This document shows, in pieces, positions 1 through 64,000 of a DNA stretch of 64,000 nucleotides. The DNA lies in assembly GCA_963971425.1 (NCBI GenBank), contig OZ020520.1, forward strand, positions 11,779,807 through 11,843,806. The letters run 5' to 3'. Below the pieces are notes generated by a model. That model made no database searches, was not told the origin of the DNA, and saw only the letters and a program-made list of their open reading frames with translations. The translations under genes were made by a program, and so were the position numbers. This DNA is from Bryoerythrophyllum caledonicum (Eukaryota; Streptophyta; Bryopsida; Pottiales; Pottiaceae). Numbering within the stretch: the stretch's first letter is position 1; each line of letters begins with the position of its first letter.

Positions 1-1585
1 CTTATCCACCTATGAAATATTGGAGCGTGCAACTCCTGTACTCGATATTCCAATCCTGGAATATCAATACTCGCATCCCGGTTTTAAATAGCTTCAACCA
101 GCTGTGTTTCATGCAAGTTTAGATAGCACTCGAGCTTCCTCAAAAAGTGTTGGCAGCGGGCCGGGGCTGTACTCCGGGTACTTCGCGCAGGTATGGTTCT
201 GATCATATGCTTTCATTCTTGGGGTGGTTTTGTGTTTGGATGCCTGTTCATACATGCTTCGGCAGAATTTACGAAAAAGTGAGTCTTTGAGTGAGTAGTG
301 ATCAAAGTTTTGTGCTTCGAGTAGTCCTCGGAGGGTTGAAACTCTTGATGGTGTAAGGCTTGAACGAACGGTCACTCGGTAGTAGCACGGGCGTACGTGG
401 CATGGGATTCTGTACCGATGTCACAGGATGTACGCTTTCATCACCCATGAGAGTGATGACACTGTAACTCCTTCAGAAAACATGATCACCCAGACGTTCT
501 TACCCGCACAAACTCGTATGGCCACCGACATGAGTTCAGGTGGTGGATGTGGATCTGCACCGGTCGCCATTAATGTACACATCCTGGTTCATCTGATTCA
601 GGTTGCGGTGGAGGGTGGGACAGAGTCGATCAACTCTCCGACTTGTTAAGCGCAGGGGAGCAGACTGGTTCGACAAAGCTGGAACTTGCAATTCATGGCT
701 TCGAAGGAGCAATTCAAATGCAACAGATCACAGATTCGTACCCGAGTGTAATATGCAAGCCCCTCCTGGTGGCTGGCCATCTCTTTTTGCTCCGCTTACT
801 GGTGATCCTCTCGCTTCCACCGTCACAGCCATACCCCTAGCCACTGCTGCTGAGCCAGTCCCCTTTTTGGCCGCCGTCCTTTAAGGTGAGCAGTTCAGGC
901 CTAAGAATGAGAGCTTCTTAATTATATATATTTTTTCTGTCAGCTCTAGTGTAGCTTAGATCGCAAGAAAGAGGATCCTACTGTAGCTGCAGGTAGTGCA
1001 GGGTCCTCTTCCTGTGATAGTATCTTCTCCTGGTCACACCAGTTGAGGTCTGCCCTTCAGTCGAGATCCACCCAGCCAACAAGCCACTAAGCGGTCATCG
1101 GAACTCCTTAGCTGACGATGTGATTGACTTGATCAGATCCCATGACATGATCAGTTGAACCCCTGTGAAAAATGATACTGCATATATTCAGAACCCCGTC
1201 TTTCAGTTCCGGTTCTAATGTAGATGTAAGTTATCACAGAGCACACGTCCTGCAAAGGATCGGCTGCAGCGTCACTCGATTGACTCAGCTGCTTTAGCAG
1301 TCGAGCCAAGTTGATGTTCATCGTCAGCTGCTACCCTCCAATCAGTGCCGCGAATCCACTTGGATTCGGAAATATCATCGGCCATCGAGTAGTTTTATAT
1401 CGTTTGTGCAACTGAGCTGTGTATAGACGATCTCCTCAGCGATCGGTTAGCACTACGTACAGTGTGTAGGACGTGAACTGTACAAGTTTGGCGTGTTCTC
1501 TCTCCCTGTCACTCAATCTTGTCATCCAGCTGTCGTCGGACCCCCCGCGAAGACACCTGTATAACATCCCCCGGTAGTATATGGG
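1..1585. other. Upstream region and presumed 5' UTR of the SPL gene
   Basis: No convincing coding sequence is seen here. Short open frames around 428-884 have no recognisable domain and no splice logic, so they are not called as genes. The stretch just before 1586 probably holds the promoter and 5' leader of the SBP-box gene that follows. A pyrimidine run at 1493-1511 (GTGTTCTCTCTCCCTGTCA) resembles a diverged miR156/529 target and is discussed as a finding. No TATA box or transcription start could be fixed from sequence alone. Confidence 0.4.
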
Positions 1586-4500
1586 ATGAACCCTTCTGCA
1601 AGTTCCAACGAGCAGCAAGGCGACCCCAGCTGGTCAACAGAGAATTGGGACAACCCAGGTGCGGTCGGCAGCACCCTCGATCAGGGCTCGAACCAGTACA
1701 GCAGCGCGAACCGGCTGGAGTGGGAGTGGGATCCGATGATCCTGGCGCAGCACCCTGGTGGTGGAGGATCAACGGACGGGCCGGGAGGTGATGGAGATCG
1801 CATGTTGAAGAACCAAATATCCGGAGGTACGAACGTGCTCCTCTGCGTCTTCGGCTGTGCAGTAGTTCAGTGACTTTGTAGGCGGAGTAGATGGCTTTAC
1901 TTCAGCGCCTGTAAATGATGTCTGCCTAGGATGTCATACGGAGGCCTTTTTAGTATGCCGGATTTGCATGAACAGAGTTCACAAGAGGGAGAGGTACGCA
2001 GCGAGGAATTCGTGACATTAGTGGATGATGGTAATGGCCCCAATTGTCATGACGTGGTTAGACGATGGGGATGCTGCTGGGCCTGACGAGATTATGGCGT
2101 CCGTGGGCGTGTGTTGGCAGGCACGATGTCGAGCCTCCGAGCGTCCTACAGTAATATCAGTATGTTGTCCGGCGGCCTACCATCCAACTTTACCAACAAC
2201 CACATTGGGATTTTCAGCTCCGCGGGGATCCGGAATTACGGGTCCTTGAACGGATCTGCCCAGCTCTCGTCATCGAACCTCCACAGCGTCCTGGGACCAT
2301 CGGGTATCCCGGGCCTTGCAGCCACCAGCGGCACAGGCCTTGACAATGACATCCGCAGCTTCGACCAGCGGCGACGCGAGTTCTTTGCAGCTGGAATTCA
2401 CGACCATCATGTGAAGAGAGAGGAGGTAGGTGAATGTGACAGGTTGGATGAATTGGTGTCAAGTGGGAAATTATATTTTTATGCTGTAGGCCATATTATT
2501 TGAAGGCCTCAGGTTTTCTGTGGGATGGTTGGCGTGAATAGTTTAACTGTGTATCACTTTCCAGCTTTCTCATGTGTTGGGTTGGGGTGTGGATGGATAT
2601 TGGAAGTGTGTAGCTGTGTATGCATTCATTTTCGAGTTTCAGGGTGTTGTAATCTTTTGTTTGCATATGTAGCTTGTGCTATTATTGCTATATATGGCTG
2701 TATCGTGCAGTGGTCGGGATCGTGGATGAGTTATTCTGGCTTTGCTAAGTTTTGTAGGACTAGCTTTCAGGGTGCCTATTTTTTATTATTCTTTTTATAG
2801 TAGAAGAGCTATTTGCTGAAGTGGAGTTTACATCATGTGCATAATCCTAGCATTCATGCATTTTAGGTGAAATATGTCTTCAGGTGTGCATCTTCTTCGC
2901 GTTGGATTTGTTGATCTCCGATTAGTTGTCCGAATTTTCTTCAGTTCCTTCAATGAGATCAGTGTCGAGTGTCCTATGCGACAAGTTTAAATTTCTCCAC
3001 AGTTTCTGTTTGAGTGATCTATATCTGATTGAGCCGTGGATTTTGCGAAGATGAACGACGGGCATGCCCGAATTGGGCTCAACCTCGGTGTGCGAACCTA
3101 CTTCTCCACCGAAGAAACAGCAGCCAATCGTCTTGGAAAGCGGCATCGTGCCGGATCACCTGGGTCTCAGGTCCCTATGTGCCAGGCTGAGGGTTGCAAG
3201 GCGGATCTTAGCACAGCCAAGCACTATCATCGTCGCCATAAAGTATGTGAGCTCCATTCGAAAGCTCCAAATGTCGTTGCAGGTGGCCAAACCCAGAGGT
3301 TTTGCCAGCAATGTAGCAGGTTAGTTTTTTTACTGCATATTTTCATAATTCGAGTGAATACTTCTACTCAGTCGTGGATACGCATTTAGAATGTGAATAG
3401 TATGGATCTGCCAGTTTGTAGTCTGTCATCGTTTTGGTGAATTTGAGTTACTTGTGGCAGTAACATCCTGGTCCAAGTCTCATGTGTAGCGACATGTTCT
3501 CCAGAAGGTTACAGACTACAGTTAACCACACTAGAATTCATGAATGCAGGTTTGATCATTTTGTATCATGAGATTGCTGTCTAACGCTGACACTGAATTA
3601 TGCATTCCTCAGATTCCATGGTCTAGGTGAGTTCGATGATGGCAAGAGAAGTTGTAGGAAACGCCTTGCTGACCATAACAGGCGGCGACGGAAGCCTCAA
3701 CCTAATGCATCAGCATCTGGAGGAGCAACGGCGGAGTCTATTGGGATTAAGAGCGGCGACGACGATCCATTAGGTATGCTTCCAAACTGTGACCATGATG
3801 AGGACAACAGAGATTTCAGACTGATATGAATATGGCCTTAATTACATTACTTCATTGAGCCCACACGAAGAGTATTTTATTGTCATCCATAGTGTATATA
3901 ACCAAGTACATACGACCATGGTCGCACTCTAGAGTGAAATGGAAGTGGTCCTGGTTGCTAGAAGCGATATGTATTGTTCTGTGTCTGAGGCTATTCAGGA
4001 TGTCCTATTGTCCAGGCCATGACCTCATTGGCACCGGAATAATCCGCTCCTAGTTCAGTAAGCATCTTCCGATTCCTCCTGATTCAAGAATGTAAGTAGA
4101 GGAATAGTTCGGCGAAATAACCCTTGTTGTCCGTGTTCAAGTCTTCAAAGTAACCTATTGGAACACAGTCCAGCATTCGGATTTCGACAATTGGAAAGAA
4201 TTTGAGAATTGCAGATCAAAACAGTCATGAGAAAGAAAATTTTAGAGTTTCAATGCAGATCAAAACAGTCATGAGAGAACATTTTAGAGTTCCAATGCAG
4301 ATCAAAGCAGTCATGAGAAAGAACATTTTAGAGTTCCAATACAGATCAAAACAGTCATGAGTAAGGACATTTTAGAGTTCCAATGCAGATCTAGATCCAG
4401 GCATGAGCTAGCAAGCAAGTCATGGAGATAGAGGATATGTTCACATTCGGTATGTATTCTGTGTTTCACTAGCTTCGAGCTAGTAACCGTTATATACGCA

Positions 4501-6357
4501 GCAAGTAAGCCATTTCACCCGTTTGAAAAGAAGGCAGACAACTACTGACTTCATTTGGGTGTGGATTGCAGATTCGAAATCGATGCTCATGCCGCTCAAG
4601 AGTAGAAGCTCACCCAGCTCCGTCTCCCTGGAAGACTCCGATGAGAAGCCTGGTTCTGTGGGCAACAACCTGCAGTTGCGCTCATCTGGCCAGGGATACA
4701 GGAGAGGACTCGGCGATGACCAGCACCCCTCTGCGCATACCGGAATGATAAGCTCTCAAGGACTGACGGGATCGGAAGCCCAGGCGTTGCTGTCCGCCAT
4801 GTCAACATCCCCCCTGAATATAACCCAGCATTCCAAGCGGCCCATGAGCATAATGGGAAGCAATGGCAGCCATGGGCAAGACCATTCCGTGTATCAGCAT
4901 CTCCAGGCAGTGCAGGTAACACTCTGAGCTAGAACATGATATGTTCAGAAACCGGTCCAAGCCTTCAAGCCCTGTACTTACAGCTCTCTATGAATTCACC
5001 TCGAGTTTTGATGCCGGGGGCATGGAAACCGTGTGAGGTTCATGAAAAGAAATATGTCCACGCATCCGTTTGGGACGACTCCTGACACGGTCATTGTGGG
5101 TCATTTTCTGAAAAGGAACGTTGATTTGTGCAGGCTGTCAGTCCAGGTCATAGCGGACCCAATCTTTCGCTGTCTTCCATGGGAGGCCAGTTGGGTCACC
5201 ACGGTGGTGGACGCAGCCAGACTCTGTCCGGTCACACTTACAGCGGAATGGAGCCTCCTGCCGCTCCATGGATGCGGCCTTTGAGTTCGCGCTCGGACTT
5301 GACGCAAATGGTGGGCAGACAGAGTGCCATGAATCTTCAGCACCTCATGTCCACAGATTCCAAGTCCGGCATCACGAATTCTGCTTCAGCCAACTCCTCA
5401 AATTCCCAGGTGTGATTTGTCTCAAGTCAGATGACACTAACTATTCTGACTATCTTTATTACCGTGAGTTACTTTAAGTTATCGTACCAGCGTGCCTCAC
5501 ACTTGTTCTAATTTCCAAGTTACTGTGAGTTTGACGTTATTAGTGCGGCTCGTACTCATAAATAAGATATTCTGTGTATTCCGCTAGTTTGGTCATCTTG
5601 ACATATTCTGCAAGTTTTAATTGCTGTGCAGTACTAGAAATCAACTTGTTGAGCACATCTTTATTGCGTGCCGTAGCATCCAAATACACTAAGAATTCAT
5701 CATTTTATTCTTTTATGTGAAAGACAAATTAAACCCGGGAATAGTGAGAGTAAGAGTGGTTTGTCTCACAGAAAAGGTTCTATCGTGGAACTCTCATGTG
5801 AGACGGACAGCTTCTTTATTTGTGCTGTACAATAGATGTAGTGACTAGATGGAGGCTGAAGTATCTGATGATGTTTGAGAATGCTTGAAATGTTTCAGGA
5901 TCACGATGTGCAGGCTTACTCTCCATCGAGTCAGAATCTGATACCTCGTGATATAGCCAGCCCTGAGTGGATGCTTGGTAGCATGGCCGGGGGGCGACAG
6001 ACCCCACGGTCAGGTTCCAACCAGTTTGGAACGTCTTCCATGAACCACATGAGCGAGAATGGGCAGCTGGAGTCTGGCCAGGCGCAGATCATGTCGTTGA
6101 TCGACTCGTCACCCAATCAGGGTGGTGGTAATCCCGGTGACGTCGGGGTTAGCAACCCAAGTGGCGAACAAGTCATGGAATTCATGCAGCAGCAGCAGCA
6201 CAACAGCGGGGCTGACTCGGGGGGCGATAACAACAGCCGCGGCGGTGGAAGCACGGTGGATAGCCCGGACATGAAATATCCCGAGCTGCAGGCGATGCGA
6301 CCCTATGGCGGTGGCTCCTCAGCTGCCATCTTTGACTCGCACCACAATCTCTTGTAA
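1586..6357 (+). CDS. SPL: SBP-box (SQUAMOSA promoter-binding-like) transcription factor, seven exons
   Basis: This encodes a plant-specific nuclear transcription factor; the SBP domain binds GTAC-core DNA and controls phase change and organ development in the family. The proposed exons are 1586-1826, 2121-2425, 3051-3319, 3613-3773, 4572-4915, 5134-5409 and 5899-6357. All have GT-AG borders and the phases join into an open frame of 684 codons ending in TAA. Exon 3 holds the first zinc-binding half ([31 protein letters not shown]). Exon 4 holds the second half ([18 protein letters not shown]) and the basic nuclear signal NRRRRKPQP. The intron between CSR and FHGL is at the position conserved across plant SPL genes. 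Residues before the domain include [10 protein letters not shown], also typical of the family. The C-terminal half is rich in Ser, Gly, Gln and Asn, with a QQQQ run, and has no second domain. The exact start of exon 3 and the first ATG are inferred from phase. Neighbours downstream are transposons, so this may be the only living host gene here. Confidence 0.93.
4211..4384. repeat. Four-copy 42-44-bp tandem repeat in SPL intron 4
   Basis: Four head-to-tail units start at 4211, 4255, 4297 and 4341. Each begins with (G/A)CAGATCAAA(A/G)CAGTCATGAG and ends with TTTTAGAGTT(C/T)CAAT. The units differ at few positions, so the array is recent. It lies inside the intron 3774-4571 that follows the SBP-domain exons. 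No function is evident. Confidence 0.9.
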
Positions 6358-8018
6358 GCTCTGAACTCAAGCACACAGAATTTTTACTAGTTTCGCATCC
6401 AGTGGAATAATAATATTCGCGTTTGCATGCAATGCCTTCTGAAATTTCTGATAGAGCAAAATAGCAGTTGGCTGAAATCAGGGGGCCAAGGCCTTACAGC
6501 GACGCCGGAGATGGCTGAGTGGATAGTTGATACGATTAAAAATTTATGCCTCTGGAAATGATACGTCAAGTTTAGTAGTATCTGCAAACAAATTTTGAAC
6601 CAGTTTCCATTTCATGAAAGCCGTGTTCGTTCATCTCAGATGTCGCTGGTGTGCTGTTTGAGTGGCTTTTTTAAGTGGCATGATTTCATGCTACCTAGCT
6701 GTGGAGTTGGATTGAACGCAGTAATAGTCTTCTTATTTTGAGCATGCAGCATTGATCTCATTGCTCGGCTTTTGATATGGTCTTGCAGATCCGGGAATTT
6801 CTCGTATGAGACCTTGGCGTGAGCAGTGCAACCTCTAGAACCTGCAACTCAGATGGGCGTGCAACAGTTTTGCAATGATGTACTCATGCTGGCATCGATG
6901 CATCCGGGTTGCAGACCCTGGTGTCTGTCAGTTTCCGGCGTTTCGTTTGGTACACATTATTTAGGTGAGGAAATTTTGGGACTGTTCTTCCCTGAAGTTC
7001 GTTTGCTGCCCTGGGAATGCAGAGTTAGTTGTATCGACGTAGACTTCACTTAGCGGCGAAGCTTTACTACGTATAATGTGTACCTTGGAAGGACAGTTAT
7101 GGACGGGGTCGGAACACGGTAGCACTGACCTTCCAGATTCGTCTCTTCAACTCGGCTTTAATCAACTTGTTTCCTTGCTTTATATTGGATCAAAAATTTC
7201 TTTGATGGATGGTAAACCTAGTATTATGCAATGCATTGGAAAAATTGTAGTAATATAAGGTCCTTTGAGTGATGTATCTAACTCAATCGTTTGTTGTATA
7301 CAATTTATAGAGAAATGTTAATTCTCTTTGTAGTTCTTAGCCTTAAACACCAGAAAGTGCCACTGTTGGCCAGTGTTCTACATGTATTTGTATAGTGTTG
7401 TAATTGAATAAGATAAGGTTCACATATTGAAATGACTTCCAAATGAAAGATGTTTGTAGAAGAATTTTCAATCCAAAGGTGTAAGTCTTGTAAACTTTAA
7501 TACCTTTTTTGGTATTCTATTGAGTAAAATACTTGCATGTATGTTACAGTACCTTGTAAATGAGTTACGTTTATTTCTTGAACTATTAGAACACGTCTTC
7601 TATAGTGGTGTCACTTCGGAATGAGATCTTGGCAAGAATTTCAAACACCTGGCTTCGTAACTTAGTGGATACATGAAAATCATAGTTGTGACTCACCAGC
7701 TGCTAAATTTAGGACGTACCAAAATGTCAACAGCTACACATTCGGGATTTTAAAGAGACAGCTTGAACTTGCTGTCACTACAACTGGAATGCTTACAACA
7801 ATGTTAACTGCAAACACGTCATCACAACAAAGATTTTTTCTGACTTGCAACTACAAAATGGATCCTTGGGTTCTAAGAATCATAGTGGATTTGAGTGCTA
7901 GTGTGTTTGTAGCAAAACTGAGTGTTGGTGGAGGTCGAAATTGTTGGGTATATGATCTGTGCAAAGTTGTGCATGTTGTCTTTGCATGCTTGTTGTGTAT
8001 TGGTTCCATTTGAGAGAG
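6358..8018. other. SPL 3' region and spacer before the mariner element
   Basis: This begins with the presumed 3' UTR of the SPL gene and becomes AT-rich towards 7300-7600. No gene is seen. The left end of the Tc1/mariner element must lie somewhere in 7300-8018, but no terminal inverted repeat could be matched by eye. Confidence 0.4.
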
Positions 8019-9038
8019 ATGAAGACAAGGACTTTGAGTGAGGAAGAAAGAGGGGTCATCGTGGAAATGCGGAGTGCTGCAATGTCAACTTATAGTATTG
8101 CGAAGGAACTGGAAATGAGTCAGTCAACTATCTTCACTATCTGGAAGAACTACTGTGAGCGTGGTACAGTGGTAGCACGTAAGCCCTGTGGAAGGGCTCA
8201 AAAGTTTTCAATTCGTGATAAGAGGGACCTTGCGCGCATTTTCATCCAAAATCGTCACCTCTCTCGTGGAGATATCATTGAGCAGATGAGGGTCAAGGTC
8301 TGCAAGCGCACATTGTCAACGTATATCAACAAATTGGGTTTTGGCAATCGAATTGCAGTGAGGAAGCCATATTTGAGCGAGAAACACAAAGCAAATAGAC
8401 TAGCATTTGCAAAGGCACACAAGTGATGGACTCTATCAGATTGGCGCAACATTATGTGGACAGACGAGTCTTCTTTTGAAATTGGAAAGAGGTCCCGACA
8501 AGTCAAGGTTTGGCGTCGAGCGTATGAACGCTACTCAATGGATTGCATAGCCCCCACATTCAAGTCGGGCCGCACTTCCGTCATGATTTGGGGTGCCTTT
8601 AGTGGCTTTGATAAGTGCCCTATTATTGTTATGCCACTTCACAAACGCACAAGTGAAGATTTTGTGAATATTGTATATGAAGGTCGCTTAAGTGGCTTTT
8701 ATTTCATACATGATGAGCGTGAGAATCTTATCCTCATGGAAGACGGCGCCCCACTGCATAGTAGTAAATACGCTGAAAGTTGGAGAGTGGCGCATCACAT
8801 TAAGAAGCTGAAGTGGCCGGCAAACTCGCCGGACTTGAACCCTGTAGAAAACCTATGGATGATTGTAAAGGACTGTGTACAAAATGGGCCGATACCAAAA
8901 AACCAAGAAGAAATGATTGAATCCATTGAACGGGCATGGGAAGGCATCTCTAAGGAAATAATTGAGATCCTCATTGCTAGCATGCCTAAACGTATGAAGG
9001 CTGTAATTGATGCTAAAGGTGGTAGCATAAGATGGTAG
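8019..9038 (+). pseudogene. Tc1/mariner transposase, DD34E type, one in-frame stop (copy A)
   Basis: This encodes a cut-and-paste transposase of 339 codons, the usual length of the Tc1/mariner superfamily. The N-terminal third has two helix-turn-helix-like segments (STYSIAKELEMSQSTIF and later RGDIIEQM). The catalytic triad is visible: Asp149 in MWTDESS, Asp242 in LMEDGAPLHSS and Glu277 in NSPDLNPVENLW. There are exactly 34 residues between the second Asp and the Glu, so it is DD34E (Tc1-like) rather than the DD39D usual for plant mariners. The frame is broken once, by TGA at 8424-8426 (probably CGA or TGG-neighbour decay), after which the same frame continues to a proper GGSIRW terminus followed by TAG. 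The ATG at 8019 was chosen because family homology starts at LSEEERG. It is probably recently dead. Confidence 0.9.
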
Positions 9039-9375
9039 GTAGTATATTCTAAGATACTTTATTGTTGTATGATTTTGCAAGTTTGTTGTAAAATTTTCTT
9101 CTTGCACTAAAGTCCACTTTATTACCTTTCCAATGCAATTTTTCATACATGATTTGGCCCAAAATTGAATCTGTAATGCCAATTCGAAATTACAACTCCA
9201 TGTTTGTTTACTGCCCTGTGGATACAATAAACGTAACTCATTTGCAAGGTATTGTACAGTTCCCAACTGACATTTAAGGGTTGAGAAGTTTAGTCATTCA
9301 AAAGATGCTTCACTTGTGCAGTGGGGTGACACCCAAATTGGCGCCTTGTGCAATTCTAGGGATAGTGTCGACACT

Positions 9376-9880
9376 GTTGTCAATTTTGACACCTTTCTAA
9401 GGGCTGCAAAATAGTTATTTTACCATGAAATTTTAGTCACACAATCATCTTTATGTTGAGATTATGTATACCAAATTTCAAGGCTAGGAGATTTATACAA
9501 AAAAGGTATTCAAGATTTACCAACAAGGGGTAGCTGTGAGAAAAGTTTCACAGCTGCCAACTTTGACACCCTTTCAAGGATTGAAGATTTTTTTTCCCAG
9601 GAATTTTTTTGAGTGGAAACATCAATATGTTAATTACACGTGTGAAAATATTCAAGTCCAAAAGACCCACAAAAAAAATGGTATTCTAAATCTACCAACA
9701 AGTGTAGTTGTCAGAAACAAAGGCGAAAATTGTTTTACAACTTCCAACTTTGACAACCTCTCTGGGGCTGAGACTTTGTTATTTCAACATGAATTTTCTT
9801 GTCACAAGATCATTGTTATGTTGATAACATGTGTGAAAATTTTCAAAGCCAAAAGATACACAAAAAGACTTATTCAAAAT
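9376..9880. repeat. Three tandem 170-190-bp repeats at the 3' end of mariner copy B
   Basis: Three diverged units begin near 9376, 9551 and 9738. Each opens with a version of CCAACTTTGACACC, runs through (A)ATTTT...GTCACA(A)ATCAT and GTGTGAAAATTTTCAA(G)CC, and closes near TTCAAAATCTACCA. The last unit ends directly at the stop codon of the minus-strand mariner copy B (9881), so the array is probably the terminal non-coding region of that element rather than of copy A. Confidence 0.75.
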
Positions 9881-9996
9881 CTACCACTGTGTATGTCCTC
9901 CATTAGTGTCAATCATTGCTTGTAACCTAGAGGGTATAGAATGACATAATTGAAGGAGCTTTGTATCGCTAACTCACTTCCATTCTGTTCAAGAAC
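9881..9996 (-). pseudogene. C-terminal piece of Tc1/mariner transposase copy B
   Basis: Read on the minus strand, this encodes the end of a Tc1/mariner transposase (VLEQNGSELAIQ..., then with a frameshift a GGHTQW-like terminus and TAG at 9883-9881). It continues the coding sequence that breaks off at 41948, about 32 kb away. The two pieces are separated by MULE element M1, and both carry the sequence TTCAAGAAC at the break. Confidence 0.8.
9988..9996. repeat. Left target-site duplication of MULE M1 (TTCAAGAAC)
   Basis: Nine bases are repeated at 41939-41947. Both copies lie inside the same codon stretch (Val-Leu-Glu) of mariner copy B, which is what a 9-bp target duplication by a MULE predicts. 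Confidence 0.85.
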
Positions 9997-10137
9997 AACG
10001 ACGCTATCTTGTGAGCGGTGAGCGGTGAGTGGCGAGCGGTGAGCACAAAATAGTCTGAAAACAGGAAAAAAAATCTATTTTTTATAGCAAATTTTTTTTT
10101 CCGGAAAGTAATGATAATTCTCTAAAATTAGAATGTA

Positions 10138-10151
10138 CCCTATAGCCGTGG
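10138..10151 (+). promoter_or_regulatory. Subterminal motif CCCTATAGCCGTGG, left end of M1
   Basis: The core CCTATAGCCGTGG recurs in inverted orientation near the right end of M1 (41717-41729) and, with small changes, near both ends of M2 (46829-46842, 46942-46955; inverted 61993-62005 and 62077-62089). The outer TIR heptads of M1 and M2 differ, so conservation of this motif suggests a transposase-binding site. That role is inferred. Confidence 0.55.
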
Positions 10152-10739
10152 AATCTCTAACCATGGACATTTTTACCGATTTCCTTTCGTCGCTCATGTC
10201 CACGACTATCAATGCGTGATTTGATTTCCATTTATTAAAACCTTAAAATTACAGAGTCCACAATCAAATAAAAAATCTGAATAAAATTTTGTAAAACTTA
10301 CAATGAATATGAAGTCCAACAGATAGGGATGTGGAGTCATATAATTTCATCGTCATAGCTATATTACACAGTGTTTGGAACAAATAATATTTTAATGCTC
10401 TAATATTAGATTCTAAACTATCGTCCAATGATTTAAGATACCCCATCTCTCCAATTGGAATTAGGCGTGGTTCAAATTTGAAGATGTTATATGCTGCCAA
10501 TACATGACATAACTTTTGCATGTTGCTAACATAGCGCCTCTCAAGTCGGTTAAAATAATGTATCAGAAAGAATGATACATTGTAACATAAATTAGTATAT
10601 TGAAGAGAAGTACCAGTGAGAAATTCACTCATGCATTGACTATTAGCCATCCTCGTAACAAGCAAGACCAATTTCAGATGTTCAAATACAAGCTATCGGA
10701 AAATACAAATACTATTCAGAAGATACTTCATTGTGATTT

Positions 10740-13126
10740 TCATGCTTGCTCGGCAATATTTGTAAGCTCTAGAATGCGCATGACCTCGTTAAAGCTGTAG
10801 CTTGGAGCATGCATGAATAAGTCCTCCTTGTAGTCTATCTTACATAAATAGCATAAGATGTAGTACAAATGCTTGCAATACTTCCATTGCCCTTTCTTCC
10901 TCAACGCCTCCACTGACATCTTGAGGAAATCTGGACATGTACACGCCAGGTAGTCTGTGAAGGTTATGCAATCGACTTCTCCTTCTCCGTTAGAAGGGTG
11001 ATGACCCATCCAAATCCCGGATACGGCATGGCGGTGACATTCGTAATGTAGCAATTCTTCATCAACACTGCGCTTGACCACTTGTTTCGGTGCTCAACGG
11101 AAGGCACATCTGAACCTCGGCAAATTTGGTAGCCGTTGCGGAAAGTATGGTACGAGTCCGGATTCTCTGGGAGCGGGAAGTTCGATCGCGGTAGAGGCAT
11201 GCTCATAGTTACCTGAAACTGTCTACAAGGCGACAAAGCACCACGTTGCTCTAACTGAAAACCTGCTTCTTCTAACGATAAAACTTCTTGCATCGTTAGG
11301 TTCGTGCCAAGCTTTACTGGCCATGTCATTGGGACTGATGGCCAGTCTACTACAAACGGTTTCTTCAAACCCATCACGCATCGGCTAATATCATCAGCAC
11401 AAAACCAGAACTCGACAGAAGTATTTCGGGGCGACCTGAATTCCTTCTTCTTGCCAATATATGTTGTGGCAGGTGTTCCTTGACTCCCACGTCCAACTCT
11501 AGCGTCACACCTCTCACCGGTCTGGGCCTGCAATGCTTGGCACTTCCGGTGGGAGGTCTTTGGAAGTCGACCAATGTGCCACTTTGAGGGATCACAGTCC
11601 GATTCTAGTATTGCAGTTGCGTGACGGACCCCGAAACCTTGTTCATTTAGGGCCTCTTCGATCCGCGCCCGAGTCACCCTTCTGCCATCACGTGGAATCG
11701 AATAGTTTACCGTATCGGATCAGTGGGAGTCGTTGCTGGACCCGGGTGGCATGTCAAGTTTCCGTTTGGTTGACCCAAAAATCTCCGCTCCTTCGAGTCC
11801 GCCCGTCTTTGTCAAGAGATCCTCCGCCTCCGGGAAACCCCGCACAACTTTTGCAATGAGTCTTGGATCACCAGAACGTTGGGCAGATCTTAATCGAAGC
11901 GTACCTTTGTCTGGACCTTTTCCGGAGGTCCCTCCATTGATCCATGCCCGGTACAAAGTGATTTGCATGAAAGTCCAAATTAGGTCATCCACGGTCGCCG
12001 CACGGTAGCCGATTGCATATCAACACCGCTACCAGGACGATCAATAGACATTTTAAATACAAACACCTTACCTTTAGATTGGCCCGAGAACTTGTTCTCG
12101 TGGATGAAGATAAATTTGGACGACTCCTTTAGCTCCATGATGTTGTCCATGACACTCTTCCCACCACTGTAGAAGCGCTTGCATGTCAACACCAAGTTCC
12201 TTATGTTAGGGGATGATAGAGTCTGGAACTGATCCAAGACAACATACATAGATGCTCCTTCAAGGTTTGATGATCCCGATTCGGGACGAATCAAGTATTC
12301 GGAAAGGTAATTCTTACTGGCAGCCAAAATGATTACAAAATTAGTGGCGTTGGGTGTATGCTCGGCTTCCTTCGCAACGCACTCATGCATGACGTCCATT
12401 GCGGTTTGGTCAACTCCATTCGAGATGGGATGCTGATGAATACCAAGATGAATGGCAAGTCGGGTGCGCTCCGAATGGGTACACGTCACATAATAAATAC
12501 GTGCATCACAGAGAACTAGACAAATAGGCGGGGTTTGACAAACCTTACAAACTAAGGATGACTTTCTTGGCGAAGCGCCGTTGATAGGCTAGGAGGAAAC
12601 GGCGAGACCACTCCACTCCGTTTGATTTGTGCGACCTTCATTCCTGCACGTATAGTCACAATGAAGGTTAGGACATTGAAGATGGCCAGTACAAGATGAC
12701 TTCCGGTATGTCAGGCCAAAGTCATTCATGATATTTGTAGTCATTGTCTTGCACCATGTGTGACCATCGTGTTGCTTGCTCATACCATCTAGTCCTCCTC
12801 TGAATTGAGTTGGTATGCCCTCTGGAAGTGGAGGCAACTCAAGCATCACGTCCCCGTTGTAAGACGGAGGCAAATATTTCACACGTGAAACCTCAATGCT
12901 GTCGAAATCCACCTGTGACAACTCAGAACAGGATCCCTTTCTAGAACAGGTCTTGTGAACATATGAAATGATTATGCGGATACTTTTAGATTTTGGATGG
13001 ACAAGTGGTTTTCTAAAGGAAAGAGACGGAGACATGTGCGACCTACTTGGGGTATGGATAGACGCATCGTGATAGATAGAGTCATGTGACTTAAAGGTGT
13101 ACGATGATTCCCCTAAATTCACATAA
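10740..13126 (-). pseudogene. MULE M1 transposase, C-terminal portion with catalytic core deleted
   Basis: This is the main part of a MULE-family transposase, read from 13126 down to 10740; its first part lies at 33354-32960 beyond element G. It starts with a zinc-binding segment resembling the WRKY-GCM1 fold (DGHTWCKTMTTNI, SCTGHLQCPNLHCDY, TEWSG near 12720-12600). It continues through the block matching M2 residues ending GSGVD, then jumps at about 12000 to the block VDDLIWTFMQ. The M2 copy has about 1.1 kb more here, including the DDE core (FDHIKRVKSWTT, MADSAQANWNAV). The C-terminal end carries a SWIM zinc finger (CTCPDF, YCKHLYY). The frame shifts at the deletion junction and again near 12500 and 11050. 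It cannot encode an active transposase. Confidence 0.85.
13123..13126. repeat. Left 4-bp target-site duplication of element G (ATAA)
   Basis: ATAA immediately precedes the left TIR and is repeated at 32960-32963 immediately after the right TIR. Removing the insert plus one ATAA rejoins the MULE M1 transposase codons in frame (LSY to VNLGESS). Confidence 0.85.
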
Positions 13127-13154
13127 AACACCGTATTCGTTATATTGGGAGATT
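13127..13154 (+). repeat. Left terminal inverted repeat of element G
   Basis: Twenty-eight bases starting AACACCGTATTCGTTATAT match the inverse of 32932-32959 with two mismatches (positions 7 and 25). The MITE ends at 20477 and 20714 are close relatives. Confidence 0.88.
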
Positions 13155-13188
13155 TAGTGACTCCCAAATTAACACATGTAGATAATAA

Positions 13189-14136
13189 GAGCTAAAGTGC
13201 ACATCTAAACTCTACAATATGGAGGGATATGAGTTTCCATTAAATTGGGAGGTAATGTTTTCTACAAAAACCCGTAGAAAAATAAGTACTACGGATAACA
13301 TTACATTACGAATCTAACTATAATATTGAAAAGAAGAACACATTAGTTGACACTTCTTTTATACCACATGTGTTCATTGAATATGAATAGCTAAATATTC
13401 ACACTCGATCCTACTAACCCGGATTAATACCATGCTCCAATTTAGCTAAAAGTGAGCTAAATGACGGACAAATATCCACTTGTAAGAGAATTAGCTTAAC
13501 TCATTTTGATGAGCCCTTTTTGATTTAAAAGAATTTCAATTCTCCTTCTGGAATTCACATTGGCCAAAAAAATATATAACGAGTTTCAAATGATGGTGCT
13601 CAGAAGTGGGAAAAAAATTGCACACACTACCTCTTTTCGAACTAAAGTGTCCCCATCACTTAGAGGTGCAATGAACTCAAAAAGGAAACTCCACACACTT
13701 TAGCTCCACTTGACCTAAGGTGCGCACCATTACTAAGTACACTGAACTAAAAAGAATGGAGAGCTAAAGTGTCAATAAGAAGATTTGCTCACACTTTAGC
13801 TCCACTAGAGCTAAAGTGCGACCCAACATTTACTTTCTATCATTCACCATAAAGGCAATTACTGGTATTATTGGTTTCAAGACTAGAAGCAATTTACCAC
13901 ATTGATATTATAAAAAGAAAATAAAACATACTGCAAATTATCACCGATACACAAAAAGAATGGAGAGAATATTTCATAGCAATCATTGGCATCACATATT
14001 ATAGTCATACAGAGTGTAAATTAATGAAATACAAATATCTATAATCCCAACACCAATGGATCTAACCATACTACATGAAGTATTACGCATCAGAATCTAA
14101 AATCTAGGAAAAGGAAACTCCATTTATCTAAGTCTA
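13189..14136. other. Non-coding left arm of G with palindrome copies
   Basis: No gene is seen between the left TIR and the transposase stop. Copies or half copies of the element palindrome occur at 13189-13201 (GAGCTAAAGTGCA), about 13690-13716, 13748-13760 and 13789-13823 (CACTTTAGCTCCACTAGAGC continuing TAAAGTG). The rest is AT-rich. Confidence 0.7.
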
Positions 14137-16968
14137 TTACAATTCGGACCTGGCAAGTGCTTCCAAAGAAGCCTTGATAATTGCTACTTGTCCCTTCGGA
14201 ATTTTTGTAGTTGAATCTTGCACATGACCTCCATCCCTCTTTGAAGACCTAGGTTTCCATGATGTCAAGATTGAATCGGTACTCTCCCACGTTATGGCTA
14301 TCCCCTTTTCAATTGTCCAACGAAGGTTGCAATCTGTGTCCCAATCTTTATAGAACTTCATAACATCCCGATCGCGCGATATAGGGCGGAAGAATTGGAT
14401 ACGCACGGTGTTTGGCATATCCGGGTTAGAATTAGGATCTGAAACTGCTTGAGCAATCCAAAATGGGCGCTCGTCCCCATCACAAGGACGCAATGCAACA
14501 AAATAGCCAGCAAAAAGATCACGACCAACTCTAAAAGAAGGAGGTGGACGATCGCGCCTTTGGCCAACAAAATGCTCATCTTCACGGTACTCCTCACGAA
14601 CCTCACCCTCCGCTGAGAACTCATCTTCAATGGCATGGGCAATTCGCGTCGTCGGCCAAAAGCCGTCTACCAATGATATCGGCGTATCCATTGGAATAAT
14701 CAGAGCAGCTCTAACATCACGCCAATAATACGAAAGTGGCTCAAAACGCGATCGGGCTTCAACAGACTCCCGAGATGATTGCTCCCAGTGATCGATGAAT
14801 CCTGAAAGTCCCTTCACCACCTCATGGAGATGCCGCATCATAGAAGGCTTCAATGCATCAGGTTCTCCGCGAGGCCATAAAGATCTTCCTTCACAATCCT
14901 CCTTCCACAATTTGATGCCACTACCTTCTCCTCCCTTAGGAAGCCAATCCTCATCATGACAAAGGATTTTATACTTCATTACCGGACAACCACTTGAATC
15001 CACATAAAACTTGAACTGATGAGCCTTTGTATGACCCTCCAAAGCTTCATCACCGTCCGCAATCATACCCCCAATGAACTTCTTAAAGTCAGGAACCTCT
15101 TGGATGAGATGCGGGATTGTGGGAACACTCTCATTTTTCATAAACGACCTCATGAGCAAAGGAATGGTTGGAAAACTCTCCTTCCTCAGTGTCATACTCC
15201 AACGTCCAAATAATGCATCTATATCATCATGTGTATGCCCAACTAGCATAAAATTAACATACACCTCGCGGAAGATGCGTTTTGCAACAAGGAGAGACCA
15301 AAAACAGAAAACAAATCTATTTTTGTTATCACCAACTGCATTGTCCATTTGTACATTCAATATTGGTGGCAAAGGCCTCCCTGGAACTAGGATATCTGGA
15401 ATCGGCCCTAATGGATCCAAACACATCTCCGCACCCCGTAATACCGCCGCATACAATGGATGAGAACTAGATTCTGGAAAGAGTTGCCGGGACGATGACT
15501 TCGGAGGCGCCTCCAGGTCACGCAATAGTTTTGCGAACGACCCGACCGTGTAATTGGCATCATGGGAGTATAAATCAAGGCCGTAATGGGCGTAACGCTG
15601 GTCCACATGACCATGGGCAAGCATACCTGTGATTGCAAGAGGCAACTTCATAAGCCCATCTAGGTGCTTTGTTTTATGTGAAAAAACCGGGGAGGCGGTC
15701 TTTGAGTGATCCATCTTATCATGCATGATGGTAAGAACCTCCTGAGGCGATGACTTTGATCGAAATCGGTTCAGGTAGTACAAGTCCCGATGTGAGAAAG
15801 CAGAATCAATGTGAACCTGCATCTTCTTTTGCCATAGCAGTGATGCTTGTGTTCCAGGTTGAGTAAGCTTCTTCTGATCCTGGTATTTGTCACAAGTAGA
15901 ACAACGGGCAAAGTTGTCTCCACCTTTCTTGGCATAGTACTCAGGGAAGCTCACACGCCGAATCTTACTCAAGCTTGAGGTTGAGATTGGCGGCAATCCG
16001 CAATCAGCGAGATGATCATCAAGAAGCGGTATCTGATCCTTCCACTTAAAACTTGCAGGGAGGACCTTTGCCACAGCCTTCTCCCCAGATGGGAGAACAC
16101 GAGACTTGTGAGGCATGTGGTCCGCATGTCTATCGAGAATGGCTCCAAGAGCGGCAGTAGCCACAACCGTATGACCTCTAGGCTTACGCAAACCGGTATT
16201 CCCGTGGTGTTGAGCGGCATGACCAGCGGCAGCGTCCTTCGCATTCCGATAGAAAGTACTCGAACTTACACCCATGATTTTCATCCAGGCATGGGCACAA
16301 ACGTCCACACCCTCTAGGGTCACAACCTTCCTACCCGCAGCGTCTCTATGAAACTGCCTGTGAACGTCGAGTTTGATATGATTTCTGAACTGCACGATGG
16401 TCTCACTGGTCAAGCGCGTCCGAAGGACTCTTATTTTATCTCTAGGGTAGTGTTGAACACAGTTTTGACTGCAACAACTATTGCTCGCAACAACGTTAAT
16501 GGAAAGAGGGGTCATGAGAAATTCAGCATTCCTGGACATTGTTGGACGTGTATTCCTTGAGGAATTGTCGTACGAACGGGAGCTCCCACCTAGAGGTCTG
16601 TTACGCTCAACCAACCAGACATTGTAAATGTCCCGAAGGCAATGATGGAAGAGACTCACACCGTTTAAGAAGACTTGTTGAATAGGCCAGGTCTTAAACG
16701 AGTACCTCCACTCATCAGGAGCTTCGTCTAAAACAAAAGTACTGGACACCTGTACTACAACATTCGAATCCCCAAGAGGACCAGAGGAACCTAGAAGTGC
16801 ACTGGACCGGACATTGCGAACCAACCCCTCCGCAACGCGAACACCCGAACCATTGTGAAGCGAAACAGTCAGCCCGACCCAGAGACGGCGAGGAATAACA
16901 TCAAACTCAGGCAGGTCTGGATTCACGGGAGCGTCAACATGAACATCGTCGCCCTCCGAAGACGACAT
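14137..16968 (-). CDS. Putative DUF7869 (Sola-like) transposase of element G, 943 aa
   Basis: This is the likely catalytic transposase of the giant element, encoded in one open exon. The ATG at 16968 (MSSSEGDD) is chosen because the 80 codons upstream look like untranslated AT-rich DNA. Visible features: VCAHAWMKIMGVSSSTFYR (about residues 223-241), a helix-turn-helix-like block typical of the family; FARCSTCDKYQ (353-363), a paired-cysteine knuckle; MHDKMDHSK (415-423), a candidate first acidic motif; QMDNAVGDNKN (540-550), the hallmark DN-x(3)-xNKN motif; and FMLVGHTHDDIDALFGRW (573-590), the hallmark GHTH-x(2)-D motif. These match the DUF7869 proteins found in transposons of algae, oomycetes and plants, with an RNase-H-like fold expected. 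It points away from the cargo genes and shares a 7.5-kb spacer with them. The frame is undamaged, suggesting recent activity. The exact DDE residues are inferred. Confidence 0.82.
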   Translation of the reverse strand: MSSSEGDDVHVDAPVNPDLPEFDVIPRRLWVGLTVSLHNGSGVRVAEGLVRNVRSSALLGSSGPLGDSNVVVQVSSTFVLDEAPDEWRYSFKTWPIQQVFLNGVSLFHHCLRDIYNVWLVERNRPLGGSSRSYDNSSRNTRPTMSRNAEFLMTPLSINVVASNSCCSQNCVQHYPRDKIRVLRTRLTSETIVQFRNHIKLDVHRQFHRDAAGRKVVTLEGVDVCAHAWMKIMGVSSSTFYRNAKDAAAGHAAQHHGNTGLRKPRGHTVVATAALGAILDRHADHMPHKSRVLPSGEKAVAKVLPASFKWKDQIPLLDDHLADCGLPPISTSSLSKIRRVSFPEYYAKKGGDNFARCSTCDKYQDQKKLTQPGTQASLLWQKKMQVHIDSAFSHRDLYYLNRFRSKSSPQEVLTIMHDKMDHSKTASPVFSHKTKHLDGLMKLPLAITGMLAHGHVDQRYAHYGLDLYSHDANYTVGSFAKLLRDLEAPPKSSSRQLFPESSSHPLYAAVLRGAEMCLDPLGPIPDILVPGRPLPPILNVQMDNAVGDNKNRFVFCFWSLLVAKRIFREVYVNFMLVGHTHDDIDALFGRWSMTLRKESFPTIPLLMRSFMKNESVPTIPHLIQEVPDFKKFIGGMIADGDEALEGHTKAHQFKFYVDSSGCPVMKYKILCHDEDWLPKGGEGSGIKLWKEDCEGRSLWPRGEPDALKPSMMRHLHEVVKGLSGFIDHWEQSSRESVEARSRFEPLSYYWRDVRAALIIPMDTPISLVDGFWPTTRIAHAIEDEFSAEGEVREEYREDEHFVGQRRDRPPPSFRVGRDLFAGYFVALRPCDGDERPFWIAQAVSDPNSNPDMPNTVRIQFFRPISRDRDVMKFYKDWDTDCNLRWTIEKGIAITWESTDSILTSWKPRSSKRDGGHVQDSTTKIPKGQVAIIKASLEALARSEL

Positions 16969-17147
16969 CCTGCATTCCAATGAGATACATAATAAAAAAC
17001 CCTGACAAATAAAAATGGGTAACCCCTTGAAGGAATAGACATTTATGAAGCAGCATAGGAGGAGGATAATTGATCTCGAATCAAGGTAAGGTCTGGCGCT
17101 TGAAAAAAAAAAGGTATGATTCAAGTGAGCTGACATGGCAGACCATG

Positions 17148-17705
17148 TAAATTTAGCTCGACTCGAGGTAAACTCATGCGGTATAAGATGACAAGTATAA
17201 AATTTCATGCAATTAGCTATAAGCCGAATATGAAATTATTTCACCCTTGACAAAGACAACTAAGCCCGACCCGACCAAAATTTATGACTACCAGACCGAT
17301 TGTTATTTTAACTCGAGTCGAGTTAAACAAAAATAGGACATCAGGTATGTCAGTTTAGCTCGAGTCGAGCTAAACTTTCCTTCAAAAGAAGGTAAGACAA
17401 TTTAGCTCGACTCGAGCTAAACTATCGATAATAATATTTATCGACAGTTTAGCTAAAGTCGAGCTAAATTGAACTAGGAAAGAAGGTATGACAGTTTAGC
17501 TCGACTCGAGCTAAAATGTCAATATAATAATGTAAGACAGTTTAGCTCGAGTCGAGCTAAACTGTCTTACCATCATTCCAAGGACACTTTAGCTCGACTC
17601 GAGCTAAACTGACGATAATAATACATATCGACAGTTTAGCTCGAGTCGAGCTAAACTGTCCTTGGAAAGATGGTAAGACAGTTTAGCTCGACTCGAGCTA
17701 AACTG
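17148..17705. repeat. Cluster of about ten palindromes upstream of the G transposase
   Basis: Palindromes of the form TTTAGCTCGA-C-TCGAGCTAAA or its inverse-centre version (centre G) occur near 17150, 17300, 17360, 17400, 17440, 17488, 17533, 17583, 17628 and 17678, spaced about 40-50 bp. Spacer DNA between them also tends to pair (GACAG...CTGTC flanks at 17533, 17628 and 17678). They sit 0.2-0.75 kb upstream of the transposase ATG, so they could be operator-like sites or subterminal binding sites. Confidence 0.9.
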
Positions 17706-18322
17706 TCCTTCCGTGATTTTCGGCGTCTTTTTAGGGATTCATATGGTAAAACTCTTCAGCATATGAATCTGACTCTCTGTGTACTACAACCCAAATCTTC
17801 CCGTTAGTCGTCACGAAACTCGTAGTGATGCTTAAAAATCACAGTAGCAACTGGAACCACCGCAAATAACCCTACACACTGTCACATCCTAATTGCTAGA
17901 GACTGTGCACAGAGAATGCAAGAAGTACACATTGTGTACCTTATGAAGAAGACAACTGGTGCGTTGTTGCCTCGCGCAAGCGCCCTGCTCAACCGTGCGT
18001 AACCTGTAGATGTTACCCTCCTCAACCTCCGACAGTTCTTCTCCCTCCAAGCCTCTCCACAACAACCTTGCACAGCAACCAAAGTGAGAAAGGAAAGAAA
18101 TGAAGAAAGTTTTCGAGGATCGGCGAGGTCACTCACGGACACACGACCGTTTCAGAATTGGCGGGAGGAAACTTCAGAATTGGCGGGGGGGCTTTTCCAC
18201 AACCCCTAAAAAGGTGCAAATTCGAAATCTTAGCGGGAAACAGAATCAACTATTTCTTGGCTGACTAAAATAAGGAAGAGTACATACCTCGAATATACTC
18301 GCACATGCGAGTTATATACAAG

Positions 18323-18450
18323 GTTTTAGGGTAACGCTCAGGGTTTGGGTTAGGGTTAGGTTTAGGGTTTAGGGTTAGGGTTAGGATTTTGGGGTTTAGG
18401 GTTTAGGGTTTGGTATTTAAGTTCAGGTTTTAGGGTTCAGGGTTTAAGGT
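18323..18450 (+). repeat. Degenerate interstitial TTTAGGG repeats
   Basis: A run of about 130 bp is built from TTTAGGG, GTTAGGG and GTTTAGGG units, the plant telomere motif in imperfect form. It lies in the non-coding middle of element G, far from any chromosome end. It marks the genome as plant-like; a role is not evident. Confidence 0.8.
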
Positions 18451-20472
18451 CCTTGGTTTAGGTGTTATCTTCTGATGTCATTTCATTTCAATATAATAAT
18501 ACTTTGAACATTCAAGATATTGACAATTCAACTAAGGTATAGGGAAATGTCGAGAAGATATTGAGATGATTAGAAATAATTTTGTATTACAATCCAAATA
18601 GGACTTATCTATTATGTTGAAATCAAAGACCTTAACAAACAAGTAGCATTTTAAAAAAAAACATATTTTATGTGCACGTGTATTTTTAGCAAAAATTTAT
18701 GTATTCAAACATGCTTTGGACATCATTTCTTTGGGGTTTTAAAAATGTGCATCATGTTACTATTTTGTCATCAATCTAGAATGTGCATTCTTTGGCAAGA
18801 ATCCCAAGTGTCTCCATGGTCTGGATTTGGAATTGAAATTGGTTACTAATATTTTGAATTAAAATATCTTATATTTGAGTTCGCATTGCATTATCATGAG
18901 TTTAGGGTGTGGCAGTCTAAGCATGACTTGAAAGATGGAAGAATTCTTGACCATACACAATTTATTTCATGTTTTGACGTGAAATTAAAGACTTTGTCAT
19001 TTGTAACACATAGAGAGTGGAACAATATTCAAAGATTTCAACAAGGAACGGAGAGACCTCCTCATGACAAAAAAAGGATAATCAAAATATAAAATATAAC
19101 TAATACAAAGTGTATCACTTAGTGCATCAAACATAATTTAATGTTCGTAATGTAAGTAATTTTGAAATTATTGATACAAGCAAAAATGGAATAATTAGTT
19201 TTTGAGCACGTTCTAGTGGTTGCAAATTATTTTTGACATTCTCAAAATTTTGTAGAAGGATGATAAAAGTCATGAGGCATAATTATATTTTCTCAATGAA
19301 CGTCTTCAATAAGAGTTATGCGAGCCAAAAGAGAAACTTCTCGATTGCCGGCACGTCGAGCAACCTGAAAAATATTTTGCTATGACTCAGTATGGAATGT
19401 GATATTTTGAATACATAGAAGTAATATTAGAACGAATGATATTGTGGATAAACATGTTATTCTTCTAGTGAAAAATAAGATTACATCCCAATTCATACAT
19501 TTTCACACATTGTCACATATTATTGATTTAGGGTACCAAGAATACTTAGACTTCATATCCACTAAAGACTAGGGGATCGTCATATTTTTTTTCTTTTTAA
19601 TATTACTATTGGAGATTTAGATCCACATATTTTGAAAACCCTTTTAAAATTCAAAAGGTTACGATTTCACTTGTGAAATACTTAACCATAAAGAGAAGTA
19701 CGGAGTTCAAAATGATTGTTTGTAGAAGTGGATATACACATTGCACATACATCAGCTCGATTTTTAGCAAAGGTGTTCACCATCACTTTGTGCAATGAAC
19801 CAAAAGGAGTGTGTGCACACACTTTAGCTCCAGTAGCGCTAACGTGTGCCTCATCACTGGGTGCAGTGAACTGAAAAGAAAATATGCACAGTTTAGCTCT
19901 AATAGCGCTAAATTGTGCACCATCACTAAATGGAGTAGATTAGAAAGCAAAAATGCACTATGTAGCTCCAGTATACAGAAGATGGCTTCTAGAGAAGTGG
20001 ACACTAATTAGGAATCCATACAGTAATTGTAAAATGAACAATAAGTGTAGTGTCAAAACTATACATCACCCAATGTCAACTACTACTTTAAATGTCAATC
20101 CTAGTAAATAGTGGAACATAAAGTTTTTTACTTGTGGACAATTAGTTTAGGAAACCATAATCATGGTTTGATTACATCTTGAGCATCATAGTAAGGAAGG
20201 GTTGAGTGCATGTAGAAAAGCAAGAATTTGCAAGAAAGAGCTTGGGAATAATCGGACGTAGGTATGGAGCAAACGAAAAATATCAAAAATTGGACAAAGT
20301 AGAATGTAAAATATGGAGGGAAAATGAAACAGCAAGTAGAAGATTGGAAATATAAGAACATTCTTCTGGAAACGAAAATGAGAAAAGAAAGGAATATTGG
20401 AAAAGGAAAAAACTTAAACATACAATAAATATAGAAATACAAGTAAAATACTCATTAGATATCCATCACATA
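18451..20472. other. AT-rich non-coding spacer of G
   Basis: There is no coding sequence with recognisable similarity. Weak palindrome relatives occur at about 19816-19848 (CACTTTAGCTCCAGTAGCGC followed by TAA) and 19888-19916 (TTTAGCTCTAATAGCGCTAAA), where the centre is GC rather than CGA. Confidence 0.5.
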
Positions 20473-20476
20473 TTAT

Positions 20477-20714
20477 AACACCATACTCATTTTATTGGGA
20501 GATTTCCAGGATTTTGAAAGTTATGAACGGTTTTTCCAATACATTTTTTTGGTGCACATTCAGCTCGACTCAAGCTGAATATGTACCCAGATTGTAGATA
20601 TTGGACAAATTGCATTGTGCAAATTTACTAAATATTTGCATATTTAGGTCATTCTCAAGCTTCAAATATTATTTTGGGAGGCTCCCAATCTCCCAATATA
20701 ATGAATATGGTGTT
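20477..20714. mobile_element. 238-bp MITE with element-G-type TIRs, TSD TTAT
   Basis: The left end AACACCATACTCATTTTAT continues TTGGGAGATT; the right end is its inverse with two mismatches in 28. TTAT flanks both sides (20473-20476 and 20715-20718). The interior contains CATTCAGCTCGACTCAAGC continuing TGAATATG, a relative of the element-G palindrome. It is therefore a non-autonomous derivative of the G family inserted into G itself. Confidence 0.82.
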
Positions 20715-21340
20715 TTATGCATTCAATGTGCATTACATATTCAGTAAATATTCATTAAATACTTATTGAATATTCAACTACACATTAATTTTACATTAGA
20801 AATTTATGCACTATTCATTATCTATTCAGTAACAGTGCATTAAATACTCTATAAATAATCATTAAATATACAAATATTAATTAAACTATCCTGAAATATA
20901 CTTTTAAAACTTCAAACATTCATTAAGTAAAATTTAAATATTCTTTAAATGTGCATAGAAGTTTTAGATATACAAATATACATGAAGTATCCTATAAAAA
21001 ATCATTACAAAGTCATTAGTTATTGGCTAATTATATGATTACACATTAAATATTCATTTGGATAATATTAAAAAATATTTAAAAAATGCAAGAGATGGGA
21101 ATGAGAATAGTTGTGGATAAGACGATAAGAAATTGAGGTTGAAGATGAGACGAAGAATAAATGCATGGCGTTCGGTAGGTATAACATATTGAGTTTATAC
21201 AATTTATCAAGTATCAAAATTGTGTGCTAGGGAAGAATTTTGATAGAGGGCTATTACAAAATGAACTGTAGTAGGTGAACAAATGAGGGATAATATTCAT
21301 GACAATGGTGGCTAAAACTAGTTGCCAACTTGTTGACTAA

Positions 21341-22108
21341 TCATACTACTAAAATCATATTCCACGCAGTGAACCACGTAGTCAACCGTGCGGTGAACTA
21401 CATAAACAGTGAAGTCAAACGCGCAGTTAATTGCGTAGTCAACCGTGCAGTGAACCATGTTACCTTTTTATTATTTATAGTTTGTATTATAAAAACGTCA
21501 TTATAATGGTTGGACATATGCGTTGCAAAGCAAGCGCCAATTGCTAGGAACAGTGCAGCCAACCACACAGTGAATCATGTTATCTTTTCTTTAATATAGT
21601 TTGTAATATAAAACCACGCAATGAAGTTGGAGTTGTGATCTTGGAGGTTGGCATACAAAGTTGGAGGTACAAAATTGCATATTCGAGTTGTGGAGATTGA
21701 AATTACAAGTTTTGAGGTGAGATTGCAAGTTTTGAGATTGTAATTGCAAATTGAGTTTGTGGGTGTATAAAATTGAGATTGTAATTGCAAGTTGAGTTTG
21801 TGGGTGTGTGAAATTTGCATTTGTGTGTTGCAATTTGTGCTTACCCAAAATAAATTTGAAACTCTTAATTACAAATTTGACGTTCATAACCTTTTTGAAA
21901 TTCCATGTTAAAATGCAAAAAAATCTGAAACGTAATTAATTTTTTTCTATTCTATTCTATTACATTATTAAAATTCATGCATAGGTTTCAAAGATATATT
22001 TTTATTTTATGTAGATTGTTGTTACCTTTCTTTTTTAATATTTTGTGATTTAAAAACTACATGAAAATGGTTGAACTAATGCGTTGCAACGCAAGCGCCA
22101 ATTGCTAG
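21341..22108 (+). mobile_element. Helitron-like non-autonomous element
   Basis: The 5' end reads A|TCATACTACTAAAATCAT, like the TC-plus-TACTA start of plant Helitrons. The 3' end is the hairpin GCGTTGCAACGC, twelve bases, then CTAG|T, matching the Helitron rule of a GC hairpin shortly before CTRR and insertion between A and T. A second similar 3' end (GCGTTGCAAAGC...CTAG) occurs internally at 21521-21547. No Rep/helicase gene is present. The 5' part has imperfect repeats of GCAGTGAACCACGTAGTCAA. Confidence 0.6.
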
Positions 22109-22124
22109 TAGTGTACTAGAAATA

Positions 22125-22511
22125 GAGAATCTCCACCGCGGCCGAGGGACCGGGATGCGAGAATAAACACGGTAAAGCCCACTCCGTGAGGCCTAGGCCG
22201 GTGTATCGGCCCACAGGAGTGGCGGCGCCGGTTCTTCTAAACAATAAATTTACAGAAAGTACAGGGGAGACTAAAATTCCCCGGGAGCATGTGTTCAATC
22301 ATGTAATTACACGAGGGAATTAAAAAAAATCAATAAAAACCCCAAAACAAATTAGCCTACTATGGCGTAAGTGTTGGGCACTGGCGTTCCCTCACAGTGG
22401 CCAATTCGGTGACGGTGCGGGGGGAAAAGGGTAAACCCCCCTCCCTTCATCTCAAACTTGGGCACCTTCCCGCTGGCGTGGAAAATTTCCCGTCAGGGGT
22501 GGAGATGCTCT
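22125..22511. mobile_element. GC-rich island, possible MITE
   Basis: This stretch is much more GC-rich than its surroundings and has inverted ends of the form AGAG(A/C)ATCTCCACC (22124-22136 and inverted at 22499-22511). No clear target duplication was found beyond TA, so it is only a candidate PIF/Harbinger-type MITE. Confidence 0.35.
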
Positions 22512-22569
22512 AACTACTGGATTTGTACCGTTAAAGTGAAAGCAAAATGAAGTGAAAAGTAAAGAAAAA

Positions 22570-22672
22570 ATCACACTTTAGCTCTATTAGAGCTAAAGTG
22601 TGCACCATCAGGAAATGTAGGAAACTAAAAAGAAAATATGCACACTTTAGCTCCAATAGAGCTAAAGTGTGC
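22570..22672. repeat. Two palindromes with CACACTTTAGCTC half-sites
   Basis: CACACTTTAGCTC-N5-GAGCTAAAGTGTG-type palindromes occur at about 22571-22602 and 22641-22673 (centres TATTA and CAATA). They are variants of the element-G palindrome in which the half-sites are kept but the CGANTCG centre is replaced. Confidence 0.85.
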
Positions 22673-23249
22673 ACCGACATTTATTTTATAATTAAACAAT
22701 TGCAAGATGTGGTCTTAACATACTTAATGTCAGTTCGATTCTCAAAGTATATAATATCAAACTCATAAATAATCAAAACGTGAATTCAAAGTAATAGAAT
22801 CTTAAAATCGTAGCTTTAAAACTCTCTTAAGTGTGCTTCACCTAATAATTGGTGTAGGAGGAACTTATATACATCGATGGTAATGAATGTACTCCTTCTG
22901 TAATGCAGAAATTGAAATCCAGTCAAGTGAAAGCCAGCTGATCCACTGAAAGCATGACAGAAAACTAAACACTATAATCCTATTTGTAACAGTAAAGACT
23001 ATAATCGTTCACTTCCGTCCAATCCAAGTTTGTGTATTATTGAGAAAATGCCAATTTAGAAGTTTTAATTGAGATCATACGAATGAAATTGGAAATAATC
23101 ACATTTCTTTTGCTATCTGTTCGTTGCCCCAGAATTTGCAAAATTGTAGTGATAATGGCCAAGAAAAATTGCGTAGGAAATTTACGAGTACAGAAATACA
23201 ACACGCGCGTAATATCTAGAACTTACATTAGAAAGGTTAAAATGGATTC

Positions 23250-24458
23250 TTGAAACTCCGGGTATCAATAATGAAGGTGAATAATTTGTGGTGCATCCAT
23301 CTAAAATATCCGAGGGTCTCACCCGAATATCACGAAGGGTATCCCGAGGGTATCTCGGGAGCACCACACGGCCACAGGGTTTCGACCCTCACGGCTTTAG
23401 GTGCCCCCGAAGGTACCCTAGAAACTCCTGGCGCTCTCATTTTCTCTTCCTTTCCGTTGCTGTGAGTTTTGTGTGTGTCCGTGTACGTTCTTGTTTTGTG
23501 AGGGTTGTGCGTTTATGCGTCGGTTCGTCGTGGTTTTGTGTGTGTTTGTCTAGGCGTTGTTGTTTTCTGAGGCGAGTTTACGGTTTGTGTTGGTTTCGTA
23601 ATGTTCAGGGTCTGTTAAGTTTGTGTATATTGTATTGCTGCGTTTAGGCTTTCGTGCGTTTAGGCTTTCGTGGACGTTAGGGTTTCCTGCAGATAGGGTT
23701 TGTAGGACGTGTGATTCTTAATTGTGTGAGTTCGTGTCCACTGCAGCGCTGGAGTTTAGGGCTGTTTGTGTGAGATTGTGAGGGTTCTGTGAGTTTCTGT
23801 GAGTTTGTGAGTTTGTGTGAGTTTCTAAGAGTTTCTGTGAGTGTGTGAGTTTCTAGGAGTTTCTGTGAGTGTGTGTGAATTTCTGCGAGTTTCTGCGAGC
23901 ACGTACAGTCTGAAACGGCGGTGCTCGGAGGATTGACGTGAAGAAGGAACAAGACTTGCAGCTTTCTCAGTCGGATTTCATAGTTTTAAAGGTAACTGCA
24001 CTCATTCAGTCTTGCATTTCTTTTGATATTTGTGTAGTTTTGCTTTAGATATGATGTATTGAAACAGTATGATAGCATTGCTTTTGATGTATGTGTGAGA
24101 AGGTAGATGAGATTGTGTATTCAATGTGGTGGTTTGAATGTGGTAGTTTGAATGTGGTGGTTTGTGGTGGTTTGTGGTTTTTTGTCGTGGTTTGTGCTAG
24201 TTTAAATGTGCTGGTTTGTGCTAGTTTAGATGTGCACATTGAATTCAATGTCGTGGTTTCAATTGCTAAATTCAATGTGCTGAATTCAATGTGTTAATTT
24301 CAATGTGCTCATTTGAAAGTGCTGATTTCATTGTGAATGATTACAATGTGTTGGTTTCCATGTGCTACTTTGTTTGATTTTGTGTGTGTGGGTTTGTTAT
24401 CGTTGTTGCAGGACTTCTGGTTCCACCAGAAATTGTCTGGGATTCAGGTTCATAATCA
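23250..24458 (+). promoter_or_regulatory. Upstream region of the G ParB-methyltransferase gene with G/T-rich minisatellite
   Basis: This is a strand-biased, G- and T-rich region preceding the first coding exon. At 23765-23900 it is made of GTGAGTTTCTGTGAGTTTGT-like tandem units, and at 24115-24330 of GTGGTTTG and AATGTGCT(G)ATTT-like units. An acceptor-like TTGCAG at 24409-24414 just before the ATG-bearing exon suggests a 5' UTR intron. Long open frames here are side effects of the repeat bias. Confidence 0.5.
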
Positions 24459-27400
24459 ATGGCTGAAAGGTAAAATCCATGCTTCTCATCCAGGAGCCCT
24501 AAACCCTACGCCTTCAATATCATATAACAAAAGACGGATCTGCACAAACTGCAATAAATAAGCTCTTCAATGAACACAGTTTAGCTCGAGTCGAGCTAAA
24601 CTGGGACATGGATATTGCACTACTGTCCACACTTTAGCTCGACTCGGGCTAAAGTGGGCTTCCACTGTGCAAAATGGGTCACACTTTAGCTCGACTCGAG
24701 CTAAAGTGGGGCCACCACTGAGCAATATGGCCCACACTTTAGCTCGAGTCGAGCCAAAGTGAGATCCCCCGTGTGCTCTTGTGGCTGCATTAACCTCGAC
24801 TCGAGATAAAGTGCGCTCTCCAGTGCTCTTTAGGCTTTATTTAAACTCGACTCGAGGTAAACTATGGCCAATAAAGCACACTGGAGAGGGCACTTTAGCT
24901 CGACTCGAGCTAAAGTGTGATCAATAGTGCACAATGGAGGCCCTCTAAAGCTTGAGTCGAACAGAAATGTTCGACTTTATACGTCTATGGTTGCGCCAAG
25001 GCCGGTTACAGGAACAGTAATCATAATGACTTCTTTCAAACTCTCGGTGTGAAAAATGTCATGGCCTTCCAGTAAAGCCAACACTCTTTACCTCGAATCG
25101 AGCTAAAGTGTATGACAATAAACTTAAACAACTCAAACCCAACAACACTCGGACTTTAAACACTCCAAAGGTATAGTAAACCAATGATATCGACGACCCA
25201 ACTCATGTCCACTTCTCGTCAAATTCTCACATGTAAGCAAGAGCTTCAGTCACGCTTCAACCACTTGAGGACCTCAAAGAGTGAGGTTCGTGAGTGATTT
25301 AAGGGTGAACTTAAGCTCTTTCGCAGTTCTGAGAGTTAAACGATAAGTAGCCATGATCTGAAAATAGATGTATAGGAAATTCGTTTGAATGAATATTGTA
25401 AGTGTCAGAACTGTTCAGCTATGCAATCCATGCATGAGCACTTTAGCTCGAGTCGAGCTAAAGATGAAGCTAAAACTTGAATACAACATTGATACATTGG
25501 TGTAATTGCAGTCTCCTAACTCAACTCACGTCTACTTTTCGTTCACCTCTCATAAATCGTGCAAGAGCTTCAGTCCCGCTCCAACCACTTGAGAACCTCA
25601 AAGAGTGAGGTTCGTGAGTGATTTGAGTGTGACCTGAAGCTCTTTCACAGTTCTGAGAGTTGAACGAGAAGCAGGCATGAGTTGATTGTAAGCGTCTTAG
25701 CGAACGGTCAAATTGACTAGATTTTCTTGCAGAGCATTATTTACATACTTGTATTCAGTTACACATTAGCTCGAGTCGAGCTAATGTGTGACCTCGCCAT
25801 CCTAATCGGATGATTATTAAAACAATCTAATATTTGTGCTCCGTTTCGTGTTTGTACAGATCTGAGAGGGACAGGATGGTGTCTCAACTGCAGCACTTCT
25901 TCCAGCCAAAGCCTGTCGACATTGACGATGACGATGGAGACGACAACAACCACTTAGATTGCTGGGAGCTCAAGGATCCTTCGATGACACTGAAGTGGAC
26001 GCTGCTATGGGCCCCCTACACTGAGAATCTAGTGTTTGGTCAGACCTTCGCTGGTGATATCCATGAACCCCAGCACATCGACTTCAAGACCAAAATCATT
26101 GATGTAGTCCACGAAGATAACGATATAGTGAAGTTGTCGTGTGAGACAACCACTGAGTCTGTCGATCCTTATATGTTCACTATTGTAGTGAACAATACTT
26201 CGTCTCCCTTCTGTATCTTCGATTTAGTCAGTTCTCTTAGGGGGTCACAGTTTGATGACATAGTGGCTCAGGTCGACCAAGAAATCTCCCAAAAGAAATG
26301 GGAGACTAGTAGTGGTCAGCCGCTGAAAGCAAAGGCTGTCGCGAACAAACTCCGCGTCATTCTTTCCAGAATGAGTACTTTTGCCGCTCTTGAGAAGGCG
26401 AAATTAATCGCGTCTAGGCGCCCAATAGAACTTTCGGTAGTTTCTGGTGCCGTAACAGGTAGCCAGAATATAAGTCAAGCATCGGTACCGGTAAGAACTC
26501 CAGGTGCAAGAGCAAGTCGAAGCACCCTGCGCAACACGCTGTCAGCGTCTCCCGTCAAGAAGCGCTCAGCTGCCAAGAAGCCGGAGACTTCTTCCAGGAA
26601 GAAGACGAAACTCGTTTCAGAGGAAGAGTTGGCCAATTCGATGGCCTCTGCACTGTTGGAACTCCCTTTGGCGCTCGGATTCGGAGAGGTAACAGACTAC
26701 ACTAACGTCCAACAGATATATCAGAAATTCTGGACGGAGTGTCAGAGCTGTTTTTTTCAAGGAGACAGAGAGATGAAGATCGAGCTTGATGTGATGAGGC
26801 TGCATAATGCACCGCCGGAGTGGACGATCCGTGCATTCAAACCTCGCGGTATGGAGGAGTTGAAGCATTACTACCTCGAAATGCCGGACAAGACTCAGAA
26901 GCAGACTCTCTGCGTCATGCCCAAGCTCGATCATATGCCAACGAAGGTTGAGGAGCTCAGCGACTGCGACTTCTATATCATCAACGGCCAGTACAACGTT
27001 GCTGCATCAAAGTCGATGATAAACGGTACCGTGCCGGAGGTTATGAGAAGGCACTTCCGGACATGGCAGTGTTACATTGTCTGGACGGAGGACCCTGAGA
27101 AGCTGAGGAAGATTTCCGCGTATTATAATCGCGTAAATCACTTGGTCCAATTCAAGCCGACGTGGGCAACAAATATCCTTGGCTCTCGCGCGTTGTGGAT
27201 CCAAGCTGGAAGACCGATGCCGAAGCACTCCGCCGCAGGCATTCACGGGTCCCATAGATCAGGTCGGAGAACGGCAGTGGAGATTGCCAATGACAAGAAG
27301 TTTGAGGTAATTAATCTTAACCACAGTCATGCACTTTAGCTCGACTCGAGGTAACTTCTGTGCTTGTCCTTCTTAGTATAGTTCTGTATACAGATTCGAG

Positions 27401-30400
27401 CACTTAGAGTGTACACTCTCCGGTTCCAAGTTAGCTCGACTCGAGTTAACCTGCATTTTTGGTTCCTGCTGGTTTGGTTTTTTTCCCCTCAGTGGTTGTA
27501 CGCTAAATCAACACTGCCAATGTTCTGCGCAGCCATTTCTAAACGCGGTTCGTGAGCGCTTCGCAATGATTGACGTCGCCAAAAGCCAGGCAGCGCTCAA
27601 GAAAGCCGGAAAGGCGAAGGAGCTCTCGATTACGAACGAGGTGAAGATTATCACCTCGTCCGATGAGACCTTCAAGCTCTGGTCGGATGTCATCTCTTCG
27701 GCGGCACAAGGCGACCTCATCAACGTGGATTCAACAACGTCGCCCTTGTCGAAGTTTAAGGACGCCAAGTCCTAGGTGCCTGGGAAAGATGGGGTATTGA
27801 CGCGCGAGTTCTTCAAATTTTTCGGCAATATGACCGAGGCTGATCACGCAACGCTGTGTAAGCATATTCTTAATCGATCAAGGCCATCGCGAAAACTACC
27901 TTATCCAAAGGTGGTTGTAAAGCAGCCGCAATCAGTGCTGGAGGATTGCTACAGCGCCCGGGACTGGGTCGATCGAAGGAAGAGGAAGGAGGTCGCTCGG
28001 ATGGAGCTTCAGTTGATCAGGCCGGAGCTCGCCTTCTTCAACAGCACTAGGGCGTACAGTCGTTCCAACTGGCGAAAGTTCAAGAAGGACTACAACGTCA
28101 GCAAGGCCTCAAAGCGTGCCCTCTTGGATTGGGGTCCACCGGATTTGTACTACGCAAACTCAAGGCAGACGCAGTTTCGCAACTGCAAATGTGAAGATCT
28201 CTCTCCGTATGCGAAAGAGTTCTTCAGAGTCTTCCTCGATGTGCGGGCGCGGTTCGTTGCACCTGTGGGGGCCTTGCACTTTCGTCCATACAAGGCGGCA
28301 ACCAACTCGCTCGGTGGATGGTCCTCGGATGCGTGGCGTAACTTGGGCATCATCGACTTCCGTAATATCCCTGGGTTCGTAGGGAAGGCGACGTCATCAT
28401 TGGAGAAGCCCTTCTTCGACGAGTTCATGACAATGTTCGCATCGAAAGGGCAGCCTTCTCTCACTGGTCTTCGAGCGTGGCTCTTCATTTGCGGCGACGA
28501 GCAGTCACACCTTCAAGTGACAGCGTTTGCTGAGGGCCCGTCGTTGTGCCATGCGTACGACGTCCTGCAGTCGAAGTATCTTCCCTCCGACAACGAGCGT
28601 TTGGGGGGATTTGCGCCGAAGACCAACAACGCTCTCGACCCGGTTCGCCTCCTCTTTCTCTTCAAGAAAGAGCTTACGCAGATCCCGGCCGTGAAGAAGA
28701 TCTATGCAGCTCCGGAGCATGTGTTGCACACCAAGCTACGCAAGTACAACGAGCTGGCGTACTCCATGAACATGAACGAGCTGAGAATGGAGTTCTTCAT
28801 CAAGGTTCTGGAGCTGTTCTGCAAGAAAGGGGATTCTACTGTCCAGCTCTTTTGCGGGACGAAATTACTGACTGCGAGTGTGGTGAGTATCCTTGCAGTT
28901 TAGCTCAACTCGAGCTAAACTGTTGATCCCTCTCTCTGACTGTGAATGTATTGTTTCAGAGAGGTCGTCTCTCATGCTTTGTAGCGTGGCACTTTAGCTC
29001 GAGTCGAGGTAAAGTGCCGGCTTATACTTATATGGTTTTTTAGTATTCCTCAATCGCGTCATATTCTTCCATGTTTTAATGGCTGCGTTTTCATATCAGT
29101 GTTCTTCTGTGCTCACTTTAGCTCGAATCGATCTAAAGTGTAACTTGTTTAATCCATTGGTGTGCAGATGTTGGATCTGGAGGCATTCTGCATATCCCAC
29201 GACACCGATGAGCAGGACCTGGACGACGCCCAGGATGTAGCGTTGACGTTGGATCGGGCCGATTTTGTTATTGGTTCATATCACATCGGCGCGGAGATCT
29301 TCCCCGAGCTTGGAGAGGCTGTTGCCAAGGGGAAGGGGAAAGTGATTATCGATCTCGTCGATGAGGAGGAGGAGGAGGATGTGGTCCCGAGCCCCATTGG
29401 TGTGTGCCCGAGCACCAGTACGGTTACACCTGATGCCGATTCACATGATGACTTCGATACCAACACTCCAGCGGAGCTTCATAGTGGCTCTCAGTCTGAA
29501 GCGGGAGAGACAATGGGTACCTTGCGGCAGCGGCTCGATTTCGTGGAGTTCGAATCGCTTGATATCTCCGAGAGGCCTCATTCAGCTCCGACATTGGGTG
29601 GGTCATCCGCTCGCCCCGCAGCCAAGAAGAGGAAAGTTGCCAGCGCGACCGGCCGCTCACCGTTGGCAACTACGAGCAGTGCTCAGGATGACATCAGGTT
29701 TATCGCCCTCGAGAAGAAGCTCGAAGAGGAGGCCACCCGGATGAGGTTGATGGAGCAGCGGCTGGCGGAGCGTGACGAGGAGCTCAGGGATATGCAGCGG
29801 AGGCGTGACGAAGAGATGAAGAGGGACCAGGACCAGAGGCATAACGACATGATGCTGATGATGCAGAGATTCATGACGGCTACTATGCCTCCTGTCGCCA
29901 CGACACAAACCGTAGTGAATTCTACGATCCCTCAGCCTCCAATCTCAGGTGACGATGAGACTAGGAGTCTGCCTCGCGGTTCGCTTATGCTGTCTCCGGC
30001 GGGTTCCTCCCCCGTCTCCACGGGAGCTCAATCGCTGCCTCATCCCCCATCCCCGCCGACCCGCCCCTCTTCCTCCCCGAAGTCGCCCGCTCGGGATGAT
30101 TCTGTCGTTGATGTCCCCAGCTCATCGTCAGGTTAGTGTAACGTAGTTGCGAATGTATAGAGCCAGAACATTTTGTAAATGTCCAATTTTGTACTCCAGT
30201 ATTTTTGTTAATATTACAGTGCTCAGTGATCACTTTAGCTCGACTCGAGCTAAACTGCTTGACATGTGACGACTCTGACATTGTATCAGTGTCCAATGTG
30301 CGCATGAGCTGATGGGTTGAAGTTGTTGAATTTTTTCAGATCTTAGTTTTGGTGATGACGCGATTGCTCAACCAGTCGTAGATGAGGTCGTCCAAACTGC

Positions 30401-30623
30401 AGTCCCGGTCGTAGAGGATGTCGTCCAATCTTCGGCCGTGCTCGTAGACGAGATCAATCGTGATTCTCCTGTCCAGGAGCCCGCTCTTCTTGTCCTGGAA
30501 CCGTGCCCCCAAATGGTTCTGGAGCAGTCGAGGGCCCTTGACACCGTCCAAGTTTCATTGGAATCAATGGGGGTCCGAAACGAATTGCTTCAAGACGATG
30601 AAGTTCTCGAGGTGCTCTTCTAA
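24459..30623 (+). CDS. Element G ParB-like/DNA methyltransferase-like protein, spliced, one in-frame TAG
   Basis: Proposed exons are 24459-24469 (MAE), 25860-27306, 27533-28882, 29168-30131 and 30340-30623. All junctions are GT-AG and in phase, giving about 1351 codons. Residues about 370-420 carry DFYIINGQYNVAASK followed by TWQCYIVWTEDPEKLRKISA and YYNRVNH, resembling the ParB/sulfiredoxin fold (G-x-HR-x-AA and distal Asn). The end of exon 3 and start of exon 4 read VQLFCGTKLLTASV then a strand ending SHDTDE, like SAM-binding motif I of beta-class amino-methyltransferases. The earlier segment around RAWLFICGDEQSHLQ aligns with the strand after the PPW motif in the M2 homologue, but a clean PPY/W is missing. 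Basic nuclear signals occur (PVKKRSAAKKP, AAKKRKV), then a coiled coil (about 1115-1170) and a Pro/Ser-rich tail. TAG at 27773-27775 interrupts one exon and may be a CAG-to-TAG decay. DNA binding or methylation is inferred. Confidence 0.72.
24575..25110. repeat. Palindrome array inside intron 1 of the G ParB gene
   Basis: About nine palindromes or near-palindromes lie at roughly 24578, 24631, 24681, 24735, 24787, 24838, 24892, 24952 and 25080. Most are C(A/T)CTTTAGCTCGA-N-TCGAGCTAAAG types. More single copies in the same intron lie at 25440-25463 and 25758-25786. The intron is 24470-25859. Confidence 0.9.
27331..27450. repeat. Two palindromes in intron 2 of the G ParB gene
   Basis: GCACTTTAGCTCGACTCGAG followed by GTAAC (27331-27355) and TTAGCTCGACTCGAGTTAA (27431-27449) lie inside the intron 27307-27532. 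Confidence 0.88.
28896..29141. repeat. Three palindromes in intron 3 of the G ParB gene
   Basis: Copies at 28896-28922 (CAGTTTAGCTCAACTCGAGC...), 28989-29017 (GCACTTTAGCTCGAGTCGAG...) and 29114-29141 (CACTTTAGCTCGAATCGATC...) lie in the intron 28883-29167. They do not enter the exons. Confidence 0.88.
30231..30256. repeat. Palindrome in intron 4 of the G ParB gene
   Basis: One copy, CACTTTAGCTCGACTCGAGC continuing TAAAC, lies in the intron 30132-30339. With introns 1-3 this means each of the four introns carries at least one copy. Confidence 0.88.
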
Positions 30624-30753
30624 CACTATCCACTCTCTTCGCTTCCCCATGTTGCTTCCCCCCGTTTGCTCTCTTCGTTCTACATTATGTTGACTTGTCG
30701 TTGTTAATGAATCTTTAGTAATATTGTTCGTTCTCCTGGCGTTTCCGAACCAG

Positions 30754-31548
30754 GTCTGCGAGGCATCAATAAGTGGTGCCAGTAATTTAGAAGAAATACC
30801 TAGAGTCTATTCAGATTCCGAGGGCAGATGGTTGAATGTTGTGCTGGACCTAAATGGGATTCTATGCACTTGTAAGCCATCGTGGCAGGCCAGGGGGTCC
30901 AGGGGCTCTATCCCGTCCATTCACTCGGCCTCGCTGCCGGCCGAAGTAGGCCCTAAGCTTGTTCGGGTGCGCCCTGGTTGTGCTGAATTCCTTACGAAGT
31001 TGTCTAAGACTGCCACCATCACGATCTGGAGTTCAATGATGGAATCTACAACACGTGAGATATGTCAATATCTTTTTCAGCATAGTTCTGCGTATCCTCT
31101 CAGGATCTTTGGTCAGGAGAGTTGCGATAGGGTTCCCGAGCGTAGAGTCGGTAACAGAACAATCTACATGAAGGAATTTGGCACTCAGAAGGACATCTTC
31201 TTGAAGACGTTATCGAACCATCTCTTTAATAGGTTGGGCCGTGAGTATACTCCGTCAAATACACTTGTCATTGACGATAGCCCGATTAAGCATGTCCTTA
31301 ATTTGCCGGAGAACGTCCTTCATCTTCCGTCATGGTCGCACAACCACGATGGCGCGAGACATGATTCTGTACTGCTGGAGGAATTGCTACCATATCTCTC
31401 TGACCTTCATCAATTTTCGGGTGGCCTAGCGCAGTATCGTGCTGAACATCCCTCGGGTCGGGAGATGTTCTATAATGATCAGAAGACGTGTGGTCAGGCT
31501 GCGAGTATTTGTAACGCAATTCAAGCCTATCAGAATCTCCGTTCCTAA
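30754..31548 (+). CDS. FCP1/NIF-type HAD phosphatase-like exon, possibly fused to the ParB gene
   Basis: An open stretch of about 264 codons has the FCP1-homology fold: VVLDLNGILC (motif I), TITIWSSM (motif II) and TLVIDDSPIKH (motif III), followed by WSHNHDGARHDSVLLEEL and a C-terminal helix. These domains remove phosphate from Ser/Thr, classically in the RNA polymerase II tail. Motif I has DLNG in place of D-x-D-x-T: the first Asp (nucleophile) is kept but the second (general acid) is Asn, so catalysis is doubtful. No ATG precedes the domain in this frame. Instead, an acceptor (CCAG at 30750-30753) would join in phase to a donor at 30612 (GAG|GTGCTC) of the preceding gene, removing its TAA. 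The domain may therefore be the C-terminal part of one ParB-methyltransferase-phosphatase protein. The weak donor makes this uncertain. Confidence 0.7.
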   Translation, partial: VCEASISGASNLEEIPRVYSDSEGRWLNVVLDLNGILCTCKPSWQARGSRGSIPSIHSASLPAEVGPKLVRVRPGCAEFLTKLSKTATITIWSSMMESTTREICQYLFQHSSAYPLRIFGQESCDRVPERRVGNRTIYMKEFGTQKDIFLKTLSNHLFNRLGREYTPSNTLVIDDSPIKHVLNLPENVLHLPSWSHNHDGARHDSVLLEELLPYLSDLHQFSGGLAQYRAEHPSGREMFYNDQKTCGQAASICNAIQAYQNLRS

Positions 31549-31577
31549 TGTGGTTGGAAGCGCTTAGATCCTTAATA

Positions 31578-31606
31578 CACTTTAGGTCGAATGGAGCTAA
31601 AGTGTT
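31578..31606. repeat. Element-G palindrome after the FCP1-like exon
   Basis: ACACTTTAGGTCGAATGGAG followed by CTAAAGTGT is a palindrome with a diverged centre, 30 bp after the stop codon at 31548. Confidence 0.8.
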
Positions 31607-31814
31607 TCGTTTGACTGCAGCTCCATTTTGTAAATTTTGTTGGGTCGTGTTTTGTATATATTTTTTGATAATACAAATGGTGATGTTTCTCCACCGAATT
31701 TATTGTGCGGATTGGATACCTACTGCTGGTGAAATGTCGTCCTTTTTTTAATGTTTGGAATTTTATCTATTGTTCTGAGGTATGTGAGTGTCACTTTTGT
31801 TGAAATTTCTACAG

Positions 31815-32669
31815 GGCTGTGATTGTCGGGCGTCCGTGGATTCCTTGTTGGGTCCACATGAGTTCGCCCTTTCCCTTCGGAGTAAAGGGCTTTTGTTGCA
31901 CTCTGCTGCAACCGCGCAATCAACCATGGATTATTCGACCATGGCAGTGGACGACGGAGTTGTTGAAAGCCCTATTGCGCAGGAGCCAATTCATGAAAGG
32001 AACAATTCACCTTCGCCGCAGTGGCCTCGTTTAGTTCCGGGGTCTCCGCGCCTAAACTTGGATAATTGTATTCCGGCAAAGCGTATTCTCTATGACGGTT
32101 TAAGGGATGCCACTCACCAACACTCGCTCACGGTGCGTGTTATGCTGACCTCCAAGTTATTGCACTATTGAGTCGTTCTTGCCTAGAGAGTCTTGGTTTG
32201 TTGTTGACGTACCTTGCACTCTTGTAGTTTTGCTTCATTTGAGCTTGTTTTTGTGCATTGGATATTAAATGTGCTCTGTGAATTTCACCTTCTGCATTTT
32301 AGCTCCATTTGAGCTAAAGTGCACTAGGATGGATCTTGATGATACAATTTTTTTGTGTTGTCGTGTAGGTGTATTCGACCTAAAGTGTATTTGTTTGGAT
32401 TGTTTGTGGCGCCTATTGTGCAGGAACCATCTGGTAAATGTCTTCGCCCCCGTATTCTCTCAAGAAATGCTGCTGGAATCACATGCTCTCCTTCCGCTCC
32501 CACCCGCCGTCACTCGCTGCCCAAATCAAACACGGACGAGGTGTGAAGGCGGGGTTTGCAGCGTCTTCTTGAGAGTCCATTAATGCAAGAGATTGGCGCA
32601 ACATGGACTCGGCAACGTCAGAGGGCTTTTCTGAAGACGCGTATAGAGGCTTATGGAGGGACTCCCTAG
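31815..32669 (+). CDS. Two-exon unknown reading frame at the right end of G
   Basis: An exon opens after CTACAG at 31814 and runs to a good donor (ACG|GTGCGT) at 32131. A second exon starts after GTGCAG at 32423 and joins in phase (SLT to EPSGKCLRPRIL). TGA at 32544-32546 interrupts it, after which the same frame continues to TAG near 32669. The protein is Ser/Pro-rich with no domain I recognise. It may be the 3' end of the FCP1-like gene or a separate small gene. The intron contains a palindrome copy at 32294-32322 (CATTTTAGCTCCATTTGAGC...). Confidence 0.4.
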
Positions 32670-32931
32670 AATGTTTGATTAGTAATAGGGCGATTGTGAT
32701 TTGCGTCGAGGTAAATGAGTGTTGTGTGTGACTTTTTTCATGGAGTTTTGAATAAAGTTTGGATTAATAGTATATGCTTTCTTTATCGTTACCACTTTTT
32801 TGGACGATAAGCTATTTTGGTCCATCCATGGTAAAAAATACAGTATTCTTGATACATTGTTTTTATGCTTTGCACTACAAATGTCTATATTTATTGATAC
32901 TTCAACAACCATATTTCTCCATAGTCATGGA

Positions 32932-32959
32932 AATTTCCCAATATAACGAATATGGTGTT
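32932..32959 (-). repeat. Right terminal inverted repeat of element G
   Basis: This ends ...CCCAATATAACGAATATGG TGTT and is the inverse of 13127-13154 with two mismatches. It is followed directly by the ATAA duplication. Confidence 0.88.
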
Positions 32960-32963
32960 ATAA
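32960..32963. repeat. Right 4-bp target-site duplication of element G (ATAA)
   Basis: This is identical to 13123-13126. Confidence 0.85.
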
Positions 32964-33354
32964 GAGAGGTCCTCGTCAATGTCACTTGAAGCTGCACGCT
33001 TGGGTTTGACCGTGTGCCCAAACCGGGCACGAGTATCATATCACCGGAGTCAGTGGGAGGGATCATCATGGCACACAACGCATTAGCGGACGTTTGAGTA
33101 TCCTTAACACCATATACTTTAAAAGAACCACAACACAAATTCCACACAAAGCTTAAATCGTCTCGATCTTTCACTTGGTATATTGAATGTTCTAATACAC
33201 CTGAACTATCAAACACCTCTTGTTCAACATGAACGGTTCGAAGTCTAAACCCGAAGCGACTACTGAGGAGTGCCTCCGGGACATTAACAGTGCCATTTTC
33301 ACCAACCGACACGACAAGCGGAACACCACCATTCTAAGATGTGAGTGACGCCAT
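32964..33354 (-). pseudogene. MULE M1 transposase, N-terminal portion
   Basis: This is the first exon part of the M1 transposase, cut off at 32960 by element G. The start ATG is at 33354 (MASLTS) with an early in-frame TAG at 33336-33334. It aligns with the N-terminus of the M2 transposase: the FRLRTVHVEQEVF block and GSFKVYGVKD correspond to M2 CRFHFVEESLHVDL and GTYRVYGTVD. A frameshift near 33050 moves the frame, after which KPKRAASSDIDEDLSY leads directly to the ATAA junction and, across the insertion, to VNLGESS at 13117. Confidence 0.8.
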
Positions 33355-34255
33355 AGTCAAGAGCTCTCCACAGCATAGGATATGGAATGCCTGCGGGATA
33401 TGGAATGCCTGTGGTTGTATATCAAAGAAATCAATTGCTTGCCTAATCATCTCAGAACATGACGTCCAATTGCGGAAACGCATCGTGCTCACAAGTGGCA
33501 AAAATATTTCACGCGTGCTGTCAGATGCCCATGCACACTCAATGACGGCGCCTCAATAAAAATGGAAAAGATTTCAAAATTAGTATAGAAATTAAAAGGT
33601 TGATCCAACTAAGGCGGAGTATACGATACAGAGGATATGTTGTATGGTCAGAAGTTTTTTACTAATTTAACAACGAATACCCAATGAGATAAGAGATAAT
33701 AGATGATTAAATGAAAGAGAGTAAAATACTTTGTTTACTGCAAGAATCGCATAGGATGCAATTTCTTTTCTACGGTTGAATAATACATTCTTAGTCTGGC
33801 AGTACCACTTGTACACAATCTGACACATTCTTATTGAACACAACAAAGTTTCAATTTAAATCTAGAGGTCATGATGAGAGCCATAAATGTACAAATAGAT
33901 AATCACTAGTTGTATCTGCTAAACAACCAAGTTTGCTTAAAGTTAATTATTCCCCGGTGTTGTCATAATCACTATAGATAAATGATAAATCCTGTAAAGT
34001 GCAATGCTTGTGACCGCAGAAGCAAATAATAGAGATGTTATAGCCACGAATAACTTCAATTTTGAAATTCAAATTAAGGTTGACAAGAATTGAAAAACTA
34101 GATGTGGATTATGGGCCATCCCGTTGGCAACTGCTTGTTTGTGTAAAATAGAACTAAATAGAGGTAATTAATGTTCAACCATGTCTTGTCATATCATAGC
34201 AGCCGTACTTTTGTGATAATGTTCAATGTGATGCAACGAGGACGACTTACAGAGG
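33355..34255. other. Spacer between the divergent genes of M1
   Basis: AT-rich and without recognisable coding sequence. It presumably contains the divergent promoters for the transposase (leftward) and the genes to the right. Confidence 0.45.
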
Positions 34256-35388
34256 ATGACAAGCAAAGGTGGCCGGAAGAGAAAAACAACACACTACTCA
34301 AATCCTAAGCCGAGGAGATCCCCAATGCAGCCACAACAGGACAAGGCCTTGGCTTCTGAGGAGAGTCGTGAGGACTTGTCATCTGAGGGGCCTGTTCGAT
34401 TCAAGAATTTGTCAAGTATTCTCCAAGCAGAAGAGGCGCCTCACTGTACTGTCAAAGTAAGTGCTTCATATTCATATGCTTAGTTAGTTTTATACACTGT
34501 AATGATGTATTGGTCTTACTTAAAATTTGTAATGTGTAGTCGTCCAGCTATGTGATGCAGCTACGTAGAGAAAGGGGGGAAGAAGAGTCCATACAAATTA
34601 CCATGACGAGTGATTTCACGGGACCTAATGCATCAGTAAGCTCGATGCATGGGAGTAAAGGTGCCAACGGTGTTGATGACGACAATGGCTGTCAAAGCAT
34701 GGACTCTAGCATGGACCTTAGGAGCCGAGTACATTCTTTACGTTCCACAAGGAATAAGAATCGGTCCTCGTCTAGGGCAACCAATGGTCAATCAAGGACC
34801 GATCGAGGTAGCGCGGGGGAAAGTGGGCCTTTCCTATTTGGTGCGGAGCGGGCCCAAATGACACAGGTACAATATCTTCAAAATGATTAAAAATATGCGT
34901 CTTATTTATGGTTTCATATTTATCGCAATGAATCTCCAACTGTATTGTGCATTATGGTTTCTAGAAAATTAGGTATTTAGAACCATATATCTTAACTTCT
35001 TGGAGATTATTGGATTCAATATGCGTTAGTTTTAGGGCATTTGGATCATCTTCCAAAGCTGAGAACATACAACTTCGTGATTTCTTACTCGAGCAAAAGC
35101 CCTAGCTACTGTGATTAATCACTTTACATTCCTACACCAACCATTTAGTTTGTCTAAGTCCAGTTTGATGTTTACTTTTGGTGAATGAATAGTTTTCCTG
35201 CTTAAGTTCTTTCTATTGCATCTCAGGTATGAATTGTCCATGGTCTTTAGGTTACATGCATATGTGAAATTGCATTAGACGATTTTCATGATAGGTTATC
35301 GCTTGCGTTTGCAGGTTGGACTTGGTGAGGTTGGAGAAGGAAGTGGTCAGACAAACAAAAAGGAGGAGCTGTTGACTCAAACAAGATA
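34256..35388 (+). CDS. Small three-exon hypothetical gene of M1
   Basis: Exons 34256-34455, 34539-34866 and about 35315-35388 join with GT-AG borders into roughly 200 residues (MTSKGGRKRKTTHYSN... to ...KKEELLTQTR, TAG). The protein is charged and Ser-rich, with a basic N-terminus suited to nuclear import. No domain is recognised. It lies between the transposase and the ParB-methyltransferase gene on the latter's strand and could be its 5' part; M2 has a short Ser/Gly-rich first exon at the equivalent place. Confidence 0.45.
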
Positions 35389-35793
35389 GGTAAGTACCCA
35401 AAATAACCACGAGTCTTGATTTCATTTCGGAAATTTGAATCATGATTTCATGTCTTCTTTTTATGTGCAATACCGATTTTTGTTGTCTAAACCCTAGTCG
35501 ATAGCCACTTACCCAACACCCAAAACCTATTTAGTATTCTCCGTGACCCTGATCCTGTGAGTTGTGCCCACAAGAATTTCTATAGATTCCGTAAACCCTA
35601 AATTTCTGTGAGTTCATCAGGTGTGCAGTCGTGCCGAAAGAGGGTTCATAAGCGGTGGGTGTGACATCAACGAGGCCGACAAGAACCGGCTGGCGCTCCT
35701 CGTGAGTGCTATTTCTTCTCTTAAATAAATCCTTCTTGTTGTTACAATATGATATGTAGAATCCGCTTGTGGAATCAAACATGTGTGAAGGTT

Positions 35794-37058
35794 CCTCGGA
35801 TCCGAGGCATGCGATTACTCGTCCCTAATTCGTGATCAGATTTCTAGTTTAAAAGATACTATTATGCTGGAACCGAGGGACTGATGGGGTGCACCAAGTT
35901 TTTTTGGTCGATATGGATTCACCTTCGCTGGTTTTTTTTTGACTTCATGCTATTCAATAAGTTGAATTCAATCATGTAATCTTGTGGCTCATCGATATTC
36001 GGGAATATATTTAGTAGATGTCTTGAAGTGCCTCGGATCCGAGGCAGGCGATTCCAAGTTGTATTTGCATGATTCGAATCTTTAGATTGAGGTTTGTTGA
36101 TACTTGATTCTACGTGAATGTATTCATATCGGTGAGGTTCTTCGAGCATGTTGAATGCTAACGATGAGGTGCTTCATGATGTTGAATGCTAACGATGAGG
36201 TGCTTCGTGATGTTGAATGCTAACGATGAGGTGCTTCGTGCATGCTGGACTATTTTGTTTGTGTCTCAAATTTTTTTTGGTGAGTATTTCGTGAACTGTG
36301 TAGAGTGATATGAGGAGGTCTGTGCATGCCTCGAATCCGAGGTACCCGAGACCTCTTGCTTTTGTGGTTTCATAATCTACATTCGTAATCGTAATATCAT
36401 GCTTCAGAGCTGCTTTCTTGTGCGACTTGAGTTGATGGTGTACTCATGCTACATGATTTAGACTTGTTGGATTGATGCTTCTTACTCGATACTTACTTGA
36501 ATCATATTTGTTTGTTCCTGCAATGTGTTGTTTAAGTTTAGATACGTTTAATGTACCCTCTGGAATGAAATCAGGTTTCGAGAGAGCCGAGGGTCCCTCG
36601 GATCTGAAGGACTGATGGGGAGCACCATTTTGATGTTTTTTTTTGTCGATATGGATTCACATTCGTTGGTTTTTTTTTCACTTCATGCTATTCAATAAGT
36701 TGAACTCAATCATGTAATCCTTTGGCTCATCGGTATTTGGGAATAGATTTAGTAGATGTCTTGAAATGCCTCGGATCCCAGGTAGGCGATTCCAAGTTGT
36801 ATTTGCATGATTCGAACCTTCATATTGAGGCCTGTTGATACTTGATTCTACGTGAATGTATACATATCGGTGAGGTTCTTCGTGCATGTAGAATGCTTGA
36901 TGCAAATTGAGGACTATTGATACTTAATGCAGAATGCTCACAATGAGAATCGTTGTGCATGCTGGACTGTTTTGTTTGTGTCTCGAATTTTTTTGGTCAA
37001 TATTTCGTAAACTATGTAGATTGATATGAGTAGGTCTATGCATGCCTTGGATCCGAGG
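35794..37058. repeat. Six copies of palindrome CCTCGGATCCGAGG in M1
   Basis: Perfect copies are at 35794-35807 and 36031-36044. One- or two-base variants occur at 36329-36342 (CCTCGAATCCGAGG), about 36596-36609 (CCTCGGATCTGAAG), 36769-36782 (CCTCGGATCCCAGG) and 37045-37058 (CCTTGGATCCGAGG). Two pairs are explained by the 730-bp duplication, but the others are not. They lie just upstream of the ParB-methyltransferase gene of M1. Confidence 0.85.
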
Positions 37059-37200
37059 TACCCAAGTTCTAGTCGTTTTGGTGTAATCAGATATCTACAA
37101 TCGCTACCACTAACATGATTCTAAGCTGCTAAGATGTGCGGTTTGAGTTAATATTTCTTACCTTTTGGTCGATATTGACTTGCTTTTTTAATGCTTCAAT
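35876..37200. repeat. Tandem duplication of a roughly 730-bp unit in M1
   Basis: Copy 1 (about 35876-36604) and copy 2 (about 36605-37200) share the order ACTGATGGGG(T/A)GCACCA, GTCGATATGGATTCAC, TTCATGCTATTCAATAAGTT, GGCGATTCCAAGTTGTATTT, GATACTTGATTCTACGTGAA, ATATCGGTGAGGTTCTTC and a GGTACCC(A/G)AG segment. Identity looks high in the first 250 bp and falls later. Short 30-bp repeats (TTGAATGCTAACGATGAGG) add local copies at 36150-36235. Confidence 0.85.
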
Positions 37201-37332
37201 CTCGGTACTTGCTTGAATCATGTATGTTCGTTCATTCAAACTGTTGTATAAGTTCTTTGTACTGGATTTAAGAATAGCTGTAGTTTATGCACATGAATGT
37301 AACTGAATAAAAGTTTCCATGGATGTGTGTAG

Positions 37333-40300
37333 ATGGCGTCACCAGATGGAGACATGGTCACACACACTGAGGACTTGGAGCTGCCCAGTAAGGACACGAC
37401 TTCTGCTTCTGAAGCTTTGGGAGCTCTACATTTGGATTCGAGTTTAGTCCTGCAAGATGTACCGGCATTGGGGGTTGATCCTGGTTTGGACACGATAGAG
37501 CTTTCATTGGGGAAGTCCATTCGTGGGACTTCCTACGATGTGCTGTAGAAGTCCCATTCTCCATCTATCGGAGAGTTGCACATCCCACTCTGCCAAATGT
37601 TGCGAATGACTGAGGTGCGTATTCCAATCAAGCCGGACATTGAGAAGCTCAAGAGCGAGTTTGTCAAAGGCTACCGCCCAGGATCTACATGTTTTTATGT
37701 TGCTTTGAGAAACTTTTCCATGGTAGAACGGGAAGTTCTTCCTAAGGAGCCTGTAGGATGGTCAGACATTTGGTGAGCGGAGGACCAGAAGTTCGAAGCT
37801 TTGATTGCGAGGTCGGAGTTACAATGCCTTTCTAATCGCTATTTTTTTGTATGGGATGGCAACCACCACCATCTTGCATGGATGGATGTCATATCCACCA
37901 TGCATCGAAACCATTATGCGTTTCATATTCCAGTTCGAGCAGTTTTATTAGAGCCCACATTGGTGAACCGCCATATTTTACTAAACGCCATGACCGACTG
38001 AAACAAGTGAGTTCTTTTCTTTATTTACTTTTAATTTGGTCTTTTTACCGTTGTTTGTATTTCTTTGGATATTCTCGCAAGTCTTTGATGTTCATAAACA
38101 TTGTCACCTAGGCAGAAAGTCTCCGACCATGTGACACAACAACTGTCACATGATGTGAAGAGAGTCCAACACTTTGCGTGGCTAGACTTCGATCAGCTCA
38201 AGGGTCTGATTAGTGAGGAGGATCACGATGCTAGTGTGGCGGAGTGGGCTAGAAAGGGGACCAAAAAGTGGTACCATATGACCTTCGATTCATTCTTGAA
38301 GTTACTTTATGAGGTACGTTTTGATTAAATTTGGCTCAAGTTTGTCTACTCTATGCTATTATGTGTGGTCTTGAATACGTGTATGATATGTTATTGTGAG
38401 TTTTTTTGGCAATTTTTCTATTACTCTCTTAAATTATTTCTTCGTGTAGCAAGAGCTTATTGCAGCTCAAGAAGATTGTATTCGAACTTACCGTGACACA
38501 CTTGTGACCGGTATTGGGGTTGATCGTGTTGGAAGCTCGGCGGAATTGGTCACTCTATGCTCCGAAGCGGTGCAAAAGAAGAAGACTCAATGTGACACCT
38601 TACTCACCCGACTTCTTGCCATTGTTGACCCTCGTAATGGTGAAGAGTTTTTCAAAGAGGTATTCGTTAGTGCAATTCATTGTACTAGTTCATTCTACAT
38701 TCCGTTAATTATTTTTATAGTATTTATTGACCACTTCCTTGTTGTCCTCTAATTCAGGTTCTACATCATTATGATGTTCATCAGAACAAGCCAGAAATCA
38801 CATCAGAGAAGTTGCAACTGCTTTGCACTTCCAAGGTTTCAGCGAGGTTCAAAGGTCGATGGATGCGTTGGTGGAATTTGTCGAAAGAGAGGAGGGATGA
38901 ATACAATTTTCCAAAAGCACCATGTTTGGAGATCAGTCTTAAACCCTGGCTTGACGTGGATTCATTTTGGGCACGGGTAAGTTCAATTTTCTTAAATCGT
39001 TTTATGTTTCATTTTTCCATCAGTTGTAAGTTTTGTTCACTAACATTTTGTTTTCATTGTATAGCTTGAGGAGGAGGCTGAGAAGTTATTTGCCAAGGTC
39101 GTGAAAGAAGACAATATCACCATTAGGATGGAGGGTCTCCCAAACCTGGTACTGGATATTGGCTCATGGGTTGTGGCTAACTCTCTCACGTTCTGGTGAC
39201 TCGAAGAAGGCATTCAATAACCATTTTAGTGGGACGAAGCCGTTCGTGAAGTCTGATGAGTTTCTCAAGCAGCCAGAGACACCTCAAAGTGTCTAGAGAG
39301 TGGTGCTCCGATACTTTTGGCGAGAGTTTGTTGCCAACGAAGCTTTGCAGCCTCGGGAGTTGCCAATCCGGCTGAGGAAGTGGTGTGATACCACAGTCAG
39401 CGCTAAGTGCATCTTCACAGAGTCTCAGTTGTGCTGTTTCACACGACATCATTTGACTCAGTGTCCTTGGTACTTGGAGCTTTGGCATTCAGCTCCAATC
39501 CCAGGTGACGAGGTGGAGCTTCGGGAGTCATGTGATGCCTTGGCAACACATTCTGGAGCGGGTCCAGTTTTGCAAGCTTCAGCTCCATTTCAGATTGAGC
39601 CTGACCGTGAGCTCTCTGAAAAGGCCAAGGAGAGGGCAAAACAGAAGGCATCCAGGATTGCAGCTAGAGAAGCAGAGCGAGAAGCGGCCCGTTTGGAGAA
39701 GGAGACTGCAAGGAAGGAGAGAAAAGAGACTTGAGTAAGGAACAAGGAATTGGTAGCTTTGGTGGCGGAGGAGGGGCCCGAGAAATTGTTGTCTGTTGTG
39801 GGTCTTGGATCCTTCTCACAGCCGGCACCCGTATTGAGAACATTTGGCGCTTCTCCATCCGCCAGCAGCCGCCCAAGAGCATTCGTTGCAAAACCAGCGT
39901 AGACCATCTATTTGATTCCTGTAGTGGTGCAGACAGAGTCCACTGTAGTTGTTGAGGTAATCAATACCAGCGCTTACTCTATCTTTACTGAGTATGATTC
40001 AGTTACAGCTGAGGATGACGTTTCGCCAATTTGGAGGGATATAACATAGTGGTTGATGGCCCATGGCGGATCCAAGACACGGTACATGAAGGGGGAATTG
40101 ACTGAGGATGGTTTGGCGGATATGTTCATATTTGACGTTTCGGAGGACTTACTAGTTCCAGGCATTCAGGGTGGTACTGTGATTCCACCCTGGAACACAC
40201 TACCTACAATGCCGACCCCCAAGGGTCGGAAAGAATCATTGTGGATTCGGTTTAACTTCGAGTTGGCAGAGTCGTTTCTTCGTGATGGAGGAGCTATCAT

Positions 40301-41159
40301 CGTGTTCTATCAAGATTCGAGGTTCATTTCAAATGAACTGGTTTCCTGGGCTCAGTGGTCGGGATTCGACGAAGAGGCGAAGTGGTTCGCCATCAATGGA
40401 CTTCCCCTCTTCTCTGATGTTTGCCCGGCCGCGTACACAAGACTTTCATGGTCAAGTGCTTCATTCGGAATATTCATTTTATTTCTACATTTTGTTTTTT
40501 GATTATCTAACCATGATTCTAATTTATTATTGTTTGTATTCCACACCTTTTCTAGGTGCATCTATCAAGGCTTGCAAAGCCTTAAGCATCATATTCTTGC
40601 CTTGGAGGGAGACAAGGACTTGGTAGACGAGGTGCTTCGATCCATGATTCCACAGATGTTGGAGGTTAATTCTGCGGTTGTTGAGCCCATGGAGCAGACT
40701 TCTCTCAAGCGCCCTTTGGAGCTTGGTAATGATGAACCAGAGATTAAGACCGCGCCTATGAGAACTTGTAAGTAAGTTCTCTTCATTCATTTGTTGTTTT
40801 CGTTATCTTATTCTATCATAGGTATTTTGCTAATGAAAATTAGTTGCAGACGGTTCTCGACGTTGTTGATGGCTTCTCTGTCAACACCTCCCGTTAGAGT
40901 GTTGGCTCGCTTGGCAGGGAAGGTTGTCAGTTCGGAGCAGCCGCATATTTTGCCTGAGTATGGTGAAGCTGCTGCCATTGCATCCGTAGCGCAACCGTTG
41001 CCTCCACGACGTCCACCGAGTGCTCGATCCAGCTCCGGAGCAAAGGTTTTTGTGGATGACGAGGCTGAGGAGGCTAGTGCTGATTCTGATAGTGGTTCTG
41101 ATAGCAGTATGCCGTTTATCCATCGGGGCAGTGACGATGAGTTCACATGTGAGGAGTAG
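37333..41159 (+). pseudogene. MULE M1 ParB-like/methyltransferase gene, degenerate
   Basis: Homologue of the M2 gene at 51802-47603. Exon 1 (37333 to about 38007) has IPLCQML, then GSTCFYVALRNFS, then YFFVWDGNHHHLAW, the ParB-like signature, interrupted by TAG (37546), TGA (37774) and TGA (about 38000) in one frame. Further exons near 38112-38313 (WYHMTFDSFLKLLYE), 38451-38660, 38759-38979 and 39066-39735 match M2 in order. Exon 39066-39735 contains stops and a frameshift and ends in a long charged helix (AREAEREAARLEKE). The methyltransferase part at about 40053-40420 has VIPPWNTLP and FLRDGGAIIVFYQD. The following exon near 40557 begins GASIKACKAL, then HHILALEGDKDLVDEVL after a frame slip. 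The strand with the VLD motif present in M2 seems deleted. The tail ends in an acidic Ser-rich stretch (SDSSMPF, DDEFTCEE). Confidence 0.78.
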
Positions 41160-41938
41160 TGGTTCCTCTATTTTGTATGCCGTACTGATCTGATATGAGG
41201 CTTTGGATTTTTGGATATATATCACCCTTGCATCTCTTATTTAATTATTTGTTTCATCCACGTAAATGTTTGTACTCTAGTTAGAAAATCTAATAGATAT
41301 TGAATTATCATTCACGGATGGATTTTAATCAATTTTTATAATGTGTCATTAAATTTAGAACTATACAATTATTATATCATGAATAGTATACAAAGTTTTG
41401 AATATTTTTAGATGGTCCATCACTATCATTATCTCCATTCACCACCCTAAACCTTCTTGCAGAAATTTCCTTTAACCTAAACAATCATTATAATAGTACT
41501 ACATATTTTACTTAATTAGAATAGTAATACACATCCAAGAGAATTCCTCTACTGCAAGTCGCAGAGTTATTCAAGCGATGTTTATTACTTCTCCCCCATT
41601 AATCATATATAAAATCGTTATTATTTGGAATAGAAGTTTGCTATGTAAATATGTTACATTATCTCTTATCCGTTTACTTTTGGATGTAATTTTTTCCAAA
41701 AATTCTAATAATAGTGCCACGGCTATAGGTGCCTCTATTCAATAAACTATAAATTAAAGCGATTGTAAGTCAAGAATTTCTCTTATGTTAATTTTTTTTT
41801 TGAAGCACAATCCACCTACACTCACGACAATATGTGTTCTTTTTAATTTCACAACAAAAAAATGGTAAAAATTGTCATGAATTTAGTGCTTGCCGCTCGC
41901 CGCTCACCGCTCACCGCTCACAAGATAGCATTCTTGTT
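41160..41938. other. Right subterminal arm of M1
   Basis: AT-rich non-coding DNA with the inverted subterminal motif CCACGGCTATAGG (41717-41729) and the inverted heptad TIR (CGCTCACCGCTCACCGCTCA, 41899-41920), ending in CAAGATAGCATTCTTGTT before the TSD. Confidence 0.75.
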
Positions 41939-41947
41939 TTCAAGAAC
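41939..41947. repeat. Right target-site duplication of MULE M1 (TTCAAGAAC)
   Basis: This matches 9988-9996 exactly; the adjoining base also nearly matches. Confidence 0.85.
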
Positions 41948-42838
41948 TACCTTTAACTCATCTATATTTCTAGGACATGCCTTATCACGGTGTACTGCAT
42001 CTTTTAGAATCTTCTACACGTTCTAAATTGAATTGAGATCATGAGAGTTTGCTGGCCAATTAAGCTTTTCAAGAAGGCATGACAGTCTCCATTCTTCACA
42101 TATTTTGCTGCGATGGACGAGTGCACCATCTTCCATGACCACTGCATGTGGAACTTTACCCATGAAATAAGATGATTCCCCTTCGTAAATCACTTCCACG
42201 AAATCCTTTGCAGAACGTCAAAGCATAAAAACAAGTTCTCAATTTTGTCCTCCAGCAAATGTGCCCCAAATCATCAAGGAAGTCCGTTCACTTTTGAAAG
42301 CAAGAACTATACAATTTGATGAATAGCGCTCATATGCAGCTCTCCAAACATGAACTTGTCTCGAGTTTTTCCCAATTTCAAAGGTAGATTCATTTGTCCA
42401 AACAATACTCTCTCAATCTTGTGCGCTCCATCCAAGATTCCAAGGTACTTCTGAGCAAAAGCCAATCTTTGATATACATTACGAGGTGTCAAAAAAGGTT
42501 TTTTGACTGCAATTTGAATGAAAATGCCACTTCTACATTAGAGCCTTTAAATGGTATCTCCACACACTAGAGTAGGGCATATAATGGCAATTTTTGATAT
42601 TGACGCTTGAAGATTATTTTTTGAGGAACGCAGAACACCACACATCTCTATTACTAAATTTTGTAGTCTGACTTCTACCACAAGGTTTGTGCTTGTAAGT
42701 TCTATCTTCTCTAAATTTTTTCACCAACTTCTAAACTATTTTGACGGAAACGCCAATAGTGGCTGCAATTTGAACTTGAGTACTCCCTCCCTCACTCATA
42801 TCTATAATACGTCCACAAATTTCATCTGAAATTTCCAT
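41948..42838 (-). pseudogene. N-terminal and core portion of Tc1/mariner transposase copy B
   Basis: Read from an ATG at 42838 (MEISDEICGRIIDMSEGGST), it shows the helix-turn-helix VQIAATIGVS and KPCGRSQTT. Later come TPRNVYQRLAFAQKYLGI, a stretch matching the MEDG-bearing block, and LNWPANSHDLNSI...KILKDAVHRDK, which is the decayed WPANSPDLNP(I/V)E motif. Several stops and frameshifts are present. It breaks off at KVVLE, where M1 is inserted, and resumes at 9996. It is more diverged than copy A and a different lineage of the same superfamily. Confidence 0.82.
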
Positions 42839-44149
42839 TTGAAATATGTTAGACTTTCATTTACTATGCTAACAAATCCTTAAACTCTCATTAACAACAT
42901 TAATAATTTTGTACGGAATCAATCACTCAATAACAATCCTACTAGTACACGATCTTAACACTAAAGGGCTGGCTAGAGAACAATCATCCTTGCTCCCGGA
43001 GACGGACTCCCCATTTGGCTCCCCTTTGTCATGGTAACGTTCGATCTTTATTTTAATCCTTTGGAAGTTCCCACTTACCCTTGTTTAGGTCCCTCGCTTG
43101 CGAGACTTTGTCTGGACATGCCATGTGTTGCCTTCGCGATGTATCGCATTTGGTGGCTACAAAACTTGGAATGAATAGAGCTTTGACACCTGTCGTCGTC
43201 AAATTTGTGCTCGCGAGTCATTGTCATCACCATTTCCTCTAGATTCGTTACACACAGTTCTTCCCGGACGGTAGATCTTGTTGTATAATTTAAATTATTT
43301 TTTGAAATTATAATTTAATAAATTATTCACCCATATTATTTTACAATCCTGGAAATCATTTGTATTTTGAAATTACTAAATCAATTTGGCCACCTTCTCA
43401 GAGTCTTCCGGAACTCCAATGCAATTCAAAACCTGGGAACAACATGATAAACTTGTAAAAAAGATTACACTATGGAAATTGCACCTACACAAACCGGCAT
43501 CATTCACATAAATGTGAAATTCCATTTGCACGACTGAACCGTGTCAGAGTATAGAAGCAAAGGAGAACCAAAGGTGAAAAGCGCAACATCAAAGACACTG
43601 TGTCCCTAAAACTTAGCAAGAAAGTGGAACGAAGCAACATAGATGATCCAACTCCAAGACATGTACTAGAGACAAGACCATGCTGCAACACATGATACAA
43701 GGAGGCAACTTTGCATCACGACTATTGGAATAGACGCCCATTAGTTAACTCCCGGGTCACTGTAGTTCGACTACCGTATCAGTACCAGTGATAGTGACAT
43801 CAATACTAATTAACTATAGTTAAACCCGAGTAGCAGCTCCACCTCGGAGTACGGTTTTTTGCCCCATTAACGGGTGCATGTACTTACTATCTATATAGCT
43901 AAACCCCTCCTTTAGGAGGCGCCTAAGTTAATCCTTCAACATGTTATTAGCACAACTCCTGCTAGCTATGTACACACTCTTTGGTCTGACCATCGACAAT
44001 CTCTACACGAGCTTCCAAGAGTCAGACACACACGATTTTTTTTTTCTTTTGCAGGATCACTATTTATAGCCGCACGTTTTTTTAGCAATAGAATCATTGT
44101 TCACAGTTGTAGATTTTTTTACAGTAAGGTACTATAGCTAAGACAGAAG
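42839..44149. other. Spacer and presumed copia 5' LTR/leader
   Basis: No gene is seen. The right end of mariner copy B and the 5' LTR of the copia element that follows should lie here, but no TG...CA boundary or tRNA primer site could be fixed, because the 3' LTR is outside the window. Confidence 0.35.
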
Positions 44150-46612
44150 ATGCACACACCGACAGGAACAGACATAGATAGGATTGTCATGATGACTCAC
44201 AGCCGTGCACGCGATACACGCGCCCAACCTTTATTGTTTGACTCTTTAGAACCTGACAGATCAAACTACTTAGAATGGCACAACGACGTGAAAGCGTACA
44301 TGTGTGCAAAAGAGTTTGATATAGCACTTGATCCCGAGACTGCGATTGAGTTACCAATGTCATACAGATGGCAAGCACTACTGATCCTCCGCCAACGTTT
44401 GGATCTCTCCTTACGGCAACAATACATACAAGTGGACGAACCAATGGAGTTATGGAGCCAGTTGAAGGCGCGCTTCTACCACGAATCAACCATCTTCCTC
44501 CCTCAAACACGAAGCGACTGGATCAATTTGAGGGTCTTTGATCATCCAGATTTCCTATCCTTCAACGCAGAGCTACATCGGATCACAGCTCAACTCAAAC
44601 TCTGCAGTGACAGGATCAACGACAACGAACTTATTGATTAGACTCTCTCAACCTTTCCTCCTCCATGCGCTACTCTTGCTCAACAGTATAGGAATATGAA
44701 GTTTGAGAAGCATTCACAGTTGATGTCATATTTGCTACTAGCCAAAAAACAACAACAATTACTTCTTAAGAACGTTGAGTCCAGGCCACCAAAAGAAACA
44801 CACACAACAGAGGTGCCGCGGACAAATAGATCACAACGTGACGATGTTGAACCGCAAGGAGCAGCATAAGACAAGCCACAACCGCGCGAGTCTCACAAAA
44901 CTGAAGCATAAAAAAGAAGACAAAAACAAAAGAGAGGCCGGTCCTCGTGTAGATATCAGAGGTATGCACCCAAACCCAAAATTGACAAGTCAACCTCGTC
45001 AAATAAGAAGGATGTCAAGGGCTCATGCCACAAGTGCGGTCGTAAAGGACATTATGCTAAAGAATATAGCACCCCTACTTACTTCGTAGAGCTATACAAA
45101 GAACTCCAGAAACTGAGGGGCGAGAAGAGGGAGAGTCACACCCTTGATGCACTGTCCCTCACGGAGTTAGACCCTGAGAATTGTATGGTTAAGAATGAGA
45201 AGCCGGCAATCAAAGCTAAAATTGCCTTGCTTGACAGCGCATCTACTCATACCATACTCCAAGATCCAAACTTCTTTGAGTTCAAAACTCAAAACGAACC
45301 CTAGCAAACCTATGACATTGTTACAATTGCCGGAAGTCAAAATTTCAAATTTTGAGAGGGCCAAACAACTATTATATTGCCCGGAGGATTTCCCCTCAAA
45401 TGCGAAAGGTCCATGTACGCCTCTAGTGCCCCCTATAGCCTGATCAACTACAGGGATATAAGGGCAAACAATATCTACATCTCCACTGCGGGGGGGAAAG
45501 ATGAAGAAACGTTAGAGCTCAGGCAAGGGCTGAGGATCCTTGCCACCACTCTTGCGGGAGCCAATGGTTACATGAACTTTCCATCAAAGCCATGGAAAGC
45601 AGCCTTATCTTGTACTGAGATGATGAAGAAAATGGCAGACCTGCCCAAGCAAGAAGGCTCACGGCAAGGGATTGCAGTCAAGATGTAAGAGGAACATCAT
45701 TTCTAACTCCAATCCAAGCAAACCTATGGCACAAGCGCCTAGGACATTGAGGGACAACAATGTTCAGGAGGATGCTGCCGACATTGATGGGACACAACAT
45801 GTGCACAAATGAAGCGGAGAAGGTCGCCAAATGCACAGCGTGTATACAAGGCAAGCTGATCAGGCGTCCTTCCCAGTGGAAGCTGCCATCAAAGCTCTCT
45901 GCAACACTCCACCGACTCCAAGGGGACGTGTGCGGTCCCATAAATCCTCCATCACGTGAATTTCGGTACTTCCTCGTTTTAGTTGATGCCTCCGGTAGAC
46001 ATGCGCATGTGTTGCTCCTAACTACCAAGAACATGGTATTTCCAAAACTCCTAGCAATGATTCTGAGATTTAAAAATCACTTCCAAGATCACCCCATTCG
46101 CTTCTTGAGAATGGACAACGCACAAGAGTTTAGATCCCACGCGTTTCAGGACTACTGTACAGCCTCAAGGATAGAACTGACATACTCAGTCCTCTATGAC
46201 CATTCTCAGAATAAACTAGCAGAAGCTTTTATTAAGAAAATACAGCTAGTTACGAGACCATTACTCCTTCACTCTCAACTTCCATCCACTATGTGGGGTC
46301 CTGCTATGCTATAAGCAACCATGCTTCTCAGACTACGTCCAACACTATTGAATTACCAATCACCTCTAGAATTAATCTCAGGCAGAACCCCGAATGTAGC
46401 CCACCTGCACGCATTCGGCTGCCAAGTCTGGATTCCTGTTCCCGAATCCTACCAGAAAACCATCTCAGCTCATAGAAAACAAGCCATCTACTTGGGATAT
46501 GATTTCCCTAACATCATCCCGTATACATTACCGGATACAGATGAGATACACAAGGCCCGGTTCGAGAACTGTAGATTTGTGGAGTCCATCATCTCCAAGA
46601 CGGTCTAGATAG
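44150..46612 (+). pseudogene. Ty1/copia retrotransposon, gag to integrase (5' part)
   Basis: The frame starts as a copia GAG (FDSLEPDRSNYLEWHNDVKA, about 44247-44306) and is broken by TAG at 44639. It continues in pieces with a zinc knuckle (CHKCGRKGHYAKEY, last Cys lost) near 45026-45066 and a protease motif ALLDSASTHTIL near 45228. The integrase core is at 45760-46312 with acidic residues in QGDVCGPI, RMDNAQEF and LAEAF. The GKR-like C-terminal block (HAFGCQVWIPVPESY, AIYLGYDF) follows. It stops at VESIISKTV, where MULE M2 is inserted; the polymerase part resumes at 62267. Many stops and frameshifts show it is dead. Confidence 0.88.
46603..46612. repeat. Left target-site duplication of MULE M2 (GTCTAGATAG)
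   Basis: Ten identical bases recur at 62257-62266. Deleting the insert and one copy rejoins the copia frame at VESIISKTV / IDQFTKLNFRA. Confidence 0.92.
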
Positions 46613-47602
46613 GGGGATTGCTATTATGCGTGCCCAATTATGCGAGTTGCGAGTTGCGAGCCTAGGTTTGCGAGCATAGAAATAAAATAATTGTGGATTT
46701 TTGGAGATAAAGTAAAAGTAATTGAGCATTTATCCAGTTAGTAAAAAAAGTTTTAAAAAAAACGAAGAAAGCGATAAAAAAGGGACGGAAAAAAAGTAAA
46801 GATAAAAGTATAAGATAAAAGGGGAGGGCCCTATAGCCGTGGAAATGCGTGAATAGGATCAATTTCTATGAACAAAGTTCTATAATAAGAAGGTGTGGGG
46901 TTAAAATGGAGATGACCTTTACTGCAATATAACTACTCTAAATACCCTATGGCCGTGGGGTTTAGGGTTCATTTGGAAAGACTGGTAGACCTATGGAAAT
47001 ACCATAGGTTTAGGGTTATACAATGACGTTGAAGAGAAGTCTTAAGTGAGAAGAGATTAACCGTAAAATTTTGCACGCTCATGTCATACTTAGTAGCCGA
47101 GCTGTAGGCTCGCAAAATACCAAGTTGGATTTGAAATTAAATCTCAATTTGCTATTTAAAAAAAGGAGATAATGGGTTAAGGTTACAGGCACTGCAAATT
47201 TAAAGTAAGTAAAATTACATTCGTGACTTAAGGTGACCAAAGGTATCATCAGATATAATCAATATCAAAGTAAGAATTCAATTTTGCGAATATTACATTA
47301 GGAACCAACATTTCTTCAATGGATATAACAAAATTTTAGGACAAAGTGGACTGTTATAAACAAAGTGCACAAGAAAAGTTATTCAACAACTCTTTTGAAT
47401 TGACAAAATGGTATTAAAATGATATGGAGAAGAGGACAAAGACGGTTTAGAATGAAGGATTTTACCATGTAAAGACAATATTGACATCAAAGAAAAAATG
47501 CAATGTATTCAATGTTTAAGACCATGAAGTGAAGAGAAAATGTAAGTCAAAAGTAGGAGAAGTGAGGCTTCAAATGTGCAAGAAATTAGAACTAATGGAG
47601 GT
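46613..47602. other. Left arm of M2 with TIR and subterminal motifs
   Basis: Non-coding. Heptads GCGAGTTGCGAGTTGCGAG are at 46642-46660, CCCTATAGCCGTGG at 46829-46842 and CCCTATGGCCGTGG at 46942-46955. The rest is AT-rich. Confidence 0.75.
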
Positions 47603-50600
47603 TCATGATATAATGTCGACTTCTGCCTCATCATCAATATATCTACGAACACGTCTGTCAAAATGCAGAATTGGCGAAGAATCACTTGGTGATGATAAGG
47701 TTGCTTGTAAATTTGCGACTTCTTCATCCCATGGAGACATGCCAAAGTCTCTCACCGGTGACACGATAGCAGTCATTAGTCTGGAGTAGCATAACATGGA
47801 TCAGTGGATATGAAGAAAAATAAAAACAGCTCAACGAAATGAAAAGAAAATTAAATGAGAACATACGTACTCAATCGGTTTCTTCGAGTGACTTGATGGA
47901 TAGGCACGTCAATATCAGGTGCAGCCGGAGCTGCTGAAGTAGAAGGTTGGACGTGAATGGCTTGCTCGGAAGTCTTGAACTGAGAGAGCATTGCTTCAAA
48001 GACAAGGGAGTCATCCTCAAGGGCTGCAATGTGACGACCAATGGTTGTGCAAGCCCGAATGGAATTTCCTAGTGACAGAAAACAATTGTTATGGACAATC
48101 AAACTAGAATTAGAAATAGAGAATACGAGTATGGTGAAGCACTCTGTACCAACTGTCGCCGTGGTGTCAAGGACCACATCTCCACGCTTCGTCACTGCAG
48201 CGATGAGCATCTGGAGGAAGACCAAGTCTTTCTCACGAGCGCCTCTCCAAGGAACCGAACCATTCATGGATTGAGACTCAGAAGAAGTAAAGTTGAAGAG
48301 GACGTCCGTTTCTGAGACCCCCATGCCAAACTCCACGAGATCTTCATCCATATCAATCAAGAAGCGATTACCTTCCATCGCATTGTGGATGAAGAGAAGA
48401 ATCCGAAATCGACGACAGTGAAATAGTTTAGAAATGGAATTAGAGAATGAACTACAAATGGAGTTAGAAATAGAGCTCTTTAGTAATAAATTGTGGAAAA
48501 GAGGGAAGACACCGTGAATTAGATAGTAAAGCTAACCTTAACTCCTGGATTTGTATAAAAGGAAAGCGGAAGGTCGTTGATTTCCCACCACTCTCGGTGC
48601 AATTTGAAATTATAGGCCGCAGCATATGAGAAGACGTATGTTCGAATATCAAGAACGTCAAGGGCAAACACTAGCATCGCACCTTCTTTGTGGAGAAAAT
48701 TCTCCGCAAATTCGAATAAGTAATCCACATCTTGAACTGAGTACTCATTCCACGGTGGAATATGAGTTGTGTTCACGGAGAATCCTGGAATGGAGAGGCC
48801 ATCCTTCACATCTGCCACAATCAATGCAAATCCAAAGTGTTTGCACTGAAGCGAGAGTGCGGCGCTCCCAGTCTCTTTCTTCACCTGTAGTGGAGGTAAA
48901 ACATCAAATGAGAAAGAAAGGTGTAAATATCAAGTTTTCAGTTTCATGAGAAGGACTATACCTGGAGCCCAAAGTTGTTAAGCTTCGTGAGGCACTCGTG
49001 AACTTCTGGTAGTTTCTCCATCACTTGTCGGATGTTGGTTCGCTCCACTAAGACCAAAGCGAGATAAGATGAAGTAGAGAGATCAGCTGATTTACCGATG
49101 GCCACCTTTCTCTTCAATGCCGTCGTGAGAAGAGATAAGGGACTGGAGAGAGCTTGCGACAATGACGGCGAAGAATGAATGGTCCGGGTAGCAACAGATG
49201 CCATAACGGTGTCGTGGGCTCTATCCATGATCTCTATGTCCGCATCCACATCCGCTGCCATAGAGGCTGAATAAAGTGCTACTTGCTTGGCCGTGATCTC
49301 CGCGATAGCAACTTCAGCACGACGCTTCATACTTGCTTTCGCCTCAACCGCCAGAGCCTTCAATGTGGCAGCAGCTTCAGCCTCCGATGCGGCTTTGGCC
49401 TCTGCAGCAGCTTTCTCCATCCTAGCCTTCTTTTCAGCTGCCGCCTTCCTCTTCGATCCTCGAGGCTCCTTCACTGCCGCTGCTGCCTCTGGAGGCAGAA
49501 TCAAAACTTCGTTACCAGCTAACTCGGGTTCGATGCGGTTCTTGAGCTGAATTTCGAACGACGGCGGCTTTGTCAATGCACAATCCAAGTACCACGCACT
49601 GTTCTGCCAATGTTGATGGGCCCACTTCTTGGCGATAACATCTGTGATCATGCAATTGTCAGAATCTCGATCCAAATAGCTCTCAAAGAATGCAGGCGTC
49701 TTTGATAGTGCATTCCTCGGGTAAAGGATGTAGAAGAAGTATCGATACAACACCCGTGTGACGGCCTCTGAAAGTCCTTCTTGCAACTCCGCTGCACGGT
49801 TCTTGTGCACTCCTTTTGAACCCAACTCATCATGAAACGCCAAGTCCCATAGTTGAATTCGCATCCTTTCCACGGTCCACCCAATCTTCAGTTAATGGAA
49901 TGGAGCTCTCGCCGACTGGGTGATAGTCAATCGATTCGCCGAGCTCAGATAATGTAGAGTCAAACAATATCTTCACCTCGGACGATAGCTGCATTAACAT
50001 GACACAGAAGATATGTTTAGAAATTAAGAGTTTGATGGCTAAAGAATGTGATGGCATAAGGATTTGAAACAAACCTGTGCCCACCAAGTCGCCTTTGTGA
50101 GCCACTCAGGAAAGCTATGGTCTGTAAATTTTCCCTTAGGGAATTTAACATGAGCGCGCAAGGAAGCCGTCTTGTTCCAACGCTCCAGCCACTTCACCTT
50201 CGAGGCGGCGTTCATTGCTGAGGTTGATAGGTACCAAAGTTTTTCTTGAGACATCTCAGGGTCATCCTCGTGACTCTCATAATGAAGTCGCACTTGTTGA
50301 AGGAACTGAGGTGTGTGCTTGGGATCTGCAATCGGTAGCTGCTTCTTCAGTTCGTTATGCATCTCCTTTGTTACTTGCTTCACCGCCTTACCAATTGACT
50401 CGTGCAACTTAACGGTTGTCCACTCCGATGACTTCTTGGGATACTTCTCTTCAAACATTCAAGTAGCATGCGCCACGGCATCACCAAGCTGTTGTTGTAA
50501 TAATTACACAACAAATAAACTCAATACATAGACAGTGAAAAAGTAGAAAATTGAGGAAGGGAAGTCTGCATGAGCGGGCAAGGAGCCTTGTAGACTCTCC

Positions 50601-51802
50601 CAAGGAATCTCACTGGTCAGCCAACAAGTACCTAGTTGAGGCAGCCGACAACGGCTGCCCCAGTGGACTGCCAAGTGGACATTGAATTGTATAACCCGGA
50701 TGCACGTAGGTACAAAAACAATTGAAATGAAAATCTTCTGAGGGGTGGAGAAAAGTAATACTGACCTGATATAGAATCCCAACAAGTGAATCAATAGTAA
50801 GTGTGTACCACGTATTTGGATTCGACTTGTGCTTCTTCTTTGCATCAGCAATCTCCTGAGAAGAGACAAGTTTCTCGAAGTACTTGAGAGGTTGGCCAGC
50901 AATTCCCTGAAGGCGATAGAGTTTATGCACGAGATTGGTTTTGACGTGACCGGTCTGATTTCTCCTGCACACTCAACACAAAGTTATGAAGCAAATGTAA
51001 TTCAAGAAGAATGAAAGGCAGAATGCGAACAGTATTTACCAGTTGACTTGGTGAAGCGTCGTTTGAAGAGGTCCAACTTGACCTTCCACTTCCAACACGA
51101 TAGACTCCACGGAGTAGTGCCATGCTGGATCATCATCATGATCTCGATTAATAATTGGCAGCCACGCTGCAAGTCGATGGTTACCATCCCACACAAAAAA
51201 CATCTTCCCCGAAAAATGCTTCCATGCACTCTCTCTCTGCAGCTCCAGCTCAAAGGCATCATTGGCATTCTTCCAAGCTTGACTCCACTTCTCAATGTCA
51301 CTTGGAGTGATGTCCAAAGTCTTCCCTTCATTGTCTTGAAGGGCAACATAAAACACCCCATGCCCATCCATGTAGCCAGTGCCAACAAAATGGGCGCTCA
51401 AAGCAATGACATCGTTCTTGAGGTATGGCCTCACTGCTGCAAGCGCCTTCATTCTGCATAGGGGAATATTTAGTTTAGACTTGCTCCTTGGTTTAAATCG
51501 GAGCCTGTCAAGTACAACATTTGTATTGACAGACTCCTTAACCACCATTTTGTCCATCTCCTTTCGAAGGTCCTCTGCAGACATCTCTCTGTGCTCCTCA
51601 GAATCTGCATCGTCTTGAGCTGCATCATCCTCATCAGCTGCCATAAGATAAAATCACATATTAAAAAATAAGCTAGCAGGGATCGCCTCTAGTATAAAAA
51701 CATGAGCAGAATTGTTTGAAACAGGCACGACATTGACTAACCTGATTCAAATATGTCGGGCTGCGATGAGTCCGGACGACCCCTTGATTGCGTGCCACTC
51801 AT
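47603..51802 (-). pseudogene. MULE M2 ParB-like/beta-class methyltransferase gene, lightly degenerate
   Basis: The start is at 51802 (MSGTRSQGRPDSS). Proposed exons include 51802-51742, 51637-51040, 50964-50766, 50492 to about 50075, about 49989-48960, 48884-48519, then 48378 to about 47870 (itself split) and 47785-47603. Exon 2 has LNIPLCRMKA, GVFYVALQDNEG and MFFVWDGNHRLAAW, a ParB/sulfiredoxin-like signature. An Ala/Lys/Glu coiled-coil block (about 49460-49270) follows. The methyltransferase half reads ALIVADVKD, HIPPWNEYS (motif IV-like), FLHKEGAMLVFAL, then KDLVFLQMLIAAVTKRGDVV, LDTTATV and, across a small intron near 48147-48070, GNSIRACTTIGRHIAALEDD. That is the motif I region placed last, as in beta-class enzymes. 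Damage: TGA at 50461-50459 and a frameshift near 49870. Substrate (DNA adenine or cytosine-N4) is inferred. Confidence 0.8.
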
Positions 51803-52218
51803 TGGCGCGAGTGAAGTCTCGTTGCCTGAATAAGAGAATTGTTAGAGGAGAGTGAGAAAGGCGCAAATCAACAGCTGCAAAGATTCGTAATACAAGGACT
51901 AGAAATCAAATGAAAATAATGAGGCGGCCAACATAGACATGAACCCTCCTCGCCATGGCCATCGTCGGCCAAGACGACGGCCATGGCAAGGAGGGCACCC
52001 GACATCTCCACGGGTGTGTTTGGAAAAAGTTCTCCAGCTTCACATTTCCTGTTGAAGAGAGTACCAGACAGAATGAGCACTTCAACATTCATAAGGTACA
52101 AGTTTAGGTTTAATTTCAAGAGTATCAAATTGCATCCAAAATAGGCAAAAGTGGTAGTAAAAAACCTTCATATGATATCACATCTGATTTTAACAAATTT
52201 GCCTATCACCAAACTTGC

Positions 52219-53577
52219 CTGCATGAAGCGAAAATCAAAAAGCTCCCGTAATGTGAGATTGACCAACTCCATGCTCACTCGGTTGCGAACATCTTGATCT
52301 AACTCTTTCAGCTTGTCAATAGGAATCCCTCAGCAAATAGCATCCATAAGTAACATTACAATGCATCACAACCTAGACGAAAGCAGGTGCCACAAGTTCT
52401 GACCTCTTTTCTCATCTCTCTCTATATGAATGATAACAAGTGATACCCTATGAAATCACCACCAAGCTCTTCCATTCCTCTAATAGCCAATAAGAGTGAG
52501 AAAAGAGTAGTATTAAAAATAAAATCGGAGTTGTCTTATTAGAGCTTGATTGCTAAATATGAAATCACATAACTAGTATTAGGAAAAACTTACCAGGAAC
52601 AAGCTCTGTGCTCAAAACGCGGGTGTTGCAGAACTCATCGTACACACGAGGCACATAAAACGCCGAGGTATCTTTCAATAGCTCACGAAACTTTTTCTGG
52701 TTGACAGCTTCAAACTTGAAGTCACATTCCCTGGCAAACTCATCCTTGGCTACCTATTGCAAATCGCTGTAAGCGTGAGACTACTGCAGGAAATGCTGGA
52801 GAATTCAATGATGAGATCTTTAACCTCATGGACTGGTCCAGATAGAGGCCTTTGAGGATGACGTTGGTGTAGTCCAAGAGACACTTGACGTTCTCAATGT
52901 CGCTGTCGATGCTGCTGGCCACGTCGGGGTACTGCACCTTCATTGCCACCACCGTGCCATCCTTCAAAATCGCCCTCTGCACCTGAAAAATCTCCAAACC
53001 CGGAGTGAAGTGAGGGAAAACTACCGTGAGTATGGACCTCTTTTCTCTTTTTGAAATAGCTCTGAATTTCCAGCATTCCAACAACAACATGACCTCTCAT
53101 TCGTTCATTCTGGAAGGCAACTAAAACGTCTAATTAGGGATCACCAAACTCTTTTATACTAAATTAGGATTCACCAAGCTCTTTGATTGATCAAATAGCT
53201 ACAAAGAGAGAGGAAAGAGTAGTATAATATACCACGAGATTAGTATATAACTGTATTTTATATAACTTTGGGTCATCTTACAGGTAACTCTACCTTTACG
53301 CTCTTCTGCAGACAAATTCATACGTAAACGGCACATGATATTAACCATCGGTTACAAGGATAACTCTAGCTTAAAATCCACAGTTTCCTCCATCGCTTCA
53401 TCATAAACAACAACAACAACATCATCATTCAACATGCACCTGACCAATGCTAGCTGATGCAATAGGCTCGGCGTCAAACGGCTGGAGTCGATCCTACCAA
53501 TTCGGACCCAGGTCGCCCTCGATCACTTTCATCAGCTAGCGATTCTCCCTCACGCGCTCCAAAGCCTCCAAAATCTG
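52219..53577 (-). pseudogene. COQ8: COQ8/ABC1K kinase gene fragment captured in M2
   Basis: Four exon-like blocks on the minus strand match the ABC1/UbiB (COQ8) atypical kinases that support ubiquinone synthesis. 53577-53440 reads ILEALERVRENR...DAEPIASASIGQ. 52982-52825 reads [20 protein letters not shown]...DLYLDQ-like, including the VAMK lysine. 52753-52594 reads [16 protein letters not shown]...RVLSTELVPG. 52329-52219 reads GIPIDKLKELDQDVRNRVSM...LFDFRFMQ. Splice borders are retained (the last donor is GC). Two in-frame TAG codons lie in the first block (RENR*LMKV, NW*DRL), each one step from CAG. The N-terminus and the catalytic end after FRFMQ are missing, so it is a transduced fragment. 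Confidence 0.85.
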
Positions 53578-54097
53578 CCCGTACAACAACCAAGTAAATA
53601 AATAAATCTAAAATATTTAAATTCAAAAAAAGAATTCAACCAGTACAGCGTCCTGCAAAGAAATAAATAATCTTTTCAAAGGCAGAATACATTCACAGTA
53701 AACTTAATCTCAACGTACCCAAGCGAATTTTCAGTTTTTTTATACCATTTTTGAGTTCTGCCGATAAGCACTGTTAAGTGGGGCATGTAAGAGTCATCAC
53801 GAAAAAAATGGTCAAGTGGAAATTGGCAACATGGAAACCGCCGACGTGACGTACATACCGATAGTAACTTCATATTATGCTACAGAAATCTTGATGATTT
53901 CAGGTCATTTATATCAGGAAATCAGGTACTGCACTCAGAACAAGCACAGAAAACTGACCTTCAGGTTCCGGAGATCTTCCAAAAACATTTGCGACAGTAT
54001 CCAATTCTACACCTTCAATGCAGGCACTGTGATGTAAACATGCCATTGAACGACCAATATGTGTGCATAGTAATTGATTAGTAATGGTCACTTCGAC

Positions 54098-54240
54098 TCA
54101 AAAAATAAGCTCATCATCCAAATGCTTCACAACGGTTCTTTGCACCACCTTGGAATAGGTATTTGAATCTGGGTCCACGTCCACTGTGTCGAGGTAATCG
54201 GGTTTCTTCATGCCGGTTCCTGCACTCAATGACATGACTG
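54098..54240 (-). pseudogene. Selenium-binding protein (SBP56/methanethiol oxidase) fragment
   Basis: About 46 codons on the minus strand read MSLSAGTGMKKPDYLDTVDV then DPDSNTYSKV and LDDEL, close to the KPDYLATVDVDP...Y core of plant selenium-binding proteins. It ends in TGA after ELIF. It is too short to act and lies next to the COQ8 pieces, so it looks like another captured host exon. Confidence 0.55.
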
Positions 54241-54429
54241 TACTTGTCATCACACATGCCCTAGCCCCAAAAAGATAAACCAGTGGCGCGAAGCTGGATC
54301 AGCATTTTTGTCTTGGCTCTTCCGAACGAGATAATACATGCTGGAATCAACATCGATCATTTGGGGAACATGTCCTCACGCCCAGCCGTGCCACCGTACA
54401 AATTCAGAAGAAACATTATTATTCGATGA

Positions 54430-55260
54430 TGCCAAGCTACTGATTACAAGTACATGTGAAAGCTTCCCGCATGGATCTGATACTGGTTGCACGTCGCTAG
54501 TACCATAAACTGGGCCCGCAGGTCTTCCAAAGTTGGTTGCTTCTCACCTGAGAAGATTTCAGAGGTGTTCATGCCTTCAGCTGGCACCCCATGCGTATCG
54601 ACTTGGCCTTCCTGTCGTTCAGCATTACCCGGCTATCGAAATACGTCAGCAAGTTCATGGAACTCGCGTTTCGCAGCTCTGCATCCACGAGCTGCCCCAA
54701 CTGCCTGCCCACGAGGAAGTTGTGGCCCTCCACCTACACCAGTACAGAGCGGCTGCACTGCGGCGTCAGCCCAAATCCCAAGGATACCTCCAATTGCAGG
54801 ATGAGCTTCTCGTGGTACCCCACGTATACCACCATGCGTCAGCAAGTAGAGAAGCATCCTACTACGCTAACAAACTGACAACAGTTTGTTCCGTGCCAAC
54901 AGACTGACGTTGAATTCGACGCGGTGCCATGCCTGGAAGGTGGGGTAGTTTGTGGCTGTGAAGTAGACAGTTCCCACGCTGGGAATTTGTTTGAGTGATT
55001 CGACAACAGGGGCGAAGGCGACACTTGCAAAGGAGGGCTGCAAAGTAGAGGGCGTGCTGTACGTCGCTCACCGCCTCCATGCGCAGCCCGAGCCCTCCCG
55101 GTTCTTGTACTGTATGGTGCCTGCGTTCCCTACTCGCATGTAGGAATCTGCCTTGTTGCTGCGAATCCTGTTGCATGTTCCCGCATCATAATTCGGATCA
55201 TGGCAAGGACTCCCTGAAAATTTGCAACATTTTGAAGAATAATAACCAACTCTCAATTTA
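54430..55260 (-). other. Captured sequence of unknown origin in M2
   Basis: GC-richer than the transposon DNA around it and with several competing open frames on both strands. One minus-strand frame (YHEKLILQLEVSLGF ... VEVEGHNFLVGRQLG) looks protein-like, but I cannot assign a family. Probably a further host fragment. Confidence 0.35.
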
Positions 55261-55587
55261 TCTAGTACTAGTTCAAAGTAAAAAACTTAGGCGACTAACA
55301 TTCACAAGGTTGATCTCATGCAAACTCTTTAGACTTCACTCTCAAAGAAGGAAAATACTACTCTAAGTTCTTCACTATTCTAGGTGAGGAGAGATTAGTT
55401 AAAGCAGGTACATATGTTCAAAGCAAATTAGCAATCTCACATCAGTTCTGAATTCTTCTCATCAACGAAATTTTCAACCTTAGATCATGTTTTCTCTCCA
55501 AAATACATTGGTCAGTCATGGATTCTCCTTGGGATGATATGCAGTGCTGAACTTCCGAATTAAATCAAGAGATTTTGAGCGTACTCA

Positions 55588-55775
55588 CCTGTTGGTTTGA
55601 AGGCCTTGGATGGTGGCTTTGAAGGTGTTCCATTCCTCACTCGCGGGCAAACATGCAGCACTTGTGTTTGTGAAGACGACGGCCATGGTGAAGAGGGCGG
55701 CGGCTGTAATTTTAGAGAGAAGACCAAAGTAGGGTTCGGGATTGCACCTGCGACGGAGACAACAGGGCTCTCCAT
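55588..55775 (-). pseudogene. Exon-like leader with plastid-transit-peptide character
   Basis: An ATG at 55775 opens MESPVVSVAGAIPNPTLVFS and continues Ser/Pro-rich, without acidic residues, to a good donor (ACCTG... read as CAG|GTGAGT on the minus strand near 55588). Such composition fits a plastid targeting leader. No mature domain follows. A GACGACGGCCATGG sequence here recurs at 51971-51984. Confidence 0.35.
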
Positions 55776-55985
55776 CTCAACATCGGCCTCTGACCTCTAC
55801 ACTCTTCCTTCTTCCTCTATCTCCAAAGCTGCACAGCGCCACAACAACAACTGAGCAAAAGAAGAGGGTCGCTCATGCACGGCAACCTCTATGCAAACCC
55901 TAATCCTTTGCAATAAGATAAAGAACTCAATCACCGTGGTGAAGCAAATGTGTAGTAATACTTGTTGATGGTCATGTTCATCCAA

Positions 55986-57364
55986 ACTGCAACGGCAATC
56001 ACGTCCAACGACTTCGTCAAATACTTCATCTACAAAAGTGTCTTTCGCCGTGATATTTCACGGAAACTATCTTGCACTTCCAGGATGAATTGAACGCTGG
56101 CAGATCACTACGATGAAAATATGTTTGATGCAAGAAGCTCTCATGAATTGTTCAATATCAAATTTCGGGACCCAATATGAGTTGTCGGGTATGTGATCTT
56201 CACAACGTCGAAATGCGCGGCATTAATATGTAGCATCTAAAAACAAAATCTTTGTTACCATATACATATCTAAGGTCATGCTAATTAGTGGACGTCGTTA
56301 CCCGTCATGTCACCTGATTCCAGAGCAGATCGTTGTGATTGAGCTCGATTTGCGTCCCGATCAGCTTCAACATCACTGCTTCCACTTGCGCTCGTTTCGG
56401 GAGTTAGCTTTCTCGGCTGACCTGAAATCATTTCAATCAATCTCAGACTCTGCAGCTCTCTTTGTCGATCTTCTTGCACTACTGGACAAGAATAATTTGT
56501 TGCCTCAAACTCCAGTGCTCAAATAGTATTTCCAGCGTCTTCTAACCTAAAATTTGATCTAGACTCCTTCATTTGCCTCGACCTCTTCAATTGTTTCGAG
56601 TTGGTGAAATACAGAGCCTTTCTCTTACGCCTCCTTGGCATACTATCAAATGAAGTTGACCCTAGACAATGTCTACAATGCAACCCTCTAAAAGTTGAAG
56701 CCTTATATGATCCATGTGTATCATTTGTATCATTTCTAGAAGGTGCTTAAAATTGACGCATCCAAAGAGATTGATTTTTTGTACTTGTCAGCATGTCTAC
56801 AAGGAAGTAGGGCTGACAATATTAATTGCACATTTTTGGGCCCATCCCGACTGACGATTTGATTAGAGTCGGATCTCAATCTAATAATTTAGAGCCGTCC
56901 TTTTGTATTAGCAGCCGTGAAGCACCACCCAATTTTATCATCAACTAAATCTTTTGCTAAATGCTGTAGAAAGTGTTCCAGCCATGTATAGCTTAGTTTA
57001 TATCTGCGTTCAAAATGTCGATATGGAAATCCACATGGCGGGATATTTATTGTTTGCGGGCCATTTCAAATCCATCCTCCAACCACCTATTTATCAGTGA
57101 CTTCATTTATTCAAATTAGTTGTTCAGCAAGTTGACTACCTACCTGAATTTGAGGCGGCAGCAATTCAATAGCATTGCACTCTTAATTAGACAAAAACTA
57201 CTTCTCTATTATTAACTACTTCTCCACTGTGAACGCATCTTCACTACAGAATTCTTAAGTCCATCTCTATCAACCTTCCCTTTCGATGCAGTCTCTGCAA
57301 AATGCATCATTGGCCACACCAGACAGTCATTTTCTGCAGCACTTCTCCAATTCTCTAGAATCAC
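55986..57364. other. Spacer upstream of the M2 transposase
   Basis: No recognisable gene. It includes the presumed promoter of the transposase; an open frame at 56278-56526 has no domain. Confidence 0.4.
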
Positions 57365-60300
57365 ATGGCTCTCTCAGAGGATTTGATTTCTGGATCTGCT
57401 GTAATTCATGGTGCAGGTGATAATTTACCTATTTCATTTCCTGTTCTTGAGGATGGTCTCGCTATAGTTTCTGGGAATCGCTTAGCTTGTCGGTTCCACT
57501 TTGTAGAAGAGAGTCTCCATGTTGACCTTGATGTGGTGGACCCGCTCACAAGCAATGTCACTCATACTGTTGCTCAGATGCCGTGCTCTTCATACGGATC
57601 GGAGACTTGGTTATTAGCGCCTGGAACCTATAGAGTCTACGGGACTGTGGACAGTGGTTTTAGCAGTGCTTCGTCCAAATTAAATCCTGCTCCTTGCTGT
57701 ACTGCAAATGATGTGACTCCGCTACTTAGGAAGGTAAAACTTGAGCCGCCTGACAACCCATTTCTCCTTCTAAGTGATGATTAAGACAGCGATGGCATCA
57801 CCTTTGGTTCCCTGCCTAGCGTTCACAATCCGAAAGATCCAGTAACTATTCCTCAATATCCTCCGTCTGAGCCTATAGGTCCCGCCATTTGCAAACCCCC
57901 TCTCGCCCCTACGGAAAGTGTGGTGGACTGTCTCCGACTTCTTAGCACCCGACGTGGTTCAAAGTCAGTTTTGTCAAAACTGGATTACAATGCCATTCCA
58001 ATTTGCAAGGTTGATTTCCTCCGTCCCCAGTTCGATGGAGATGTCATCTTCGAACTTCCTTCTTTGGGAAAGTACCTTTCATCCTCAAAGGCTGGGCAGC
58101 TACACGGAATGGATAAGCGGGATGACGGCCACGCATGGACTCGAACTTCCACTTCTCACATTAAATCCGAGTTTCACCTCACCTTTCGAATGTCTAACTG
58201 TCTGGGCGAGCTGAAGTGTGCTAATGAATTATGTGATTATCTCAGTCGTCCGAATAGGTTATCCCCTGTCAATGAAACTGAGTGGGAGGGCAATTCTGCT
58301 TCTCCATTTGTGCCTGGATGTGATCCTCCTTCTCATTCCACCCTTGTCTATGCTGTGTGTCAAGTTCCGCCCACATGTTCTAGGTCTTGCGAAGCGAAGA
58401 TATATTACATCCTTGGAGAAAACCATATGACTCGTGCTTGCATCCATTTGGAGTCGCATGGTCATGCTGTGAAGAAAGGAAACTACAGGGACTCGTCATT
58501 GAAGCTTCGTTCCCTCATCAGCGATCAGCTGGAGCGAACTCCCGCAGGAACAAATTCCTCTATTGTGCTTGAAGCTAGTAAAGAGTACCTTGGAGAGTTA
58601 TTGTTACGCCTTGATGGTGTTCCAATGAAGACTTTGGCATTTGAAGAGCTTGTCCCTGTCTTGGACAAGTTCAAACTGATGTCTTCTCCTAGCATTTGGA
58701 ACGAGGTGACAACGTTCCGTTACCTTCGCCGTTTTGGTGTAATGGATAGCATAACCAAACTTTGGGGGTCGAGCAACTGGGCCTTCATCCAGGAGAATCG
58801 CTTTCCTGGCCAAGGTACTGACTCTGATAAAGTCTTCATATTTAAGATGGCTGAGGTTGGTCCGGGGTGTGGAGTTGATTTAGTTAAACGAATGCAACGT
58901 GGAGGTGATTTAGAGGACTCCTGGATGATGTTTGACCATATCAAACGGGTGAAATCTTGGACCACTATGGCTTGCCATGTGTACGACTCCAGTTACAGTC
59001 GAATCATGACCATTGCTGTCTGCGATATGCAGTCCGAAGATGTGGCAGCGCAATTAGTGTTCTGGAAGAATCTCAACGCAGTTTGTAGCAGACATGACCT
59101 TCCCAGTCCAAATTTCAAGGGATTTATGGCGGATAGCGCTCAGGCAAACTGGAATGCTGTTTGAATTTGCTACGGAAGTGGCGACCCAGCCGTCCCCATG
59201 GAGTCCAGAGAGAGAACTTGTCTTTTTCACTGGGTTCACTCTCTTGAAAAGCATACTAAGGCTGATATTCGAACTGACGTTCAGGATCAGCACCGAAGGC
59301 TTTGTAAGCAATACAAGAATTCCATTTCTTTGGAGGTGGCTCAGAGCAGGTATTTGGCGATAAAGGCGTGGTGGTTGTCGTCGGGCGCAACAACTAATGA
59401 AGGTCTTCCAAGACTAGACGTGTGGCTAGCCTTTTGGCATTTCCGATATCGGCAGTGGGGAGGATTCATGGAGCTGGTAAGTTTCCTAATCCACTCTATT
59501 TGAATAGAGCTTTTAAATCTGTCATCAGAGACCATGAAAATGGACGCCTTAGTCGACAACCTGCCTCATCACTCTACAATTACATAGATTACTGTAATTT
59601 CAATTTCATTTCTTTATCATAGCCGATGTCGGCAACTCCTTCTTGGTAGACCAGCCTACATACAATGGTCTGGCCATGTCAGTCACTGGACCAATTCTAA
59701 CATTGACGATGTCTCTGTTTACAGAACAATGTATTAATCTAATGAATGTGCATAACATGACTTTAGTCTTCCGCTTTTTGGGCAGTCGTTCCTTCTCTGA
59801 CATATTCACGTCTTCAATGACTTCCTGCTTTTGTATCTATCGCCATACTGTTCTTACGATTTATTCTAATTCCTGAACTATGATTCTTTTGATTTCTCTG
59901 CAGAACCTCACTGAAGGTGAACTTGCTGAGATGCCATCGTGTAATTTGGCCGAATCAGTTCATAACAAATGGTTGCAGCAATCGGGGAAGAGAGGGAATG
60001 ATTTGTACGTTGCTGCAGTGGACGATATGGTTCGTGCTTTTATGCAGGTTGTAGCTTACTACCAATTCTTGAAAGGGGAGAAGCCTGGTACGGGTCCCAC
60101 AAAGGAAGAACTTCGGCTCCGGACTGCCCATCGCACCGCCCAACGTTCAGGAAATGCCAAGGTCCTTCATGCCGCCCTCGCCAACATGCCTGGTGCTGAA
60201 GAATTCTGTACTCGTAATCCTCACCTTGAAGGAGAAGAGGAATTTGTATCCTTGAAGAGAAAAGTTGATCTTCCCCTTGGATCTGAGTTTGATTCGCATC

Positions 60301-61351
60301 GCCCGGATAAGATTAGCATCTCCCGCCCTTGGGGTAAAGCAATTCGCATTGATCAAGTGATTGTCGACCTTACTGCTGAAGATCCTCTGCCGTCCTTGCA
60401 TCACTCTCCGGAGTCCCGTGCAGGACTTCATTCATCTCCACCTACAACTTCAGCTTGCGTTCCACACGTGAAGAGTGTAGAAGAGACAGTCTGTGATGAG
60501 AATGAATGGCATATTGCAAGGCTTCCGAAGACATCTGCTAGGAAATGTTTTGCTCTACAAGCCGGTACAAGGAAGAAGTGCGTTGCCACGATTGTGCGCA
60601 ACAATCGACCTACAGCTGCCCCTACATACACTGGTCTTATGGACAATTACAAGAAGACTAGGTTGGAGAGACATCAGTTCTTCTTCTGCAGCGACGACAT
60701 TCACCGTTGTGTTATGGGCACAAGGCGCAAATGGGTTAAAGTATGCCACCTCTTCCAGAGTTCTGGCATGTTCAGATGGGCACTAACCTTAGCAGAACGG
60801 AGATACTTTCCCTTGAAAATGCCGGATTCCGTCTTATTGAGCGTCATGTTTTATCTCCTCGAAAGCTATTTGGTGAAGGCATCTCTGTGAACCTAAACGA
60901 TTACCCTACTCCTCCTAAACCTGATGAGCAACCAACCAAGCGATATGGGAAAAACATTCGAAGGAACGAAGGTGCTCGAACTACATGACACCATAACAGC
61001 TGCGCTTCTGCTCTCTCTGTAGTGGGAAAACTCTGCACAATTCTGATGGTCCCGCCTCCAGCATTGGGTTGCATTGTCATTCTAGAGTCTCGAAACATTT
61101 CCACAGTTTCACGGTATCTTGTTAGAGTCGGCCAATTTCCAAGCTGCGACTGCCTATCGTTTACAGAGATATCCAAGAAATCACTCGGCAAACGCGGTTC
61201 ATGGACTTATTGTAAGCACTTGTATTACGTATTCAATATTGTATGTGGTTTAGATCCGGAGGTAGATGTGTTCATTCATGCACCTAGTTTCAGCTGGGTT
61301 GAGATCAAACGAATTCTTCAAATTCTGGTGCTTAAATTTTACAGTGCATAG
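57365..61351 (+). pseudogene. MULE M2 transposase with GCM/WRKY-like and SWIM zinc fingers, few stops
   Basis: This is the transposase of M2, the fullest copy of this family here. From ATG 57365 one frame runs through TAA (57782-57784) and TGA (59162-59164) to a donor at 59477; exon 2 starts at 59905. Order of parts: N-terminal domain with GTYRVYGTVD; a zinc segment DGHAWTRTSTSHI, NCLGELKCANELCDY, TEWEG that resembles the WRKY-GCM1 fold; the MULE DDE core with MMFDHIKRVKSWTTMACHVY and FKGFMADSAQANWNAV (acidic residues in FDH and ADSAQ); a helical region CNLAESVHNKWLQ; a second Cys-rich block (ARKCFALQAGTRKKC, FFFCSDDIHRCVMG); and a C-terminal SWIM finger (CDCLSF, YCKHLYY). A frameshift near 60738 and a gap near 60990 break the C-terminal part. 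Removing the two stops (both reachable by C-to-T change) would leave a nearly complete gene. Confidence 0.85.
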
Positions 61352-62256
61352 CTGCCGTTTCCTGCCGCAAAACCTTGTACTGAGACTCTCCTTCCATTGA
61401 AAAGGCGGTGAGACTAAAAGGGCCGCCTCCACACTTTGTACTACATCTTGTCAATCTCCAATTCTACTCTTGCAAAAAAGTGTGAATATAGGTGATTTGT
61501 AGCGTCTGATTATCTTCCCTGTAAACTCTAAACCTACTTGAACCTCTCATTAAACCTAGGTCCGCTAGTGATTTTATTTCTTTATCCTCTCTCGCAGTAG
61601 CCCTAAACTTCTCAAACTCCCTAACTCTCTTAAATTCGCAGTATTTGCTATCTATCACCCTTAACGATCTTAAAATGTTTATCTCCTAATTGAACCATTT
61701 CCTATTGATATCCCATGAGACGTGGGGGCCTTTTACTCTAACCCCAATTCTATCGTTATCCATAACTATCGCCAAAACCTACCCTCTAATCTCTAGCTCT
61801 AGTTACTCTATCCTAAACCCTAAATATCAGTACCGGTACTCTAAATTTCTAAATCCTAAATCGTATCCTAAACCTCAACTACAACCTCCTTGTCCTCCAC
61901 TCTTACACAACAATTTAATCTATACTGAGCCCCACTTTAGAGCTTCATGTCCTCAGTAATCTTGTATGCTCTTTATTTGTAGAGCAAAAAATCCACGGTC
62001 ATAGGTTCATTCTTAGAATAATATCACCCAAATTGACAATTTTACAACCTCTTCCGTTCAATTTCTACACCGTCCTCCACGGTAATAGGTCCCCTGATTT
62101 TTAGCTATCCACCATTTCCACCAAAAAAAATCCCATAAAACTTTTGCTTTTTTTTTGCCTTTTTCAAATTTAGAACAATGTATTTGCCCAAAGGCTCGCA
62201 ACTGTAGGCTCGCGGCTCGCGGCTCGCAAAGTTGGGCACGCAAAATAGCTTGGTCC
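61352..62256. other. Right arm of M2 with TIR and subterminal motifs
   Basis: Non-coding and rich in CCTAAA-like units at 61500-61880. Inverted subterminal motifs CCACGGTCATAGG (61993-62005) and CCACGGTAATAGG (62077-62089) precede the heptad TIR (GGCTCGCGGCTCGCGGCTCG, 62204-62224) and the end GCACGCAAAATAGCTTGGTCC. Confidence 0.75.
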
Positions 62257-62266
62257 GTCTAGATAG
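62257..62266. repeat. Right target-site duplication of MULE M2 (GTCTAGATAG)
   Basis: Identical to 46603-46612. Confidence 0.92.
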
Positions 62267-63999
62267 ACCAATTTACCAAGCTAAACTTCAGAGCTCTCGA
62301 AACTCTCACGTTAAACCTTGATCCTAGAATGGCTCTGGCCGACACATAAGTTAGAAAAATTTTGGACATCCGGGCACTCGCAGAAATCCCCTTCCTAGAA
62401 TTGGAAATCAGTTGATACCTCCTCTGCCGAAAAAGAGGAAGCCTCAAGCACAAATTCCAACCCTAAAAACCAGACATACAGGACTTGCAGCGAATCTACA
62501 CACCGATTGCATGAATCGGGATCACATAACCGGGATCACACCCGAAGAGGCAAAACCTCCAAGAGGAGAACGGGTAGCTACGTTTATCTCAAAGGTTAAC
62601 AAACTTGGAGCATGAACCAGCTACCTTAGAGCAGACAAAGTCTAGCACCAAATGGCCACAATGGAAGGCAGCGCTTCAAGCCAAATACGCATCCCTCCAA
62701 AAACGAGGAATATTTGGACCCCTGATTACAATCCTTCACGCCAAATCAATCGGCCACAAGCTGATCTTCACTCGTAAATGAAACGAGCACAGGGAAGTAG
62801 TAAGATTCAAGATTAGATTAGTTGCCCTAGGATTCACACAACGACCTGGGATTGACTTCAAACAGACTTTTTCCCCTGTGATGGATAGCAGCTCATTTAG
62901 ATATATTTTGAGTCTAGCTGTCCAACTATCACTAGAAACCCAACTACTTGATGTAGTTACAGTATACATGTATGGAAATCTAGATGCCGACATTCATATC
63001 CGGCCACCACCAAACTTCCTCGCTAAAACTTGAAAGCACCCTCGCCGAGCCAGTCAAATTCTCAGGGCTAAAGCTACATAGAGCTCTATATGGCCTCAAA
63101 CAAGTTGGGCCCATGTGGTACCACCATCTCCGCACCTTCTTGTTATCTCAAGGTTTCACAAACCATCCAGCCCTCCCATGTGTCTTTGTTCTCCGAGATA
63201 GCTCGGGTTTTATCATCCTAGCTGTATACGTAGATGATCTTAACCTGGTAGGAAGGAAAACTCTTTGCTCACACGTTGACAGTATACTAACATCATCATT
63301 TGAGATGAAATTATTGGGGAGAACTACCTTTTGCATAGGACTACAGATCGGCCATCTCCCTGATGGAAGCATTTTACTCCATCAAGAAACATACGTCAAG
63401 AAACTGCTACAAAGTTTCAACATGGACCAAGCTCACCCATTGGCGGCACCAATGATTGGACGAACCAAAACTAGTGAAGATCCCTACTGGCCATGCGAGG
63501 AGAAAGAAGAAGTAGAGAGATTAAGGTACCTCACGGCTATCGTCGCCCTACTCTACCTCGCCACCCACACACGTCCAGATATCGCATTCGTCACCAGTGT
63601 TTTGGCGAGACACAATCAAAAACCACCAGCTCGACATTGGAATGGCGTCAAGCACCTACTACGGTCCATGAGAGGCACCGAAGACCTTGGACTGCATTTC
63701 AAGAGAGGTGAATCAGTTGAAATCATCCGCTATGCGGACTCTGGATTCAAGACAGACGAACTCTCAAGGAAGTCACGAACCGGTTACATTTTCATGAAGA
63801 ACGGAGCACCAATCTCATGGAAGTGGGCTAAACAAACTCTAAGTGCAACATCCACAAACCACATAGAGCTACTGGCGTTCCACGAAGCCACACGAGAAGT
63901 TGTATGGTTGAAAACCATGCACCAAGTCATCTCCGAACAGTGCGGCCTGAACCTGGAGAAGAAACTTATGATCATTTTTGAAAACAACACTGCATGCAT
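62267..63999 (+). pseudogene. Ty1/copia retrotransposon, reverse transcriptase and RNase H (3' part)
   Basis: This continues the copia polyprotein from 46612. It shows the linker IDQFTKLNFRALETLTLN, then ALQAKYASLQ and LVALGFTQRPGIDFKQTFSP (reverse transcriptase entry). The catalytic strand AVYVDDLNLVG (YVDD) follows near 63218-63250, then YLATHTRPDIAFVTSVL, and RNase H with RYADSGFKTDE, SRTGYIFMKNGAPISWKWAK and TNHIELLAFHEATRE. Stops and frameshifts occur at 62330-62780 and near 63030. The 3' LTR and polypurine tract lie beyond the window. Confidence 0.88.
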
Positions 64000-64000
64000 T

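Follow-up and report, generated by a model that had tools for sequence, protein, structure and literature searches.

DNA transposons that carry an additional regulatory gene or a gene of DNA-modification type are already known. VANDALs are MULEs, Sola elements duplicate 4 bp of their target, and TNPA of Spm/En is a transposition accessory that pairs the ends of the element. Fusions of ParB with a methyltransferase occur in phages and bacteria. In Arabidopsis, the VANC21 motif is a sequence of nine bases, YAGTATTAY (PMC5735166), repeated in tandem within introns and upstream of genes; the protein induces methylation loss (PMC5735166, PMC10398659), as far as the accessible parts of these reports go. 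Conserved TET/JBP genes are carried by fungal DNA transposons and have been proposed to counter silencing (PMC12730594, accessible part); this is the nearest published case of DNA-modification cargo found. Sola1 of Physcomitrella is listed in Table 1 of PMC9033089, the part of that source used here.

The window, i.e., the whole analysed stretch of 64,000 nucleotides from the moss Bryoerythrophyllum caledonicum, contains a cut-and-paste DNA transposon that belongs to a family in mosses and has two conserved genes (Table 1). The element is far larger than the segment 24459..31548 covered by the preliminary description, which forms its right part.

The element and its copies

The ends of the element are exact and its 4-bp target duplications match, and 13127-32959 is therefore regarded as a complete transposon. 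Two genome copies, 97.5-98.8% identical to the window over the approximately 15.8-33 kb compared, stop matching exactly at 32959. The ends were compared in the window element and 10 further near copies, three of which showed the right end only (short pieces fetched). Both ends with a matching 4-bp duplication were found in eight near copies, including that of the window, and in one diverged copy, that is, in all nine copies with both ends read. The duplications of the near copies are ATAA, TTGG, TCCC, CTAA, TTGT, TAAA, CAAA and AAAA; the diverged copy, whose exon 2 is approximately 86% identical, shares the ends of the window element and has the duplication CTAT. Terminal inverted repeats and a target duplication of fixed length (4 bp), which mark cut-and-paste transposition, are both present.

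In the 437-Mb genome (894 contigs), at least 86 copies of gene A exon 2 were scored among 1857 candidates, with identities of 86-99% to the window. The DUF7869 ORF and gene A are each present in both subfamilies, near and diverged. With exact ends, target duplications and many copies, the view that gene A is transposon cargo, put forward in the preliminary description, is supported. Cargo in the form of a passing host gene was rejected, given that gene A occurs in both subfamilies, that selection acts on it and that related genes exist in other mosses.

The DUF7869 ORF is uninterrupted in the window copy (943 aa) and in the diverged copy. Its motifs QMDNAVGDNKNR and GHTHDDID look by eye like a DDE core. 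From these Asp motifs and the position of the ORF, it is likely the transposase of the element.

Table 1. Coordinates of the transposon, its genes and its palindromes in the window
Feature	Position	Strand	Remarks
Complete DNA transposon	13127..32959	.	19,833 bp; 4-bp target duplication ATAA on both sides
Left terminal inverted repeat	13127..13155	+	29 nt; sequence AACACCGTATTCGTTATATTGGGAGATTT; 93% identical to the reverse-complemented right end
DUF7869 ORF, 943 aa, likely DDE-type transposase	14137..16968	-	PF25273, E 2.8e-42; Asp motifs by eye; position
Palindrome array upstream of the DUF7869 start	17152..17702	.	spacing ~47 bp
Gene A exon 1 (start codon)	24459..24469	+	donor at 24470
Palindrome array, intron 1 of gene A	24580..24914	.	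spacing ~52 bp
Gene A exon 2: N-terminal and ParB-like parts	25860..27306	+	at least 86 scored genome copies; INGQYNV here
Palindrome in intron 2	27335..27355	.	relatives keep this location past exons 2 and 3
Gene A exon 3: helical middle part and methyltransferase-fold domain	27533..28882	+	in-frame TAG 27773-27775 in window copy
Gene A exon 4: probable last strand of the methyltransferase, followed by an acidic stretch, the basic stretch PAAKKRKV and a likely coiled coil	29168..30131	+	assigned by eye: strand, nuclear signal, coiled coil
Gene A exon 5	30340..30611	+	splice signals kept in undisturbed diverged copies; open in L058
Intron 5, 142 nt, phase 0, exon 5 to FCP1 exon	30612..30753	+	GT/AG conserved in 5 of 6 diverged copies
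Gene A exon 6: FCP1/NIF domain in its DLNG variant, stop codon	30754..31548	+	PF03031, E 2e-18; at least 145 scored genome copies
Further palindromes	27430, 28899, 28993, 29117, 30234, 31581, 32298	.	window search
Right terminal inverted repeat	32931..32959	-	reverse complement found at 13127

Gene A: reading frame, splicing and selection

The window copy of gene A is not intact, since it has an in-frame stop in exon 3 and lacks 18 nt of this exon relative to the other aligned copies. The copy L058 has one open frame of 1613 aa across all six exons. The splice signals of gene A are conserved in the diverged copies wherever the region is undisturbed. Disturbed copies are L055, which is without exon 1, L054, disrupted from exon 3 on, and L057, disrupted within exon 6; the one diverged copy without the GT/AG of intron 5 is L054, which is disrupted there. 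The start codon at 24459, the donor at 24470, the exon start at 25860 and the motifs IINGQYNVAASK and FCGTKLLTAS, all proposed from the sequence beforehand, were found as described. The same is true of the predicted phase-0 junction, with its donor at 30612 and acceptor AG at 30752-30753, the signals of which are conserved in the undisturbed diverged copies. This junction had been suggested to add an FCP1-like domain having no ATG of its own. The fusion is supported by the single open frame of L058 and by PF03031 in 11 of 23 annotated relatives; the domain was recognized as FCP1/NIF (67 bits against a cut-off of 21.8), and inspection of the frame revealed no ATG before it. Among the matches listed, a downstream FCP1 exon on the same strand accompanies 65 of the 86 exon-2 copies, two of these partners being farther off than usual; the remaining 21 are without a scored partner.

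Between the subfamilies, introns 2, 3 and 5 of the undisturbed copies are 67-76% identical, compared to 86-91% for exons 2, 3 and 6 (the exon 2 value of row n002, one piece of which was misoriented, was disregarded). The value for intron 5 is 75%, and that for the FCP1 exon is approximately 90% in the four diverged copies with an undisturbed exon. The conservation of intron 4 between the subfamilies (approximately 90%) is unusual.

The dN/dS ratios were obtained for the window copy against four of the six diverged copies (L058, L053, L055 and L057). They were 0.15-0.16 in the N-terminal part of exon 2, 0.09-0.10 in the ParB-like part, 0.09-0.17 in exon 3 and 0.32-0.37 in exon 4. The range of 0.44-0.85 in exon 5 narrows to 0.44-0.49 without L053, the value of 0.85 being due to a frameshift in this copy. 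The FCP1 exon gave 0.17-0.18 in three of four comparisons and 0.49 in L057, which is explained by the disruption of L057 there. The ParB-like, methyltransferase-fold and FCP1 parts of gene A are under purifying selection. Chance ORFs were rejected as an explanation of gene A.

Domains of the gene A protein

The GxxR-type motif is the signature of the ParB/sulfiredoxin superfamily. At this place, most relatives of gene A show GQHS, and GQHR appears in P0006. The sequence INGQHSV or a close variant (INGQYNV in the window copy) is nearly invariant among relatives, where it is followed by a strand ending in VW and then by LRKISAYYNRVNH. The layout of this part resembles that of ParB and DGQHR-type proteins. 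In the PHROGs scan, phrog_1033 (ParB-like) was matched weakly by 2 of 34 relatives (best E 0.042), the Pfam scan of relatives matched no ParB family, and hhalign against P1 ParB was negative. Whole-protein structure prediction for the Physcomitrium protein P0017 with 23 sequences had a pLDDT of 37.8 and was unusable. The name ParB-like, not ParB, is used because the database support is thin. The ParB assignment made in the preliminary description is weakly supported: its motif is nearly invariant, but the PHROG and Pfam results and the unusable model lend it little further weight. For the gene B protein, no homologues were found at E 0.001, and its comparison with gene A by hhalign gave a probability of 1.5, the best stretch aligning their two ParB-like motifs.

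Structure prediction of exon 3 only, made with 38 of the 39 exon-3 relatives (P0048 left out), gave a Rossmann methyltransferase fold in which the catalytic strand precedes the SAM-binding strand, as is the order in the beta class. The closest folds to this model include active beta-class enzymes, e.g., CcrM. Foldseek against viral models returned three matches at E <= 0.001, one named N4-cytosine methyltransferase and two unnamed. None of the 38 exon-3 relatives (alignment A6) has motif IV, [DNS]PP[YFW], at the expected place, where they show DFR in 35 cases and DFH, DFQ and ALY in one case each; the pattern is present in 2 of 121 relatives, but within exon 2. At motif I, FxGxG is replaced by [FY]xGxK in all 24 rows covering it, with Lys instead of the second Gly. 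PF01555 (N6_N4_Mtase) was matched weakly by one of the 38 exon-3 relatives (E 0.029), and the PHROGs scan of alignment A6 gave no methyltransferase. The Pfam scans (A2, A6, A7), the NCBIfam scan (A3) and the PHROGs scans produced weak rows. Searches of PDB sequences with the profiles A2, A3, A6 and A7 gave no significant match, profile A6 touching the motif I region of arginine methyltransferases at a weak E of 0.24. Alignment A5, mixing exon-2 and exon-3 relatives, was dropped, its fragments being misaligned. The beta-class methyltransferase proposed earlier is therefore upheld as a predicted fold of this type, but its catalytic motif IV is lacking in every relative aligned, and a working beta-class enzyme is not supported by these sequences.

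The nucleophile motif of FCP1/NIF phosphatases is DxDx(T/V). In gene A, it reads DLNG in the window copy, in L058 and in 10 of the 17 relatives showing FCP1 motifs, the other seven being without this segment in their annotation; the DxD nucleophile occurs in none of the 17. The later motifs WSSM and DDS are retained in most relatives. In PDB, no sequence matched the FCP1 exon at a threshold of 0.001. The role of the FCP1 part may be binding and not dephosphorylation.

Relatives in other mosses

The first protein search yielded 23 relatives, 34-50% identical to the query: 16 from Ceratodon purpureus, 5 from Physcomitrium patens and 2 from other sources. They are named hypothetical, uncharacterized or FCP1-homology-domain proteins. 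Of the 16 Ceratodon relatives, 12 have locus tags with UG or VG, which we interpret as the U and V sex chromosomes. One cluster of relatives represents 139 sequences. The profile search yielded 103 proteins, and 121 relatives were collected in total, 39 of exon-3 type and 60 of exon-2 type at the thresholds of the analysis. No relatives were found in viral contigs, and the exon-2 relative P0118, the sole query used against phage records, had no match there. Many of the moss proteins with an FCP1-domain annotation may be products of transposon genes.

Palindromes

The palindrome TTTAGCTCGA[CG]TCGAGCTAAA was found at 35 sites with <=4 mismatches, all of them within the element, compared to a mean of 0 in 20 base-shuffled versions of the element. 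In the half-site form, 40 of the 42 sites of the window are inside the element, the remaining 44 kb having the two others, which are weak. Of the 40 element sites, a single one, with 4 mismatches, begins within an exon. In the diverged copy, there are 38 sites, with none in 5.6 kb of its flanks. The palindromes are nearly confined to noncoding DNA; every intron exceeding 150 nt has them, as does the region at the 5' end of the transposase gene.

The bases at position -1 are complementary in 24 of 40 sites of the window element against 14.3 expected and in 29 of 38 sites of the diverged copy against 14.2. Position -5 is complementary in 24 sites of each element, out of 40 (11.6 expected) and out of 38 (11.3 expected), respectively; sites within one array are not independent in any of these counts. 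At positions -2 to -4, pairing hardly exceeds that of the shuffles, if at all. Positions -1 and -5 vary yet stay complementary, which suggests that pairing as such, in a hairpin or cruciform, may be under selection, or that template switching maintains it, instead of a base-by-base readout; this is a point against the binding of the palindromes by the fusion protein proposed below.

The palindrome, which has two open frames, was also sought in the intron tails of 31 relatives whose sequence continues for 12 aa or more beyond exon 2 or 3. It was read in one of these frames in 25 of the 31 with <=2 mismatches, and in 14 of these with none, while approximately one was expected from shuffled tails. 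These 25 relatives are 37-67% identical in the exon, although they are not 25 independent cases, because several tails are near-identical to each other. Its presence in the tails indicates that the palindrome and its position are probably older than the divergence of these elements.

Possible function of the fusion protein

The gene A product would be a large, probably nuclear, regulatory protein composed of a ParB-like part, a methyltransferase fold, a coiled coil and an FCP1-like part. The protein, or a dimer of it, might bind the palindromes spread over the element and, once bound, keep the element expressed and unsilenced or prepare it for transposition. The main role of the methyltransferase fold would be that of a module binding DNA or SAM, and the FCP1 part would contact a phosphorylated protein, e.g., the tail of RNA polymerase II. 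The reading as a whole, in which the fusion protein acts on palindromes throughout the element and so keeps it expressed, unsilenced or ready to transpose, is favoured tentatively and at somewhat less than an even chance. The palindrome binder could instead be the transposase. A bolder version has a palindrome-addressed epigenetic system, with a ParB-like clamp, a remodelled methyltransferase fold and an FCP1 part binding the polymerase tail, spreading from dozens of palindromes and holding the element active, possibly by DPPY-free DNA chemistry; it is considered unlikely.

The fusion protein might alternatively be a direct accessory of transposition, pairing the ends by coating palindromes in the manner of TNPA rather than acting against silencing. 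Palindromes near both ends (13699, 13795 and 32298) as well as inside and the regular spacing of the two arrays are consistent with this, yet the majority of sites are interior, in introns and around 5' regions, and such a role is possible though rather unlikely. A working DNA amino-methyltransferase (6mA or 4mC), brought to the element by the ParB-like part and having the palindrome as its target, would agree with the strong purifying selection on the methyltransferase-fold domain and with active enzymes such as CcrM among its closest folds. It would also fit the palindrome centre, which is often GASTC and thus falls within GANTC, the CcrM site. However, the central GANTC is missing from some palindromes (13795, 22577), and the replacements at motifs IV (DFR in most relatives) and I (Lys in every row) speak against catalysis, making this enzyme distinctly unlikely.

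According to another explanation, the palindromes form RNA hairpins near splice donors that regulate the splicing of gene A, the protein binding RNA. Their location a short way past the donors of exons 2 and 3, seen in distant relatives, and the covariation of the outer pairs would be expected from this, but palindromes are also found 5' of the transposase gene, in the stretch separating the two genes and near the ends of the element, in DNA not expected in the gene A transcript; the hairpin explanation appears quite improbable. The least probable proposal, to which very little weight is given, separates the FCP1 region as a downstream gene, the gene A protein ending at 30621-30623. With intron 5 retained, the fourth codon after 30611 is indeed an in-frame stop. 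Against this are the FCP1 frame without an ATG of its own before the domain, the conserved splice sites of intron 5, the single frame of L058 and the annotated Ceratodon and Physcomitrium proteins joining both parts, with PF03031 in 11 of 23. Since an intact copy exists, the palindrome is defined and mosses are tractable, the element makes it directly testable how transposons escape silencing.

Comparison with known systems

The literature search, in which coverage was incomplete, especially for subscription papers, gave no title or abstract describing this cargo or DUF7869, and the accessible part of PMC3671162 is unrelated to either. Within this coverage, no description of the gene A architecture and the palindrome system was found; a prior Repbase entry for the element is possible. 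The likeness to Sola concerns two features, a DNA transposon in moss and the 4-bp target duplication. As in the phage and bacterial fusions, a ParB-like part stands ahead of a beta-class methyltransferase fold. Unlike them, gene A is without DPPY and has a long middle part, an FCP1 tail and eukaryotic introns.

VANC and the VANDALs, likened by description from the accessible parts of the reports, are similar in that a DNA transposon encodes an extra protein and has arrays of a short motif in introns and upstream of another element gene. They differ in that the motif of the moss element is a palindrome and its protein combines ParB-like, methyltransferase-fold and FCP1 parts. For VANC, those parts of the reports demonstrate binding and anti-silencing, whereas the moss protein would have them by analogy. 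The fungal TET/JBP transposons, again by the accessible part of the report, share with the moss element a DNA-modification-type gene as conserved cargo of a DNA transposon. There, the cargo is a dioxygenase of fungi distributed over many transposon lineages, while here, it is a methyltransferase-like fusion in a moss, with one family examined. The moss element thus adds, beside fungal TET/JBP, another kind of DNA-modification-type cargo for DNA transposons, in a land-plant lineage.

Further genes and repeats in the window

Besides gene A, the six-exon cargo gene of the transposon, the window contains a broken gene B and a more degraded gene C (Table). The last part of gene B matched the methyltransferase phrog_18293 in a PHROGs scan (E 2e-4), and sequence comparison detected no relationship between genes B and A. 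As the by-eye reading of gene C gives such signatures, there may be three ParB-like/methyltransferase-like genes inside 64 kb. The remaining features include two copies of another repeated multi-ORF family, which have the stretch HIxRLPKTSxRKCxALQA in common; the three ORFs of this family that were scanned had no Pfam match.

Table. Positions and strands of features in the window
Feature	Position	Strand	Remarks
Gene B	47500-51653	minus	ParB-like (FFVWDGNHRLAAW) and methyltransferase-like; broken
Gene C	37300-41160	plus	FFVWDGNHHHLAWM and IPPW stretch; by eye
Multi-ORF family, copy 1	10964-13191	minus	
Multi-ORF family, copy 2	57359-60890	plus	
Tc1-type transposase-like remnant	7956-9038	plus	by eye
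Copia-type gag- and pol-like remnants	44138-46314, 62984-64000	plus	by eye
Intergenic region of transposon	17700-24400		
Telomere-like repeats in transposon	18326-18450		TTTAGGG-type
Gene A intron 4	30132-30339		

Noncoding parts of the transposon and relatives of gene A

The region separating the DUF7869 ORF, likely the transposase, from gene A is about 7 kb long, AT-rich in part and without long ORFs; compared with a diverged copy of the transposon, its alignable stretches are 75-91% identical. Telomere-like repeats are also present inside the transposon. Intron 4 of gene A retains about 90% identity across the near and diverged subfamilies, far above introns 2, 3 and 5, and may contain a further functional element.

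Among the relatives of gene A, UG or VG locus tags are carried by 12 of the 16 Ceratodon purpureus matches (P0001-P0016), which suggests that the family has accumulated on moss sex chromosomes.
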